DNA of 64,000 bases. It comes from Giardia muris (taxonomy: Eukaryota; Fornicata; Diplomonadida; Hexamitidae). The stretch covers positions 1-64,000 of the forward strand of contig CM016927.1 of NCBI GenBank assembly GCA_006247105.1, given 5' to 3'. Position numbers and translations under genes: made by a program. The notes under the pieces were generated by a model. That model made no database searches and was not told the origin of the DNA. It saw nothing but the letters and a program-made list of their open reading frames with translations. Below, piece after piece: positions 1 to 64,000 of the stretch. Every line of letters begins with the position of its first letter. Positions within the stretch are counted from its first letter, which is position 1.

Positions 1-1639
1 ATAATAAGTGATGAGAGGTGATGAGAGACGCGGGAGATGCGAGAGATGCGAGGGACACGGAGACGCGGGCCGCCCGGGGACGCAGACACGCCCAGTCAGT
101 GGCCGGTGCCCACAGTGGCCTCGCCCTTCGGGCCGCCCCTTCGGTCCCCCTCTGAGGGGGCCCGTCGCTTCGGCGCCCCTCCGGTCCTAAACTTGAATGA
201 AGGAGAAAGCGGGAAGGGTTCCCTCCCGTCTGGAATGATGAGCGTCGTCCCGGGCCCCATGGACCCACTACCTCTACTCGTGCCCTCGGGGGCCCGTTCG
301 ATCGTCCGTCCGATGACCCGTGGGGGCCTGAAAGTCCCATGATAGCCCGTGTCCGATCTTCACCCTCTGAAGGATCCGTGAGGGACCCGATCGATGAAGG
401 GGGCCCGCCCCGTGGGGGAGTCCCCGTCCATGGATATGAGGCCCGGGCCCCATATGATGACCCGGATCCCCCTGATGACCCGGTCCATGTGGCCCGTATG
501 AGGGGACGTGAAGGCCCCCTGGATCCTGTCCCGTGAGGACCGGACGGACCCCCGACCGAAGGAACCCCCATCCGTATGATGGACCACCCCCCACCCATGA
601 AGGTCCATGGACCTGTGGGGCGTGGATCTGGGTCCCCGCTCGAGACCCCCAGAGATTCAAGGGGGAGTCGGACCCCACGGGAATCCCCTGTTCGGCCCGG
701 GCCCAGGAGACCCTCTGAAGGCCCCATGTGACCCCGTTCATGGAGGACTCGAGGGGGACCCCACGGGCTATGGAAGGGGGGAAGATAGTCCCCCATCCCA
801 TTCGATGACCCACCCCCGAGGGGACCGTGACCCCCCGGAAGGCCCATCCATATGACCACATGGTCCGATGACCCGGCCCCCTCGAAGGAGGGCGGGGGGG
901 TCGGACCCCAGTCCCCGATGGAGCCATGAGTCCCCCCCGTGTGAGGGCCCACCCCGTGAGGGACCGGGCCCCCCGTCCCCGTTCATCTTGAAGGACTTCA
1001 AGGGCCCCATGGACCCAGGGGACCCCCGGGGACACCTCGAATGACCCCTGGAGGGAAGGCCCCCGTGAGGACCCATGTGGACTCCCGGGCCAGGGCATGG
1101 ACCCCCGATCCGTTCCGTGCCCAGGGGGACGGCCGTGGGCCCACGGGGGACCCCTGTACGACCCCCCGTTCGAGGGACCCGCGGACCCGCCCTCGCCCCT
1201 CCGGTCTTTTGATCTCGAGTCCGGATCCAAAATCCACTGTAACCGTTCCAAATCTGGTATCCTTCTGTAGGCCCCCGTACCCGGGCCTTCGACCCACGGG
1301 GGTCTGATCTCGCTTCAGGTCGATCCGGGCGGGGGACGCCCCCCCTTGGGCCCTCACCCCCCCTGGTATGACCCTCGGCGCCTCAAGTCTCACCCCTCGG
1401 GGATGCCCCCTTACGACCGGGGGCCCTCACCCCCCTGGTCCCACGACCGGAGGGGAGCCCTTCCCACCCCCCTGGTATGACGGGGGATGCCCTCACCCCC
1501 CTTCAGGTCTTCCTCGGGGCGGGGGGCCTCGCTTCCGGCCCCCCCTTCGGGTCTCACGACCCTCGGGGGGGTTGTTCCGGCCCTTCCCTCACCCCCTCAG
1601 GTCTTCGACCCTCGGGGGCTCGGGGGGAATGCCAACCCG
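1..1639. repeat. C-rich rDNA spacer with degenerate short repeats
   Basis: This stretch lies downstream of the LSU rRNA on its transcribed strand and holds no credible gene. Reading frames stay open on both strands only because the sequence is very GC-rich and poor in stops. The + strand is C-rich and built from recurring short words such as GGGCCCCATGGACCC (near 250 and 1002), GAAGGCCC (near 508, 714, 837 and 1052) and CCCCCCTGGT (near 1358, 1430 and 1463). The clearest tandem-like part is 1340-1510, where CACCCCCCTGGT-type units recur about every 35-75 bases. The minus strand therefore carries long G-runs. Confidence 0.6.
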
Positions 1640-1899
1640 AACCAAACCTCAGGCGGTCGCAAGAAGCTCCACGCCGTACAGTAGGTCGGAGAAAAGGGTC
1701 GTCAACCCGGGCGAATCGAGGGGAAGCCCCTCAACCCATGCGAGTAGGTGGGATGGACACTTAGAGGCGTTCAGTGCTAGTCCCCCGAGCGCGACAGACC
1801 GGCACTGTCAAGTCAAACAACCGGGAGATCGGAGGCTCGCGACGGGTGTTCCTCTCGTACTGACCCGACGTACTGGACGCATGGAGATGGTCGGTAGGA

Positions 1900-1943
<44 letters not shown>

Positions 1944-1993
1944 CCTTAGACGGGTGAACAATCCGACGCTTCCGCACCGATGCATGCGGACGG

Positions 1994-2037
<44 letters not shown>

Positions 2038-2039
2038 GG

Positions 2040-2083
<44 letters not shown>

Positions 2084-2527
2084 TCACCTCCACGCTCGGA
2101 TTACCGGAGCGGTTGAAGGATCGTTAGGCCACGCTTTCACGGCAAGTACCGGGACAGGGGTACTAGTCAAGTAAGCTTATGCCCTTATGCTCCACGTGAG
2201 GTTTCCGACCTCACTGAGCTTACCATAGGACGCCTGCGGTGTGATCTAGCAGGCGCGCCGCCCCAGCCAAACTCCCCATCCGACCGTGTGCCGATGTAAG
2301 TCGGTGAGTGGGATGGTGAACAACGTCAGGGTATCTCATGGAAGCGGCCTCCCCTGTATGCTGCACCGATGATCCCATCCCCCAGGATCGGATTGGAGTC
2401 AAGCTCAAAAGGGTCTTCTTGCCCCGCCGACCAACACCCGCCCGTTCCCGGGTCTGTAGGTTCACGGAGGCATGACTTGGGACAGTGGGATCCTCGTTGA
2501 TCCATTCATGCACGTCGGAAATTACCC

Positions 2528-2579
<52 letters not shown>

Positions 2580-4300
2580 AGGGCTTGGATGAACCTCTTC
2601 ATGGTGACGGTCATGGCACTGGGCAGAAATCACGTCGTGTACGCATCCATGACGACTGGCACGACGCTATGTTGTTAGTAGACAGTCGGGATCCCTCGGT
2701 CCGTGCCGGTTCTGATCGATCAGAGCCACTCCTTCTCCCGAGGTTACGGAGCTAGTTTGCCGACTTCCCTGAGTCATGGTCTCTCCCGCCTAGAGGCTGA
2801 TCACCTTGGAGTCCTGTTGCGGTTGTGGTACGATCAGGATGGGGGGGGACACAACGGGTTTCATGGATGACCGAAGGGACATGTGATCCATCATGGCCAT
2901 GCACGACCTGAAGTACTACTGGCCATGGGGGGACTGGGGTAGGACGGGATGACTCCCACCATGTGCTTCGTTCATGTACCGTTGTGAAAGGATGTCACCA
3001 AGACCCCATCATACCACCGGGATGTTAACCGGTCAGCCCTATCGTCCTGTGAGGATGACCCCATGGTACGGCGTACACCATCGGACTTAGGATCGTGTCA
3101 CCCGTATCTGATCGACAGGGATACGGAACCCATCTCCACGTCAGGCCTCCAGATGGAGTAATGGCTACTACTACCGAGATCAGCAATCATGACTCGATCC
3201 ACCACGTGTCACCCCATGGCTTCGACTCGATCATGACGACCTCCTACCCGAGACACATCTCGGTCGGGTTCCGATCGTATGCTTCGGCGTGTTCCATTTT
3301 CCGGGCCCCTCGATTCGGCTGGTGGGTTGTTACACACTCCTTAGAGGCTTCCTACTGTTAAGGCCACCTTCCAGCTGTCACGATCGACGGACACCGTTTG
3401 ATCGAGCATACACTTCCACACCTTCCCCCGACTGTCGGTTCATCCCGTCTTGCCCGTCCTGCTTACCAGGAGAGGCCCACTCGACATCAACACTGTTGAG
3501 GGGGCCCACACAAGTTGGCCCCGCTCCACCCTTGTTCATGGTTCGAGGGGTGGATAAGGAGTGACCTCCCTACTCCCACCGATCGTGGCCTTACCTAGGG
3601 CAGCTGTTCATGATGTCGGCTATCCTGGGAGACATTTCGGAGGTAACCAGCTACCAGGTGGTTCGATGAGTCTTTCGCCCCTACACTCAACTCGACCGAG
3701 CGATTTGCACGTCAGCACCGGGATGGGCCTCCACCAGGCTTTCGTCTGGCTTCACCCTGGTCAAGTGTAGATCACCACCTTTCGGGTCTAGGACCGATCG
3801 CTCTGCCCTTGTAAGGGGCCCCTTGAAGTCTTGACTTCCCTTTGCCACATGACTCGCGATCGGTCCTAACTCCTCGGTCCGTGTTTCGAGACGGGCCCGA
3901 CCAATCGATCATCGACAGGTCGGGAGTCGCCTCCCGGGTTCAGGGTCTTTTGACGTGCCTGGGTCGGCATCCTTCTCACCTTTCGTTCGCACTACTTGGT
4001 CCTCTATCGGTCTCGGGGCGGTATTTAGCCTTAGAAGGGTACCACCTCCTCTTCCCTCTACACTCTCAAGCAGAGGTACTCGTCGTTGGGGTTGTGTCCA
4101 TCCCTACGGGACTGGCACCCTCCTTGGTGTGGGTTTCAACCCATCTTCGGGTTTAGGACATCCCCCCAGTCCTCACAACGCTCATCGCTTCGAGGTCGGA
4201 CTACTCCTGGATCGCTCGCCGCTAATCAAGGAATCCCGGTTGGTGTCTTCTCCTGGGCGTACTGATATGCTTAAGTTCCACCCGTCATCTTCATCGGAGT
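1640..4300 (-). rRNA. Large subunit (28S-like) ribosomal RNA
   Basis: The reverse complement reads as an LSU rRNA. The sarcin-ricin loop AGTACGAGAGGAACA lies near 1845-1863, followed by the universal 3' domain segment CTGAACGCCTCTAAG near 1757-1773. Near the 5' side the complement reads TTAAGCATATCAGTACGC (about 4258-4275), the conserved D1 start of eukaryotic LSU. The length of about 2.6 kb is short for a eukaryote and fits Giardia. Both ends are estimates: the 3' end was placed from the distance beyond the sarcin-ricin loop, the 5' end from the ITS2 gap. Frames inside it are shadows. Confidence 0.9.
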
Positions 4301-4349
4301 GGGGGGGGATCCTCATCTCATTCCCCATCGTTCAACCCCTCGAACAACC

Positions 4350-4487
4350 CAGTTCGTAGATCACCCCACCACCCCGATGATCCATTCGAAGATCGATGTC
4401 ACGTGCTTGGACCACATCGAGTATCGTCGTCAGCCACGTCCTTCATCGTCCCCCGAGCCAAGGCATCCACCGGGTCGCGTCATCTCA
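4350..4487 (-). rRNA. 5.8S ribosomal RNA
   Basis: The reverse complement carries the conserved 5.8S segments GGACGATGAAGGACGTGGC and CGATACTCGATGTGGTCC, matching the eukaryotic 'CGATGAAGAACGCAGC' block and its continuation. It sits between SSU and LSU, separated by a very short ITS1 (about 28 bases, 4488-4515) and a short ITS2 (about 50 bases, 4301-4349). Tiny spacers are typical of Giardia rDNA. End points are approximate. Confidence 0.8.
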
Positions 4488-4515
4488 TTGCCTTCATCCT
4501 CGTACCTTCCCTCTC

Positions 4516-5947
4516 GATGGATCCATCCGCAGGTTCACCTACGGATACCTTGTTACGACTTCTCCTTCCTCCAAGCCTCGCGGTTCGTCCCTGTTCGGTT
4601 CATCCCTCCCAGGAGCTCGCCAGAAGACCCAGTCGGTAGGAGCGACGGGCGGTGTGTACAAGGGGCAGGGACGTATCCGGCGTAGATTGATGACCTACGC
4701 CTACTAGACATTCCAGGTTCACGAGGACGTTCCAGTCCACGATCCCAACCACGTGGGGGTTTGATCTCATCAAGCTTCACAACTCGACGTGGTTTCATCC
4801 CCACAGTGTAGTACGCGTGCAGCCCAGGGCGTCTAAGGGCATCACAGACCTGTTATCGCCCCACCTTCCTCCAATTCACCATTGGCGGTCCCATCCAGGT
4901 TAGGGTCTCGCTCGTTGTCGCAGTCAAGCAGACGGCTCAAGCCACGGGCTGTGAACGGCCATGCACCACCACTCGTACGATCACGAAGGTCCTCTCAACC
5001 GTCGATCCTCCGTACGTCTGGGCCTGGTAAGGTGTTCGCGTTGAGTCAAATTGAGCCGCAGACTCCACGTCTGGTGGTACCCCTCCGTCAATGCCTTCAA
5101 GTTCCAGCCTTGCGGCCATACTCCCCCCAGAGCCCGTACCCTGATCGGTTTCCCTTCGATCCTGACGACCTGGCCAGTCTCTCGGTGGCATCGTTTACGC
5201 CCGGGAATACGGTGGTGTCTAATCGCCTTCTCGCCCCCGGGCTTCGTCCTGGTTCGACTGATATGGTCTTGGCAAGTGCCTACGCCTTTGTCTGTCTTGG
5301 TCGGATCATCCTATTTCACCCGTCCCCCACCAATACACATGCCCTTACCCATTCACCTTCATGTCCGTCCCGGGCTTTCTCGTACTCACTCCCGCCTTAA
5401 GCGCTCCTCTTTCCTCCCGGCTGGACGTCTCGACTCCGGACGTTTTAACTGCAACAGCGCCGTACGACGCCTGCCGAGCTGGAATTACCGCGGCTGCTGG
5501 CACCAGACCTTTCCCTCGACTTGTGCTGGGGTCATCTACCCCCCAGTCTTCCCATTTCATGGGATCCCCCGTTGCTGCCTCACGCCTTCACGCATTGGGC
5601 AAGTTCCGCGCCTGCTGCCGTCCTTGGATGTACGGGCCGTCTCTCAGGCCCGTTCTCCGGAGTCAAACCCTGATCCTCCGCCAGGCATCATCCCCTCCGT
5701 AGACCACTACTCTACCGACTAGGTAATACCTCGGAACCTCATCCGGGCATTCGCTCCATCGCGTGCTTTCCTTCCCCGCTCTTGAGCACTCGTCTTGGCG
5801 CTGGGTTGCCAGCGGTATCCGTCTAGCCTTCACCCCCGGTCAGACTCGTACCGTTGTACCGAGCCGTCCGCCACTTCATACCTCGTGTCCGCTTGCATGG
5901 CTTTTGTCCTTGGGGGTAGCGTAGTACTCCGGCAGGATCAACCGGAT
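4516..5947 (-). rRNA. Small subunit (16S-like) ribosomal RNA
   Basis: The reverse complement begins with the universal eukaryotic 5' end CATCCGGTTGATCCTGCC at 5947. It ends with AAGTCGTAACAAGG... GAACCTGCGGATGGATCC at about 4516, the universal 3' helix 44/45 region. The conserved ACGGGCGGTGTGTAC motif is readable at about 4640-4660 in complement, and the 530-loop segment GCCAGCAGCCGCGGTAATTCC has its equivalent near 5485-5505. The total length of about 1432 bases is unusually short for a eukaryote and is a hallmark of Giardia. The base composition seems less extremely GC-rich than that known for G. intestinalis rRNA, which points to a muris-like species; that is an inference. Confidence 0.95.
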
Positions 5948-7797
5948 GGTCTGTCGATCGGTCGATCCGTCGGTTGTGGGCCGGCCCTTCCGTCCTCTCG
6001 TCGTACGATCCACACTCGTCGTCGGGTGGGTCTTCTCGTCCCGGTCCGGCCTCGTCGTGCCTTCCCTATAGTAGCCGAAAATCGGCCTCCATCTTTGGGC
6101 CACTTCTTGGGGGTCCGTGGGTGGGGGTTGTGGTCCTGCACGGCACTTCGTTCCTCTCCGTCTCCCTTCCCCATCCCCTGTGTCCTTCCTTTCTCTCCTG
6201 GAAGCCCTCATCGTCCGGAAGTGAGGAGACTCGGATCTAAGTGATGCCAGATGCAGTCCGTGAATGTGCTCGAGGGGACCGTAGCAGCTGGGTTCATACG
6301 TCGGGATGCCTGGACAGGATAGACCTGCCCATTGTGGGTGCTATCAGGCCTCAGGTTGGACCGGACGTCTCGAGGTCGTAGTATGAGACCCCGGAAGCAC
6401 TCGTGATGGGGCTGCCGTTCTGGGTCGAGACGGGAAGGCCGGAAGGGAGGTGAGCCCATTCCCTGTGTGCGGCCTCCAGGCACGTGTTTCGGTCATCCCC
6501 ATGTCCCCGGGCCTCCTGGTCGTATCTCAAGGAGGTCCTCGATGACGTCCGGTCGTCACGGCACGTCAGAGGCCTGGTTGGGAGACGCCTCCCCGAGCCC
6601 CCTCGTGGGACGGTCCGGTCGGTCCTGTACGTGCAGGCGTCTAGGAGGTGGGAAGGGTAGGATGCCACTCTATACGCGTACCTACCAGTCTGAAGACGTC
6701 CGTCTTGCTCCGGCCCTCCCACCACTTGACCTGCCTCCGATTCCCTGCATGTTGCTGACAGGATGACCTCGGATGAAGAGTCGTCCGAGGTGGAGATAAC
6801 GGAGACCTCCTTGGCGTCCGTGTTGGGAAGGGGTCAGACGGACGACCGGGAGCACGTCCCTGCAGGAGGAGCTCCCCAATGGCAAAGGTCTCGGGGCGTT
6901 CGTACTCGACCTCCTCCTTGGGCGTGTGATGACAGCCCCACTCGAACGATATCCGTGCAAGGGTGGACAAGGAGGTCCTCGTGGCTTCAAGAAGGGTTCC
7001 AGAAGGAGGCAGGGATCCGACGACAATGGGACGATCAGAGTCGGAGGCCGAGTTGGGGCGAGGAGGGGACGAACCAGTGGCTGGTGTATCAGGCTCAGGG
7101 TTCGAGAGCGAGGGGATCCATAAGGTCGGACAGGACTCGTGCTCCATCCGATGATCGAACTCAGAGGTTCCATGTCCCCCCGACGTCCCCAGCTGATGGT
7201 GGACCTCCCGATGCCACCACAGTCGGGAAGGAGGTAGAACGTGTCCTTCCACGAACCGACTGACACCCACTCCGTTAGACTCGGATGGTCTTCCCTGTGT
7301 CTGAGGACCCGTCGTCGTGGATGCTGTCATCCCCGATGATTCTCAGTGCATTGTGGGACGACCAAGGAGGATACTGTCCATGGTGGCGTCGACCCGTGCA
7401 CCTCACGCTCCTCGAACAGGCTCCAGTTCGTGGCACGGCCCCACAAGCTGGAGGGCGTGAACTCCGGACAGCCACTTCCGTCACGAGTCCGGGGCAGTGA
7501 GCAGCCGGCATTGGCTCACACAGCCATGCACGACCTGGTGCCCTTCCCTGCTCTCCATCCATGCCCTCAGGCAGATTCAGGAGGCCGGCCCTCCTTCATG
7601 GAGACGGGTTGGGATCAACCGGGGCTCATGGTCGTCCTCTCGTCCCTCCCGTGATCCCGTTCACTCCTCTTGATCGAAGGACGAAGACCGGGGCACTGAA
7701 CGATGACCGTTGATCCCGGAGGCCCATAGGAGGACCGACGGGGACTCCTTCATCCAGCCGGGCCTTCCGACCTCCTGCCCCTGCCTCCGGACGCAGG
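5948..7797. other. rDNA upstream flank and unexplained gene-free stretch
   Basis: The first 300 bases here lie immediately upstream of the SSU rRNA and should contain its promoter, but I recognise no defined element. From about 6240 to 7797 there are several overlapping long open frames on both strands (for example 6641-7330 minus against 6763-7263 plus). None has an A-rich initiator, a recognisable domain or amino-acid composition unlike its competing frame, so I do not call them genes. No copy of the C-rich spacer at 1-1639 is visible here, so the rDNA array appears to end on this side. Confidence 0.5.
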
Positions 7798-9807
7798 TCA
7801 TCCAGTGGGCGTTCCAAGGCCCTGGGGGTGGTTGGTGAGCCTGCCCCCGACAGCAGCGAGGTTCTGGAGGAGGGCCTTCTTCTCCTCCTCCACCTCCTCG
7901 AGGCGTCTCTGAAGGTCCTTCATGTCATGGCTCTCGGTCCTCAGTTGGACAACCTCCTTCTCGAGAGCGATGTTCTGGGCCTTCTGGTCTGCAAGTGCTC
8001 TCTTGAGGTCCTCAATGGTCTTGGCGAGCTGCTCCTGAAGAGCCGCCTTCTCGGTGGTGAGGGCGTTGATGAGGGCTCGGTTCTGGTCAGAGGCCTTTCG
8101 AAGGTCCTCGTTCATCTCCGCATGCCTCTTGGACTCATCGATGGCATTGTCGAGCTGCTGTTTGAGGGAGGAGACTTCTGCAGTTAGCTGATCGATCTGA
8201 GTCCTGTCCCGTCGTTCCCTGTCCTCGAACTGTTTGTGGAGGGCGTCCTTCTCCTCGTTGGTCTTGGAGAGCTGGGCTTTGAGGGAGGACATCTCTTGAT
8301 TCATCTGGGAGAGCCTCTCCTCTGCTTCTTCTTGCGCCTTCTTGGAGGAGGATAGCTGCTCCTGAAGAGAAGCGTTCTCTGTGCGTAGGTGGGAGATCTT
8401 GTCGTCCTGCTTGAGTGTTGTGCTTTCCATCTCAGTGAGCTGGTTCTTGAGAGAAGTGTTCTCTTCCCTCGCCTCGGCAAGGCTCTTCTCGGCCTCCTGT
8501 GCTCTCTTGTTCAGGGCCTCGTTCAGCTCGTGATCCTTCTTGGACTCATCGATGGCATTGTCGAGCTGCTGTTTGAGAGAGGAGACTTCCCGATTCAGTT
8601 GGGATAGCTCATTCTTCATTTCCTCATGTGCATTCTTGAAGGAGGAGAGGTCTTTCCTGAGAGACTCATTCTCAGTGGTGAGCTCATCAACACACTCTCG
8701 AAGCTCAAGCATTTCAGCAGGGTTCGATGGATGAGGGAGGCGAGTTGTCCCTTCGTTCTCGAGGAGCCTTCGGACTTGGGTATAGTCTCCTCTCTTTGGA
8801 TCCCCGTTGTTCGCATACCATTGAGCTGTGTGACTATTAGAATCGGTCAGTCCCTGTTCGTATGGGAGAAGGAGCTCAACGATATCGGGGTAGTTCTCGT
8901 GGGCTGCCATCATGAGAGCGGTCGTTCCGGGGGGAAAGTCCTTCCATCCTCTCGTCGACTGACTCCCCACTTCAGAGAGGAGGAGTCGGACGCAGTCTGT
9001 CTTTCCGTTGTGGGCGGCCCACATCAGTGCAGTCCGTCCCCAGTCGTCCCGCATCCCAATCTCCCCCTCGAGGAGAGGAATGCAGTCGGAATGGCCTTCC
9101 TTTGCGGCATGCATCAGGGCCGTCCAGCCATCGTTGTCCTGGAGCCCGAACTCCTTCTCGAGTAGGGGGATGCAGTTGGCTTGCCCCAAACAGGCGGCAT
9201 ACATCAGGGCTGTCTTTCCAGTCGAGTCCTGATATCCCGCGTGGTCCAGATGTTTCTGGGCTCCCTCGACGTCTCCCGTCATGACGGACTTCAAGAACAT
9301 TATCAGCCCCTTGGGAGGCGGGGGTGCGCGTTCTGTACCCTCGTTCTCGAGGAACTTGCGGACCTGGGTGAAGTCTCCTCTCTCTGAACTGTTGTTTGCA
9401 TGCCATTGAGCTGTGTGCCCTTCGGAATCCTTCAGTCCCCGTTCGTAGGGAAGAAGGAGCTCAACAACCTCGGGGTAGTTCCGGTGGGCTGCCATCATGA
9501 GAGCCGTCGTCCCGGGGGGAAAGCCAATCCATTCCCCCGTCGTTTGCTTCCCGGCCTCTGAGAGGAGGAGTCTGGCACAATCCGTATTGCCTTTGTGGGC
9601 GGCCAACATCAGTGCAGTCCAGCCATCGTTGCTCTGCATCCCGATCTCCTTCTCGAGTAGGGGGATGCAATTGGCGTGGCCGTTCGCTGCAGTATACATC
9701 AAGGCCGTCCATCCATTTCCGCTCCTCTTCCCAACCTCGCTGAAATTCCTTTTCACGCCCCTGAGATCCCCCCTCTCGGCCGCCTCCATCAAGTCTGTAA
9801 GAGACAT
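7798..9807 (-). CDS. Ankyrin-repeat / coiled-coil protein (protein 21.1 type)
   Basis: 669 residues. Residues 1-165 and 170-375 are two similar ankyrin blocks with the typical Giardia consensus GWTALMxAAxxGHxxCIPLLEKEIGMQ. Residues about 380-660 form a long coiled coil with repeated units such as LSQLNREVSSLKQQL and KAQEEAEERLSQMNQEM. The start is firm: ATG at 9807 follows CTCAAAAATG, the initiator shared with the ankyrin genes at 21207, 23424-25901 and 27630. The protein ends shortly after LLQNLAAVGGRL, exactly where the ankyrin-kinase at 23424-25901 continues into a second ankyrin block and a kinase, so this gene may be a version that lost its kinase half. Ankyrins imply protein binding; the partner is unknown. 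Confidence 0.9.
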   Translation of the reverse strand: MSLTDLMEAAERGDLRGVKRNFSEVGKRSGNGWTALMYTAANGHANCIPLLEKEIGMQSNDGWTALMLAAHKGNTDCARLLLSEAGKQTTGEWIGFPPGTTALMMAAHRNYPEVVELLLPYERGLKDSEGHTAQWHANNSSERGDFTQVRKFLENEGTERAPPPPKGLIMFLKSVMTGDVEGAQKHLDHAGYQDSTGKTALMYAACLGQANCIPLLEKEFGLQDNDGWTALMHAAKEGHSDCIPLLEGEIGMRDDWGRTALMWAAHNGKTDCVRLLLSEVGSQSTRGWKDFPPGTTALMMAAHENYPDIVELLLPYEQGLTDSNSHTAQWYANNGDPKRGDYTQVRRLLENEGTTRLPHPSNPAEMLELRECVDELTTENESLRKDLSSFKNAHEEMKNELSQLNREVSSLKQQLDNAIDESKKDHELNEALNKRAQEAEKSLAEAREENTSLKNQLTEMESTTLKQDDKISHLRTENASLQEQLSSSKKAQEEAEERLSQMNQEMSSLKAQLSKTNEEKDALHKQFEDRERRDRTQIDQLTAEVSSLKQQLDNAIDESKRHAEMNEDLRKASDQNRALINALTTEKAALQEQLAKTIEDLKRALADQKAQNIALEKEVVQLRTESHDMKDLQRRLEEVEEEKKALLQNLAAVGGRLTNHPQGLGTPTG

Positions 9808-9858
9808 TTTTGAGAATCAGGCATTAACTCTCCTCGGACTGAAGCTCCCCCTCCCATA

Positions 9859-9943
9859 CCATCTGACACTCTGGGCATCCAACCGCTACCAACGACCTGC
9901 CCCGAGGACGGGAGGCCCACAGCTCTCCTCGGGGCGCTCGTTG
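9859..9943 (-). repeat. Upstream block shared with ankyrin gene at 21207 (copy 1)
   Basis: About 85 bases upstream of the ankyrin gene start at 9807 are nearly identical, read on the minus strand, to 21077-21160 on the plus strand upstream of the ankyrin gene at 21207. A shared core word is TCCTCGGGGCAGGTCGTTGG. The two copies face each other across the VSP array as an inverted pair. The block could carry regulatory sites or be a footprint of segmental duplication. Confidence 0.85.
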
Positions 9944-9985
9944 AGGCCTCATCGCCCCCATAAGCCGGCCCGATCGCATCCATAA

Positions 9986-10529
9986 CCCCTGGAAGCCGTT
10001 GAGGCAGGCCGTGCAGACGTCCTTGCTGTCTGGACGGGATCCACAGTTGGGGAAGGTGCACTTCGTGCAGACGACGGGAGAAGAGGAGGAAGAGTGGTGG
10101 CCCTCGAGGCACTCCGAGCACGTGAAGGCGTTCGAGGCGTAGGTGCATGTACCGCAGTTCTCTTTTCCTCCATTTGTCGCATCGCTACAGAGGTAGAGGG
10201 TGCTGTCCTTGACGAAGGTGATGGCATCGGTAGTTGGAGCCGCCTTGCAGGTTCCGTTCTTTGTATCCTGGAGGGCGGAGCACAGCTTGTTCCCAGGCGC
10301 CTTGGTCTGGTCATAACAGCCTCCCTCGAACAGGAAGTAGTCACCTGTTCCACATCCTGTGCAGGCACCATTGGCACAAGTAGCATCCGAGACAGTGCTT
10401 GGATCCGCACAAGCCCCATTGATCGGGGCCTGACTCGTGTCACTGCACTTCTTGCAGAACTCTCCATCAACCCCCGGGATGGTGAAGGTCGAACCACCCC
10501 CGTCTCATCCTTCCCCCTTCACCATTCAC
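9986..10529 (-). pseudogene. Truncated VSP cassette (5' half only)
   Basis: In the minus frame closed by a TGA at 10505-10507, the sequence encodes an N-terminal VSP half: FTIPGVDGEFCKKCSD, then PINGAC, CGTGDYFLFEGGCY and a run of CxxC pairs down to VCTACLNGFQG near 9986. There VSP similarity stops abruptly and unrelated sequence leads into the ankyrin upstream block. No start codon, signal peptide, transmembrane helix or CRGK tail is present. The junction sequence after the preceding cassette's stop (TGA-GTGAATGG) is kept, but downstream of it the frame is displaced. It resembles the N-terminus of the cassette at 18128-19759. It is a broken end unit of the array. Confidence 0.8.
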
Positions 10530-12314
10530 TCACTTCCCCCTGCATCCGAACCACCAACCGAGGAAGCCCCCGAGACCTCCCAGGACCAGAAGGACGGCAA
10601 TGACGATCCCCGCAATGGCACCCCCCGAGAGCCTGGAAGAACTGGAGGAGGGGGGAGAGGGGCAGGCATTGTTGGTGGGAGTGGAGCCGTCCCAGCAGAG
10701 GGCGCACTTCCCATTTGGACAGGAGGTGCACCCACTGGGGCAGGCCGTGCAGTCGGAGGGGCCGGTCACAGTAGAGTTGCTGTAGTACCCAAGGGCGCAG
10801 GAGCTGCAGGCGGTCGATGAAGTGCAGGCCCCGCACTCCTTCGGACAGGCCGTGAAGGCGCCTGAGGATGCATCGAGGATGAAGGGGGCGTTGGGGGCGG
10901 CAGCAGTGCACTTCCCGTTGGAGGCCGCTGAGCAGAGGAGGCTCCCGACCGAAGTCCCAGTGGTCGAAGATACAGGATAGCAGCCGCCCTCGAAGAGGAA
11001 GTAGTTGGGAGAATTGGTCACAGTCGGATTCTTGCAGCTCCCGCACCTCGTGGCACTGGACGAGACGGGGTCGGTCCCGGCCTCGTTGAGGCAGATGTCG
11101 TTGGCGCCTGCCGCCCTCGTCGTCTTCTTGTTGACGGTGGCCAGGGGCGTGCAGGTCCCGTCAAATGGAACGAAGCCGGAAGGGCACTCCTTGCAGACGG
11201 TCGTGCTCCCAACAAGAAGCTGGTTCTTCAGAGGGCAGATCTTGAGGTCCGCCGCCTTCTGGGGAGAGAAGCATCCGCCCTGATAGGCCAGGAAGCCGTT
11301 GAGGCAGGAGGTGCAGGAGCCGGAGGACCCCGTGCAGACCTTCGTGTTCGCATCGACGCACTCTCCGTTGATCGGGTTCTTCCCAGTTGGACACCCAACA
11401 CAGACGAGCCCCGAGCCGAGGCCGAAGTCGAGGCAGCTCTCACAGTTGTCGGGGCACTTGCTGCAGGTCGTGATGGAGAGGGAAGAGTTGTAGGTCGGGC
11501 CGAAGCCGCTCTTGCACGCCTCGCACTGGCTCTTGTCAGTATTGCAGGCTCCACAGTTCTGGAGGTCGCAGGCCGTGCAGGAGACGGAAGAAGAGCCGGC
11601 GGCTGTGGTAGAGTGGTAGCCGTCGAGGCACTCTGTGCATGTGGCGACATTGGTGTCGCAGGTCTTGCAGCCAGTGACGGTGCAGGCAGTGCAGGTCTTG
11701 GCGCCGCTGTCGTGCTTGTAGCCGGGCATGCAGGCGGAGCATGTGGTGGCAGTGGCATCCGTGCACGTCTTACAACCCGCGCTGCACTTCGTGCACTGGT
11801 TCCCGTTGCTGGTGTCGAGGAAGTACTCGTCCGCACAACCTGAGCAGGTGTCAACATCACTCGCCTGGACACAGTTAGAACACTTGGTGGTGTCGGTGCA
11901 GGAGACGCAGGTCCCGTCAGCTTTCGGAAGGAAGTTCTCGTTGCACGTCAAGCACTTCGTGTTGTCGTCGTTGCACGTCTGACAGTTCTGGATGGTGCAT
12001 GCAGAGGGAGGAGTTGGAGCCGGAGTCGAGGCCACACAGTTCGACTTGTCATCTGAGAGGGTGAAGCCGGGGTTGCAGGAAGCACACTTGTTGTCAGAAC
12101 TCGCCGTGGCACAGTTGGTGCAGGAGGTGCAGGAGTAGCAGTTGGAGCCGTCCGAGTCCTTGAGGTAGTCCGCATCGCACGTCTCGCACTTCGTGTCATC
12201 ACCATCGACGCATGCCTGACAGTTCTGTACAGTGCACGTCGTCCTCGCCCTTATGCACTCCCCCGTCCCGGCTCCTTCCGTACACGAGAGGTCTCTCGCG
12301 TTCTTCCCTCCCCT
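10530..12314 (-). CDS. VSP cassette A (no start codon, likely silent)
   Basis: Open frame of 594 residues from a TGA at 12315-12317 to the stop at 10530. It begins GGKNARDLSCTEGAG, runs through many CxxC pairs (e.g. CQAC, CETC, CYSC, CTNC) and two GGCY motifs (FEGGCY, YQGGCF-type), and ends in a Ser-rich linker, a transmembrane helix and the tail GCRGK. VSPs coat the trophozoite surface and vary antigenically. There is no ATG with signal peptide at the 5' end. Compared with cassettes C and D, one T is missing in the junction (GAGGGAAG instead of GAGGTGAAG), which puts this unit out of phase with its upstream neighbours. Its C-terminal 90 residues resemble those of C, D and E, with point differences such as SPPSSSSSR. 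Confidence 0.7.
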   Translation of the reverse strand, partial: RGGKNARDLSCTEGAGTGECIRARTTCTVQNCQACVDGDDTKCETCDADYLKDSDGSNCYSCTSCTNCATASSDNKCASCNPGFTLSDDKSNCVASTPAPTPPSACTIQNCQTCNDDNTKCLTCNENFLPKADGTCVSCTDTTKCSNCVQASDVDTCSGCADEYFLDTSNGNQCTKCSAGCKTCTDATATTCSACMPGYKHDSGAKTCTACTVTGCKTCDTNVATCTECLDGYHSTTAAGSSSVSCTACDLQNCGACNTDKSQCEACKSGFGPTYNSSLSITTCSKCPDNCESCLDFGLGSGLVCVGCPTGKNPINGECVDANTKVCTGSSGSCTSCLNGFLAYQGGCFSPQKAADLKICPLKNQLLVGSTTVCKECPSGFVPFDGTCTPLATVNKKTTRAAGANDICLNEAGTDPVSSSATRCGSCKNPTVTNSPNYFLFEGGCYPVSSTTGTSVGSLLCSAASNGKCTAAAPNAPFILDASSGAFTACPKECGACTSSTACSSCALGYYSNSTVTGPSDCTACPSGCTSCPNGKCALCWDGSTPTNNACPSPPSSSSSRLSGGAIAGIVIAVLLVLGGLGGFLGWWFGCRGK

Positions 12315-12325
12315 TCACCATTCAC

Positions 12326-14326
12326 TCACTTCCCCCTGCATCCGAACCACCAACCGAGGAAGCCCCCGAGACCTCCCAGGACCAGCAGGACGGCGATGAC
12401 GATCCCCGCAATGGCACCCCCCGAGAGCCCCGAGGAGGACGAAGAAGACCCCGAGACGCTGTCGGGAGCACAGACCGAGGGAGTGCCGGTCGGGGCCTGT
12501 CCGTTCGCACAGAGGGTGCAGGCGGTGGCTCCTGTGCACCCCACGCAGTTATCGATGACCGTCGAGCAAGCCTTGCAGGAGTTGGAGTCGGAGTAGTGTC
12601 CGAAGACACAGCCTCCGGTGCACGTCTTCCCGTCTGTTCCGCAGTCATTGCATCCATTCGAGCAGGGGACGAGGCCCTTCGAGCCGTCCTTGTAGAAGCC
12701 GGAGTTCGAGGCGGGCGTCGTGCAGCCTCCATTGTTGTCGGCCGTGGTGCAGACCTTCTGACCGAGTGTGTCATCGGTCGAGTAGCACCCCCCGTTGAGG
12801 AGGAAGTACTTCCCGTTGCTGTCATTGCACCCCGAGCAGGCCGTCCTCCCCCCGTTGGGGACGCAGTTCGACTCTCCCAACCGGGACGACGGGAGGGCCG
12901 TGCAGGTCCCGTTGATGGGGACGCTTCCAGTCGGACACTCGGAACAGACGAGGCTCTCCCCGATAAGGAAGGTCTTCCCGTCCGCACAGAGCCCGAAGGC
13001 GTCCGAGTTCCGAGGGCTGTAGCAACCACCGCTGGCCGGCATGAAGCCCCCCTTGCAGCCCGAGCAGACCCCACTCGAGGCTGTGCAGACCCCGGCGTAT
13101 CCTGTCGCCTTCTCGCACCTCCCGTTGATCGGAACGTCGTTCGTTCCGCACTTCGTCGCCACGGCCCGGCCCCCGAGAAGCGCGCAGGTCACAACTCCTT
13201 GCAGGCCCCCGTCCTCGAGGCAGGACAGGAGGCTCGTCCCGTTCAGATAGAGGCCATCTCCGGGCTTGGTGCAGAGGCCCCCGGAGGCGGACGAGCACTG
13301 GTCGGAGTATGTGGCGGTCGTGTAGCAGCCCCCCTTGAAGAGAAAGTGGGTGTCGGCACACTTCGTGCAGGCGCCCCCGCTCTTCTCGGTGCATGCAGTA
13401 GCGCTCTCTGTGCACGCCTCGTCGACGGGATACTTCCCCGTCTTGCACTGGGAGCAGACGACCTTCGTCCCGAAGGCGGCGTACTTCTCGCAGTCCTGAA
13501 CCCCGTCGTGCTGGAGACATCCGATGATCTCCGTCCCCCTCTTGACCGTCAGGGCGTCGTTCCCGCAGGCCGTGCACTGAACCCCTCCGTCCTTGGCCGT
13601 GCATGTCTGACAATTCTCGACACCTCCTGGGGCCGTCGAGCAACTGAGGCAGGCCGATGAGGCGATGACGAAGCCATCGAGACAGACTGAACAGGAGGAG
13701 GCCGTGCACGTCTTGCAGCCCGAGGAGCAGGCCTTGCATGATTTGTCGGTCGAGTCGAGGAAGTAGCCAGACTTGCACTCTGAGCAGGCGGAGGAGGAGC
13801 ACGTCTTGCAATTGGTGTCGGTGCAAGCTGTGCATGTATTGCTATCGAAGTAGTAGCCCTCGTCACAAGAGTCGCAGTGAGTGGCCGAGGTCGAGCACGT
13901 CTTGCAGGTCGAGTCGCAGAGAGAGCAAGCATCAGTCGTCGCAGTCGCAGCAGCATTCGGGAAGAGCCCGTCTCCGCACGTCGTGCACTTGAAGGTGTCA
14001 GTGGCATCCGTTGCCGTGCAGACGGGGCTGCCGGCCTTAGCCTCGTAGCAGCCCCCCTGGAAGAGGACGTAGCCATTTCCGCAGTTCCCGCACTTCGTTG
14101 CACTGTCCTCAAGCTCAGTGCTGGCATCCTTCTTGCATGCTGCTTTAGTAGTGTCGTCCACTGCTGCGCAGTTTCCATTGATGGGGACGTTCCCCGCATC
14201 GCACTCCGTGCAGACCTGCGTGCTCCCGAACTTCAGGCACTTGTTCGTTCCGCAGTTCGCTATGGCAGGACTGCAGGCAGCCAGAGCGGGAGCGGCTCGA
14301 GCCTTCACCTCCCCTTCACCATTCAC
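12326..14326 (-). CDS. VSP cassette B (no start codon, likely silent)
   Basis: Open frame of 666 residues directly following the stop of cassette C; its first codon is GTG. It starts NGEGEVKARAAPALAAC and continues with the VSP N-terminal pattern CTECDAGNVPINGNC, then about a dozen CxxC-rich modules, several GGCY motifs (FQGGCY, FKGGCY, LNGGCY), and ends in a Ser linker, transmembrane helix and CRGK. The segment before the transmembrane helix (CANGQAPTGTPSVC) differs from that of A, C, D and E, so the interior is divergent while the tail is conserved. Mature VSPs begin at about this residue after signal cleavage; the signal-peptide codons are absent. Expression as it stands is unlikely. Confidence 0.7.
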   Translation of the reverse strand: MNGEGEVKARAAPALAACSPAIANCGTNKCLKFGSTQVCTECDAGNVPINGNCAAVDDTTKAACKKDASTELEDSATKCGNCGNGYVLFQGGCYEAKAGSPVCTATDATDTFKCTTCGDGLFPNAAATATTDACSLCDSTCKTCSTSATHCDSCDEGYYFDSNTCTACTDTNCKTCSSSACSECKSGYFLDSTDKSCKACSSGCKTCTASSCSVCLDGFVIASSACLSCSTAPGGVENCQTCTAKDGGVQCTACGNDALTVKRGTEIIGCLQHDGVQDCEKYAAFGTKVVCSQCKTGKYPVDEACTESATACTEKSGGACTKCADTHFLFKGGCYTTATYSDQCSSASGGLCTKPGDGLYLNGTSLLSCLEDGGLQGVVTCALLGGRAVATKCGTNDVPINGRCEKATGYAGVCTASSGVCSGCKGGFMPASGGCYSPRNSDAFGLCADGKTFLIGESLVCSECPTGSVPINGTCTALPSSRLGESNCVPNGGRTACSGCNDSNGKYFLLNGGCYSTDDTLGQKVCTTADNNGGCTTPASNSGFYKDGSKGLVPCSNGCNDCGTDGKTCTGGCVFGHYSDSNSCKACSTVIDNCVGCTGATACTLCANGQAPTGTPSVCAPDSVSGSSSSSSGLSGGAIAGIVIAVLLVLGGLGGFLGWWFGCRGK

Positions 14327-16225
14327 TCACTTCCCCCTGCATCCGAACCACCAACCGAGGAAGCCCCCGAGACCTCCCAGGACCAGCAGGACGGCGATGA
14401 CGATCCCCGCAATGGCACCCCCCGAGAGCCCCGAGGAGCTGGAGGAGGGGGGAGGGGGGCAGGCATCCTTGGTGGGAGTGGAGCCGTCCCAGCAGAGGGT
14501 GCACTTCCCACTTGGACAGGAGGTGCACCCACTGGGACAGGCCATGCAGTCGGAGGGGCCGGTCACAGTAGTAGAGTTGTAGTACCCAAGGGCGCAGGAG
14601 CTGCAGACGGTCGAGGAGGTGCACTTCCCACATCCAGCAGGACAGGGGCTGAAGGTCTTCGTGTTTGAGTCGTATATGATGGGGGAGCCACTGGCAGGGG
14701 TATCGCACTTCCCATCAGTGGCCGCTGAACAGAGCTTACTCCCGACCGAAGTCCCAGGATTGGTGGCCGCAGGATAGCAGCCCCCCTCGAAGAGGAAGTA
14801 GGTCGTCGAGCAGTTCTCGCACATCGTGGCGGTCCCGTCGACAGGAGTCGTCCCGTCGGCCTTCTTGCAGACGTCGTTGGTGGTCGCCCTCGAGATGGTC
14901 GAACTGACCTCGAGGCACGTCCCGTCGATCGGAACGCTTCCCTTCTTGCACTCCTTGCACACCAGGGCCTCCCCGACGAGAAGCTGGTTGCTCCTGGCAC
15001 AGAGGCCCGTCTTGTCCGCATCGAAGGAGGAGAGGCAGGAGGAGTTGGAGAGCATGCATCCGTTGAGGCAGGACGTGCAGGAGAAGGACGTGGAGTAGGT
15101 GCAGGTGTTGCAGTTCGCCTTCCCGTTCGTCGCGTCCCCGCAGAGATAGAGCTTCCCGTCCTTGAGGAAGGCGATGGAGGTCGGGGTCGAACACGCTCCA
15201 GAGGAGGGGGTTGCACTGCACAGCTTGTTCCCGGGCTCCTTTGACTGGGCATAGCACCCCCCGTTGAAGAGGAAGTGGGTGCTCGAGGACCCACAGGAGT
15301 TGCAGACCCCGACCTGAGTTCCATTTTGGCTCGTCGTGCATGAGCTGGTCGGATCGGCCCCCCCTTCCACCTTTATACACCTCCCGTCGACGGGGGCGAG
15401 CCCCTTCCCGCACTTACCGCAGAGGACCTCGGACCAGCCCGGGACGGAGAAGGACTCGAGGCAGATCCCGAGGCTCTTGAGGCTCTCGGGGCTGAAGCAG
15501 CCGTCGTGGAAGAAGAGGCTCCCCTCCTTGCAGGCCGTGCACTTCCCGGCGCTGGAGGCAGGGGTGCAGGAGGAGGCACTGTCCTTGAGGACGCACTTCC
15601 CGTTGACGGGGACGTGAGTGTCAGCATTGCACTCGAGACACACGAAGCTGGTCCCGATCTTCATGCAGCTCTTGCAGTTCTCGTTCGATGAGCAGTTGAC
15701 GCAGGAGGTGATCGTTGGTGCATCGAGGCTCTCCACGACAGGCCCGAATCCGGAGGCGCACTCCGTGCAGGTCGGCTTGTCGGCGGCGGGGGAGGTGCAG
15801 GTCTTGCAGTTGGGAACCCCGTTCGTCTTATCATCACAGGTGTAGAGGCCTGAGGGGTTGGAGTCGCTCCCCTTCACGAAGATGCCCGTCGCAGTATCAG
15901 CCCTCTTTGAGCACTTCCCGTTCGATGCCGTCTGGCAGAGAGCAGCGCCCTCGCCTCCTGCCTGGTTGTAGCACCCCCCGTAGAAGAGGAAGTAGGTCCC
16001 TGTGCATGCCGTGCAGACACCAGTGGTTGTGTCCTTCGTACAATCATCGGCTGTTGGAGCCTTGCACGTCCCGTCGATCGAGGCCTGGTTCGTGTCACTG
16101 CACTCCTTGCAGACCTTCCCCAGCGTCCCGAGGTCGAGGCAGCTCCCCGTCTTGCAGTCGCCTGATGCCGTCCCTTCCGTACACGTGAGGTCTCTCGCGT
16201 TCTTCACCTCCCCTTCACCATTCAC
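14327..16225 (-). CDS. VSP cassette C (near-identical to D, likely silent)
   Basis: Open frame of 632 residues in the same reading frame as B and D, separated from each only by a TGA. It begins NGEGEVKNARDLTCTEG and has the typical pattern VCKECSDTNQASIDGTC, FYGGCY, FNGGCY and FEGGCY motifs, repeated CxxC pairs, a PPPPSSSSS linker, a transmembrane helix and GCRGK. It differs from D at only a handful of positions: SGDCKTG against SGNCKTG, AALCQTASNGKCSK against ATLCKTASNGKCSE (with one extra Ser in D), and PSDCMAC…TPTKDAC against PSNCTAC…TPTNDAC. This implies a very recent duplication or conversion. No initiator or signal peptide is present. Confidence 0.75.
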   Translation of the reverse strand: MNGEGEVKNARDLTCTEGTASGDCKTGSCLDLGTLGKVCKECSDTNQASIDGTCKAPTADDCTKDTTTGVCTACTGTYFLFYGGCYNQAGGEGAALCQTASNGKCSKRADTATGIFVKGSDSNPSGLYTCDDKTNGVPNCKTCTSPAADKPTCTECASGFGPVVESLDAPTITSCVNCSSNENCKSCMKIGTSFVCLECNADTHVPVNGKCVLKDSASSCTPASSAGKCTACKEGSLFFHDGCFSPESLKSLGICLESFSVPGWSEVLCGKCGKGLAPVDGRCIKVEGGADPTSSCTTSQNGTQVGVCNSCGSSSTHFLFNGGCYAQSKEPGNKLCSATPSSGACSTPTSIAFLKDGKLYLCGDATNGKANCNTCTYSTSFSCTSCLNGCMLSNSSCLSSFDADKTGLCARSNQLLVGEALVCKECKKGSVPIDGTCLEVSSTISRATTNDVCKKADGTTPVDGTATMCENCSTTYFLFEGGCYPAATNPGTSVGSKLCSAATDGKCDTPASGSPIIYDSNTKTFSPCPAGCGKCTSSTVCSSCALGYYNSTTVTGPSDCMACPSGCTSCPSGKCTLCWDGSTPTKDACPPPPSSSSSGLSGGAIAGIVIAVLLVLGGLGGFLGWWFGCRGK

Positions 16226-18127
16226 TCACTTCCCCCTGCATCCGAACCACCAACCGAGGAAGCCCCCGAGACCTCCCAGGACCAGCAGGACGGCGATGAC
16301 GATCCCCGCAATGGCACCCCCCGAGAGCCCCGAGGAGCTGGAGGAGGGGGGAGGGGGGCAGGCATCGTTGGTGGGAGTGGAGCCGTCCCAGCAGAGGGTG
16401 CACTTCCCACTTGGACAGGAGGTGCACCCACTGGGGCAGGCCGTGCAGTTGGAGGGGCCGGTCACAGTAGTAGAGTTGTAGTACCCAAGGGCGCAGGAGC
16501 TGCAGACGGTCGAGGAGGTGCACTTCCCACATCCAGCAGGACAGGGGCTGAAGGTCTTCGTGTTTGAGTCGTATATGATGGGGGAGCCACTGGCAGGGGT
16601 ATCGCACTTCCCATCAGTGGCCGCTGAACAGAGCTTACTCCCGACCGAAGTCCCAGGATTGGTGGCCGCAGGATAGCAGCCCCCCTCGAAGAGGAAGTAG
16701 GTCGTCGAGCAGTTCTCGCACATCGTGGCGGTCCCGTCGACAGGAGTCGTCCCGTCGGCCTTCTTGCAGACGTCGTTGGTGGTCGCCCTCGAGATGGTCG
16801 AACTGACCTCGAGGCACGTCCCGTCGATCGGAACGCTTCCCTTCTTGCACTCCTTGCACACCAGGGCCTCCCCGACGAGAAGCTGGTTGCTCCTGGCACA
16901 GAGGCCCGTCTTGTCCGCATCGAAGGAGGAGAGGCAGGAGGAGTTGGAGAGCATGCATCCGTTGAGGCAGGACGTGCAGGAGAAGGACGTGGAGTAGGTG
17001 CAGGTGTTGCAGTTCGCCTTCCCGTTCGTCGCGTCCCCGCAGAGATAGAGCTTCCCGTCCTTGAGGAAGGCGATGGAGGTCGGGGTCGAACACGCTCCAG
17101 AGGAGGGGGTTGCACTGCACAGCTTGTTCCCGGGCTCCTTTGACTGGGCATAGCACCCCCCGTTGAAGAGGAAGTGGGTGCTCGAGGACCCACAGGAGTT
17201 GCAGACCCCGACCTGAGTTCCATTTTGGCTCGTCGTGCATGAGCTGGTCGGATCGGCCCCCCCTTCCACCTTTATACACCTCCCGTCGACGGGGGCGAGC
17301 CCCTTCCCGCACTTACCGCAGAGGACCTCGGACCAGCCCGGGACGGAGAAGGACTCGAGGCAGATCCCGAGGCTCTTGAGGCTCTCGGGGCTGAAGCAGC
17401 CGTCGTGGAAGAAGAGGCTCCCCTCCTTGCAGGCCGTGCACTTCCCGGCGCTGGAGGCAGGGGTGCAGGAGGAGGCACTGTCCTTGAGGACGCACTTCCC
17501 GTTGACGGGGACGTGAGTGTCAGCATTGCACTCGAGACACACGAAGCTGGTCCCGATCTTCATGCAGCTCTTGCAGTTCTCGTTCGATGAGCAGTTGACG
17601 CAGGAGGTGATCGTTGGTGCATCGAGGCTCTCCACGACAGGCCCGAATCCGGAGGCGCACTCCGTGCAGGTCGGCTTGTCGGCGGCGGGGGAGGTGCAGG
17701 TCTTGCAGTTGGGAACCCCGTTCGTCTTATCATCACAGGTGTAGAGGCCTGAGGGGTTGGAGTCGCTCCCCTTCACGAAGATGCCCGTCGCAGTATCAGC
17801 CCTCTCTGAGCACTTCCCGTTCGATGCCGTCTTGCAGAGAGTAGCGCCCTCGCCTCCACTGGCCTGGTTGTAGCACCCCCCGTAGAAGAGGAAGTAGGTC
17901 CCTGTGCATGCCGTGCAGACACCAGTGGTTGTGTCCTTCGTACAATCATCGGCTGTTGGAGCCTTGCACGTCCCGTCGATCGAGGCCTGGTTCGTGTCAC
18001 TGCACTCCTTGCAGACCTTCCCCAGTGTCCCGAGGTCGAGGCAGCTCCCCGTCTTGCAGTTGCCTGATGCCGTCCCTTCCGTACACGTGAGGTCTCTCGC
18101 GTTCTTCACCTCCCCTTCACCATTCAC
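16226..18127 (-). CDS. VSP cassette D (near-identical to C, likely silent)
   Basis: Open frame of 633 residues between the TGA of cassette E and its own TGA at 16226-16228. Domain order is as in cassette C: short N-terminal NARDLTC segment, CxxC-rich body, Ser-rich linker, one transmembrane helix and a 5-residue cytoplasmic tail GCRGK. The last roughly 85 residues, from GYYNSTTVTGPSNC onward, match cassette E exactly, whereas the rest matches cassette C almost exactly. D is therefore a mosaic boundary between two sequence classes. The first codon after the upstream stop is GTG, and no ATG with a signal peptide is present. Confidence 0.75.
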   Translation of the reverse strand: MNGEGEVKNARDLTCTEGTASGNCKTGSCLDLGTLGKVCKECSDTNQASIDGTCKAPTADDCTKDTTTGVCTACTGTYFLFYGGCYNQASGGEGATLCKTASNGKCSERADTATGIFVKGSDSNPSGLYTCDDKTNGVPNCKTCTSPAADKPTCTECASGFGPVVESLDAPTITSCVNCSSNENCKSCMKIGTSFVCLECNADTHVPVNGKCVLKDSASSCTPASSAGKCTACKEGSLFFHDGCFSPESLKSLGICLESFSVPGWSEVLCGKCGKGLAPVDGRCIKVEGGADPTSSCTTSQNGTQVGVCNSCGSSSTHFLFNGGCYAQSKEPGNKLCSATPSSGACSTPTSIAFLKDGKLYLCGDATNGKANCNTCTYSTSFSCTSCLNGCMLSNSSCLSSFDADKTGLCARSNQLLVGEALVCKECKKGSVPIDGTCLEVSSTISRATTNDVCKKADGTTPVDGTATMCENCSTTYFLFEGGCYPAATNPGTSVGSKLCSAATDGKCDTPASGSPIIYDSNTKTFSPCPAGCGKCTSSTVCSSCALGYYNSTTVTGPSNCTACPSGCTSCPSGKCTLCWDGSTPTNDACPPPPSSSSSGLSGGAIAGIVIAVLLVLGGLGGFLGWWFGCRGK

Positions 18128-19759
18128 TCACTTCCCCCTGCATCCGAACCACCAACCGAGGAAGCCCCCGAGGCCTCCCAGGACCAGAAGGACGGCGATG
18201 ACGATCCCCGCAATGGCACCCCCAGAGAGCCCCGAGGAGCTGGAGGAGGGGGGAGGGGGGCAGGCATCGTTGGTGGGAGTGGAGCCGTCCCAGCAGAGGG
18301 TGCACTTCCCACTTGGACAGGAGGTGCACCCACTGGGGCAGGCCGTGCAGTTGGAGGGGCCGGTCACAGTAGTAGAGTTGTAGTACCCCACTGAGAGGCA
18401 CTTGGTGCAGTCCGTCCCACTCGTGCAGGTGGCGCACCCGGGGGCGCAGGAGACGAGGACGGTTCCATTGAGGTAGAGGCCCGAGGCGGGATTGACAGCT
18501 GTGCAGACTCCATTAGAGGCCGAGGTGCAGGCGCTCTTCCCGACCTCCGTGGAGGCGTTGTAGCAGCCCCCGTTGAGGAGGAAGAACTGAGTAGCCGGGG
18601 TCCCGGTCACGTCCTGGCACTTCCCGCACCTCGTGGAGGACGCGTCGGGGGCGCTTCCGTCCTCCTTCTGGCAGATCTGGGTCGCCCTCGTCACGTTCGT
18701 CGAGGCGACCAGAAGGCATTCTCCGTTGATCGGGACGAAGCCCGGCTTGCACTCGGAGCAGACCGTCGTGTTCCCGACCAGGAACTGCTTCTCCTTCGCA
18801 CAGACGCCCAGCTCGGCGGCCTTGAAGGTCGAGTAGCATCCCTCGAGGTAGGGGACGTATCCATTGAGGCAGGACGTGCAGGTGCCGGAGGAGTCGGTGC
18901 AGACCTTGTCGTTCTTATCCACGCACGTCCCGTCGATCGGGGCCTGACCAGTCGGACACTCGGTGCAGACGAGCCCCGGACCGAGGTTGGTGCAGGAGGT
19001 GCAGTTCTTGGGACAGGAGTCGCAGGACGTGATGGCAAGGGAGGAGCTGTAGGTCGGGCCGAAGGAGGGGAGGCAGGCCGAACAGGTCTTCTCGTTCGTG
19101 TCGCACGTCTTGCAGTCCTTGATGGTGCAGGCCTTGCAGGTCGAGTCAACAAGGCCGAAGCCGGGGCTGCAGGCGGAGCAGGTGTCGGCAGCACTCACCT
19201 GGGCACAGTTGGAGCACTTGGAGGTGTCACTGCATGTCTCGCAGCTCCCGTCCCCCTTGGGGAGGTAGTCCTTGGCACAGGAGGTGCACTTGAAGGTGGT
19301 CGAGTCATAGGTGCAGGTCTCGCAGTTCGCCTTCCCGTTCGTGCTGTCACTGCAGAGGTAGAGGATGTCACTCATGACGAAGGTGACCGCGTCCTTGTCC
19401 GGGACGGCCGTGCACTTCCCCCCGGTGGCCGTCTTGCAGAGCTTGTTCCCGGGAGAGGTGTCCTTCTTGTAGCACCCACCATAGAAGAGGAAGTAGTCAC
19501 CCGTCCCACACGACTCACACGTGCCATCGGCAGTCGACTTCTGAGTACAGTCACTGCCTGGAGTCCCACACTTCCCATCGATCGGGGCCTGACTCGTGTC
19601 ACTGCACTTCTTGCAGAACTCCCCCTCAACCCCCGGGATGGTGAAGTTCGAATCAGCTGCACACGCCCCCGTAGCTCGAGCCTTCACCTCCACCGAGCCC
19701 TCGAGGACGTCGATCTCCGATGCTGCTCTCCCGGAGGAGCGGTCGATCGTCCCGAGCAT
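18128..19759 (-). CDS. VSP cassette E (5'-most unit; start doubtful)
   Basis: Up to 543 residues if the in-frame ATG at 19759 is used. The part similar to other cassettes begins at VEVKARATG (about 19699). It has the N-terminal VSP motif FTIPGVEGEFCKKCSD…APIDGKC, GGCY motifs (FYGGCY, LNGGCY), many CxxC pairs, a Ser linker, a transmembrane helix and GCRGK. The 20-odd residues after the possible ATG are charged and hydrophilic, not a signal peptide, and the ATG lacks the A-rich initiator seen at other genes here. The frame stays open further upstream without VSP similarity. This is the upstream end of the array; if any unit were transcribed from flanking DNA it would be this one, but I see no promoter. 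Confidence 0.65.
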   Translation of the reverse strand: MLGTIDRSSGRAASEIDVLEGSVEVKARATGACAADSNFTIPGVEGEFCKKCSDTSQAPIDGKCGTPGSDCTQKSTADGTCESCGTGDYFLFYGGCYKKDTSPGNKLCKTATGGKCTAVPDKDAVTFVMSDILYLCSDSTNGKANCETCTYDSTTFKCTSCAKDYLPKGDGSCETCSDTSKCSNCAQVSAADTCSACSPGFGLVDSTCKACTIKDCKTCDTNEKTCSACLPSFGPTYSSSLAITSCDSCPKNCTSCTNLGPGLVCTECPTGQAPIDGTCVDKNDKVCTDSSGTCTSCLNGYVPYLEGCYSTFKAAELGVCAKEKQFLVGNTTVCSECKPGFVPINGECLLVASTNVTRATQICQKEDGSAPDASSTRCGKCQDVTGTPATQFFLLNGGCYNASTEVGKSACTSASNGVCTAVNPASGLYLNGTVLVSCAPGCATCTSGTDCTKCLSVGYYNSTTVTGPSNCTACPSGCTSCPSGKCTLCWDGSTPTNDACPPPPSSSSSGLSGGAIAGIVIAVLLVLGGLGGFLGWWFGCRGK

Positions 19760-21076
19760 TGCGGGTCGTCCGGGTTCAGACCTCAGGCATGACGATCCCA
19801 TTGGGCGGTGCGAAGACCGATCCTCCTGGAGCAGACCTGGTTGGAAGCTGCTGGATGGTCCTGAGTTGTGTGGTCTCGCACCAAGGTCTGGGATGAGAGG
19901 GGAGGGGCCTGCCAGGCTGCGGTCGAGGAGGCGGGCTCTCTGACGACGCCTCACCAAGTCCTCTCCCCATCTGTCGGCAGGACTCCGAGCTCCTGGACGT
20001 CTGGTGCGTCCTCCCAGTGGTCCCGTCCCTGACCACGGTGGTCTGAAGGGCGTGAGGAGCCACAAACCGGGCCCCTGATCGAAGTCCTTCGTTCGTCAAC
20101 GATCTGCAGGACGGGCCTCCTCTCGTGGCCATGAGCACACGTCCACTACCTCTTCCATATCTCCTCGGATGCTCCCGTCCCTCCAAACTCATACTTGGTG
20201 GGCAACGAGGACAGACAGCACGGCCTTCTTGTCGTCCTCTACCCCGAGGGAAGGCTCGAAGTGGTCATGATGGGGACTGCTTCTCAACTTCCGGAGAGGA
20301 GTAGTGGACGAGGTGATCCCGACGTCATGCCTCTTCGACTCCTTGAACTAGCCAGGACTGAGAGTCCTCACGAAGGTCACGACCTCGAGGAGGAGCGGGG
20401 AGAGTCGTCTGTAATCCCAGAACCACGGGCCGAGATGAGTCGACAGGAAGGGATGTCCGTCATCCAGCACAAGGGCCCTGGCCTCTCGATCCCAAGGACC
20501 TTGCAGGCACGGTTCCCGGTGCTCGTCGTGTGGTCCCATCTGAAGAACTGAGTCATGAGACACCTGTTGATGGAACAGGGGTGATGAGGACTGCAGTGCA
20601 ACGTGAGGTGCCCACAAGAACGCCGTGGAGTGGACGGATGAGCCGTCTCGTGCAGGAATGGGACCACGGGACAGGCCACCGGTGTGAAAGGACGGACGGG
20701 AGAGGGGAGCAGCAGGTCGTCATCAGGCCGGGCAGTCTGGAAGGACTGAAGGGCTATCGTGGGCACCACTGGTTCTGGACAGCAGTGATGGCCTCTGGTG
20801 CAGGACGGCTCGTTGTCGTCCCAGGCCGTGAGCCCGCCCACATTGGACGACTCCGGCTCCTCGTTGGCAGAGATGGGACGTGTCCCTCCCCAACGGCCAG
20901 GGAGAGAGGACGACCATAAGTCGGGGGCGTCTCCCTTCTGAGTCTGGATGCGAGTTGCACGTCAGCCAGCTTGGGCCCGCGCCTCCCCGGAGGGGCCGGG
21001 AGACTCTCTGCCCTGCCATTGAGTGGGTGGGGGGCTATAAGGGGAGACTGATGACCAGTGGGAGCTCATCCAGGGA
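19760..21076. other. Gene-free stretch between VSP array and ankyrin gene
   Basis: About 1.3 kb without a convincing gene. Open frames overlap on both strands (for example 20377-20841 minus and 20530-20919 plus), but none has an A-rich initiator, a domain or cysteine spacing I recognise. The GC-rich composition explains the open frames. Since it lies directly 5' of the VSP array it is where a promoter for the array would have to be. I see no AT-rich initiator adjoining cassette E. Confidence 0.4.
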
Positions 21077-21160
21077 CGAGAGCACCCCGAGGAGAGCCGT
21101 GGACCTTCCGTCCTCGGGGCAGGTCGTTGGTAGTGGTTGGATGCCCAGAGTGTCAGATGG
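21077..21160 (+). repeat. Upstream block shared with ankyrin gene at 9807 (copy 2)
   Basis: This is nearly identical, in inverted orientation, to 9859-9943. The copies differ by a few substitutions, e.g. GAGCACCCCGAGG against GAGCGCCCCGAGG and GTAGTGG against GTAGCGG. It lies 47 bases upstream of the ankyrin start at 21207. Confidence 0.85.
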
Positions 21161-21206
21161 GGGCCTCAGTGGAAGGCTTGTGAAAGTGGACGTTTGATGT
21201 TCAAAA

Positions 21207-23258
21207 ATGTCCCTTACAGATTTGATGGGGGCGGCCAGGTATGGCGACCTCAAAGGCGTGAAAAGGAACCTCAATCAGGTCGGGAAGAAGGACGAAGATG
21301 GATGGACGGCCCTGATGTATGCCGCAATGTGGGGTCGCGCCAATTGCATTCCATTTCTTGAGAAGGAGATCGGAATGCAGGACAACTGTGGACGGACTGC
21401 ATTGATGAGGGCCGCCTTCAAGGGTCATGCACACTGTGCCCGGCTCCTCTTCTCAGAGGCGGGGAAGCAAACGACGGGGAAATGGTATGGATTCCCTTCT
21501 GGAGCGACTGCCCTCATAATAGCAGCCCACAAGAACTGCCCCAAGATCGTCCAACTCCTTCTCCCCTACGAGCAGGGACTGAAGGACTCCAAAGGTCATA
21601 CAGCTCAATGGCATGCGAACAACAGCACAAAGATAGGTGACTTCACTCGAGTCCGTCAGCTCCTCAAGAACGAAGGAACAGAACGACTTCCCCCACCGGA
21701 TCCTGAACTACTTATACTACAGTATCGTGTTAGCGAACTCACCACTGAGAACGAATCCCTCAAGAAAGACCTCTCCTCTTCCAAGAATACCCTAGAGGAG
21801 ACAAAGAATGAGCTATCCCAACTGAATCAGGAAAACTCCTCCCTTAAACAGCAACTCCAGAAGGCCAACGAAGAGGCCAAGAAGAATCACGAGCTGAACG
21901 AGGCCCTGAACAAGAGGGCACAGGAGGCCGAGAAGAGCCTTACTGAGGCGAAGGGGGAGAACGCTTCCCTCAAGAACCAGCTCACTGAGATGGAAAGCAC
22001 AACACTCAAGCAGGACAACAAGATCTTCCACCTACGCACAGAGAACGCTTCTCTTCAGGATCAACTATCCTCCTCCAAGAAGGCGCAAGAAGAAGCAGAG
22101 GAGAGGCTCTCCCAGATGAATCAAGAGATGTCCTCCCTCAAAGCCCAGCTCTCCAAGACCAACGAAGACTTAGAAGTCTCTCAGGTGTATTCAGCAGTGA
22201 GTGGAAACAAGCTTTCCTCCCAACCCACTGCTACTGGGTCCCTCATCTTGGCTGCCGCTCAAGGAAACGTTGAGGGCGTGAGGGCCAATCTCCATGAGAT
22301 CGGGAAGCAGGGCGAAAATGGCTGGACGGCTCTGATGTATGCCGCAAGAGGAGGCTACACCAACTGCATCCCCCTACTCAAGAGGGAAGCTGGAATACAG
22401 GACAACTATGGCTGGACTGCATTGATGTGGCCTGCTTACTATGGCAAGACAGACTGCGTTCGACTCCTCCTCTCTGAAGCGGGGAAGCAGACAACGAAGG
22501 AATATAACGACTTTCCCCCCGGAACAACCGCTCTCATGCTTGCGGCCTACTACAACCACTCCGAGATCGTCCGAGTCCTCCTCCCTTATGAGCAAGGAAT
22601 GGAGGATTCCAAAGGTCACACGTCCAAGTGGTATGCAAACAACAGTTCCTATGGAGGAGATTACTCCCAAGTCCGCACACTCCTTAAAGACGAAGGGACA
22701 GAGCGAATTCCTCCACCATCGAATCCTGCTGAAATGCTTAGGTTCCAGGAACGTATCGACGAGCTCGCTGCCGAGAACGACTCCCTCCAGAAAGACTTCC
22801 CCTTTTCCAAGAATGCACACAATGAAACGAAGAAGGAGCTATCCCAACTGAATCAGGAAAACTCCTCTCTCAAACAGCAACTCCAAAAGGCCAACAAAGA
22901 GAACGATATCCTCCACAAGCAGTTAGAGGACAGGGAACGGCAGGACAGGGCTCAGATCAATCGGCTAACTGCGGAAGTCGAGTCTCTCAAGAAGGACCTC
23001 GAGAAGGCTATCAATGAGTCCAAGAGGCATGCAAAGATGTGCGAGGAGCTTCGGAAGGCCTCTGACCAGAAACAGGTCTTCATAGACCAGCTAGTCAAGG
23101 AGGCAGCCTCACTCAGACAGACCATGGTTCAGCAGAATACCTATCTCACCACCTTTCTGATCGAGGTGCTCAAGACCCACGGAACCCAGGAGCCAAGGAA
23201 CAGGGGTCCCATGCCCGCTGGCTCCCTCCCAGAGCCGGCCGTCAAGCGGGAGGTGTGA
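21207..23258 (+). CDS. Ankyrin-repeat / coiled-coil protein (protein 21.1 type)
   Basis: 683 residues. An ankyrin block covers about 1-165, a coiled coil about 170-325, a second ankyrin block about 340-510 and a second coiled coil about 515-650, followed by a short basic/proline-rich tail. The start ATG at 21207 follows TTCAAAAATG. Many coiled-coil segments (e.g. NQLTEMESTTLKQD, KAQEEAEERLSQMNQEM) are shared almost word for word with the gene at 7798-9807, but the order of modules differs, as if pieces had been recombined. There is no enzymatic domain. It probably acts as a protein-binding scaffold; localisation is unknown. It faces away from the VSP array and shares its upstream block with the gene on the other side. 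Confidence 0.9.
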   Translation: MSLTDLMGAARYGDLKGVKRNLNQVGKKDEDGWTALMYAAMWGRANCIPFLEKEIGMQDNCGRTALMRAAFKGHAHCARLLFSEAGKQTTGKWYGFPSGATALIIAAHKNCPKIVQLLLPYEQGLKDSKGHTAQWHANNSTKIGDFTRVRQLLKNEGTERLPPPDPELLILQYRVSELTTENESLKKDLSSSKNTLEETKNELSQLNQENSSLKQQLQKANEEAKKNHELNEALNKRAQEAEKSLTEAKGENASLKNQLTEMESTTLKQDNKIFHLRTENASLQDQLSSSKKAQEEAEERLSQMNQEMSSLKAQLSKTNEDLEVSQVYSAVSGNKLSSQPTATGSLILAAAQGNVEGVRANLHEIGKQGENGWTALMYAARGGYTNCIPLLKREAGIQDNYGWTALMWPAYYGKTDCVRLLLSEAGKQTTKEYNDFPPGTTALMLAAYYNHSEIVRVLLPYEQGMEDSKGHTSKWYANNSSYGGDYSQVRTLLKDEGTERIPPPSNPAEMLRFQERIDELAAENDSLQKDFPFSKNAHNETKKELSQLNQENSSLKQQLQKANKENDILHKQLEDRERQDRAQINRLTAEVESLKKDLEKAINESKRHAKMCEELRKASDQKQVFIDQLVKEAASLRQTMVQQNTYLTTFLIEVLKTHGTQEPRNRGPMPAGSLPEPAVKREV

Positions 23259-23423
23259 TCGACCCCCAGGGGAAGCCTCCCGGACTCCCTGAGGACTCTT
23301 CCCCGGAGGACTGGACCCCCACAACCCTCCCCTCTCCCAGTGGAGGCGTGGGACGAGGGTGCTCCTCCCCAGCTGTTCACACGTCCTTCGTCCGTCCTGA
23401 TGGAGCACGACTCCCAGCACTCG

Positions 23424-25901
23424 TTACTGGTGCCTCTCCGCCTCCTCGAGGACCTCCCGTGCTGCCGGACGGTCTTTGGGGTCCCTTGAGAGCATCCAGG
23501 CGATGAGGGCAGCAAGTTCCGAGGGACGGCCCTCGAGAGGAGGAGCGGGCGTCTCGTTGAGGACAGCTGCTACGTTCCTGAATGGGAGCCTCCCAGTGCA
23601 CATCTCGTACGCTACTACTCCCAGGGCCCAGACGTCGACGGATTTGTTGTAGTTCTCTCCTCGGAGGATCTCGGGGGCCATGTAAGGCAGTGTCCCCACA
23701 TATGTACTCATTCTAGAGGAGTCCCCGAGCACCTTTGCAACCTCGAAACCTCCCAGGACGCACCTACCATCAGAAGAGAGGAGGATATTTGCAGGCTTTA
23801 GGTCTCTATGAACATGCCTCTTCTCGTGGAGGTATGTAAGAGCATCGGCCACCTCTCGGATCGTCTTCCAGACCTCCTGGTCGCTATACGAGGACTTGGC
23901 CTTCTTCCTTCTGTTCATCTCCCCACGGAGGTCCCCACAGCAGAGATCTGTCACAATGACGCAGGTATCGTCATGGTCATCTTCCCCTGCATCGATGCAC
24001 CGGAGAACGTTCGGATGGTCGAGGGAGAGGAGTATCTCCGCCTCTCTGCGAAGCAATTCCCGTTCCTTATCATTGTGTCCTCCAAGGCTGACGACCTTGA
24101 CTGCCACGTTCCGGTCGTTCCCATGGCCCGCATAGACATCCCCAAAGGCCCCTTTTCCGAGCACAGCGGTCAAACGATACTCCGAGAGGTTCTTTGGAAG
24201 CACTGGAAGTGTGGGTTGGTTCAGAAGCACCCGTCGCATCTTCTCGCTCTCTGCGTGCTCGGCTGCTGTCCTGCCCTCCCCGTCCTTCATGTCCCTCTCC
24301 AGAAGGAGGAGGCCGATGCACTCCTCGTGTCCTCCCCTCACTGCATGCATCAGGGCCGTCCATCCCCTCCCGTCCTGGAGGTGGGCCTCGAGGGGCCGGA
24401 GGAGGCGGACGACCTCGGTCTGGCCTCGGGAGGCGGCGTGCATCAGAGCTGTCATGCCTGAGGGGTCCTTCTGTCCCGCCTGGTCGAGGTGCCTTCGGAG
24501 TGTGCTGAGGTCTCCCTGGATGGCGGATGAGATGAGAGAGCTGTCCTCCCGTGCAGGGGGGAGCCTGCCCCCGACGGCAGCGAGGTTCTGGAGAAGGACC
24601 TTCTTCTCCTCCTCCACCTCCTCGAGGCGTCTTCGAAGGTCTTTCATGTCATGGCTCTCGGTCCTCAATTGGGTAACCTCCTTCTCGAGGATGAGGTTCT
24701 GGGCCTTCTGGTCTGCAAGTGCTCTTTTGAGAGATTCGGATTCTGTGTGAGAACGGATGAGGTCTTCGCTGGTCTTAGTGAGTTGCTGTTTGAGGAAGGA
24801 ATTTTCCTGACTCACTTGGGATAGCTCCTTCTTTGCTTCCTCTAGGTCCTTCTTGGAAGAGACGAGTTCCTTCTTGAGAGCCTCAATTTCGACAAAGGGT
24901 TTGTTGGCACGCTCCTGGATGGATATGTCAGGGCTTGGTGGAGGAGGGAAGCGTTCCGTGCCTTCGTTTTCGAGGAGCTTGCGGATTTGAATGAAGTCGC
25001 CCCTTCCTGAACATCTATTCGCATACCACTTTGCCGTATGACCTTTGGAATCAGTCATCCCTTGCTCATAAGGGAGAAGAAGTTGAACAACCTCAACTTT
25101 GTTTTGACAAGTAGCAAGCATGAGGGCCGTCGTTCCGGAAGGAAGCTCAAACCACTCTTTCGTCAGTTGTTTCCCAACCTCAGAGAGAAGGAGTTGAACG
25201 CAATATGTATAACCTCCGGCGGCGGCCCACATCAAAGCAGTCAGGCCATCATTGTCCTGCATCCCGATGTCCTTCATGAGAAAGGGTATATACTCGGCAT
25301 AGCCTCTCTTTGCAGCCCAGATCAGGGCTGTTTGATTATTCTTATCCTTCTTGTCTCGCTCATATGGGAGAAGGAGCTGGACTATTTCGGGATGATTGTG
25401 GTGGATTGCAAGCATAAGAGCTGTTGCTCCGGGGAATGAGATGCTTGAAGCTATCATCTGCTCTCCTGCCTCGGAGAGAAGGAGTCGAGCGCAGTCCGTT
25501 TGGCCGGTGGAGGCTGCTAGCATTAATGAAGTCCGTCCATCGTTGTTTTGCATTCCAATCTCTTTCTCGAGAAGAGGAATGCAGCTAGAATGACCTTTCA
25601 CCACGGCCTTCATCAGTGCAGTCCACCCGTCGTTGTTCTGCATTCCAATTTCTCTCTCAAGAAGGGGTATGCAGTCGAAGTGACCCTCGTCTGCAGCCAA
25701 CATCAGAGCCGTCCGTCCATAGTTATCCTGCATTCCGATCTCCTTCTCAAGGAGGGGGATACAATCGGAATGGCCCTTACGGGCGCACTTCATCAATGCG
25801 GTTTCCCCCTCTACATTCTGCATTCCAAGATCCTTGAGGCTGGTCCTCACGCCCTCGAGGTCCCCCCTCTCGGCTGCCTTCATCAATTCAGTGGGGAACA
25901 T
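23424..25901 (-). CDS. Ankyrin protein with NEK-like pseudokinase domain
   Basis: 825 residues. Ankyrin repeats span about 1-315, a coiled coil about 330-440, and a second ankyrin block about 453-550. A Ser/Thr protein kinase domain spans about 574-825. The glycine loop GKGAFG (582-587), the VAVK lysine (K602) and HRD (698-700) are present, but the DFG motif reads G718-F719-E720, so the metal-binding Asp and the following Gly are both replaced. The start ATG at 25901 follows GCTCAAAAATG. Expanded ankyrin-NEK kinases, many of them predicted inactive, are a known Giardia trait, so a scaffolding role is likely. The middle block 447-545 is nearly identical to that of the active kinase at 27630-29657. 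Confidence 0.92.
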   Translation of the reverse strand: MFPTELMKAAERGDLEGVRTSLKDLGMQNVEGETALMKCARKGHSDCIPLLEKEIGMQDNYGRTALMLAADEGHFDCIPLLEREIGMQNNDGWTALMKAVVKGHSSCIPLLEKEIGMQNNDGRTSLMLAASTGQTDCARLLLSEAGEQMIASSISFPGATALMLAIHHNHPEIVQLLLPYERDKKDKNNQTALIWAAKRGYAEYIPFLMKDIGMQDNDGLTALMWAAAGGYTYCVQLLLSEVGKQLTKEWFELPSGTTALMLATCQNKVEVVQLLLPYEQGMTDSKGHTAKWYANRCSGRGDFIQIRKLLENEGTERFPPPPSPDISIQERANKPFVEIEALKKELVSSKKDLEEAKKELSQVSQENSFLKQQLTKTSEDLIRSHTESESLKRALADQKAQNLILEKEVTQLRTESHDMKDLRRRLEEVEEEKKVLLQNLAAVGGRLPPAREDSSLISSAIQGDLSTLRRHLDQAGQKDPSGMTALMHAASRGQTEVVRLLRPLEAHLQDGRGWTALMHAVRGGHEECIGLLLLERDMKDGEGRTAAEHAESEKMRRVLLNQPTLPVLPKNLSEYRLTAVLGKGAFGDVYAGHGNDRNVAVKVVSLGGHNDKERELLRREAEILLSLDHPNVLRCIDAGEDDHDDTCVIVTDLCCGDLRGEMNRRKKAKSSYSDQEVWKTIREVADALTYLHEKRHVHRDLKPANILLSSDGRCVLGGFEVAKVLGDSSRMSTYVGTLPYMAPEILRGENYNKSVDVWALGVVAYEMCTGRLPFRNVAAVLNETPAPPLEGRPSELAALIAWMLSRDPKDRPAAREVLEEAERHQ

Positions 25902-26420
25902 TTTTGAGCATCAAGCATCGACCTCCCCATCTCTCCCAGCCCCGGACCCCGACGCCAATGGGAGTACAAAAGGACTGACCCAGTCATCACCTCCAGGCCC
26001 CCGAGGAGGCCCTCCTCTCGAGCAGCAGCCTCCGGAACGTCCCGGAGGACAGCCATCTGTCCCCCTTGACCTGTGGGGCAGGATGCCGGAGGGCCGACTG
26101 GATGGTCCTCGACCACGAAGGAATGGGATCTGAGGGAGGCCTCCCGGCTCAGGGGACTGGACTCATCCTCCTTCCCAGTACACTCCCTAGATCCCTGGCT
26201 GGAGTCCGGGGCGAGGGGCCAGACGGAACGGTCGGAGTGGTGTTCCTTCGTCCCCACACAGACTGCAAGGAGCATGCCCTGACGGAAGGTCTGCTCCTCG
26301 TTCGAGTGCGCCCAATGTGACGAGGACCGTCTCGCCTGCTCCATCCCGATGCAGTCTGAACACCCAGGCCTTCTGAAGGCCGTCCCCAAGCTCGACTAGA
26401 TCTCTGCCCAGAGATTCACT
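25902..26420. other. Gene-free stretch upstream of ankyrin-pseudokinase
   Basis: About 520 bases between the ankyrin-pseudokinase start and a kinase relic. Overlapping open frames exist on both strands (e.g. 25883-26389 minus and 26066-26320 plus), with no recognisable domain or A-rich start. I see no RNA gene or repeat in it. Confidence 0.4.
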
Positions 26421-26800
26421 CTACATGAAGCTGTCAAGGCCAGTGATGAAGGGATGCTCGAGGAGCATCGAGGCTGTTGGACGCCGGATCGGATCGATGA
26501 CGAGTGCTTGACGGCAGAAGTCCGAAAAGAGAACCTCCTCGTCGGTCAGGTTACAGCACCGCTCTCCGAAGAGCCAGTACTCGAGAAGGCCCTTCTGTGG
26601 CGTCTTGTCGTCCTTCTCCTAGGAGATCGGACCGATCAGGGCACAGATGTCGGCCCGTGTGTCGTAGGGCGTCGCCAGGATGATCTCCGGGGCGCGGTGG
26701 GAGCGTGACTGAATGTAGCTGTGCATCTTGTCGAGAACGATACCCCCGACGAGGCTCCTGTCTGGAGGATGTTTCGGACTTCAGGTCGAGGCGATGAAGG
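26421..26800 (-). pseudogene. Relic of a DYRK-like protein kinase (C-terminal part)
   Basis: The minus strand, in the frame that ends at TAG 26421-26423, reads HSYIQSRSHRAPEIILATPY, then DTRADI, an in-frame TAG, LLEYWLFGERC, and DPIRRPTASMLLEHPFITGL. YIQSR-x-x-RAPE is the activation-loop/APE region of DYRK-type CMGC kinases (family consensus YIQSRFYRSPEVLLGxPY), and RPTAxxxLxHPF is the kinase subdomain XI. No N-lobe, HRD or DFG is visible upstream, where VSP-like sequence follows. The internal stop and missing half show it is dead. Confidence 0.75.
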
Positions 26801-26879
26801 GAGTCAACCGCCTTGGGGATCTGGTGTGATCTCTCCTGGGTAGTGGCAGGGTGTTGAGGAGCACTTCGTGGAAGTTCCA

Positions 26880-27390
26880 TAGTCGTCGCTCCTTTCAGAG
26901 CACTGGTTGCAGCCATAAGGACAGGTCTTGGAGCTCCCAGCATACCGGGAATGCATTTGGCGCAGGTCAGGACATTGCTGGAGACGGTGCAGGCCCCACA
27001 CCTCGGAACATTCCCTGGGTAATCAACACTCGAGGCAGTGCAGGAGACGCACTTGTTGTCGACGAGAAGCCAGATGCACACGTCTTGCAGGTAAGGCCTT
27101 CTCCAGAACGGCCACCAGGGCTTCATATGCGCAGGTGTCGCAGTTCTCCGTTCGTCGTGTCACTGCAGAGGTGGAGTCTATTTGATGAAGGTGGGCGGAT
27201 CCATTGCTGGCCGACTGACAAAGACCGCCAGTTGCTGATTGGCAGGACTTACCTCCAATCTCCTGCGTCTGAGCGTTGCAGCACCCGTTGAACAGGAAGG
27301 AGGTGCTACTGCCTCCATTGCAGCCCGAGCAGGTCCTCTCCAAGACAGTGCAGTGGTCTGTCGCCTCTACTGGAGTTCCACACTCCATCG
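26880..27390 (-). pseudogene. Degenerate VSP fragment
   Basis: Several minus frames carry VSP-like pieces: CSGCNGGSSTSFLFNGCC (a decayed GGCY motif) with GLCQSASNG near 27230-27340, and CVSCTASS…GNVPRCGACT…LTCAKCIPGM near 26935-27060. The pieces lie in different frames, so there are frameshifts. No transmembrane helix or CRGK tail is left. It is in the same orientation as the main VSP array and next to the kinase relic. Confidence 0.75.
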
Positions 27391-27629
27391 ATGAGGGTTT
27401 GGCCTGTCTCTCTGCACCCCTTATGGCTCCCCAACCCCCTGGTGAGGGTCGGACCCGTTCCCCTCTCGAGGACGAATGGTCTCTGACGAGAGCCGTGCCA
27501 GACGGAGAGAGGGGCCCACCGGCTGTCCCGGGGACGGGTGCACCGATCTGGACGCCCCTCTGTTGTCGAGGGGAGGGGGATGAGAGGGGTCCTCAATTGA
27601 AGAGGAAAGTGAAAACCTGATGTTCAAAA
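27391..27629. other. Spacer upstream of ankyrin-kinase
   Basis: About 240 bases between the VSP relic and the ankyrin-kinase start. The only recognisable element is the A-rich initiator TTCAAAAATG at its end. It does not share the 85-base block found upstream of 9807 and 21207. Confidence 0.5.
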
Positions 27630-29657
27630 ATGTCTCTTACGGCTTTGATGAAAGCGGCCAAGAAGGGAGACCTCGAGGGCGTGAAGAGAAGCATTGGGGA
27701 GCTAGGAAAAAAAGATGAATATGGTGAGACGGCTCTGATGGAGGCTGCATGGATGGGCCATGCCAATTGCATCCCCCTCTTAGAGAAGGAGATTGGGATG
27801 CAGAATAACATTGGATGGACTGCATTGATGTGGGCTGCCCTTAATGGCCACGCAGACTGCGTTCGGCTCCTCCTTTCTGAGGTAGGGAAGCGGACTACGA
27901 AAGAATGGTTCGAATCACCCCCTGGTATGACTGCTCTCATGATAGCAACACACCAGAACCATCCTGAGGTTGTTCAACTCCTCCTTCCCTACGAACAGGG
28001 AATGAAAGACTCTGAAGGTCACACTGCTCAATGGTATGTAGAAAACGGCGATTCAGATGAAAACTTCTCCCAAGTCCGCGAGCTCCTCAAGAACGAGGGC
28101 ATAGAATGTATTGTTCAATTGAATCATGGAACCTCCAACCAAGAACGTGTCAACAAACTTACTACTGGAAACACGTTCCTCAGTAGGGATCTTTCTTTGT
28201 CTAGGAGTGCTCTAGATAAGACAAAACGGGAGCCGCCTCACTCGAACCAAGATGTTTTCCTTCTTAAGCAACAAGTCCAGAAGACTACTGGTAAGGCCAG
28301 CAAAGGCCATAAGATGAACAAAAGTCTTCAGAAAGTATCGATCCAGAGAGCACAAGAGACAGGGAAGCATCCTACTGAGGCAAGGAAGGAGACTTCTTCT
28401 CTCAAAGACCAACTCACTAAGAACAGCGATGATCTCACCTATTCTCACATATATCCCAAAACCCCTCAGGAATGTCTAACGGATTCCGAAGATAGGTTCG
28501 TCTCTAGTCCCGCACGGGAGGACAGCTCTCTCATCTCATCTGCCATCCAGGGAGACCTCAACACACTCCGAAGGCACCTCGACCAGGCGGGACAGAAGGA
28601 CTCCTCAGGCATGACAGCCCTGATGCACGCCGCCTCCCGAGGCCAGACCGAGGTCGTCCGCCTCCTCCGACCCCTCGAGGCCCGCCTCCAGGACGGGAGG
28701 GGATGGACGGCCCTGATGCATGCAGTGAGGGGAGGACACGAGGAGTGCATCGGCCTCCTCCTCCTAGAGAGGGACCTGAAGGACGGGGAGGGCAGGACGG
28801 CAGAGGACGTCGCCAACGGCCTTCCCGACGGGAAGAAGAAGATCACGCCTCTCCTCAGAAGGAAGGTCCAGCTCCCCGACCTTCCCGATGAGCTCTCGTC
28901 CTTCCAGCTTACGGGGAGGCTCGGAAGGGGGGCCTTCGGGACCGTCTTCTCCGCCTGGTCCGAGGAGCACGGGAACTGCGCCCTGAAGGTCGTCGAGTAC
29001 GAGGAGATGGAGAGGACGATCGTCGACTCCCTCCGAAGGGAGATGGGGACCATCCCCTCCCTCGAGCACTCCCACGTCCTCCGCTACCACCGGGTGCACG
29101 ACGACCCGGACAACGGGACCGCCTACCTCGTGATGGACTGGTGCTCCGGGACGCTCCTCGACGAGGTCCGGGGGCGCGGGGAGAGGGGAGAGCCCTTCAG
29201 GGACGAGGAGGTGTGGAGATGCCTTCGGGAGATGGCGAGCGGTCTTGCCTACCTCCACGAGAGGGGGCTCGTCCACAGAGACCTGAAGCCGGGGAACATC
29301 TTCCTTGCTCCAAATGGAAGGCTCGTCCTCGCAGACTTCGGACTCGTTCGAGATGCCGCCAGGTCTCGCCAGATGAGCACGGTCGTAGGGACGGAGCTCT
29401 ACATGGCCCCTGAGCTCTATGATCCGGAGCCGCAGTACTCCTTCCCGGTCGACGTCTGGGCCCTGGGGGTGATTGGATATGAGATGTGCACTGGGAGGCT
29501 TCCTTTCCCCGGTAAGATCGCTATCTCTAAGGAAGAGCCCCCAGCCATCGAGGGAAGGGGTGAGCTTGGTCCCCTCATCTCCCGGATGCTCTCAAAGAAT
29601 CCCAAAGATCGTCCGACAGCACAAGCTGTTCTAGAAGAGGCAGAATGGTACGGGTGA
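27630..29657 (+). CDS. Ankyrin protein with NEK-like Ser/Thr kinase domain
   Basis: 675 residues. Ankyrin repeats span about 1-160, a Lys/Ser-rich, weakly coiled-coil linker 165-290, a second ankyrin block about 297-395, and a protein kinase domain about 425-675. All catalytic motifs are intact: glycine loop GRGAFG (432-437), K453, HRD (549-551), DFG (569-571), APE in YMAPEL, and the RPTAQAVL subdomain XI. It therefore should be an active kinase, unlike its paralogue at 23424-25901, with which it shares an almost identical second ankyrin block. The start ATG at 27630 follows TTCAAAAATG. In Giardia, NEK kinases are commonly tied to the cytoskeleton, flagella and cell cycle; the substrate cannot be told from sequence. 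Confidence 0.93.
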   Translation: MSLTALMKAAKKGDLEGVKRSIGELGKKDEYGETALMEAAWMGHANCIPLLEKEIGMQNNIGWTALMWAALNGHADCVRLLLSEVGKRTTKEWFESPPGMTALMIATHQNHPEVVQLLLPYEQGMKDSEGHTAQWYVENGDSDENFSQVRELLKNEGIECIVQLNHGTSNQERVNKLTTGNTFLSRDLSLSRSALDKTKREPPHSNQDVFLLKQQVQKTTGKASKGHKMNKSLQKVSIQRAQETGKHPTEARKETSSLKDQLTKNSDDLTYSHIYPKTPQECLTDSEDRFVSSPAREDSSLISSAIQGDLNTLRRHLDQAGQKDSSGMTALMHAASRGQTEVVRLLRPLEARLQDGRGWTALMHAVRGGHEECIGLLLLERDLKDGEGRTAEDVANGLPDGKKKITPLLRRKVQLPDLPDELSSFQLTGRLGRGAFGTVFSAWSEEHGNCALKVVEYEEMERTIVDSLRREMGTIPSLEHSHVLRYHRVHDDPDNGTAYLVMDWCSGTLLDEVRGRGERGEPFRDEEVWRCLREMASGLAYLHERGLVHRDLKPGNIFLAPNGRLVLADFGLVRDAARSRQMSTVVGTELYMAPELYDPEPQYSFPVDVWALGVIGYEMCTGRLPFPGKIAISKEEPPAIEGRGELGPLISRMLSKNPKDRPTAQAVLEEAEWYG

Positions 29658-29996
29658 CGAGTATTGGAAGGGTGGTCGGCTCCTGAGAGTCGTGACCTAC
29701 GTCCTGATGATGGAGACCCAAGGGCTTCAACGAGTAGGCCTGGAGAGGGTCTCCAGGAGAGGGAGTCCTTCCCATCAGTCCGGTGGATGAGCACAGGACA
29801 GAAAGTGAAGTTAGAGGCTTCTCTCCTCGTTCTCTAGAGAGGGGCGAGGGATCCTACGCAGTCACTCCTCATCCCCTCTGGAGATGCCTGTATGTCCTCA
29901 TCCATTGGGTATTCCCGGCCTCTGGACCCACCGAGAAGCATCGAAGTGTGTATGTGGGCGTTCTCCGGTCCAACAGCCCAAACAGATTCACTTCAT
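29658..29996. other. Tail-to-tail spacer, nothing recognised
   Basis: 339 bases between the stops of two convergent genes. I see no open frame with a plausible start, no tRNA-like B box and no repeat. A hairpin-prone segment lies near 29818-29845 (CTCCTCGTTCTCTAGAGAGGGGCGAGG). Confidence 0.4.
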
Positions 29997-31877
29997 TCAC
30001 ATGATCCCGTGCGTGTCCTTGTAGGCTTTGATGTCCTCGAGGATCGTCCTGCGGTTTAGCTCAGCGGCCCAATCTTCGGGTGTCTTTCCGAAGGAATCTG
30101 AGATATCGAGTTCCGCACTGAAGAGCTTTTGCGCGACGTTCCTCCGGTTGAACTTGACCGCGAGGATGAGGGCCGTCGAGCCGTCGTAGGCCTGCATCCT
30201 TTGCTCGTGCTCCAAGAGCTGGGAGACGCACTCGTAGTGGCCATTCGAGGCCGCAGCCATGAGTGCCGTCCCACCATCCCGTGGCCTGGAGAGGCGCTTC
30301 TCAGAAGGAATCAGGAGGGCGACTATCTCACGAAGCCCGTAAGACGCGGCATACATCAGGGCTGACATCCCGTCGTAGTCCGTCATCCCGCTCTCACGGG
30401 GCGCGAGCTCACGAACACAGCCGAAGTGATTGCGCTCGGTCGCGCAGATGAGGGCCGTCTTCCCGCGGTTGTTAACCTGAGTTGCCTGACCGATAAGGAC
30501 GCGGACCGCGTTGATGTCGTTGTTCTTCGCCGCGACGATCAGCTCTGTGTCACCGTTCGGGTAGCGCTTCGTATCCGGATTGAAGACATAGTTCTCTTCG
30601 TTTGCCTTCGAGCCTGTCGTCGAAAGGTGAATATCTCCGCCTGTGGGCATTGTATCACCGATATTCTCAAGAGTATCTCGTAGTTCAGCAACTGCTCTTG
30701 CCTTGGTCGCAGTTTGTTGAAGTTGCCCGGCTAGGCGCGCACTTTCTGCGAGAGCAGCACCCTGTGCAGCAGCTTGGGCTGCTACTACCGATGAGAGATA
30801 AGTCTGGGGGAAAATGAGAGGGTTTGCAAGCGAGAGTTGGGACGCCGTAAGTGCAGCGGCCGTCTGTGCCATGGGGTTGAAGGGGTTGAGAGCTGCATTC
30901 TGGAGGGCCGCCGCCTGAATGGTGCTACGGGTGATCGTGTCTGCAGTCAGTGCCGCCTGGGCTTGAGCCTGGGCCATTGTCTTGCTTGCGGTGAGGTGCT
31001 GGACCGCAGCGGCGGTAGTAGCCAACTGGGCTGCCGTAGCCGCAGAGCCTCCATAGCCGAGCTGCGAGGCGGTCAGGGCATTGAGTGTCGGAGAGACACC
31101 TGCTACTGCCATTTCTCCTGCGATACGGGAGGAGAGGAGAGCCCCATCGGTCGCTCCGAGGCCGGCGTAGACGGGGGTAAGGGTAGATGCGGCGAGAGCC
31201 GCAGTCGTCGCCGCTGCCTGGGTCTGTGCGGCAATATTACCGACAGCGAGCTGGGCGACCATGCTATTCGTCGCGGCCTGCATCTGAGCGGCAGTGTTAA
31301 GGGCACTAACGGCGGCCTGAAGCTCGGTGCGGTGATTACGGATTGTATTCGCAAGGGTATGAAATCCGGCCGAGGCGGCATGAGCCGCGGCCTTCTCGAG
31401 CTGGACGGGTGTCCATTCACCTCCATACTTGAGGATTGTTGTGGCGGAACCGAGATCACCAAGCTCTCCCGCGAGGTCAAGGGCGGTCATCCCACGGCGG
31501 TCGGTCTTGTCGCGAAGGAGTGCGCTGATGTACGGGATGCTATCTATGAGGTGGTGCTGGACGGCGAAGTGAAGCGGTGTCGCATCGTCACGCAAGCGAT
31601 AGAACGCCTCGAATTGCGCAAGGACCGCAACGGCGGTGAGGGCCTTCGCCCGCATGGCGATAAGGAGCGCATTCTCGCCGCTCGCGTTGAAAAGACCCTT
31701 CTCGACCGGAGCTAGGATTTGACAGATGTGTGCCTGGTTGTTCGCGGCCGCCTTCATGAGCCCGGTCGAGCCATCCCTATCGACGCTCCTCGCGAACGCC
31801 TGGGAGGCGAGAGACACCGAGACAGCGTCCCCAAGGGCGATGGCGCTGAACCAATCCGACTTGCTCGTTATCGGCAT
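29997..31877 (-). CDS. Ankyrin protein with Ala/Gln-rich central domain
   Basis: 626 residues with the start at ATG 31877, chosen because CGTCGAAAAAATG provides the A-rich initiator; an open extension to 31991 would overlap the upstream neighbour. The N-terminus (SDWFSAI…) with ankyrin repeats to about 185 matches the first parts of the next genes (31916-33748 and 35319-37268). Residues about 195-405 are a low-complexity Ala/Gln/Thr/Leu-rich region (AAQTQAAATTAALAAS, TMAQAQAQAALTAD), probably helical. Ankyrin repeats resume about 450-620. There is no catalytic domain. The three paralogues in a row suggest a local gene family. The role is presumably in structural or scaffolding assemblies. Confidence 0.88.
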   Translation of the reverse strand: MPITSKSDWFSAIALGDAVSVSLASQAFARSVDRDGSTGLMKAAANNQAHICQILAPVEKGLFNASGENALLIAMRAKALTAVAVLAQFEAFYRLRDDATPLHFAVQHHLIDSIPYISALLRDKTDRRGMTALDLAGELGDLGSATTILKYGGEWTPVQLEKAAAHAASAGFHTLANTIRNHRTELQAAVSALNTAAQMQAATNSMVAQLAVGNIAAQTQAAATTAALAASTLTPVYAGLGATDGALLSSRIAGEMAVAGVSPTLNALTASQLGYGGSAATAAQLATTAAAVQHLTASKTMAQAQAQAALTADTITRSTIQAAALQNAALNPFNPMAQTAAALTASQLSLANPLIFPQTYLSSVVAAQAAAQGAALAESARLAGQLQQTATKARAVAELRDTLENIGDTMPTGGDIHLSTTGSKANEENYVFNPDTKRYPNGDTELIVAAKNNDINAVRVLIGQATQVNNRGKTALICATERNHFGCVRELAPRESGMTDYDGMSALMYAASYGLREIVALLIPSEKRLSRPRDGGTALMAAASNGHYECVSQLLEHEQRMQAYDGSTALILAVKFNRRNVAQKLFSAELDISDSFGKTPEDWAAELNRRTILEDIKAYKDTHGIM

Positions 31878-31915
31878 TTTTTCGACGCGCACACTCCACG
31901 TATTTACACGTGCTT

Positions 31916-33748
31916 TCATGGGGCGAATGGAATGAGCGGGGTTCTGTCCATATAGGCGAGGATGATGGCGCGGTCGAAGCGGATAGCCCACTCGCGGGGC
32001 GTCGTCCCATCTCCGTCTGGAATTGAGCCCTCATAAGCCCAGAGGTAGATTGCGCAACGGCGCTTGTCATTCTTGATGGCCTCGATGAGAGCAGTCGTCC
32101 CCTCATTGTTGCGAAGCCCCGCCTCATATTTGGCGAGGATGTCAACGCAATCGATATTACCCGCGGAGGCTGCAATCATGAGCGCAGTCCAGCCATCAGT
32201 CGTACGTTGAAGGCGTTGCTCGTGCGAGATCAAGGACGCGACGGTCAGGGGCTGGTTGAGGCGTGCCGCAAGCATCATCCCTGTGATTCCCACCTTGTCT
32301 TGAATTCCGGCTTCTCGGAGAACGAGATCTCGGATGATAGCGGTCTGATTGCGCTCTATCGCGTGCATCAGTGCGGTACGGCCCTGAGGATCCTGCTCGC
32401 AAGCTTGCTCAACAAGGAATGCACGCGCCCGAGGAAGATCCCCGCTCTTGACTGCCAAGATCAAATCAGACTCGGCAGGTCGCGAGGTCGGCTGTATACT
32501 GATGGCGCGGGTCAGCGCTCTACACTCGCGGATTGCTGCCTGCTTCATCCCTCCAACCCTACTTGGGGAGACCATATAGTCGCGCCCATAATGACTGCGG
32601 ACATGTGCATAAGCGGAGCGCGACGTGGAACGGGAGCTCTGTCGCCCATCCCGTGTGGGAGTTGCGACGGACGTTGGGGCTTGAGTACTCAGAAGCATAT
32701 CGTTAAAGAAGGTCGTAGCAACCCGGTCATGCGGGGAGACGAAAGCCTGTGGTGTGCTAGTGGAGGCCAGCTGCGAGGTCCCAAGTCCTGAGGGAGTCAT
32801 AACCTGGGTACGTAAAGATTCGTTCTGGGCGCGAAGAGAACGCATCTCGGCCTCAAGGGCCAAGATCTTTGACTGCGCGCTATGAAGCTCCAGATCTGCG
32901 TTCTGGTTAGGCCCTGTCGGACGAGGTAAGTCCACTTGGACCGGCTGCTGCATGGGTACAAACTCTTGGCCCGGAGTGGAAACCAAGTCCCCATCAATTG
33001 AGGAGCTTGAGCTCCTAAGAGAGCTGGACCCGCTTTTCGAGCTCTCATCAGCCATGCGTGCCGAGCATTCGGCCTTGGCCATCGCGATCTCGGAGGCGGT
33101 GCGCATCGCAAGGCTTGAATGGTTATACATCTCCCCAATAAGAGAGGACGCGCTACCAGTAGGAGGTCCCCCTAACCGTTGGGCATTTAGAGAGCAGAAG
33201 TATCGGGAGACGATAGACGGTATCCCTTTAACGGCCGCCAGCTGACCAGCCGCACGTGCATATTCCATGGCCGAGTCAATGCTTTCCTGTGGATAGGGCT
33301 GACCCGTGACAACCAGAGTCTGTATCGCTGCGAGAGAACCAAGCTGGGCAGCCAAGTCTAAAGGTGTACGACCCTCAGCGTCGCGAATGAATTTGTACTG
33401 GGAAGCGAGGAGTGGGACCGCCTCAAGGACGCTGAAACGGATTGCCGCGGGTAGTGGAAGTTCTCCATTGGAGAGGGGAAGGTTTCCTTCAAGATCTGCA
33501 AGGACTTTGACACACCCAATGCTATGGGTCTTGATGGCAATCTCCATGGCGGTCTCGCCGCGTGCGTTGCGCATCCCAGCCTCGAGTCGCGCCAGAATCT
33601 CCGCACACCGCTCAGAGTTCGCTGCCGCCGCTTGCATCAGTCCCGAATCGCCATTCTCGTCAATCGCGCGCGCAAATTGAGAGGCGTGTGCGGCGACGAC
33701 GGTCTCGTCATCACGGGTGATCGCCGCAAACCACTCGGTCACGTTCAT
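31916..33748 (-). CDS. Ankyrin protein, paralogue with Ser-rich/coiled middle
   Basis: 610 residues, start ATG 33748 after CGCAAAATTCA. The N-terminus VTEWFAAI plus four or five ankyrin repeats (to about 190) parallels the genes on both sides. The middle (about 200-420) is Ser/Thr/Gln-rich with a short coiled coil around SKILALEAEMRSLRAQNESL. A second ankyrin region (about 430-610) contains GRTALMHAIERN and GWTALMIAASAGN units. The gene stops 38 bases before the start of the next minus-strand gene (31877), so the spacer between them must hold both a 3' end and a promoter. No enzyme motif is present. Confidence 0.88.
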   Translation of the reverse strand: MNVTEWFAAITRDDETVVAAHASQFARAIDENGDSGLMQAAAANSERCAEILARLEAGMRNARGETAMEIAIKTHSIGCVKVLADLEGNLPLSNGELPLPAAIRFSVLEAVPLLASQYKFIRDAEGRTPLDLAAQLGSLAAIQTLVVTGQPYPQESIDSAMEYARAAGQLAAVKGIPSIVSRYFCSLNAQRLGGPPTGSASSLIGEMYNHSSLAMRTASEIAMAKAECSARMADESSKSGSSSLRSSSSSIDGDLVSTPGQEFVPMQQPVQVDLPRPTGPNQNADLELHSAQSKILALEAEMRSLRAQNESLRTQVMTPSGLGTSQLASTSTPQAFVSPHDRVATTFFNDMLLSTQAPTSVATPTRDGRQSSRSTSRSAYAHVRSHYGRDYMVSPSRVGGMKQAAIRECRALTRAISIQPTSRPAESDLILAVKSGDLPRARAFLVEQACEQDPQGRTALMHAIERNQTAIIRDLVLREAGIQDKVGITGMMLAARLNQPLTVASLISHEQRLQRTTDGWTALMIAASAGNIDCVDILAKYEAGLRNNEGTTALIEAIKNDKRRCAIYLWAYEGSIPDGDGTTPREWAIRFDRAIILAYMDRTPLIPFAP

Positions 33749-33772
33749 TGAATTTTGCGTTTACTTCACCCC

Positions 33773-35146
33773 TCATTTGCGTCCCTTTGGCGATTTCCCA
33801 CGCTTCGGGGACTTCGCCCGCGGAGACTTCGCTCGGGGCTCGAGCATGGCGGCCAGATGCTCATGGCCGGTCTCGAGGGCGAAGTCGACCGCCCGCTTCC
33901 CCGCCACTGTGGTCATATCTCCTTCCTTCTTCAGAAGCATCTTGCAGAGCTTCTCGTTTCCCCTCGACGCGGCCCACATGAGGGCGGTCGTCCCGTCATT
34001 CTTCTGCATCCCCGCCTCTTTGATGAAGAGCTTCGCGCATTGCTCGTCATCGTTGGCACAGGCGCTCATCAGACAAGTCCAGCCATCATCCTTCGTACAG
34101 CGCAGCTCCTTCGAGGCGATCTTCTTGGCCATGTCATGCCGCCGATGGGCGACAAGGCTCATGGAGGCGGTCCACCCGTTAGTGGCTTGAATCCCCGCCT
34201 CATGCTTCGCGAGGAGGTTGAACACCTGGGGAGACCCCCACTCCGCCGCAATCATCAGGGCCGTCAGTCCGGTCTGAGACTTGAGTCCGGCCTCGTCGGG
34301 AATGAGGAGCTTCGCGATCTCGTCGTCGTCGTTCCTGGCGGCGATCATTAGGGCTGTGTATCCATCGACGCGGCGCATCCCGGCCTCGTGTCCGAGAAGC
34401 ATCTCCGTTGCGTCGTAGCTCCGCCTCGCCACGGCGTCCATCAGAGCGGTCGAGCCATCTCTACGTTGCATCCCAGACTCTTTTGGGATGAGGAGCTCGA
34501 TACACTCCGTATTCGCCGTGTGGGCGGCAAGCATCAACGCCGTCACTCCCCCCGCCGCAGATCGGCCGCCCTCGACGTGGATCAGCTGCCGGACCGCCTG
34601 GACGTCGTTGTGCAAGACGGCCTTCATGAGACTCGTATACCCTACCTCGGCGGCAGGCGAGGAGAGGTTCGAGGAGTCGAGGGGGATGCTCACGACGTTG
34701 TCGTGGACCGGGCTCGAGACGGCGGGAGTTGTGCCTGTCTGGCCTATAAGGTGGTTTGGGTTAACGGGCCCGAAAATCGAATCGTTACTGGTGGCGAGCC
34801 CCGAGTCCCCCGCGGCCGTCTTGTAGGCGTGCATCGCCGGCCCCGGTGGAAGAGAAGGACTGGAGGTCGTCGGGGGTCCGAGGCACGGATCCGACCCTCC
34901 GACTAGGATCTCCGTAGACACTTGTTGCACGTTCCGGGGCGGGCCTCCCGCGAAGGTCGATGGCATAATCGGAAGCCCCGAGCTGGTTGCGCCTGGGATG
35001 TATTGCATCTGTGTGGCGACGCTCTGCGGCGAGAAAGAGCCTCTTGCCGCCGCTAGCGGGGACTGAAGGGCCGCCTGCGCGCTGAACGAATAGCCAGACC
35101 CGGGAATTTGCTGTGACATTGGAGTAGTCGGTTGTGATGGATACAT
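33773..35146 (-). CDS. Ankyrin protein with disordered N-terminus and basic SPK tail
   Basis: 457 residues with ATG 35146, preceded by CCCAAAAAATATG; a longer frame up to 35287 is open but has no initiator. Residues 1-165 are Ser/Pro/Thr/Gly-rich and probably disordered. About eight ankyrin repeats follow (168-435) with units such as GYTALMIAARNDDDEI and GTTALMWAASRGN. The C-terminus is a basic repeat of R/K-x-K-S-P type (RAKSPRAKSPKRGKSPKG), a possible microtubule- or nucleic-acid-binding tail and CDK-type phosphorylation target. It is divergently paired with the gene at 35319. No catalytic domain. Confidence 0.88.
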   Translation of the reverse strand: MYPSQPTTPMSQQIPGSGYSFSAQAALQSPLAAARGSFSPQSVATQMQYIPGATSSGLPIMPSTFAGGPPRNVQQVSTEILVGGSDPCLGPPTTSSPSLPPGPAMHAYKTAAGDSGLATSNDSIFGPVNPNHLIGQTGTTPAVSSPVHDNVVSIPLDSSNLSSPAAEVGYTSLMKAVLHNDVQAVRQLIHVEGGRSAAGGVTALMLAAHTANTECIELLIPKESGMQRRDGSTALMDAVARRSYDATEMLLGHEAGMRRVDGYTALMIAARNDDDEIAKLLIPDEAGLKSQTGLTALMIAAEWGSPQVFNLLAKHEAGIQATNGWTASMSLVAHRRHDMAKKIASKELRCTKDDGWTCLMSACANDDEQCAKLFIKEAGMQKNDGTTALMWAASRGNEKLCKMLLKKEGDMTTVAGKRAVDFALETGHEHLAAMLEPRAKSPRAKSPKRGKSPKGRK

Positions 35147-35318
35147 ATTTTTTGGGCTTCTGCGCGCAGAAGCACGAATCCGCGGCCTGGAGTCCTCATA
35201 ACGGGGTCCCAGTGCTCCAGGGTGCCTCTCTATGGGACGGTGGGTCGACTGGGATGAACCTTTCGTCCCTCGTAGTCCGCGCGCCAAAAAACTACGTCGT
35301 TTTACGTCGCGAAACGTA
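35147..35318. promoter_or_regulatory. Bidirectional promoter region, ankyrin pair
   Basis: 172 bases separate the starts of the divergent ankyrin genes. The minus-strand start has CCCAAAAAAT directly before its ATG. The plus-strand start has the AT-rich stretches CGCCAAAAAACTACG and TCGCGAAACGTA within 35 bases of its ATG. This fits the known short AT-rich initiators of Giardia. Confidence 0.6.
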
Positions 35319-37268
35319 ATGTCGGTAACGACTGCTTCTCAGTGGTTCGATCTCATACGGAGGGAGGCGACGGGGGCCGTCGAGCGGACCGTTGATCGGT
35401 TTGCGGGGACGCGCGATGCGGAGGGCGAGACCGCCCTGATACTGGCCGTCCGGCTCCAGGCCGTCCGGCTCATCCCGGTGCTAGCACCCTTCGAGAAGGG
35501 CTTTACTAACCAGGCAGGGGAGATGGCCCTGCAGATAGCCATGGACCAGGGGACCCTCCCTTGTATCCAGGCCCTACTCCCCTATGAGTCTCACCTCCGT
35601 TTCGTGTGTGGTACTACACCTCTACATTACGCGGCGTCCCTCGACTTGACCGCCTGCCTCCCGCAGCTGGCCCAGTACTGGGGGAACTACCGCGACGATA
35701 AGGGCGAGACGGCGTTGGATGTCGCCGCGCAAGCTGGACACCCTGCAAGCGTTGACCTCTTGATGTCAAGTGACCAGTTCGGGTATGAGGATATCGACAA
35801 TGCAGTGATGATGGCTGAAGCCGCAGGCCATCGAGATCTCGCAGCAGAGATGCGCCAACGAAAGGCACAAATGCATCGCGAGAACATACAACCCTCTCCT
35901 CAATACTCGTATGATACCTCCCCCACTCCTGGCCAGATATTGAAGGCCATCAACCCGAACGCTTCCCTTCTCTCTGGAACCTCGAGATCGGGTCTAACAG
36001 ATTCCCGAGAATGTCGGCGAGGAGCCACTGATAGAGATCCCAGTAAGGACCGCGTGTATTCCTCTCGTTCCAGAACTCGTGACCGGGCTTATGACGTTGA
36101 GCCCACACCCTCGAAGCCGAAACGCCCCGAGACGATCACAATCCGAGAGATGCGCGAAATGCGTGTCACCGAGTCCCGCGGAACACGAGCCGCACGTGAT
36201 GTCAGTCCGATTGATACAGAACCTCCTGGACAACGCGTGTTGGCCCCAAATTTCCCTCGAGAGCTTACTACGACTGTTACTTCGACAGAGACGACGGATC
36301 GGTCCCACTTGCTGGAAGGTACCACGGGGTTTGTGATGCCTCAGCTCAACTGCGACTGTCGGAGCTGCAAGAATGTGTTCCGACAGCTGCAAAGTCGGAT
36401 AATGATCCTTGAGGAGGAGAATAAGGCTCTCTATCGCCGCATTGCGTCTCTCACGGAGAAGGAGCCTCTGCCCCAGTTCAACTTCAACCCAAACGATGAC
36501 CTACTGACGAAGATCGACAAGATGCTCGACGACCCACCTGTCTTCGACCCTCAACCCATGAACCGCGAGGAGATCCTGAGCTATACGCAGGAGCGAGAGC
36601 GCAAGACCCAGGCGGCGACTCGTGGGCCTGTCAGGGAGAGTCAGTATCGTGTTCCATCGAAGGCTCCCTCTTATCCTCGTCGAGACCCTCAAGAACCAAG
36701 AGGTGACTCGGAGCGCGAGCATCGTCAGGAATATCGTCGTCCGCAACCCATCATCGATAGAGTACCGCATGAAGCCCCATATGTGGAACCCTATGGGCGT
36801 GAGGTCAGTCCAACCCCTGCCGTCGATCTCATTCAGTCGAACTACCTCGAGCGTCTTCAAACCCCGAGGACTTGCTCTCAGATCACCGAGATCTCGAACT
36901 TTGGAAAGTCCGGCCATACGGACGTGCAGAACGAGGTGGAGGTGGTGTCTGAGGTCGAGACTGTTGGAAAAGGTCGTCGTTCCACATCTCGCAAGGCATT
37001 GAAGGCCCAGAAGGGCAAGGCGGCCATGCGGGAGCTAGAGGCGAACACAAACTACAGCTTAGAAGAGCCTATCACTCCTTTATTGCACCAGGATGACTTT
37101 GGGAAGCAGGGGCAGGCGCTCTTAACCGAATCGCAACTCGGTCGCAGGGCATTAGGTCATACGACATCTTTGACGCCCCAGCCGAACTTCTCCATGGGAG
37201 AGGGGGCCGAGCTAGGAAAGAAGCGTTCGGGAAGTCGTTCCACGTCTCGAAAGAAGAGAGTATGTTGA
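35319..37268 (+). CDS. Ankyrin protein with long charged, coiled C-terminal region
   Basis: 649 residues using ATG 35319 (frame open from 35232, but the later ATG matches the paralogues: SVTTASQWFDLI). N-terminal ankyrin repeats occupy about 5-190. The remainder is Arg/Glu/Ser/Pro-rich, with a coiled coil near SCKNVFRQLQSRIMILEEEN (about 345-395), many RDP/REPR patches, and a basic RSGSRSTSRKKR end. It belongs to the same N-terminal family as 29997-31877 and 31916-33748 but has replaced the second ankyrin block by this region. The short CDCRSCKNVF segment could bind metal, but this is weak. Function unknown; scaffold-like. Confidence 0.87.
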   Translation: MSVTTASQWFDLIRREATGAVERTVDRFAGTRDAEGETALILAVRLQAVRLIPVLAPFEKGFTNQAGEMALQIAMDQGTLPCIQALLPYESHLRFVCGTTPLHYAASLDLTACLPQLAQYWGNYRDDKGETALDVAAQAGHPASVDLLMSSDQFGYEDIDNAVMMAEAAGHRDLAAEMRQRKAQMHRENIQPSPQYSYDTSPTPGQILKAINPNASLLSGTSRSGLTDSRECRRGATDRDPSKDRVYSSRSRTRDRAYDVEPTPSKPKRPETITIREMREMRVTESRGTRAARDVSPIDTEPPGQRVLAPNFPRELTTTVTSTETTDRSHLLEGTTGFVMPQLNCDCRSCKNVFRQLQSRIMILEEENKALYRRIASLTEKEPLPQFNFNPNDDLLTKIDKMLDDPPVFDPQPMNREEILSYTQERERKTQAATRGPVRESQYRVPSKAPSYPRRDPQEPRGDSEREHRQEYRRPQPIIDRVPHEAPYVEPYGREVSPTPAVDLIQSNYLERLQTPRTCSQITEISNFGKSGHTDVQNEVEVVSEVETVGKGRRSTSRKALKAQKGKAAMRELEANTNYSLEEPITPLLHQDDFGKQGQALLTESQLGRRALGHTTSLTPQPNFSMGEGAELGKKRSGSRSTSRKKRVC

Positions 37269-37278
37269 GCTGTAAAAT

Positions 37279-37746
37279 ATGAGTCTTATTGCCTCCACGG
37301 GTGGACGAGTACTCTTTTCGCTTGCTAAGACGGCGGTCGGGGGAGAGGCCTTGCGCTCCTCCTGCGCACAGAGCTGCACGAGCTGCCCGAACTCGGGGAC
37401 CTGTGGGGCGACTGTTGGATATGGTGGTGGTCTTAATCAGGATGTGACGTTCCAAGGGTCGGACCAGCGGCTTGGAGAGGTGCGTATCAACCTTGGGAGG
37501 GGGAAGTCCGAGGAGGTCCGAGGGCGGCAATCAATCCAGGCCAATGCGGGGAACATGGTCGAATCGAATGGTGATGACCATCCAATGATGTTGAGGGATT
37601 CAGGGCTCGGGTCTAGCCTGGCTATTCTTGCGCGTCCTCAGGACCAAGCTCATACCAGGCTATCTTCATCCTCCGAGAAGTTCATCCCCTCACATAGAAG
37701 AGGTAGCGTTTGTTATAACGTTCTGGTGGACCTGGGGTATCTCTGA
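37279..37746 (+). CDS. Small hypothetical protein with Cys-rich N-terminus
   Basis: 155 residues, starting 10 bases after the upstream stop. ATG 37279 follows GCTGTAAAATATG, which is AT-rich like other initiators here. Residues 28-43 hold a cysteine cluster (SSCAQSCTSCPNSGTCG); the rest is Ser/Gly-rich and polar. No domain is recognised, and there is no signal peptide. It ends 26 bases before the stop of the convergent gene. The initiator and clean packing are the main support for a real gene; it may equally be a lineage-specific short protein. Confidence 0.6.
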   Translation: MSLIASTGGRVLFSLAKTAVGGEALRSSCAQSCTSCPNSGTCGATVGYGGGLNQDVTFQGSDQRLGEVRINLGRGKSEEVRGRQSIQANAGNMVESNGDDHPMMLRDSGLGSSLAILARPQDQAHTRLSSSSEKFIPSHRRGSVCYNVLVDLGYL

Positions 37747-37772
37747 GTTCACAGCGTCGATAGTCTCGGATC

Positions 37773-39305
37773 TCAATAGGCCGGAAGGTCTCGGACAAGA
37801 CGAATCTCGTCACTTTGACGTACGGTGCGCGCGATCGATTTCGACCCTGATGTTCCAACCGTCCTGCTACCCTGCTTGTTGAGCCTAAGGCTTAAAGAGG
37901 CAGAGCGTGTGACGGGGGCAGTGAGACGCGGCTCGAAGCCTGACGTACCAGTACAGGACCGTAACGTTTGTACCTTCTGAAATTCTTCATAATGTGAGCG
38001 GTCATACGTCTCCAATGGCCCACCCACACGCTCGACCTCGCGCTTCCAGGTCCCAATTCCATCCGCCTTCTTCCTTCCAGGGTTCTGCTTGGCGTTATCG
38101 ACTAGGATCCGCCGTGATGGGCCTGGCACGAGTCCTGTGATCTCCGTAGCGAAGCGGTATTGGGCAGTGCCTTCGTCCGTCCCGGCCATCCGCCCCATAA
38201 GGGAGTTCTTCGCGATCTGCTCCGGAGGACACCTCCTTGCTGCTGGAATCGCATGTGGGTTCGTTGCTTGGTTTTCTTTATACTTCTCCGTATCAAGCGC
38301 GACCTCGTACTTGGAGTCGAGCGAGGGTGCCTGGGGGTGGGCGGGGACAAAGGCGGTGCTATCCAGCTTCTTCATGGGGTTTTCGAAGGTCTCATCCATC
38401 ATGGACTTCTTGATCCCAAAGGAGCCGTTTCCGGGCGCGTTCCGGAGGAGCCCGATATAGTCTGCGCTATAGACCGGTGGGGCCGCCTTCTGGGTACGTG
38501 CACCGCAGAGGAAGGCATAGTCCTTGTCCCGTAATGAGGGATCATGTAAAGCCTTTCCATAATATTTCTGGCACTTCTCCGTCATCTTGTTGAAGGTATG
38601 CATCGCCTGTGCCCCTTCGATGTCCCTACAGGACTGGGTGTCTTTGGCGGCCTTACGGAGTTCTCCTTGTAGGCGCGAATGACGAGCGCGATCCCCCTCG
38701 GTGATGTCGTCGGTACGAAGGGACAAATCGCCGTACTGAGCCTGATCACGCCGCAGCATTGCAGACTTGCAGGTCTGAGAGCTTCCCGGAGGAGCCTTCT
38801 CCGCCAACCTCCACTCGTAACGTGGGGCGAGGGGATTACAGCCATCCGGACGGCGCTCCCACGGCTTTGGGTCGTTGATGGCGATGTCCGACGACAACAT
38901 CATGTAATCGATGGTACGGGGGCGAATCTCCGCGGCCTCCGTGTGCTGCACTGCAATGTCCGAGACATTGAGGCACGTGTCCCGGACTGCCCCGGTATAC
39001 AAGGGCCGTGGCCTTGTGCCCTCGATATCATCAACTCGCATCTGATCCCGAACGAAACGAGGAGGCGTCAGGGGCTTCTCGACGTGCTGGGGCAGCTTGT
39101 AGTGCGGGTCCAAGGGGTCAACGCAGCGATTAGTGGCAAACTCCTTGCAATGGGGCTTAGCTCCATCGATGTCATCCGTCTTCAGGGAAAAGAAGGGCCG
39201 GTTCCCGGAGGGGCGGATCGCCGGGAGGTTGTCGGGGATGCAGTCGATGATCCGCCCCTCGTGTAGCTCACGAGTGTGTTGCCGAAACGGGCCATCATGA
39301 AGCAT
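37773..39305 (-). CDS. Protein with DI[DE]Gx[KR]P and PLxPxY motifs, possibly axonemal
   Basis: 510 residues, ATG 39305 after CAGTAAAATTTT. Residues 44-51 read DDIDGAKP and 92-99 DDIEGTRP, each associated with segments of the type DPLDPHYKLP (63-72) and NPLAPRYEWR (157-166). As I recall, such paired motifs occur in conserved flagellate and ciliate proteins linked to cilia, which is why I suggest an axonemal or basal-body role; this is inference. The C-terminal half is basic and lacks a recognised domain. Its first 124 bases overlap the end of the upstream gene on the same strand in another frame. Each gene has good independent support, so the overlap appears real. Confidence 0.8.
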   Translation of the reverse strand: MLHDGPFRQHTRELHEGRIIDCIPDNLPAIRPSGNRPFFSLKTDDIDGAKPHCKEFATNRCVDPLDPHYKLPQHVEKPLTPPRFVRDQMRVDDIEGTRPRPLYTGAVRDTCLNVSDIAVQHTEAAEIRPRTIDYMMLSSDIAINDPKPWERRPDGCNPLAPRYEWRLAEKAPPGSSQTCKSAMLRRDQAQYGDLSLRTDDITEGDRARHSRLQGELRKAAKDTQSCRDIEGAQAMHTFNKMTEKCQKYYGKALHDPSLRDKDYAFLCGARTQKAAPPVYSADYIGLLRNAPGNGSFGIKKSMMDETFENPMKKLDSTAFVPAHPQAPSLDSKYEVALDTEKYKENQATNPHAIPAARRCPPEQIAKNSLMGRMAGTDEGTAQYRFATEITGLVPGPSRRILVDNAKQNPGRKKADGIGTWKREVERVGGPLETYDRSHYEEFQKVQTLRSCTGTSGFEPRLTAPVTRSASLSLRLNKQGSRTVGTSGSKSIARTVRQSDEIRLVRDLPAY

Positions 39306-40744
39306 AAAATTTTACTGATATCCGAACTGGCCGAGTCCTTAGCCGCTCCCGAGGGCAAAGATGAGACCTCGAAGGGCAAGGGGCGCATCATCACGTGGCC
39401 TTGCTGCAGCTGTAATTCCTTGTCGATGAAGAGGAGAGGGTCGATGAGGAAGGTGATGAGTACGTCCCCGCTTCTTGAGGCAATGACGTCACCCATCCGT
39501 ATTTCCGACGGGGTGCGTGGGGCGACTCCATCGAAGACCTCATCGCACAAGTCATCAATGTTGAACACAACCCCTTCCCCACAATAGGCTTGTAGGCCTG
39601 CGAGCATCTCCTCGAGGAAGTAGAGGACATCCTGACGAGTCAGATAACCCTTGAACTCGGTATCCAGGACACGGAAGATATATGCCGCCGCGGCCCTACT
39701 TCGAGGGAAGGCGATGCAAAGCATCAGGTCTATGAAGCCACGGTAGTCCAGCTTCCCGTTAAACGTCTGCACAGTCAAGAGGAGGGCGCGAGTGAACCTG
39801 GAAGTGAACTTGTGATTAGCGAGCTCACGTATTTCCGACTCACTGAGTAAACCATCCTGGTCTGCGTCGGCAGAGATATACGAGGTATAGAGGTCGATCA
39901 CCGTGTCAGGGCTGAACCAGGTTGTGTAGCGTTGTGCAAGGGGGCCCTGTAACGTCCCCAAGGCCTCCTGAGGAGGGTCCGAAGGGTTTGCAAAGATCTG
40001 GTCCATATAAGGGCTGATCAGCAGGTCAGAGATCGCCACCCGTCTTTTGTGCACCGGGTCAAGAAAGAAGAAGAGAGGCTTGATGACAGTGCAGAGGTAG
40101 AAGGGCCGAAACACCTCGTCGCAATCTCGGAGGTGAGGGTATAGATGTGCTAGCTCCAGGATATAGTTCTCGATGTCCGCCTCTATCAAGTAGCCTTTCC
40201 CATCGACGTCGCAAGTCGTGAGCGTGATTCGGGTCTGTGCCGAGGAGATGACCCTGGCTAACGCCATCTTCACGACGTCTGCGTGGAAGAGGAGCGCCTG
40301 GTCCGGCCTCATCGACGTCTCTTTCGTCCTTGGCAAAGCCAAGAATAGCTTGACGGTGAGGAACTCGGCATAGATCGGGTGTCTCTTGCAGATGTCGCGC
40401 ACAATCGCCCGATAGGCGTCGTAGTTCACGTACCCATTGGCATCTGAATGTAAGTCGACGATCTGTAACAGGTCTTCGGTCGTACACGTCTGCAACGGCT
40501 CATAAACCTTCCTCAAAGTGATCGTCCGACTAATCCGATAGAAGACGTCCTGGAGGTCCGAACGCGATCGTAGAAGCCCGGGGTTCGAGAACGCCGGAAT
40601 TTTAACGTTAGCAGGTCCCGCCGGGGGGATGAAATGCCTAAGCTCTCGCTCCGTCGCCTGCTCCAGCTCCACCGCCGAGGGAGTATCGCGCCGCCCCCGC
40701 TCCCGTAGGAGGTCCTTGGCCCGTCTTGACTGGGTTACGAGCAT
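39182..40744 (-). CDS. PPP2R3C: PP2A regulatory subunit B'' (PPP2R3C / TON2-FASS-like)
   Basis: 520 residues. The protein aligns by eye with PPP2R3C along its core: FFFLDPVHKRRVAISDLL (about 225-242), a canonical EF-hand loop D293-A-D-Q-D-G-x-x-S-x-x-E304, CDEVFDGVAPRTP and the GDVLITFLID segment. A second, weaker EF-like loop is CDVDGKGYLIEAD (178-190). These subunits bind and direct protein phosphatase 2A in a Ca-responsive way; the plant TON2/FASS and animal members act on microtubule organisation and centrosomes. The start ATG 40744 follows GTAGGAAAAAG and is only 35 bases from the divergent CDKL kinase. The last 41 codons overlap the next gene. Confidence 0.9.
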   Translation of the reverse strand: MLVTQSRRAKDLLRERGRRDTPSAVELEQATERELRHFIPPAGPANVKIPAFSNPGLLRSRSDLQDVFYRISRTITLRKVYEPLQTCTTEDLLQIVDLHSDANGYVNYDAYRAIVRDICKRHPIYAEFLTVKLFLALPRTKETSMRPDQALLFHADVVKMALARVISSAQTRITLTTCDVDGKGYLIEADIENYILELAHLYPHLRDCDEVFRPFYLCTVIKPLFFFLDPVHKRRVAISDLLISPYMDQIFANPSDPPQEALGTLQGPLAQRYTTWFSPDTVIDLYTSYISADADQDGLLSESEIRELANHKFTSRFTRALLLTVQTFNGKLDYRGFIDLMLCIAFPRSRAAAAYIFRVLDTEFKGYLTRQDVLYFLEEMLAGLQAYCGEGVVFNIDDLCDEVFDGVAPRTPSEIRMGDVIASRSGDVLITFLIDPLLFIDKELQLQQGHVMMRPLPFEVSSLPSGAAKDSASSDISKILCFMMARFGNTLVSYTRGGSSTASPTTSRRSAPPGTGPSFP

Positions 40745-40779
40745 CTTTTTCCTACATGTGAGGAGAATCCAAAAAACTC
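40745..40779. promoter_or_regulatory. 35-bp divergent promoter, PP2A-B'' / CDKL kinase
   Basis: Only 35 bases separate the two start codons. Both ends are AT-rich: CAAAAAACTC before the plus-strand ATG at 40780 and GGAAAAAG before the minus-strand ATG at 40744. The two products both belong to families connected with microtubules or cilia, which makes co-expression plausible. Confidence 0.65.
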
Positions 40780-42351
40780 ATGAATAAGTATGAGATCTTG
40801 GGCGTCTCCGGGGAGGGCGCATACGGGGTCGTCCTCAAGTGCCGGAACAAGGAGACCAGCGAGCTCGTCGCCATCAAGAAGTTCAAGGACACCGACGACC
40901 CCGAGGATTCGACGTTCAAGAAGACGACCCTCCGCGAGGTGAAGATCCTTAAGAACGCTCAGCACCCACACATCGTCTGCCTCAAGGAGGCCTTCAAGCG
41001 CAAGCAGAGACTCTACCTCGTCTTCGAGTACTGTGACAAGACGCTATTAGAGCTCATCGAGGAGAACTCGGGTGGGATCCCTCTTGAAACCGTCAAACTC
41101 TTGACTTTCCAGATGCTTCGGGGGGTCGAGTTCCTCTGGAACTTCATGGAGATCTGCCACAGGGACTTGAAGCCGGAGAACCTACTTCTGACGAAGAAGC
41201 ATGGAGAGTGGGTCTTGAAGATCTGCGACTTCGGATTTGCACGGCATATTAATAACCCCCAGACGTCTGCGAGCTCGGCCCCCCAAGGAAACCTCACCGA
41301 CTACGTCGCAACCCGTTGGTACCGTTCTCCAGAGCTATTACTCAATGCGACGGATTATAACCAGACCGTCGACATCTGGGCCGCCGCCCTCATCATAGCA
41401 GAGATGATCACCTCAGAACCACTCTTCCCCGGCGATAGCGATGTGGACCAGCTCCATTTGATCCAACGGGTGCTTGGGAATTTGACAAGAAAACAGATGG
41501 AGAAATTCCTCCGAAACCCTAAGTTCATTGGCGTTGGCTTCCCTGATTCAAAGCCCGAAGGCCTTGACCGGAAACTGGCCGGGAAGATAAAGGACAAACA
41601 AGCGGTCTCACTCTTGAAGATGATGCTCCAGATGGACCCCGCAAACCGGCCAAGCGCGACCCAATGCCTTAGTCATGAGTTCTTTGACTCGATCCGTCAA
41701 CGAGCGCTTCAACTCGAGATGCTTTGCATGGAGGACATGGGGATTCAACCGATGGTCCGTGACACGACCACGGGCTCTGCAAACACATTGACTGGTGACG
41801 TCAGTGGCCAGATGCTACAACAAAGCTTACAGCAGAACTTGATGCATGCACCTCATCATTTGACACCCTCCCAAGCCACCACACCAAAACCAATGGGGAC
41901 TGGAACCTCGGGTAGCATAGGAGGCCATTTTGTCAACGCCTCCTTCCAGCCCTCAAGTTCATTACATCCTCAACATCCAGCACCTCATCAGGCCACCATC
42001 CAAGCTCCTGGGCCCGCCCATTCCCATAGCCACACCCACGCACACAACCACCACTCGCAGTCTCCGACGGCAATGCAGATTCGCGCAATATCGAACGCGG
42101 CCCGCCAATCACACTACCAGGTGGAGGATGGGCTTCCATACCTCCCGGCCTCGCGATCCGGCTCGCGCGCTGCAAAGGTCCGCGATACTCCATCGCGTGG
42201 AGGCCTCAGTGTGATGAACGTAGGGATTGGCCTTAGTGGAACCACGGCCACGGGAGGGAACTTCGGGCTGTCGAAGTACGGGTTTCCGAAGAATCCCCCG
42301 ACACGCGGGGCGATGAACCTCCCGAAGATTCGGGATTCACGCTTTCAGTGA
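40780..42351 (+). CDS. CDKL: CDKL-type (cyclin-dependent kinase-like) protein kinase
   Basis: 523 residues. Kinase domain about 4-305 with glycine loop G11-E-G-A-Y-G16, K33, alpha-C E53, HRD 127-129, DFG 150-152 and activation-loop T173-D-Y175. The TxY motif, LREVKILK, FEYCDKTLLELIEE, CDFGFARHIN and YVATRWYRSPELLL are diagnostic of the CDKL family, closest to CDKL5. All catalytic residues are intact. Residues about 320-523 are Gln/Ser/His-rich and disordered (HSHSHTHAHNHHS near 415-427). CDKL kinases control cilium and flagellum length in other eukaryotes; a flagellar role in this eight-flagellated parasite is a reasonable inference. The gene overlaps the convergent primase gene by 7 bases at the stops. 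Confidence 0.95.
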   Translation: MNKYEILGVSGEGAYGVVLKCRNKETSELVAIKKFKDTDDPEDSTFKKTTLREVKILKNAQHPHIVCLKEAFKRKQRLYLVFEYCDKTLLELIEENSGGIPLETVKLLTFQMLRGVEFLWNFMEICHRDLKPENLLLTKKHGEWVLKICDFGFARHINNPQTSASSAPQGNLTDYVATRWYRSPELLLNATDYNQTVDIWAAALIIAEMITSEPLFPGDSDVDQLHLIQRVLGNLTRKQMEKFLRNPKFIGVGFPDSKPEGLDRKLAGKIKDKQAVSLLKMMLQMDPANRPSATQCLSHEFFDSIRQRALQLEMLCMEDMGIQPMVRDTTTGSANTLTGDVSGQMLQQSLQQNLMHAPHHLTPSQATTPKPMGTGTSGSIGGHFVNASFQPSSSLHPQHPAPHQATIQAPGPAHSHSHTHAHNHHSQSPTAMQIRAISNAARQSHYQVEDGLPYLPASRSGSRAAKVRDTPSRGGLSVMNVGIGLSGTTATGGNFGLSKYGFPKNPPTRGAMNLPKIRDSRFQ

Positions 42352-43706
42352 ACGATGGGTGGGACATTATCGGCCTTGGGATTTGTACGCGTCATGCGTC
42401 GGAAGAAGTCCAGGTACGTGTCATACACTTGCGTCTCCCCAGCCTGAAGCTGTATGATGGTCGGGGCGGAGTCTGGGACGAATCTAGGGAAGGAGGCATA
42501 TGCGTGCTCTTCTTGACGATAAGGTAATAGGCTCTCGGAAAGCCCGTATTCACGATAGATGGGGGCGATCGGGAAGGGAACCGAGATCTTACAGGTCTTC
42601 CGATGGACGGAGAAAGGGACTTTCAGAAGGTGGTTCATCGTACGTGTCACCTCGATATCGAAGCGTGGATACGTGTAGTAGACCACTAGTCGTTCCAATA
42701 TGTCCGGATAGCCTCCTAGCTCCTTCTCGAGTAGTTCCCAGCGCCGAAAAGAGACTTCAGGCTCGGCGACATTGGGTATCGTCACAAGCTTCCGAATGAA
42801 GCCCTCCAAGGCCTGATCGAACTTCTCAAGGTCCGATTGGCGCCCCTTTGTTCCTTTTCCTCCGGCCACGACATTATTGGCATTATTGAAGAGTAGCACA
42901 GCGTTCTTGATGAAGACTTGAATATTTTGATCCAGGTGCACCCGTTCAGTCTCACGGATATGGTGCAGAGCATTGGTGGGGTCTCCAACGCTCCCTCCAA
43001 GCCAGTCCTGCTCCACAAGCATCTTGATGAAGAAGGGCTTACAGACCTCCTTGTAGATAAGCGTGCAGAGCCAGTTCTCACGGTCGTAGCGCAGGTCGAT
43101 GAAGGTCCCGGTGTCGGCGGCCACGAGCTGAATTGACTGTAGAAGCGATAACCGCATCTCCCTTGTCAAACGACAAGCGACGTCGTCATACATCCAGGCG
43201 TGCAAGCCACGCCTGCCCGAGAAGACGAAGAAGTAGTCATTAAACCCGTTGACGTTTGCGAAGAGAACTAACAGAGGAACAACTAGCTCCATAAACCTCC
43301 AACACTTTGGGCAGATCGACGCCTCTTGGCAGCACGTACGAACGCGATCGAAGTCCCCCGCATCGATATCAAACACTAGTTCCCTCTCCACCGAGACGAA
43401 TGACGAACCCGCAGAATCTCTAATCCCCATTGGATGTGAATATATGGGACCAATATCCAACTTGAGTAGGAAGCTTGACGCGGTGTCTGGGTGGAAGCAT
43501 AGGAGCTTTCTCAGGTCTTCTGATGTCTCGACAGAACGGAACCGAGAAACAAAGGTCTCGCCTATCCGTAAGAGGGTTTCGTATGACCACTCGCGATATG
43601 CAGGATCGACGCGCCCATCCCGCATCAGCCACCGCACTATCTCCGCGTACGGGTAGTACCGGTCGTAGTAGACGGCATACGGAGCCGCTAAGTCCGCGAA
43701 GGACAT
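42345..43706 (-). CDS. PRIM1: DNA primase small (catalytic) subunit
   Basis: 453 residues with ATG 43706, which directly follows CATTAAAAAACTG; an upstream start at 43730 lacks this. It carries the archaeo-eukaryotic primase hallmarks: FDIDAGDFD with catalytic D113 and D115, the zinc-knuckle cysteines C125, C126, C132 and C135 in TCCQEASICPKC, and SGRRGLHAW (163-171) that binds the nucleotide phosphates. The length fits eukaryotic Pri1/p48. It makes RNA primers with the large subunit and DNA polymerase alpha. It converges with the CDKL kinase, and the two stop codons overlap by 7 bases. Confidence 0.95.
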   Translation of the reverse strand: MSFADLAAPYAVYYDRYYPYAEIVRWLMRDGRVDPAYREWSYETLLRIGETFVSRFRSVETSEDLRKLLCFHPDTASSFLLKLDIGPIYSHPMGIRDSAGSSFVSVERELVFDIDAGDFDRVRTCCQEASICPKCWRFMELVVPLLVLFANVNGFNDYFFVFSGRRGLHAWMYDDVACRLTREMRLSLLQSIQLVAADTGTFIDLRYDRENWLCTLIYKEVCKPFFIKMLVEQDWLGGSVGDPTNALHHIRETERVHLDQNIQVFIKNAVLLFNNANNVVAGGKGTKGRQSDLEKFDQALEGFIRKLVTIPNVAEPEVSFRRWELLEKELGGYPDILERLVVYYTYPRFDIEVTRTMNHLLKVPFSVHRKTCKISVPFPIAPIYREYGLSESLLPYRQEEHAYASFPRFVPDSAPTIIQLQAGETQVYDTYLDFFRRMTRTNPKADNVPPIVH

Positions 43707-43835
43707 CAGTTTTTTAATGCCTCTTCTCAATTACATAGCCTTCACATCTACATCTAGAGAGATCTACACCCTCACATCCGTCTCAGATCCTCTCCCCGAC
43801 CATCTTAGTTGAAATCCGAATGCCAGCCCCAAAAA
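43707..43835. promoter_or_regulatory. Divergent promoter region, primase / TPR protein
   Basis: 129 bases between start codons. AT-rich initiators sit next to both: TTAAAAAACTG for the primase and CCCCAAAAAATG for the plus-strand gene. No other element is recognised. Confidence 0.55.
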
Positions 43836-46733
43836 ATGGCCGAGTCGGGCGTGCAAATTGACTATCATGGTAGGAAGTCGGCCCTCTTTGAGTTCGATGA
43901 CCTGGCTCGTGGGGGGACGCCCCTCGCCTTCTCCGACGCGCCCTCGAACCCCTCGGGCATCGTCGAGATCATTCACCTCCGTGATTACCAGCGTCTTTAC
44001 TCTCCCCAGCCATGGGCCGCGCCTAGTCCTGTCGCCGACACTTGCAACCCGATCCTGACGTTCCCGAACTCCTACACGAACTCCCCATTCATCTTCGGCA
44101 ACCCTTCAAACAGGAACTCATTAACTCGTGGAGATGGAACGGCCCGTCGTCTCTCCTCCTCTTTTCGCGGGACGCCTCTCTCAGAGGCGGCCGAAGCCCT
44201 CTTCAACTCTCTCAACGAGGATGGAAACCTTCACGCCACCGCGCTAGGTGCCTCTGCCTTACGCCAGCCTCCCGTTGGCGAGAATGGGTCCTATGTCTCC
44301 TACTTCCTGACGGACTACAACGATCTGCTCACGCAGAGCATAGTGGATATGCTCTATACCCAAGCAGGCCTGATTCGAGATAAAGTTAACGACCTGAAGG
44401 ACGTCGAGGCAATCATCGAGGGCAAGCTGAACCTCCGAGGCGCCTCCTTTACCGCAAAGTCCAGCGAGGCGTTCGGAGCCATTCGCAGGCCAAGGAAGGA
44501 CAGTATCGACCCACCATTCAGTCAGCGTGGACATTCCTTCCGGTCCCAATTCTCCAAGTCAAAGTACAAACCGGAGATCAGCCGTGCAATGCCTCGTAGC
44601 ATCTTCGAAGGCGCCCCCGAGGTCATTATCGCTCACCCTCCTCCTGGACCCGCAAGGCGCGGCAACGCGGGTGGGAACCTTGAGGACTATTCGCTCTCGA
44701 AGCACTTGTCAGGCTTCAAGAGTCAAGCCACGACGGCCACGATGCGAAGCCCTGTCACGAAGGCGTTCGCCCAGCTCCGTGAAACGGCTGATGCCGGAGT
44801 CCCCGATTCTTCTTCCATTCAACTAGGCGAGCGCCTCCTCGCGAACTGCCCACCCTCCGAGATGGTCGAAACCCTTAAGAAGATCATAAAGCAAGGGATG
44901 GTCCATCGTGACGCAGACCACGTTTATCACTTCACAAAGAAGCTCGTTGGGCTTGCGTCGACAGACGGGCGTGTCGCGAAGGAGATAACGGACTATATTC
45001 GCCTCCTCGAGGAGCACGGACGCGTCTCAAGCGCCGCCTCCCTCTTGGTGACGTGCGCCACCCAATGTCTCCGTGCACACAATTGTACGTGCTTCCCGGA
45101 GCAGCTCATCATGAAGGCCCTCCGTCTCTATGAGTCTATCGGAGATTATCAGGCGTGCCAGGCGCTTATCGAGCAGACGACCCAAGTATTTGCACGCCCC
45201 GAGGACAGAGAGCCGTACCCCCTGGACAAATACTGGCGTGTGGTCTTTTTCGGGGCATACTTGGAGATGATTCATGGGCATGTCGATAGCGCTCGTGAGG
45301 TGATTGGATACATCATCCATAGGGTGAAGGAGCCAGGACCAGTCATTATGGAGTACGTTGACCTTGAAATTCGCCATTGCTCCTATAAGGTCGGCTTTGA
45401 GTTCCTCGCGAATTATTGCCTCACTCGTGAGGTAGTCTACGCTCCCTTGATGCTCTTCTTCGCCGAGCTTCTTTGTCGAACCTTCCCTCAGAATCCCGCC
45501 CTTATTGATGCGTTCCTTGAACGTTCGGCCTCTACGCTTGTGACGGACGTGCAGTGGCGGCTCCGTTGCATGTCTGCCTTGTATCACCTACGCCTCGGAA
45601 TGTTTGGAAAGGCAATGAGTCTTTGTCAGGTCGCACTCGATTATGCCAAGGAGGGTGTCGAGTGGCGCATCCTCGTCGTAATGGCGCGGATCGCCTTCTA
45701 CAGCCATAGCCCAGACGTCCCAGTGACTCCGGAAGTCCAGAAGGAAGTCTTAGGCTATCTCTTGCGCGCCCGAGATTATGCCTCCGTGAAATCGAAGCCG
45801 TTCGTCCTTCTCGAGATGGCTCACTACTACGAGTTCTGGGGAATGGATCGTGACGCTCTGGATCTCCTCCTTACAGCGATCAAGGCCTCTCCCAAAGAGT
45901 GGAAGTATACAATGGAATATGTGCTGGTGTTACGTCACAATGGACGTCTCTCTGACGCATTGGAGAGTGTGGCGTGTGCGATCCAGCTTGATAATTCTTC
46001 GACGGGTCGTCTTTGGGCGCTCTACGCCTCTCTTGCACAATACGTCAACGCCGCATTCCACTTCTCCGTCATTCGCGCAGCGGCTGCCCACTGTCCGAAG
46101 AGCGCAGATGTTTGGATCGAGATCGCTCGCTTTTACTTGAACCCTACGTACGACTCCTTCAGTCTTTCCATCGCCGAGGAGGCCATTGCAAAGGCCGTCT
46201 ATTACACTCCCCAGTACGGGGACACGTACATCGAATGGTTGCGCCTCATAACTATCAAGCTTGTCGCGACTCACTCCGTGCATCTCGACCAGGCCACCAA
46301 CGATACACTAACAGAGCAGATCGAACGCTGTTTTCATGTCTGTGCCGAGATAAAGCCTACGTACGGGCTTCTGTGGAACTATGTGAAGGCACAGGTGACC
46401 CAGCATGGATATACGACCCTTTTCGTCTATGATGGGCCCGCATCCGTCCCTCGTACCGTCCTGGAGCGGGCCTTTGTCCTCGTCATCGAGGAGGTTTATC
46501 GTAACTTGGAAATCTACCGTTCTGTCCTGAATAGGGCGTCAGAAGGGTCTCGAGGCACGCTGGTTGATGCTCTTTCCTCCTCGCACGAGCCCCAGAAAGT
46601 CATCCCCACTGAGGCCTGGCAAAGCTTTAATACCGCCATTAGTACCTTCGATCGCCTCCAATCCGAAGCCCTTTCTGACCATCCTGCCGAAGCCCGGATC
46701 CAAGTCCTCTTCAACACGGACATCGTCCTCTAG
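43836..46733 (+). CDS. TPR/HAT-like alpha-solenoid protein
   Basis: 965 residues with ATG 43836 inside CCCCAAAAAATG; the frame is open upstream only with non-ATG codons. Residues 1-330 are Ser/Pro/Arg-rich with a short conserved-looking part (GSYVSYFLTDYNDLL near 158-172). From about 340 to 900 the protein is alpha-helical with TPR/HAT-like units, e.g. DYQACQALIEQTTQVF, MFGKAMSLCQVALDYAKEGV, MDRDALDLLLTAIKASPKEW, SADVWIEIARFYLN and QYGDTYIEWLRL. The pattern recalls HAT/TPR proteins such as Prp6 or large conserved protist TPR proteins, but I cannot assign an orthologue. Such solenoids act as scaffolds in RNA-processing or trafficking complexes. It converges with the MORN gene with 13 bases between stops. 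Confidence 0.85.
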   Translation: MAESGVQIDYHGRKSALFEFDDLARGGTPLAFSDAPSNPSGIVEIIHLRDYQRLYSPQPWAAPSPVADTCNPILTFPNSYTNSPFIFGNPSNRNSLTRGDGTARRLSSSFRGTPLSEAAEALFNSLNEDGNLHATALGASALRQPPVGENGSYVSYFLTDYNDLLTQSIVDMLYTQAGLIRDKVNDLKDVEAIIEGKLNLRGASFTAKSSEAFGAIRRPRKDSIDPPFSQRGHSFRSQFSKSKYKPEISRAMPRSIFEGAPEVIIAHPPPGPARRGNAGGNLEDYSLSKHLSGFKSQATTATMRSPVTKAFAQLRETADAGVPDSSSIQLGERLLANCPPSEMVETLKKIIKQGMVHRDADHVYHFTKKLVGLASTDGRVAKEITDYIRLLEEHGRVSSAASLLVTCATQCLRAHNCTCFPEQLIMKALRLYESIGDYQACQALIEQTTQVFARPEDREPYPLDKYWRVVFFGAYLEMIHGHVDSAREVIGYIIHRVKEPGPVIMEYVDLEIRHCSYKVGFEFLANYCLTREVVYAPLMLFFAELLCRTFPQNPALIDAFLERSASTLVTDVQWRLRCMSALYHLRLGMFGKAMSLCQVALDYAKEGVEWRILVVMARIAFYSHSPDVPVTPEVQKEVLGYLLRARDYASVKSKPFVLLEMAHYYEFWGMDRDALDLLLTAIKASPKEWKYTMEYVLVLRHNGRLSDALESVACAIQLDNSSTGRLWALYASLAQYVNAAFHFSVIRAAAAHCPKSADVWIEIARFYLNPTYDSFSLSIAEEAIAKAVYYTPQYGDTYIEWLRLITIKLVATHSVHLDQATNDTLTEQIERCFHVCAEIKPTYGLLWNYVKAQVTQHGYTTLFVYDGPASVPRTVLERAFVLVIEEVYRNLEIYRSVLNRASEGSRGTLVDALSSSHEPQKVIPTEAWQSFNTAISTFDRLQSEALSDHPAEARIQVLFNTDIVL

Positions 46734-46746
46734 AGTGAGCAGATGT

Positions 46747-49700
46747 TCACTCGCACACCCTTTCGCCCTCGAGAAGAGCGTGGATGCAGGTCGACGACTC
46801 CGCAAGACATCGAACTATCTCACGGACGAAAACTCGCCGGCTCTCGGGGCTATACAGGGCATCCTTGACCGTCTGCTCGACGCTGACGCTACACTCCATG
46901 CTTTCCTCAAGGACCGAAGGAAGCTCAAAGCTGTTCTGAGACTCCTCGGACTCTTCGGGCAGATCTTCGAAACATGCTCGAGAAGCGTAGCAATGTGCCG
47001 CTGTGGTGGCGAGACAGAGCAGTGGTGTTAAAGGAAGGGCTGCCAGACGTTCAGAAAGCTCCGCAAGGACCACCTCGTGCGTCGTGGTTGCTGGCAATGC
47101 TGCTCGATGGACCGAGATGATGGACTCTGTCCTTAACTCCGAACGGCTATCCCCATGGGTCTCGGGTGTGGGGAGGTAGATATCGAAGTCGGAGAATTGT
47201 GCCAAGAGGGACTGTGCTGCGGCACAGCTGAAAGGCGCACCATCCTCTTCACCATCCTCATCCACGACCTCGTCGATGTGAAGGTCACGAATCCCAGCCG
47301 CAAGCGCTGGGGAGGGCGACGCGAGGTCTGTTTCAGGCTTACTGCTATAGTCAGTGAATGCATCTGTATTTGCTTCGGGTTCGTCATGGCTACGGAGCAA
47401 CTCATCATTGTACTTTCGGACGAAGATTTCACGTCTAGCAGCATGGAATCCCTTGAAGAGGGTAAGGGTTGAGGTATCATCACGCCCCTTTCCAAGCCGT
47501 GAGAAGGCATATAAGACGGATAGGCTTGAGACAGCGAGAGACCAGACGTGTGGACTGACAACAGAGGCCGGTAACGCGTAAACCTGCCGGAGCGAGTCAG
47601 GTCCTCGCAAGAAGGCGGTAAGCCTCTCTGATAGCGCAAGACTCCCCATCAGGGTCGCCTCGAACTGGGTGAAGGTTCTTGAGGGGTCGCGAAGCCGAAT
47701 CATGGGCGTTCCAGCACGGCGTGCTTGAAGCGAGAGTGTTGAGGCCCCTCCAGCTAGGCGGTTATGGGAGACCCCCATCGAGGTATTTCGTGGAGACATC
47801 CCAACACGCAAATTCGACTGGATGCTAGTGTTGATAAGGCTTTGCCCGAGGTCGGTCGTCGACATTCCTCCAGCAAGTGGCTCGTCCCCATGATTAATAG
47901 TTTGAAGCTTTGAGAGAATTGTCCTTAACGCTTGCAGAGGTGTACGTCCATCTTGTTGGAGATGTGCAAAAAGAGGTGCCAACGTCTGTTGAGCTTCCTC
48001 ACTCCCTTGGACGACGGCAGTAATCTGCTTGAGAATGCTCTGACCAAAGGGGACAACAACGAAGCGAAGGAACTTGGCTAATGGTAACTCTCGTTCCGTC
48101 TCAAGGAGGACCATCTTCTGCTGAGACCCGTGCGCCGTCGCTTGGGTATACATCGTATTGATCCGCTCCACGCCAAGAAGACTCGAAAGCTCCACCAGAT
48201 ACTCGAGAAAGAGCTCGTAGTTAAAGTCCCGCTCCTTTCCAATGTATTGAGTATCTAACCCCAGAGCCCCCGCGATAAGCGCTTCATCCGAAGGCTTCCC
48301 AACCAGATGAATCAGCCGGAGGATGTCCGGATAGAGCTCAAAGAGGTAGTCCGATAGATAGGGTTGTGACGCAAAAAGCTCGGCAGTGAAGCGTTCCAGA
48401 GTGAAAGCCGAGAGTGTCGCACTATGCTCAACCGCTTTTAAGAAGGCCATGACCAGCTCGTTGTTGTAGGCATCAATCCCAGCAATGGTTGGCCTAGCAT
48501 GCTTCTGATCAAAGATCCGAATGTCGACTGCCAAATCGCGAATGGCTGGGACTCCTTCCGTCCCGAAGGAGAACTTGAAGGATGCCGGCTCCTGCCGTGT
48601 CAACGGAGAGGCCATACGCGATGATGCCTCGGCCGTAAGAGAGCTTCTTTGACTACTCCCCGACGCGGGGACAGGATTAAACCGTGCAGATGGTAACGCT
48701 TGAAGCGAGATGGGAAGGCCTTCCTCATCGGGCATTTGGTCTGCCTGGGTATCCACCGCTATCAAGGGGCTAGAACCCACCTGGCCACCAGTGGGTTGTT
48801 CAGGGTTTCCAATGGGTGTGACTTCACCCTCCTGTTCAAGAGGAGGAGGAAGAAAGATGGGGTCCACGCGGTCCAAAGCGGCTTGTAAGGCGTCCTCGGT
48901 GAAGATACCATAGTCCTCAATGTACCAACTGCGCGAAGGCCGAAGGAGAGGACGGAGAAGGGAGATGGTATGCTCCTCTTCATGAGAGTGAAGGATGTCG
49001 GGTTCGGCATCAATACTAAAGACGGGGTCGTTTCGCATGAAGGTCTTCGTATGCTCTTCCAAAAGGAGTGCCTCCTGTGCTTGATAGAAGCAGAAGATGA
49101 GCCGGAGGACGTCGAAACAGGAGAGCAGACACGCCTTAAGCGTATCGATTTGTGCGAGGAAATCCTGCTGCACGGGAGTCAGTGGTCGCCCCTCGTCCAT
49201 GAAAGCATCATGTGGGACATAGACTTGCTTCCCCAGTGCCCGTCGGATATGAGTGGCCAGTAGGTTACTAAGATGCGGAAGGGCGACGCGACAATCGGTG
49301 ATGAGCCGACTGATGGCCGGGACGGTCTGGCGCGTGACTAAGGAAAGGATCGTCCCAATAATCGGATAGCGCTCACTGGCACCGAAGCCTTTCAGACCTG
49401 TACGGACGTCCAATACCCCTTCGGAAAGGCAACGATCAAACTCGGCGACGAAGTCATGGAAAGCCTCGACGGTATTCCCTAAGTCCGGGATCAATAACTG
49501 CAAGCTGAGCAATAGATTCCGTAACGTCCAAGGGCGTCGGAAGTACACCCCACGAATCGCGTAGGTCTCAAGGCAGACGTCCTCAACATAGAAGCGGAGT
49601 TCGGCGGCATTCTTCAGCTGTTCCACGTACAAAAACAAGCCGATCTTCTTATCGTTCTCAAAGGTTCCAACGAGAAGGTCTTCAGCGCTCGTCAAAAGGG

Positions 49701-50322
49701 CACCAGGACCGTGCCTAACACCAGCGTAGAAGGTTCCCACGAAATGGTTATAACGACGTGCTCCTTGTGCCCCTGAGGCGAAGGCGGAGACCACGGCTCC
49801 AAAGCCATCGGGCTCACCATCGCAGAAGTCACCCACGTAGATACTACTCTCACTATCATACGCCCCTCCTAATAAGCCACGCCAAGCTCCAACGGCTAAT
49901 GCCCCGAAACCGTTTGGAATGTTCGAGATGAAGGTTCCGGCGAAGTCCGTAGAAGTCTGGGCGAGATGAATGGCTCCATAGCCCGTCGCCATCCCAGTCA
50001 CCATCTCTCCACGGAAGACAGACCCATCGGCGAACTTGATGAGACTGGGTCCAACAAGCTTCCCCTCATCAAAAGCTCCGATAAAGGTCATCCCATCCTC
50101 GACCTCGACGACCCCTAGAGGCCCAGTGAGCACGGAGTCGGCACAGAAGCCGTAATACGTCGTTCGAGGTGGGAACCGGATTTTCCCTAACCCTGTCAAT
50201 CCAGCCGTTCTAACAGTCCCCTGGAAGTGTGTCAGATCCGAGAAGATAATCTCGTCCACCGCGTCCAAGGAGAAGCGCGGTAAGCCGCGAGGAAAGGTCG
50301 GGAAATGGACCTCCACGGTCAT
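46747..50322 (-). CDS. Large MORN-repeat protein
   Basis: 1191 residues, ATG 50322 after GGTGTAAAAA. The N-terminal 230 residues contain about eight degenerate MORN units (FQGTVRTAGLTGLGKIRFPP, FIGAFDEGKLVGPSLIKF, FRGEMVTGMATGYGAI, YVGDFCDGEPDGFGAV, FVGTFYAGVRHGPGAL, LVGTFENDKKIGLFL). The rest is long and helical with acidic and Ser/Pro-rich segments and no domain I can name. MORN proteins bind lipids or pack as rods at membrane-cytoskeleton junctions in protists; a cortical role is inference. The stop of the upstream HECT gene lies 3 bases before this start, inside the A-rich initiator, so the promoter overlaps the upstream coding end. Confidence 0.88.
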   Translation of the reverse strand: MTVEVHFPTFPRGLPRFSLDAVDEIIFSDLTHFQGTVRTAGLTGLGKIRFPPRTTYYGFCADSVLTGPLGVVEVEDGMTFIGAFDEGKLVGPSLIKFADGSVFRGEMVTGMATGYGAIHLAQTSTDFAGTFISNIPNGFGALAVGAWRGLLGGAYDSESSIYVGDFCDGEPDGFGAVVSAFASGAQGARRYNHFVGTFYAGVRHGPGALLTSAEDLLVGTFENDKKIGLFLYVEQLKNAAELRFYVEDVCLETYAIRGVYFRRPWTLRNLLLSLQLLIPDLGNTVEAFHDFVAEFDRCLSEGVLDVRTGLKGFGASERYPIIGTILSLVTRQTVPAISRLITDCRVALPHLSNLLATHIRRALGKQVYVPHDAFMDEGRPLTPVQQDFLAQIDTLKACLLSCFDVLRLIFCFYQAQEALLLEEHTKTFMRNDPVFSIDAEPDILHSHEEEHTISLLRPLLRPSRSWYIEDYGIFTEDALQAALDRVDPIFLPPPLEQEGEVTPIGNPEQPTGGQVGSSPLIAVDTQADQMPDEEGLPISLQALPSARFNPVPASGSSQRSSLTAEASSRMASPLTRQEPASFKFSFGTEGVPAIRDLAVDIRIFDQKHARPTIAGIDAYNNELVMAFLKAVEHSATLSAFTLERFTAELFASQPYLSDYLFELYPDILRLIHLVGKPSDEALIAGALGLDTQYIGKERDFNYELFLEYLVELSSLLGVERINTMYTQATAHGSQQKMVLLETERELPLAKFLRFVVVPFGQSILKQITAVVQGSEEAQQTLAPLFAHLQQDGRTPLQALRTILSKLQTINHGDEPLAGGMSTTDLGQSLINTSIQSNLRVGMSPRNTSMGVSHNRLAGGASTLSLQARRAGTPMIRLRDPSRTFTQFEATLMGSLALSERLTAFLRGPDSLRQVYALPASVVSPHVWSLAVSSLSVLYAFSRLGKGRDDTSTLTLFKGFHAARREIFVRKYNDELLRSHDEPEANTDAFTDYSSKPETDLASPSPALAAGIRDLHIDEVVDEDGEEDGAPFSCAAAQSLLAQFSDFDIYLPTPETHGDSRSELRTESIISVHRAALPATTTHEVVLAELSERLAALPLTPLLCLATTAAHCYASRACFEDLPEESEESQNSFELPSVLEESMECSVSVEQTVKDALYSPESRRVFVREIVRCLAESSTCIHALLEGERVCE

Positions 50323-50325
50323 TTT

Positions 50326-53300
50326 TTACACCAGCCCAAACCCACCCTTAAGTGCCTCGTAGATGCTGAACCTGAGGATCTTGTAGAGCTCATCGACGGA
50401 CTGCAGGTTGTACGGGAGCTCGACGAGGTTGTTGCAGGTGTGGAAGATGACGAAGGGGCCATCGCTATGGACTTTGATGTGAATATTATCTGTCGGGATG
50501 TAGCGGCTCCCCGTCGCGGTGAAGAGGAAGTCGGAGAGCTCCTGGTGCGGCATCTTGGTCTTGATCACGTCCCGAAGGAGAGAGGTCACGTGCTCGACCT
50601 CTTGACGAGCGTTCCGTCTCCCACGGTTGACGACCGTCTGGAAGTGTTCCAGGGGGTCAGAGGTCAAGTGAGGGACGAGCGCTCTTGCAAGTCTTTTTTG
50701 GTCGATCCTCATCTCTGCAAGGAACATGTCTTTGAAGTCCTCGAGTGAGATCTCGGAGAGGGCCACGTCGATCATCCTACAGGTCTCCTTGATACGCTCG
50801 TCTATTTGAGCACACATTGTGGTTCCAAAGGGTTGACGGAAGCCGTTACGGAACTCGGAAAGGGTCTTCTTAAAGGCCTCTCCGGAACGTATTCCATTAA
50901 TCCCGGCGATGACCCAACGAAGGATGCTATCCTTTGAGTTAGAGAGCTTCCGGGTTTGGATTACCCAGTCGGGGATAGCCAGGGTATCTATGATTCCATC
51001 AATGGGATAGTCCGGTGCCACCTTGAGCTCTCTGACCTTTGTATTGACGTCGCCTCCTCTGAAGGCCTTAGGATTCAGCTTCTTGAGCTTGATCCCCTCC
51101 GCAACCATCATATCAATGGCGTGTAGGAAGAGGTCGTCATGTCCCTTATAGAGCCTTCTATAATCCTCCGAGGATAATGGGATGAGAAGGTCGACTGGAG
51201 TCCCATTGATTGTGAACATTTTATCCTCTCTCGCCTCGCGCTCGTACTTCTTCATTACCTCGGCATCCAGGTACAGCCGCCCCCCAATGAGCGAACGGAG
51301 CAGACGGTCATCAAATACGCTCGGAAACTTGACGTTGAAGACCATTGCAAACGCGACAAGACGCCCGAGGTAATAAATTGCCGAACGCTTCGCAGAAAGT
51401 CGCGGAAGAACCTCGGCGCTGGAGATCGGGATGAAGCCTTGGAAGAGTGGGACAAGCTTATCATCCGCCGTGGCAAGGATCGGAATATCATTGATCTTCT
51501 CCCCTTGGAGCAATTCCTGGAAGCATTGAGAGATCATTGAGCGGAAGATCCCACCCCCATCGATCCCTGGATCGTTCTCAAAGGTTAGGCTGACCGTGTG
51601 GGCCGTTGGCGTGGCCTTCACACAGGCCTCAAGAAGGTCCTTGAGAACGGTCTTTTGATGTACGGTTGAGGGCATTCGATGCTTCCTATGCAGACGCATC
51701 GATAGGAGCGCGTCCTTCAACTTGACAACAGGGTGATTTGGGTTCGACTCGTATTTCTTGTAGACAGGGTCATTACGGTACGTGTCAATGATTTGCTGTC
51801 GGTTCCTCAGGTCCTGGTTGCTGTACAGCAAGCTCTCGACGATCAGTAGGTCCTCACGCGGAGGGGTGTGCGCAAAAAGATGCCGGATGAAGGAGGGGAC
51901 CTTCTCGGCGCAGAAGGAAGCGTAATCGTTGGCACCGCTCTCAAGGAACCCGAGCTCCGGGCCAAAGAACATGCTGTAGTACTGTGCGAGCGAGCCGTGA
52001 CGCTCTCGTAGATACATGATGATGATGGGGATATCGGTGGCGTTCTCGGTGATCCCCGCTGCCACATGGCAGAAGATGTCGTAGATACGGAGGACCTCAA
52101 GGACGCTATGCTGGTGCCCGCTCATCCGCGAGAAGCTCCCATACAATCCCCGAGCCAAGGAGCAGATGTTGATGTTTGCTAGCACGTGAAGGGAGACGAA
52201 GATGTTGTTCGCCGTCAGGTCGATGACGAGCTTCGAGAAGCCCGCCGTCTTGAAGAAATCCCGCATGTCCCGAAGCGAGTACATGTCCTCATGGATCAAG
52301 GAGTTTGGAACCGGAGTCCCAAGGGCGGAGTGGATGATATGATCGAGGCACATGAGCCCGTTCGAGTGCAGGCTCAAATACTCGAAGAAGACCTGGCTGA
52401 CCAAGGAGGTGAAGAGGATTGACAGATACGAGCTCGGATGAACTGAGGCGACGTCTGTCAAGAGGGGTGGGGGAGAGACACCCGTCAAGGGGGCGAGGCA
52501 ATTCCCGTCGAGGCCAAGGCTACGGAAGGGGGTCCGGAGCTGGAAGACTAGCTGCTCTAGGTCCTTCGCCGTGAAACCGTTATAGAGCCAACGGTCATCA
52601 CCAGCGAAGTCGATGACAACGGTATCGAGAGTGATAAGACGGAGGTAACTACGGCTCATCGATCCCGTGCGATTCACCAGCTCGAGCAGGTTGTTGAAGA
52701 GCGTGGAAAGGACGGAAAGAAGGACGTCAAAGTTCGGGGTGAACCGCCGGATGAACTCACGCAGAGTCATCCCAACCCTGTACTTGTAGCAGATCTTATA
52801 TGTGGCGTCGTTCTTCTTGTTCGACACGGGCTTGAAGGCGGCGTGCAGGTTCTCGTCCTCGCCGTTACCCTCCGACTTACTCTGCGCTCGTTGCACCACG
52901 GCGTACCTTTCCGGCCAATAAAAGCTCCTCTGGTAAAGGGGGTTCTCGGAGAGCTCCTTCATGCAATCGAGCAGTCGAGACACATTATTCCTATCGTAGC
53001 TATGGAACGTGTACATCGGAGCGCTGAAGTTCAAGGCGTTGGAGAAGATGGGGTGCGAGACCCCCATCGAGGCCTCAAAGAGACTCTCATGTGGAACCTC
53101 GGCCTGATAGGGTATGATCTTGAGCTTGAGGTCATTCTGTCTCAGCTCGTTTGACCGCTCCTCCGAGTAGACATAACTATCGGAGAGGCACGGGCGCGAA
53201 TGGCACGACCCCCCATCAGACATGCGAATGCGACTGAGAAGCGCCCACATGACCATGCGAAACTCTGCGATAAAAAGGTTTCGGCCGAAGAGCTCCAAGT

Positions 53301-55185
53301 AGTCCTCGGGGGAGATACGGTCAATGGTGATGAAGAGATTCGTGTAATCTCGAGGGCTACGGGGAAGGTTCAAAGCCCGTCCAAGCGCCTCGTTTGATAG
53401 CCCCTCCTTGAAGGCCTTTGAGAAGAAGAAGAGGAGATGTTCTCCACTCGTCACCGAAGGATGCGCAATGTGATACGCGTAGCCATCTGAACCGCCGTAA
53501 AGACAGGTACGAAGCCCAACCAGGTCCTGGGCCGCGAAGGCCGCAAGAGCCAAGGGTGCATCTTGCCCGGACTCGACATAGTCCCTATGGGACTGATCTA
53601 AGTGTTGAAGAAGATCGTCTCTGAGAGTCAGTAGCTCGTAGATCAGGGTCATATTCGAACGGCGCGTAAGGTCCAAGTTCCCACAACTTGACCTTGTGAC
53701 GAGGAAGTTCCCAAAGGCAAGGATAATGGCGGCGTTCAATGATAGGAGCATGTGAAGATAGAAGATATGGGGTGTCTGTTCAAAGGTTGAAGGGCTCACC
53801 TTCAGGACCGTAAGTAGGCTTGTACAGACCGTCTCCGGCGTCCGCACCGATTTAGACCCAAGTGCAGCATCAATGGTCTGAGGCGTAAAGGTGGCAGACA
53901 CGTGCTCGACGTTCTCCTTCGCGACCGTCGTGCACCACCCATCCATGGTCTTCTCATGGATAAAGGACCCTAGAAGATGGAAGGACTCAAATGCACTCGG
54001 AGCGTTGAGATAGACCAGCGCCACGATCATCGTATTGTCAACAGCGGGGTTCGGGAACGCAAAGATCCGTATCGGACTATAGGAGGGATAAGATGGGAAG
54101 GTCTGAAACATCCCCGCCGACCCCGTGACGGCCGCCTTCTTAGAGATGATCGAATTCATCACCTTGTCGACTTGGCCTTTGAGAGGGTTCGCGATCTCCG
54201 GCCAATTCGACGAAAGTCGTGTGAATGGTTCAGTAAGTGCCTTCGATGTTGCCTCCATCAAGAAGTCCTGATCAAGACTGAAGCAATGGAGTTCGAAGTC
54301 CGTCTCGAAGCTATACGAGGTGCAACGGAGATCCCCATCCGCGCTGAGGTCGAGACAATAGACTGTGAAATTGGCGAGGCAAATGAGAAGAGAATCAGAC
54401 CCGTACGTGTAGGTGAGTAGACGACAACCGAACTTTGCAATGACCTCGGGCTCGGAATCCTCCCCACTGAGAACGAGAAGGTATAGATGATGGGCCGTCA
54501 TTAGGATCAAATGCCTCCCCACAAAGAAGAGTCGATGCGCTTGAAGCAATGGGTGCTGACGTCCAGCAAAGACCTCATGCTTCCGCCCAACGCTTATCTC
54601 GTCCACCTCGGGGACCGAGAGGATAAGCCCCTGTGGATATCGTGCGCTATAGTAATGAACGGCACTCTGAGTGAGGATGGCCGAAAAGCTCTCTGTCGCC
54701 AGGACGTCGCAGATGCTCTCGTCCTGGAAGGTGAGGAGGAGCATCGCCCCCTCGAAGAAGTCGCGATAAACGTGCCTCGACCCCGCGGGGTTGAGGAGGG
54801 TGTCGAGATTGAGGGCGTGGACGGCGACCGTCGTGTCCTGGCCCTCGTCTTTCAGCGCCGTCAACATGAGCGTGCGCCCTCCGATGGAAATTCCAAGCCT
54901 ATGAGGTGAGATCCGAGTACAAATGTACACGTGCACGTCCTTAGTCCTCTCGCTGCGGACGGCCTCGATGGTCGTGCGCTCGTCCGTGGCGGGGATCGCG
55001 TAGAAGAGGTATGGAGCTTCAAGGTTTCGGACGTCGATGAGAGTCGCCGACTCGTTGCGTGTGTTTAAGAGGAGCTGCCGTCGGGGCCCGAAGGGGTAGG
55101 TTCCCGCGTGCTCCACCACGCGCCCGTCGCCGCAGACGACCACGATGCTGTCCTCTCCCGTCGCTAACCCATCAGAACAGCTCAT
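50326..55185 (-). CDS. HECT-domain E3 ubiquitin ligase
   Basis: 1619 residues, ATG 55185 after GTAGAAA. The last roughly 400 residues form a HECT domain: SLTFENDPGIDGGGIFRSMI, LGRLVAFAMVFNVKFP, the C-lobe with SGSRYIPT-like ATGSRYIPTDN, and the active-site segment FHTCNNLVELP with C1584, 35 residues from the C-terminus as is usual. The N-terminal 300 residues have short beta-rich repeats that may form a propeller, and the middle is helical; no other domain is recognised. HECT ligases accept ubiquitin on the cysteine and pass it to substrates. The substrate is unknown. It is the largest gene in the window. Its stop is 3 bases from the MORN start, and its own start is 3 bases from the U2AF35 stop. 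Confidence 0.95.
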   Translation of the reverse strand: MSCSDGLATGEDSIVVVCGDGRVVEHAGTYPFGPRRQLLLNTRNESATLIDVRNLEAPYLFYAIPATDERTTIEAVRSERTKDVHVYICTRISPHRLGISIGGRTLMLTALKDEGQDTTVAVHALNLDTLLNPAGSRHVYRDFFEGAMLLLTFQDESICDVLATESFSAILTQSAVHYYSARYPQGLILSVPEVDEISVGRKHEVFAGRQHPLLQAHRLFFVGRHLILMTAHHLYLLVLSGEDSEPEVIAKFGCRLLTYTYGSDSLLICLANFTVYCLDLSADGDLRCTSYSFETDFELHCFSLDQDFLMEATSKALTEPFTRLSSNWPEIANPLKGQVDKVMNSIISKKAAVTGSAGMFQTFPSYPSYSPIRIFAFPNPAVDNTMIVALVYLNAPSAFESFHLLGSFIHEKTMDGWCTTVAKENVEHVSATFTPQTIDAALGSKSVRTPETVCTSLLTVLKVSPSTFEQTPHIFYLHMLLSLNAAIILAFGNFLVTRSSCGNLDLTRRSNMTLIYELLTLRDDLLQHLDQSHRDYVESGQDAPLALAAFAAQDLVGLRTCLYGGSDGYAYHIAHPSVTSGEHLLFFFSKAFKEGLSNEALGRALNLPRSPRDYTNLFITIDRISPEDYLELFGRNLFIAEFRMVMWALLSRIRMSDGGSCHSRPCLSDSYVYSEERSNELRQNDLKLKIIPYQAEVPHESLFEASMGVSHPIFSNALNFSAPMYTFHSYDRNNVSRLLDCMKELSENPLYQRSFYWPERYAVVQRAQSKSEGNGEDENLHAAFKPVSNKKNDATYKICYKYRVGMTLREFIRRFTPNFDVLLSVLSTLFNNLLELVNRTGSMSRSYLRLITLDTVVIDFAGDDRWLYNGFTAKDLEQLVFQLRTPFRSLGLDGNCLAPLTGVSPPPLLTDVASVHPSSYLSILFTSLVSQVFFEYLSLHSNGLMCLDHIIHSALGTPVPNSLIHEDMYSLRDMRDFFKTAGFSKLVIDLTANNIFVSLHVLANINICSLARGLYGSFSRMSGHQHSVLEVLRIYDIFCHVAAGITENATDIPIIIMYLRERHGSLAQYYSMFFGPELGFLESGANDYASFCAEKVPSFIRHLFAHTPPREDLLIVESLLYSNQDLRNRQQIIDTYRNDPVYKKYESNPNHPVVKLKDALLSMRLHRKHRMPSTVHQKTVLKDLLEACVKATPTAHTVSLTFENDPGIDGGGIFRSMISQCFQELLQGEKINDIPILATADDKLVPLFQGFIPISSAEVLPRLSAKRSAIYYLGRLVAFAMVFNVKFPSVFDDRLLRSLIGGRLYLDAEVMKKYEREAREDKMFTINGTPVDLLIPLSSEDYRRLYKGHDDLFLHAIDMMVAEGIKLKKLNPKAFRGGDVNTKVRELKVAPDYPIDGIIDTLAIPDWVIQTRKLSNSKDSILRWVIAGINGIRSGEAFKKTLSEFRNGFRQPFGTTMCAQIDERIKETCRMIDVALSEISLEDFKDMFLAEMRIDQKRLARALVPHLTSDPLEHFQTVVNRGRRNARQEVEHVTSLLRDVIKTKMPHQELSDFLFTATGSRYIPTDNIHIKVHSDGPFVIFHTCNNLVELPYNLQSVDELYKILRFSIYEALKGGFGLV

Positions 55186-55188
55186 TTT

Positions 55189-55734
55189 CTACAACTTCCG
55201 TCGCAGAGTTCGTTCAGATCCGACGAGGATGGGCTTCAGCTGCGCCCAGAGCGACGTCGGAGGCAAGTGTTTGTGCACGAGATTGCAGGAGTCTCCGAAG
55301 GGGCAGGCACGGCCGTGCATTCCGAATTGGTCTGGACAGGTTACCTCAGCTATTGAGCGCATTAGCCCATATTGGACACTGATTGGCGCCCCAGCATAAT
55401 AACGACCCCGAAGGGCGGAAAGGGCTTTTTGGGCGTCAGCCTCTGTGACATAGGAGGCATAGAAGGTTCCCGCAAGATGGTTCTTGTTACAAGCGAGGAC
55501 GACTCCTTCAAGCGCGCCCAAGCGTGCAAGCTCCAGCGTCAAGTCCTCAAGGCAATGATCATAGAAACGGGTCGCTTGATCCATATCGGTGGTTTGAAGT
55601 TGGGGCACAACGTTCTGTAGGACGAGGACCCGGCCTCTATGCGCCTCAGGGTGCGCCTTTCGGCAGCTGGCTCCGTGCCTGCACCGCCCCGTCCGGGCGT
55701 AGAAGGGGCACGTCCCAGGCACTCTCTCTCCCAT
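55189..55734 (-). CDS. U2AF1: U2AF small subunit (U2AF35) splicing factor
   Basis: 181 residues with ATG 55734; a longer open frame to 55884 would overlap the divergent neighbour and adds no family residues. It has two CCCH zinc fingers: C9-C18-C24-H28 (CX8CX5CX3H) and a C-terminal one beginning CPDQFGMHGRAC with CX5CX3H. A UHM/RRM domain lies between them (RVLVLQNVV… GTFYASYVTEADAQKALSALRGRYYAGAPISVQY). This is the order in U2AF35, which reads the 3' splice-site AG. The spacing CX10C in the second finger is longer than the usual CX7C. The gene is kept although introns are very rare in Giardia. There is no RS tail. Confidence 0.93.
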   Translation of the reverse strand: MGERVPGTCPFYARTGRCRHGASCRKAHPEAHRGRVLVLQNVVPQLQTTDMDQATRFYDHCLEDLTLELARLGALEGVVLACNKNHLAGTFYASYVTEADAQKALSALRGRYYAGAPISVQYGLMRSIAEVTCPDQFGMHGRACPFGDSCNLVHKHLPPTSLWAQLKPILVGSERTLRRKL

Positions 55735-55752
55735 CACAATATTGATCAGAAA
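55735..55752. promoter_or_regulatory. 18-bp divergent promoter, U2AF35 / ankyrin-RING
   Basis: Only 18 bases separate the two start codons. The sequence is AT-rich (ACAATATTGATCAGAAA across the interval), matching the initiator pattern for both directions. Confidence 0.6.
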
Positions 55753-57876
55753 ATGGTTAAGCTTAGTCTTATCATCGCCGCGAGGAATGGGGATGCAGAG
55801 CGAGTCCAGGAACACATCGGACAGGTAGGGAGGAGAGGTAGAGATGGGCAGACCGCCCTCATGTGTGCGGCAAGCCACGACCATGTCGACTGTGTGCGTC
55901 TTTTATTGCCTCACGAGGCGCGCCTACAGAATTCCCGGGGTGAGACTGCCCTTCAGTGCGCAGTTCTCCGGGGCGCCCTCCAAGCCATCAAGCTATTGGC
56001 ACCCCACGAGAGCGGAATCCAGACCAATCGTGGCTGGACCGCCTTGATGTTTGCTGTCCTGAAGGCTGACATAAGTAGCACCTATTTACTCATCGAGCGG
56101 GAAGCACGGCGCCAATGCAACCTCGGGTGGACCGCCCTCATGCACGCCGTCAAGAATGAGAACCTAGAGTGCGCCAAGGTTTTGTTGTGTGAGGCCGGCC
56201 TCCAAGCCAAGGACGGAACTAGCGCATTGACCCTTGCAACGCTCCATAACAGCCCCGAGATTGTTGCTCTGTTGCTCCCTTATGAACGGGATTTGGCCGA
56301 TTCTGATGGGCATACGGCACAATGGCATGCCGAGAATCCAATGACCCGGGATGGGGACCCCATTCATGGGGACTTCACCGCCATTCGGAGGCTGTTTGAG
56401 ACCAGTACAGGCCCTATCGTTCCGGCTCCTCCCGTCCCATCTTATCCTCTTCTCGTCGCTGCCATCGTGGGAGATCTCGCGATGGCTCAGGAGCATGTGG
56501 CTTGCGTCGGAAGAACGTATGATGCTGGACAGACGGCACTCATGTACGCTGCGCAATATGGACGCCCCGATCTCGTCCAATTCTTGGCCGAGTGGGAGCT
56601 GGGAAAGCAAGACGATTTCGGGTGTCCAGCCTTGTTCTACGCCGTCAAGCATCTGCGCCTGCAATGTGCACAACGCCTCTTATGTGAAGCAAATCTGCTG
56701 GATGAGCATGGGATGACATCTTTCGAGCGTGCCCTTAGCGATCAGAATAGGTATGGTGACATCTGCATGTTCCTACGGTGCTTGTTCAAGACCAAGGAAG
56801 GGAGCGACCATATCCTTTCGGAAGTGGACGCTGGGAGAGGGGCGAAAGTCTACTCACTATTACGGAAGATCTTTGAGCTCACTGACGATACTACTGATCT
56901 CATTTGTGCTGCGAATCTTGGGTCCTTCCCCCTAGTCGAAAGGCTTCTCGAACAGGCTGGCATGAAGACCACGAACTCCATGACCGCCTTGATGAGCACC
57001 ATCGTCGCGGACGATTACGAGTACTGGTGGACATGGGACTATTCCCAGTGCCCAGACGAGGAGGCGATACAAGCGGCACGAGCCGAGAGAGAGAAGATTA
57101 TAACCGCCCTCTTACCGAAGGAAAAGGGAATGCAAGACGCAACGGGTTGGACCGCACTCATGCATGCCCTGTATAGGGGCTCCTTGGGTTTTGCCATGCT
57201 TCTGACCGATGAGGCGTCTGCCATATCTACTGATGAGGCCATGGGGAAATGCTCCGGGACAACAGCACTCATGCTTGCGGCCTCTAACGGCTATGAAGAT
57301 ATCCTTCCATCTCTCAGGCAGGAGCAAGGACTATTGGATTCCGAAGGGAAGTCCGCCCTCTACTACGCCTTATACAATGGGAATGTCACGTGCGTCCCGG
57401 AATTGGTAAGAGAAGTCGGTGTTGTTGACTCCCAATATAGAACGCAACTCGCCGTGATTCGGGCCCACCTCCATTCGGATATAGCAGGGTACGTGTACGA
57501 TGAAGCTGGTCCCATGCTCGAAGAGGCATATCAGCAAGTAATCCTTTCCGGGATCAATCGAGTTCCCCCACATCACTTCTCAACACTCTTACGACGGATG
57601 CCTTTGGACGAGCCGCATACCGTCGAGAGTATCTGCGCGACGCTCCTTGGAGAGCCCGGCGCTCTCGATGAGCTGGATGATGCCTTATTTGCCGCCGAGG
57701 AAGAGCACGCATCGGACTCATGCATCGTCTGCTATGCACGCCAACCCGATACCGTTCTTCTTCCTTGCAAGCACTTGATCGTTTGCGAGCTCTGTGCAGA
57801 TCAACTCGACCTTCGTTGTCCATATTGTCGTGGAGACGTAACTGAGGCACTCGTCTTGGCATCTGTCGAGCAATAG
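55753..57876 (+). CDS. Ankyrin-repeat protein with C-terminal RING finger
   Basis: 707 residues using ATG 55753 after GATCAGAAA; the frame is open from 55639 but that would run through the U2AF35 gene. Ankyrin repeats span about 5-240, 250-390, and 405-640, with units such as GQTALMCAASHDHVDC and GWTALMHALYRGSL. The C-terminus is a C3HC4 RING: C657, C660, C672, H674, C678, C681, C689, C692, the type-5 form (PCKHLIVCELC) seen in many E3 ligases. It is likely an E3 ubiquitin ligase whose ankyrins choose substrates. With the neighbouring HECT gene this gives two ubiquitin ligases in 8 kb. Confidence 0.92.
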   Translation: MVKLSLIIAARNGDAERVQEHIGQVGRRGRDGQTALMCAASHDHVDCVRLLLPHEARLQNSRGETALQCAVLRGALQAIKLLAPHESGIQTNRGWTALMFAVLKADISSTYLLIEREARRQCNLGWTALMHAVKNENLECAKVLLCEAGLQAKDGTSALTLATLHNSPEIVALLLPYERDLADSDGHTAQWHAENPMTRDGDPIHGDFTAIRRLFETSTGPIVPAPPVPSYPLLVAAIVGDLAMAQEHVACVGRTYDAGQTALMYAAQYGRPDLVQFLAEWELGKQDDFGCPALFYAVKHLRLQCAQRLLCEANLLDEHGMTSFERALSDQNRYGDICMFLRCLFKTKEGSDHILSEVDAGRGAKVYSLLRKIFELTDDTTDLICAANLGSFPLVERLLEQAGMKTTNSMTALMSTIVADDYEYWWTWDYSQCPDEEAIQAARAEREKIITALLPKEKGMQDATGWTALMHALYRGSLGFAMLLTDEASAISTDEAMGKCSGTTALMLAASNGYEDILPSLRQEQGLLDSEGKSALYYALYNGNVTCVPELVREVGVVDSQYRTQLAVIRAHLHSDIAGYVYDEAGPMLEEAYQQVILSGINRVPPHHFSTLLRRMPLDEPHTVESICATLLGEPGALDELDDALFAAEEEHASDSCIVCYARQPDTVLLPCKHLIVCELCADQLDLRCPYCRGDVTEALVLASVEQ

Positions 57877-58168
57877 ACGATGGGGGAGAAGATTTCTCGG
57901 TCATAGAACCTCGTCTTTAGATGTTCGAGAGCATAGATGATTGAGAGCATCTAACCGGATTGATATTGAGCCATGAGTGCTCTCATAACCTTCCCGTTTA
58001 CGTTCTACACCCATCCTCCCTGAGTCGGAGGAGGGAGGAACAAAGAGTTATCGCGTGGGAGAAGAAGATGTCAAACCCCTTTCTCGCTTCTTCCTTGAAG
58101 ATGGTCTGGTCCGACCCGATCTGGTTCGGTTCTTATACCTCTTTCGCCCGATAACGTAATGTGTGAAT
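57877..58168. other. Tail-to-tail spacer, nothing recognised
   Basis: 292 bases between convergent stops. There is a small perfect stem-like palindrome around 58014-58037 (CCTCCC…GGGAGG), but no tRNA, repeat or initiator is recognised. Confidence 0.4.
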
Positions 58169-58735
58169 TCATCGTCGCTTCTTAGAGGGAGGTGGCTGAA
58201 GATCTGCTAAACGCTTCGCAGTCATGTTGAGCTGCCCCCGCTTCTCGGACTTCGCTAACTTATCCGGGTGTTGTGGGCAGACGTTCTGATGCTTATCAAT
58301 ACGGTCAGCAGCGAACTTTCTACCGCAATACAGACAAGGAACACGGTTATCGTCCTCATTCTCCTCGTTCGGAAGCTCAGGCGGTACAGAAGCCTTGGCG
58401 GGTTGTCGCTGTTGTTGTACCCTAATTGGAGGTGTTCCCTGAGAGTGCTTGGCTGTAGGGACTGTCGGGGATTGCTCAATGCCGGAGGCGCGTTGTAAGG
58501 CCCCGGTGGGAACGGGGGACGCACGAATCATCTGCTTCTGCGGGCCGGCTGCCGATATTGGCGGGTATTGACGCGCCGGGAAGGCAGATGAGAGGGGTGG
58601 GATCCAGTCGTACTTCCCGATCAGGATGGAGAGTGCGGGGATGCAGCGCCCGATGTCGCTCGTATTGAGGCGCCGCTCGCTCCGGATCTGCGTCTTCACG
58701 AGCGAGATGACCACGTTGAAGGGCTTGTCCGCCAT
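58169..58735 (-). CDS. C2HC zinc-finger protein
   Basis: 188 residues with ATG 58735 (MADKPFNVVISLVKTQ). An open extension to 58897 would lie across the ribosomal protein gene on the other strand and is unlikely. Residues 134-153 hold a C2HC zinc finger, C134-C137-H149-C153 (CLYCGRKFAADRIDKHQNVC), like the small C2HC fingers of the ZC2HC1/ZNF474 kind, often found in flagellar or cytoskeletal proteins. The middle is Pro/Gln/Ser-rich, and the C-terminus is basic (PPPSKKRR), possibly a nuclear localisation signal. It is divergently paired with eL36 with 48 bases between the starts. Confidence 0.83.
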   Translation of the reverse strand: MADKPFNVVISLVKTQIRSERRLNTSDIGRCIPALSILIGKYDWIPPLSSAFPARQYPPISAAGPQKQMIRASPVPTGALQRASGIEQSPTVPTAKHSQGTPPIRVQQQRQPAKASVPPELPNEENEDDNRVPCLYCGRKFAADRIDKHQNVCPQHPDKLAKSEKRGQLNMTAKRLADLQPPPSKKRR

Positions 58736-58783
58736 GAAGCAAATCGATTTGACTTTGGAGGGTGGCCTTTTCGGAACCAGGAC
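58736..58783. promoter_or_regulatory. 48-bp divergent promoter, C2HC protein / eL36
   Basis: The interval contains AAATCGATTTGACTTT, an AT-rich palindromic core (AAATCGATTT) about midway that could serve both directions. The A-run immediately at the ATG seen elsewhere is absent on the eL36 side, where CAGGAC precedes the ATG. Confidence 0.5.
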
Positions 58784-59059
58784 ATGCCAGGGAAGGTCTT
58801 TAACGTCAAGAAGGGTTGTGCCGTCGTCCGCGTCGCGCGCCAGAAGCAGGTTCGCAAGCCCTCGGCCAAGACGATCTTCGTCCGCGACGTCATCCACGAG
58901 TGCACCGGGCTAGCGCCCTACGAGCTTCACATCATCGAGCTCCTCAAGATGAATAAGGACCGCCACGCGCTCCGTTATGCGAAGAAGAGGCTCGGAAGCA
59001 TCAAGCGTGCGAAGGCGAAGCGCGAGGCCCTCAGCAGGTTCGCGAGGGTGGCACAGTGA
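58784..59059 (+). CDS. RPL36: 60S ribosomal protein L36 (eL36)
   Basis: 91 residues. It aligns with eL36 through FVRDVIHECTGLAPYE, IIELLKMNKDRHALRYAKKR and RAKAKREALS, the family's conserved central block and basic C-terminus. The length is close to the usual 100. The N-terminus is shorter and diverged. It sits on the outside of the 60S subunit. The ATG 58784 is the only one in the expected place. No intron is visible. Confidence 0.95.
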   Translation: MPGKVFNVKKGCAVVRVARQKQVRKPSAKTIFVRDVIHECTGLAPYELHIIELLKMNKDRHALRYAKKRLGSIKRAKAKREALSRFARVAQ

Positions 59060-59125
59060 ATACTCGTAATTAGGAGAGTGCGAACTTTCGTATCCTTTGC
59101 GGGGAGTCCCTCGGGAGAAAGAAAG

Positions 59126-59638
59126 ATGGAGCTCGAATACCCACTCGTCACGCAGATCGCTCAGCAGCTAGTTCAGGAGTTGCAGTGTTCGATTCAATAT
59201 CGCACGATGAGTATTCGTGCCGCCCAGCTAGGATGGAGCATTCTGGCCGAGCACTTTGATAGGGAGGCCGAGGAGGAGATGGAACACTTCTCAGCCATCC
59301 GTAGCTTTCTTGATCGCCGTCGCGCACGTTACTCCCTGGGCGAGCTAGCCATCAACAGCACTGAGTTCACGACGGTGCGTGAGGCGCTCGATTTGCAGAA
59401 GCAACTAGAACGACAAGCGACGGAGGCTCTAAAAACACTCCACAAGCTATGCCACGATTACCGTGACGTCCCGGCCACACGCCTGTGTGATGACCTGCTG
59501 CTGAGCCAAGTGGACTCGGAGGACCGCGCACAGGAGATGATTGACATCTATATGGGGATTGCGGGTGGAGATGACTCTACATTTCTTCGCTATCTCGAGC
59601 TTCAACGACTCGCCCGCCTGACCAAGGCGTCCCTCTGA
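59126..59638 (+). CDS. Ferritin (bacterial FtnA-like), complete ferroxidase centre
   Basis: 170 residues using ATG 59126 after AGAAAGAAAG. The upstream extension to 59078 starts with GTG and is unlikely. Every ferroxidase residue of E. coli FtnA has its counterpart at +1: E18 (E17), E51 (E50), H54 (H53), E95 (E94) and Q128 (Q127). The four-helix pattern is evident (ELQCSIQYRTMSIRA, REAEEEMEHFSAI, EALDLQKQLERQATEAL, LLSQVDSEDRAQEMIDIYM). It should oxidise Fe(II) and store iron as a 24-mer. The type with Gln128 is bacterial rather than the animal H-chain. A bacterial origin by gene transfer is likely but needs a tree. It follows eL36 by 66 bases on the same strand. Confidence 0.93.
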   Translation: MELEYPLVTQIAQQLVQELQCSIQYRTMSIRAAQLGWSILAEHFDREAEEEMEHFSAIRSFLDRRRARYSLGELAINSTEFTTVREALDLQKQLERQATEALKTLHKLCHDYRDVPATRLCDDLLLSQVDSEDRAQEMIDIYMGIAGGDDSTFLRYLELQRLARLTKASL

Positions 59639-59958
59639 CAGCTTAGCGTCCATACCTCAGGTGTCCGGTGCCGCGTCCGGTCTATGACGCATGAGAGCCG
59701 TCAACATGAACGGAGTAATTCAGTGTAAGCTCGCCACGCCCCGCAACGGTCAGCGGTGACGACGCCCCCGGACCCGCCCCTGGCCGATCGTGCCGTGGAA
59801 CGGGTTCCGGGGCCCTTTCCTCCTCCTTCTTCACCCGCAGTCAAACTTCGTCAGCGCCCGTCCGTTGCCCCAAACGTTCAGTCCTTCATTTTGCAGAAGA
59901 GGACTGTAAGTGACCTCCAAACCGAGGCTACATCTCACATACTAAAATACTCCTTCAA
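59639..59958. other. Spacer between ferritin and SANT-like gene
   Basis: 320 bases. Near its end the sequence is AT-rich (CATACTAAAATACTCC), which is the likely initiator of the gene at 59959. The rest is mixed, with an open plus frame from a GTG at 59756 that has a Pro-rich, unconvincing product. I see no tRNA or repeat. Confidence 0.4.
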
Positions 59959-60468
59959 ATGTTTCTCCCAATGGAACCGCCAATGACGGCCCCATCCTTG
60001 ACATTCAAATGGTTCCCTACGGATGAACTTCTCTTCTTCGAGCAGATCCTCCGCCACAACGGGACGAAGTACGCTGTTTTCTCCAAAAAGCTACCAGGAA
60101 AGTCGGTGAAGAGCTTAAACAACAAGTGGCAGCTGGAGAAGCGACGAGTACGCCGCAGCGGGATGTTCTTCGACTGGAAAAGCGTCCTCGTCGTCGTCAT
60201 CGAAAGGTTCGTCCTCGCCGCCGGGCAGCTCCCAAGTCAATCCCGCCGAGAAGTCCGAAGGAAGCTCCTCCAGCTCGTCCAGACCCTTTACATGTGCGAC
60301 TTCAGCGGCTTCGACCGCCATAGACACCAGGAATTCGCCTGCCGGTTGTACGGCCATATTGAGGAACTGCTCGGCCCGGACTACTTCCGCAGACTTGGGA
60401 TCCATGAGTCGACCCTCCTCAGAACGGACGAGTTGCCGCCCGACGCCTGGGCTGCCGCACACTCGTGA
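59959..60468 (+). CDS. Small SANT/Myb-like protein
   Basis: 169 residues, ATG 59959 following ACTAAAATACTCCTTCAA. Residues about 17-60 read KWFPTDELLFFEQILRHNG, then FSKKLPGKSVKSLNNKWQL, which fits a single SANT/Myb-like helix-turn-helix (W at the first position, a conserved K/N-x-W in the third helix). The rest is basic and helical. It may be a chromatin or transcription factor. The similarity is moderate and the other Myb tryptophans are replaced by F/L. It overlaps the convergent gene by 50 bases at the 3' end. Confidence 0.65.
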   Translation: MFLPMEPPMTAPSLTFKWFPTDELLFFEQILRHNGTKYAVFSKKLPGKSVKSLNNKWQLEKRRVRRSGMFFDWKSVLVVVIERFVLAAGQLPSQSRREVRRKLLQLVQTLYMCDFSGFDRHRHQEFACRLYGHIEELLGPDYFRRLGIHESTLLRTDELPPDAWAAAHS

Positions 60469-61297
60469 ACACGCATACCTCCTTGAAGCCTGGAGCTCGG
60501 TGCACCCCTTCACTCGTCCCTGCCGCTGGTAGTAGACCCGAAGCTTGGGAACCGATATCCCCATACGCATACCTAATAAACTGATCGGAGTTATTTTTGC
60601 TCGTCGTTATTTCCATGACTGAGGCGGAATGAGGTGAGGATCCTTGGTCCAGGGCCCGATCCTTGGTGCTCTGGCATTCCCTTCGCGATCGGCAGTCTAC
60701 CTCACGTTTCTCTATAGTCCTTAACAAAGGAAATATCTGAGATCTAGACCGAACAATGACACCCCGACTACTTGCCCTATTCCGTGGCGCGGGGGTGACA
60801 GGCTGAGGCGCCGAGTACACTGGCTGCTCATCCTCGTGTGTATGTGCTGCATTCTGCTGCCTTGCAGGCTTTTGGTGCGTCTGGGACAGGGAAGAAGAAA
60901 GCACGTCGGAATAAGCCGTACTTGAAGCATGAGCGACAGGCCCCCCACCCATCTTATGTCTTCGAGTCCCATTAGTGCTATTTGGTCGAAGATACATCAC
61001 ACGTTGAAATGAGGTCGAGACTGGACGGGACTTGAAGCTAAGCTGACTGAAGGCGCGGCCAAAGCACGTATCCATGCTCGCCTCGCCCCCAAAGTACGAC
61101 TCCTCAGGCCCATACACATGTAATCCAAGGCGAACCCCGTTGAGAGATGTGCTTCTTCTGCGTATGCGTAAGGGCGGGGTCAACTGCTTCCCCGCGGGCT
61201 CCGGCCGAGGCACCAGCCGGAAGGGAGAATATCGCATCCGCCCCCGCTCTCTCGTCGGCTCCCAGGCCTCGTTTAAATCATGCAGGATATGTGCCAT
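60419..61297 (-). CDS. Hypothetical basic, low-complexity protein
   Basis: 292 residues, ATG 61297 after ATAAAATACA, a clear AT-rich initiator. It is Arg/Ser/Pro-rich with no recognised domain; the best-ordered part is near residues 50-110 (RLGLHVYGPEESYFGG, DTCFGRAFSQLSFKSRPVST). No signal peptide or membrane segment. Its 3' end overlaps the convergent SANT-like gene by 50 bases. The strength of the initiator and absence of stops across 880 bases make it likely real. Function unknown. Confidence 0.7.
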   Translation of the reverse strand: MAHILHDLNEAWEPTRERGRMRYSPFRLVPRPEPAGKQLTPPLRIRRRSTSLNGVRLGLHVYGPEESYFGGEASMDTCFGRAFSQLSFKSRPVSTSFQRVMYLRPNSTNGTRRHKMGGGPVAHASSTAYSDVLSSSLSQTHQKPARQQNAAHTHEDEQPVYSAPQPVTPAPRNRASSRGVIVRSRSQIFPLLRTIEKREVDCRSRRECQSTKDRALDQGSSPHSASVMEITTSKNNSDQFIRYAYGDIGSQASGLLPAAGTSEGVHRAPGFKEVCVFTSVRQPRRRAATRPF

Positions 61298-61305
61298 TGT
61301 ATTTT
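61298..61305. promoter_or_regulatory. 8-bp divergent start-to-start interval
   Basis: Only TGTATTTT separates the two ATG codons of divergent genes. Reading either way the ATG is preceded by an A/T run. Promoter and 5' untranslated sequence of both genes must overlap the coding regions. Confidence 0.6.
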
Positions 61306-61641
61306 ATGAACCTTCGTACGCTCGAGCTCCCGAGTAGTTGTCTGGTTGCCTACGCCCAGGAGCAGGTCGCCCCATGGCTCGAGGACGCCCGGGAGGGGTT
61401 CAAGGCCTATGACCCTCAGGCCTTCGTCAAGGAGACGGATTCTAATCTCAGTCACATCAAGAAGTACTTTACTGCTCTATGTGGTCGAGGTGGGGCCGAC
61501 GATAAGCGCTTTCGTCTCGGGACCTATGGAACTGCTCCCACCAAGGGCGCCGAGAACGCCCTCGCAAACCTCAATCGTGCTTGTCACCAGATCAGTCAAG
61601 AATTGCAAGCGGCACGAGAACCACATGTCAAATCGGAGTAG
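61306..61641 (+). CDS. Small hypothetical protein
   Basis: 111 residues from ATG 61306 (MNLRTLELPSSC). The open extension to 61147 would run antisense through the divergent gene and lacks an initiator. It is soluble, helical and mildly acidic (QEQVAPWLEDAREGFKAYD, ALANLNRACHQISQELQ). No domain is recognised and no signal peptide is present. It ends 3 bases before the stop of the convergent WD40 gene. Likely real because of tight packing and the AT-rich initiator. Confidence 0.65.
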   Translation: MNLRTLELPSSCLVAYAQEQVAPWLEDAREGFKAYDPQAFVKETDSNLSHIKKYFTALCGRGGADDKRFRLGTYGTAPTKGAENALANLNRACHQISQELQAAREPHVKSE

Positions 61642-61644
61642 TCA

Positions 61645-62910
61645 TTAGATGTCAAGGTACCCGGCGGCCGGCCACCAAAACTGAAGACTGTTGTCCTCGG
61701 CTGCGCTTCCAATAAGGTTTGGGATGCTCGGATGCCAACAGACCGCACTAACGAATGTCGTATGACCCCCGTGGACAAAGCACACCTCAGGAGGAATAGT
61801 AGAGTCTTGGTCTCCACAGGTTTTCCGAGCCGACGTACGAGTCAAATCCCAAAGAACGACCCGGCTATCCTCCGACCCTGTCAAGACATACCCTGGATAG
61901 AAGGGAGACCACCGAAGCTGATAGATCGCCCCGGTATGGTACTGCATCGCCTTCAGAGGCGCACTCATCTGTCTCATATCCACTAACACGAGTTGCCCGG
62001 CACTATCGGCCACGGTGAGCGCATACTCGTCATGCCGGGAGCAGGCGATGGCCGTGGGGACGGAGCCCTTATCCTCCCCTACCAAAGCAGAGTACTTATA
62101 CGTTTTGACAGGGTTATTGACGCGAGTATCCAGGAGGGCTATCTCCCCGGTATCTGAGGCTGCTAGGATCACCTGGGGACAAAAGGAGTGAATGCTAATC
62201 CCATTGACATCTCCACTAAGTCGAGATCCTCCTAACTGCTTCATCTCCTTACAATCCCACCAGCAAACGTTTCCTTCTCCATCCCCACCCGCCAGGAAGG
62301 CCTCCCGTGTCACACTGAACTCGAGGGAGAAGCCTTCTGTCTTCAGGCCTGTGAGACGTGCAACCGGTTCGGAGTCCTCCTTCTCAATGCTACACCTCCG
62401 CAATGTTCGCAGGTCGTACAGTAGCACCGCGTCGTTCGAGAACGCGGCGATGAGGTTCTGTTCGTGTGGGCAGCAGGAGATCGCATTCGCCTCGCTAGGG
62501 AATTCGATCCAATGCCGATCATGAAAGGACCCAAGCTTGGGCGATGGGGCTGATCCATATCCTCCAACGATGACTCCCTCATCTCTCTTCAGGATAGAAT
62601 CGGGGTCCACGGTCTGGGATGCTAATGGAAGCGCAAGCTCTTTAACATACAGATGATTCCGTTCTTGTTCTGCGTCCGTGGTGGGCGTATGGGTCCCGAT
62701 GACGAATCCGACCGACGCATGGTCCGTCCCGGCGGTGACATATGGCTGCATATCGAGGGCGAGGGTCGGATAGACGAGAACGTGGGTAATACACATGTCA
62801 TAGAGGGCCGAGCAGTTCCGACGCCAAATTCTATACGCCTCGTAGGTCACCTCGTCGACGCTAGATGGGGCCGCGCTCGTGGGAGCCGTCGCGGCCGAGA
62901 TGGTCGTCAT
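61645..62910 (-). CDS. RBBP4: RBBP4/RBBP7-like WD40 histone-binding protein
   Basis: 421 residues with ATG 62910 after GAACAGTAAAA. The N-terminus has the family's first helix (VDEVTYEAYRIWRRNCSALYD, matching the CAF1C/RBBP4 H4-binding helix), followed by the TLALDMQP and GTHTPTTDAEQERNHLYVKEL segments and six to seven WD40 repeats (SPFYPGYVLTGSEDSRVVLWDL, HTTFVSAVCWHPSIPNLIGS, DNSLQFWWPA). Members bind histones H3-H4 in CAF-1, HAT1, HDAC and PRC2 complexes in the nucleus. It is separated from the convergent gene by 3 bases and follows the next ankyrin gene by 18. Confidence 0.9.
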   Translation of the reverse strand: MTTISAATAPTSAAPSSVDEVTYEAYRIWRRNCSALYDMCITHVLVYPTLALDMQPYVTAGTDHASVGFVIGTHTPTTDAEQERNHLYVKELALPLASQTVDPDSILKRDEGVIVGGYGSAPSPKLGSFHDRHWIEFPSEANAISCCPHEQNLIAAFSNDAVLLYDLRTLRRCSIEKEDSEPVARLTGLKTEGFSLEFSVTREAFLAGGDGEGNVCWWDCKEMKQLGGSRLSGDVNGISIHSFCPQVILAASDTGEIALLDTRVNNPVKTYKYSALVGEDKGSVPTAIACSRHDEYALTVADSAGQLVLVDMRQMSAPLKAMQYHTGAIYQLRWSPFYPGYVLTGSEDSRVVLWDLTRTSARKTCGDQDSTIPPEVCFVHGGHTTFVSAVCWHPSIPNLIGSAAEDNSLQFWWPAAGYLDI

Positions 62911-62928
62911 TTTTACTGTTCTTCTCAT

Positions 62929-64000
62929 TCACTCCCGCGGCAATGTCGACTCCAAACCCTCGAGGCGCGCCGCTAGCTTGAAATTCCTGCCTCGACGCGC
63001 GAGGTCAACGGCCCGATACCCCTCATGGTTCCGTAGCCTCCCCTCTTGCTGATATAGAAGTAGGACGTTCCTCACCCGTCCCGCTTGGACCGCAAGCATC
63101 AAGGCGGTCATCCCCTCGTTGTCCTGCATCCCGGCCTCGTGGGCGGCGAGCTTGGCGACAAGCTGGGGCTCGAGCTGGATTGACGCGATCATAAGAGCCG
63201 TTCTCCCCTTCTTGTTCTGGTACCGCGCCTCGAGCGGTAGAAGGCGGTCGATGCACGCGGGGTTACGCCGGTGGACGGCCGCCATCAATGCGGTCCAGCC
63301 CTGAATGTCTTGATGTCCAGCCTCGCAAAGAAGGTCTTCGACAATTCCGTCATATCCATGTTCGGCCGCGGTATGCAAGGCTGTCACCCCGGCATCGGAG
63401 GCAAGGAGCTTCTCAAAGGGAAGGAGGTGTTTGACGATTGTTCGATGACCTACTCGTGCTGCATTCATCATAGCAGTCCACCCCTTATTGTTTCTGGCTC
63501 CGGCTTCTTTCTCCTTCAGGATCTCGACCACGTCGGGATGCCCAGCCCTTGAGGCGTACATGAGGGCGGTCCAAAGAAGACCGTCACGCAGGTTGCTTTC
63601 CTTTTCCATCAGAAGTTCCACGACATCAACGCGGTTACGAACAGCAGCAAACATCAACGCCGTGGTTCCGAAGGCGTCTTGCCGTCCAGCCTCGTCAAGA
63701 TGGGCGAGAACATCTTCAAAGGAGCCCTCATTGACGGCCTCTATGAGCTTTGAGCCGAAGAAGGAACCTGCATGCTTGTTTCTGACAAAGTCTGCGATCT
63801 CTTGCGCGACATCGGTCCAGGTGAGCTTCAAAAGGCCATTGTATGGAGGCTCTCCAGTGAAGCATGGAAGATCATATTCGTACGGCCCAAGAACCCTCGA
63901 TAACTCAGGATGGCCGAAAGACATCGAAATACTCAAGGCCGTCTGCTTGTCTTGAGAGATCAGACGGGCCTCACTTGGGAGAAGAAGCTTAGCGACATCA
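62929..64000 (-). CDS. Ankyrin-repeat protein, 5' end beyond the window
   Basis: At least 357 codons, open to the right edge with no start inside the window. The final upstream codons read DVAKLLLPSEARLISQDKQ, again ankyrin sequence, so the N-terminus lies outside. It contains about ten ankyrin repeats of the Giardia 21.1 kind (GTTALMFAAVRNRVDVVELL, GWTALMAAVHRRNPACIDRL, GRTALMIASIQLEPQL) and ends soon after the last repeat. No other domain is seen. The stop is 18 bases upstream of the RBBP4-like start. Confidence 0.88.
   Translation of the reverse strand, partial: DVAKLLLPSEARLISQDKQTALSISMSFGHPELSRVLGPYEYDLPCFTGEPPYNGLLKLTWTDVAQEIADFVRNKHAGSFFGSKLIEAVNEGSFEDVLAHLDEAGRQDAFGTTALMFAAVRNRVDVVELLMEKESNLRDGLLWTALMYASRAGHPDVVEILKEKEAGARNNKGWTAMMNAARVGHRTIVKHLLPFEKLLASDAGVTALHTAAEHGYDGIVEDLLCEAGHQDIQGWTALMAAVHRRNPACIDRLLPLEARYQNKKGRTALMIASIQLEPQLVAKLAAHEAGMQDNEGMTALMLAVQAGRVRNVLLLYQQEGRLRNHEGYRAVDLARRGRNFKLAARLEGLESTLPRE

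What the first reader, a model, noticed from the sequence alone, without database searches (positions are those of the whole stretch)
9986..19759. Head-to-tail VSP cassettes that lack start codon, signal peptide and promoter: candidate silent donor store
Five full and one truncated VSP units follow each other without any intergenic DNA. Each begins where a mature VSP begins after signal cleavage (NARDLTC or VKARA…) and ends at CRGK-stop. Every other gene in this window has an A/T-rich initiator next to its ATG, and none of these units does. Complete bodies with conserved ends but no expression signals are what one expects of donor cassettes for gene conversion into an expression site carrying promoter and signal peptide, as in trypanosome VSG stores. 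For Giardia this would differ from the well-known post-transcriptional control of self-sufficient VSP genes.
Basis: partly seen in the sequence, partly recalled or inferred. Interest (0 to 1): 0.95.

Follow-up and report, generated by a model that had tools for sequence, protein, structure and literature searches.

The report
Silent Giardia surface-antigen cassette array
Near a chromosome end, the mouse parasite Giardia muris keeps a row of surface-coat gene bodies without the parts needed to make and export the protein; this is a known, published type of silent reserve that swaps pieces with complete coat genes elsewhere in the genome.

Summary
The array is real. It lies on the minus strand near the end of a Giardia muris contig: five CRGK-stop VSP units (PF03302) and one 3'-truncated unit, joined by 20-37 bp linkers, without signal peptides. 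Corrections: the outermost unit has an in-frame ATG (19759), and lack of an A-rich initiator is not diagnostic, since type-1 complete VSP genes lack it too. The phenomenon and the donor-store idea are published: Xu et al. 2020 (G. muris psiVSP arrays, essentially untranscribed, exchanging with complete VSPs) and Adam et al. 2010 (array members as recombination cassettes). What I add is detail. Complete VSP genes keep a constant upstream region and leader found in none of 73 sampled silent units. Downstream, 34 of 169 40-codon blocks match a silent unit at 97% or more, 7 of them a window unit. Exchange looks segmental, not whole-cassette. Silent units are not decaying freely: 72 of 80 evaluable units are open to CRGK-stop and 4 carry a stop or frame change; pN/pS is 0.41-0.49 for recent changes, rising to 0.75 for old ones. 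Donor direction is inferred, not shown. Already known; modest interest.

The parts
18128..19684 (-). Unit A, head of the array: silent VSP body from KARATGAC to CRGK-stop; in-frame ATG upstream at 19759, no signal peptide
   Evidence: 96% to C3:1283725-1285285 near the other end of the same contig
16226..18127 (-). Unit B, silent VSP body (633 codons counted from the previous stop), no ATG before KNARDLTC
   Evidence: 99% to unit C, about 91% to the next best of the scored relatives
14327..16225 (-). Unit C, silent VSP body (632 codons), tandem copy of unit B
   Evidence: 3 synonymous and 7 nonsynonymous differences from B
12326..14326 (-). Unit D, silent VSP body (666 codons) with KARAAPALAAC start
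   Evidence: 99-100% identical copies on C34, C33 and C2
10530..12314 (-). Unit E, silent VSP body (594 codons); its 3' three quarters are shared at about 95% with signal-bearing VSP genes on C1 and C5
10044..10504 (-). Unit F, VSP body cut off at its 3' end (no transmembrane segment or CRGK); its low-coordinate end is approximate (10044-10137 by different alignments); runs into flank shared with other array ends
18107..18130 (-). Example junction: TGA stop of unit A and the 21-bp linker leading in the same frame into unit B
19685..20700 (-). Flank before the head unit, 96-97% identical to the flanks before the arrays at C1:102 kb and C2:30 kb
1627..5948 (-). rRNA genes (LSU, 5.8S, SSU) between the array and the contig end

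Best explanation
This is one of the chromosome-end psiVSP arrays of Giardia muris. The units have a VSP body, transmembrane tail, stop codon and a polyadenylation-like signal, but no leader. They are not expressed where they lie. They exchange segments by gene conversion with about two dozen complete VSP genes, whose constant upstream region and leader stay in place, and so act as a reservoir of sequence for new surface proteins. Shown here: anatomy, absence of the leader from the sampled silent units, mosaic sharing with complete genes, mostly open frames. From the literature: near-absence of transcripts. Inferred: that net flow is from array to complete gene, and that this serves antigenic variation.
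For: All 94 transmembrane motifs found in the window and L001-L040 run in frame to CRGK-stop. The leader is constant among complete genes (type 1, 9 distinct, medians: -200..-1 95-96%, CDS 1-100 96%) while CDS 401-1200 has medians of 67-71% and the last 111 bp 95%. For the first 40 codons of 14 distinct complete genes no one of 73 silent units exceeds 49% identity; in later blocks 34 of 169 reach 97% or more, 7 of them with a window unit. Silent-site test: unit E against SP_C1_2374154 has 98.4% silent identity in codons 156-428 and 83.7% outside it, 0 of 2000 permutations; 18 of 70 window-unit by complete-gene tests were reached by 0 of 1000 permutations. 72 of 80 evaluable silent units are open. 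Xu et al. 2020 report essentially no transcription in three life stages, and exchange.
Against: Direction of exchange is not determined; complete genes could equally feed the arrays. Only one of five window cassettes shares most of its body with a complete gene; unit D shares only a 73% 5' piece and the tail. 5 of 14 complete genes have no 97% block in the sampled units. In many type-1 genes the conserved part reaches to about CDS 400 (median 95% for 201-400), so the edge of the constant part is not sharp. The 70 tests are not independent (B and C are near copies, complete genes are related), and some tracts are only moderately similar (for example 76% against 46%). Uneven divergence along the gene could mimic conversion. 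I had no RNA data.
Confidence: 0.73

Rival explanations
1. Relic array: old tandem duplicates left from birth-and-death evolution at chromosome ends, with sequence sharing that is incidental ectopic recombination and has no donor role.
For: No expression signals; unit F is truncated; arrays and their flanks recur between chromosome ends as blocks; B and C look like a simple tandem duplication. Adam et al. name remains of discarded vsp genes as an alternative. pN/pS rises to 0.59-0.60 at dS 0.08-0.3 and 0.75 at dS 0.3-0.8, the last within the neutral range.
Against: 72 of 80 evaluable units are open. Across the 71 open units then aligned, about 4812 distinct changes would give about 143 stop codons if unconstrained; among all 80 I saw one nonsense lesion (in two matching copies) and two frame changes. 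pN/pS is 0.46 for pairs with dS below 0.03, 0.49 for 0.03-0.08 and 0.41 for private changes, against a neutral 0.72-1.04.
Confidence: 0.17
2. The units are expressed after all: a missed start, a spliced leader exon, or read-through of the single in-frame TGA between units.
For: Some junctions keep frame across the TGA; 15 of 57 internal silent units have an in-frame ATG upstream, in several cases inside the previous unit's polyadenylation-like signal; coding constraint persists.
Against: Frame and ATG are not conserved from junction to junction; 0 of 73 units have an intron-acceptor-like motif in -150..+20 (pattern from recall, no positive control run); no signal peptide; published near-absence of transcripts.
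Confidence: 0.05
3. Assembly artefact: collapsed or mis-joined repeats produced the array.
For: Units B and C are 99% identical; similar units lie on small contigs C33, C34 and C35.
Against: Different units with distinct bodies alternate; the same arrangement occurs in many places of this assembly and is described in the G. muris genome paper. No reads were examined.
Confidence: 0.03

Closest known systems
Giardia muris linear psiVSP arrays (Xu et al. 2020, PMC7641422; abstract, sections 9 and 14, passages)
   Same: VSP bodies without signal peptide, tandem, near chromosome ends, tails toward the terminus, GCRGK end, essentially untranscribed, exchanging with complete VSPs; authors compare them to T. 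brucei and Pneumocystis
   Different: Nothing essential. They speak of relaxed evolutionary pressure and drift on the silent copies; I find mostly open frames and pN/pS of 0.41-0.49 for recent changes
Giardia lamblia vsp linear arrays (Adam et al. 2010, PMC2996952; passages)
   Same: Downstream members lack the initiator; authors propose cassettes for recombination with expressible vsp genes, or discarded remains
   Different: There only 3 of 218 complete sequences lacked an in-frame ATG, and telomeric vsp genes are rare
Pneumocystis jirovecii msg-I system (PMC10622565; passages)
   Same: Subtelomeric silent alleles, constant leader at the expressed copy, mosaics, mostly open frames (94.4% of 1007 alleles)
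   Different: There a single-copy promoter and a 33-bp junction element at the start of every allele; here at least 24 dispersed leader-bearing genes and no common junction word
Trypanosoma brucei VSG archive (PMC3708902; passages)
   Same: Silent subtelomeric copies, segmental gene conversion, donors that may be pseudogenes
   Different: One active telomeric expression site (recalled); 43 of 103 donors there were pseudogenes, whereas units with a stop or frame change are few here

Membership tests
Giardia VSP family | Cysteine-rich body matching PF03302, conserved transmembrane tail and CRGK end | tested here: met
   PF03302 for 6 of 6 units; CRGK-stop for 5 of 6, the sixth being cut off
Complete (expressible) VSP gene | N-terminal signal peptide | tested here: not met
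   By inspection and by matching to the two leader types found in 24 genes; no signal predictor was run
G. muris linear psiVSP array (Xu et al.) | More than 3 VSP units without signal peptide, in tandem, near a chromosome end, tail-end toward the terminus | tested here: met
   Six minus-strand units about 10 kb from the contig start; rRNA genes outside. That the contig end is the chromosome end is inferred; no telomere repeat was searched for
G. muris linear psiVSP array (Xu et al.) | Not transcribed | not testable with these tools
   Literature statement only
Silent donor store for gene conversion | Sequence shared in mosaic fashion with leader-bearing genes | tested here: met
   strong for unit E, segmental for A-C, weak for D
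Silent donor store for gene conversion | Net flow from the silent copy to the expressed gene | not testable with these tools
   Needs lineages or isolates; one genome cannot show direction
Pneumocystis-type msg switching | A common junction element at the start of donors and of the expressed gene | tested here: not met
   Longest exact word shared between the first 180 nt of a complete gene and the first 150 nt of any of 73 silent units is 16-41 nt in 13 of 14 genes and 78 nt in one, at varying places
T. brucei-type VSG switching | One dedicated active expression site | tested here: inconclusive
   At least 24 dispersed leader-bearing genes make a single site unlikely; no expression data seen

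The most novel reading that the evidence does not exclude
The silent cassettes are not drifting pseudogenes: the archive is kept coding-competent by selection although its members are not expressed in place, because segments cycle between leader-bearing genes and arrays faster than they decay. This would contradict the published 'relaxed pressure, genetic drift' reading.
Probability: 0.35. Interest if true: 0.5.

Novelty: already known. Interest (0 to 1): 0.3.

Why it matters
If the donor role holds, a parasite best known for switching between self-sufficient coat genes also keeps a silent reserve at its chromosome ends. The constant-leader, exchangeable-body layout gives a simple way to read exchange events from genome sequence, and the mostly open frames raise a testable question about how a silent archive stays usable.

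Tried and rejected
Whole-cassette replacement at a fixed 5' junction: no shared junction word; transitions lie at various internal codons. Read-through of the in-frame TGA: the frame is kept at only some junctions. A spliced leader exon: 0 of 73 acceptor-like motifs. Lack of an A-rich initiator as the mark of silence: the printed type-1 complete VSP genes lack it too. The first dN/dS script failed on an aligner setting and was rerun. Six literature searches were made, the last aimed at selection on silent VSPs. Of papers I saw: PMC7641422 abstract, sections 9 and 14 and passages; PMC2996952, PMC10622565 and PMC3708902 passages; all others as listings with the start of the abstract.

Rows dropped before counts. 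One search gave 95 CRGK-stop units in the window and L001-L040: 13 with a leader, 82 without. Of the 82, two were cut by the end of the fetched stretch and left out; one of these proved to be a leader-bearing gene (C2:535673). That leaves 80. One search listed 11 without a 5' anchor or short, the two cut ones included; of the other 9, one search showed one (C1:4187) open in one frame, 4 that are 5'-truncated fragments or bare tails, 2 with a frame change and 2 matching copies with one internal stop. So 72 of 80. Units without a CRGK tail, such as unit F, cannot enter these counts. Of the later fetches L041-L048, 7 of 8 transmembrane motifs lie in parsed CRGK-stop units; the one in L042 (C4:538347-540225) does not, although its body aligns in one frame without stops up to residue 604 of 625. 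It is in none of the counts and speaks slightly against my reading. Two later silent units (C3:683244, C3:111060) are in the 73 but not in the 80; C1:4187 is in the 80 but not in the 73. The stop-codon expectation is on the 71 open units. In one search only disjoint pairs were pooled (10 of 22 and 15 of 51 in the two lowest bins). Whole-genome DNA searches scored only part of their candidates (19 of 169, 40 of 266, 265 and 230). The sample covers parts of C1-C4 and two complete genes of C5; small contigs and most of C5 were not read.
Full report
Identity and prior knowledge. The window is the first 64 kb of contig C3 of a 9.74-Mb, 52-contig genome. I identify it as Giardia muris from the GCRGK tail, the array layout, and coordinates that fit the published pair table: the tail-to-tail pair on C1 ending at 1965656 and 1967315 is 1658 bp apart with a 594-aa product, as in Xu et al. 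Table 3. Xu et al. 2020 (PMC7641422; abstract, sections 9 and 14, passages) describe 26 complete VSP genes and 239 VSP homologues without signal peptide, 183 of these in 17 linear arrays, with an array at or near nine of ten main contig ends, tails toward the terminus, essentially untranscribed in three life stages, and in genetic exchange with complete genes. They compare this to T. brucei and Pneumocystis. Adam et al. 2010 (PMC2996952, passages) proposed for G. lamblia that downstream array members may be cassettes for recombination, or discarded remains. The finding and its interpretation are therefore in print.

The array itself. Six minus-strand units lie at about 10044-19684. Five end in CRGK-stop; the sixth is cut off. 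All match PF03302. Linkers are 20-37 bp and carry AGTGAAT at the stop. No unit shows a signal peptide. The head unit has an in-frame ATG at 19759; the four internal complete units have none. Toward the contig end follow an ORF that looks ankyrin-like by eye (7798-9807) and rRNA genes at 1627-5948. The flank before the head unit is 96-97% identical to flanks of arrays at C1:102 kb and C2:30 kb, and the flank after the truncated unit recurs at about 84% after VSP units on C1 and C2, so whole blocks appear to have been copied or exchanged.

Relatives of each cassette. Unit B is 99% identical to unit C and about 91% to the next best of the scored relatives. Unit D has 99-100% copies on C33, C34 and C2. 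Unit A is 96% to C3:1283725, near the other end of the same contig. Unit E shares 95% over 1347-1403 bp with leader-bearing genes on C1 and C5. In 50-codon blocks its identity to those two genes is 48-75% over the first 150 codons and 90-99% thereafter. Against 14 distinct leader-bearing genes, B and C reach about 84% over 794 bp, A about 95% over its last 262 bp, and D only 73% over a 415-bp 5' piece plus the tail.

Anatomy of the complete genes. Two leader types occur in at least 15 and 9 genes, 24 in all (Xu et al. count 26). I compared 14 distinct ones from 18 loci. In type 1 (9 distinct) the 200 bp upstream and the first 100 bp of CDS have median identities of 95-96%; 201-400 is still 95%, 401-1200 is 67-71%, the last 111 bp 95%. 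Against 73 silent units, the first 40 codons never exceed 49% identity; of 169 later blocks of 40 codons before the tail, 34 match a silent unit at 97% or more, 7 of them a window unit; 5 of the 14 genes have no such block. With silent positions only and the last 45 codons left out, unit E and SP_C1_2374154 have 98.4% identity in codons 156-428 and 83.7% outside it (0 of 2000 permutations); against SP_C5_1016133 the test is weaker (p 0.022), and against two other genes tried in detail it is not significant (p 0.15 and 0.27). In all, 18 of 70 window-unit by complete-gene tests were reached by 0 of 1000 permutations. About 0.07 would be expected by chance were the tests independent, which they are not; single cases are not individually secure.

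Are the silent units decaying? All 94 transmembrane motifs found in the window and L001-L040 run in frame to CRGK-stop; in the later loci 7 of 8 do. Of 80 evaluable units without leader, 72 are open from their 5' part to the stop; 4 are 5'-truncated fragments, 2 have a frame change, 2 matching copies have one internal stop. The 71 open units then aligned, in three types, differ by 2153, 1164 and 1495 distinct changes (states minus one per column, if the alignment is right), for which about 63, 34 and 45 stop codons would be expected without constraint. Pooled over disjoint pairs, pN/pS is 0.46 for dS below 0.03 (54 synonymous, 79 nonsynonymous), 0.49 for dS 0.03-0.08, then 0.59, 0.60 and, at dS 0.3-0.8, 0.75; neutral change gives 0.72-1.04 under the spectra tried. 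So the signal is clear for recent and weak for old divergence. Changes private to one silent unit give 0.41 (63 synonymous, 82 nonsynonymous), those private to leader-bearing genes 0.30 (26 and 26). Binomial P for the private silent class is 7e-7 to 7e-4, for the most recent pairs 4e-5 to 9e-3, by spectrum. Limits: many differences may have arisen in expressed genes and been copied in; some 'private' changes may exist in unsampled units; and private changes alone predict only 4 to 5 stops (my arithmetic), so the private layer does not exclude some neutral decay.

Reading. The sequence supports a silent reservoir that exchanges segments with leader-bearing genes, the leader staying with the recipient. 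It does not support whole-cassette replacement at a fixed junction. Direction and benefit are inferred. What goes a little beyond the papers I saw is the constant-leader layout in numbers and the coding constraint on recent changes, which sits poorly with the published phrase about relaxed pressure. Six searches did not list a paper that, by title or start of abstract, tests this; I did not open the others, and most subscription papers are not held.

Noticed in passing
window 1627-5948: LSU, 5.8S and SSU rRNA genes on the minus strand between the VSP array and the contig end.
   Followed up: partly
G000 C5:531458-555751: About a dozen VSP units at an exact spacing of 2017 bp inside C5, likely the recent internal array that Xu et al. 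mention.
   Followed up: no
L005, L007, L011: Type-1 complete VSP genes share a conserved context (ccggtagaATG) that is not A-rich, unlike most other genes tested in the window.
   Followed up: partly
window 9600-10120: The flank after the truncated unit recurs at about 84% after other VSP units at C1:108.5 kb and C2:125.3 kb, so array ends look like shared blocks.
   Followed up: partly
L019, L020: Some internal array units have an in-frame ATG formed inside the previous unit's polyadenylation-like signal (MVKGGGKAR, MVRGGKNAR).
   Followed up: partly
L042 (C4:538347-540225): A lone VSP unit with a transmembrane motif whose frame does not end in a CRGK-stop that the script recognised.
   Followed up: partly
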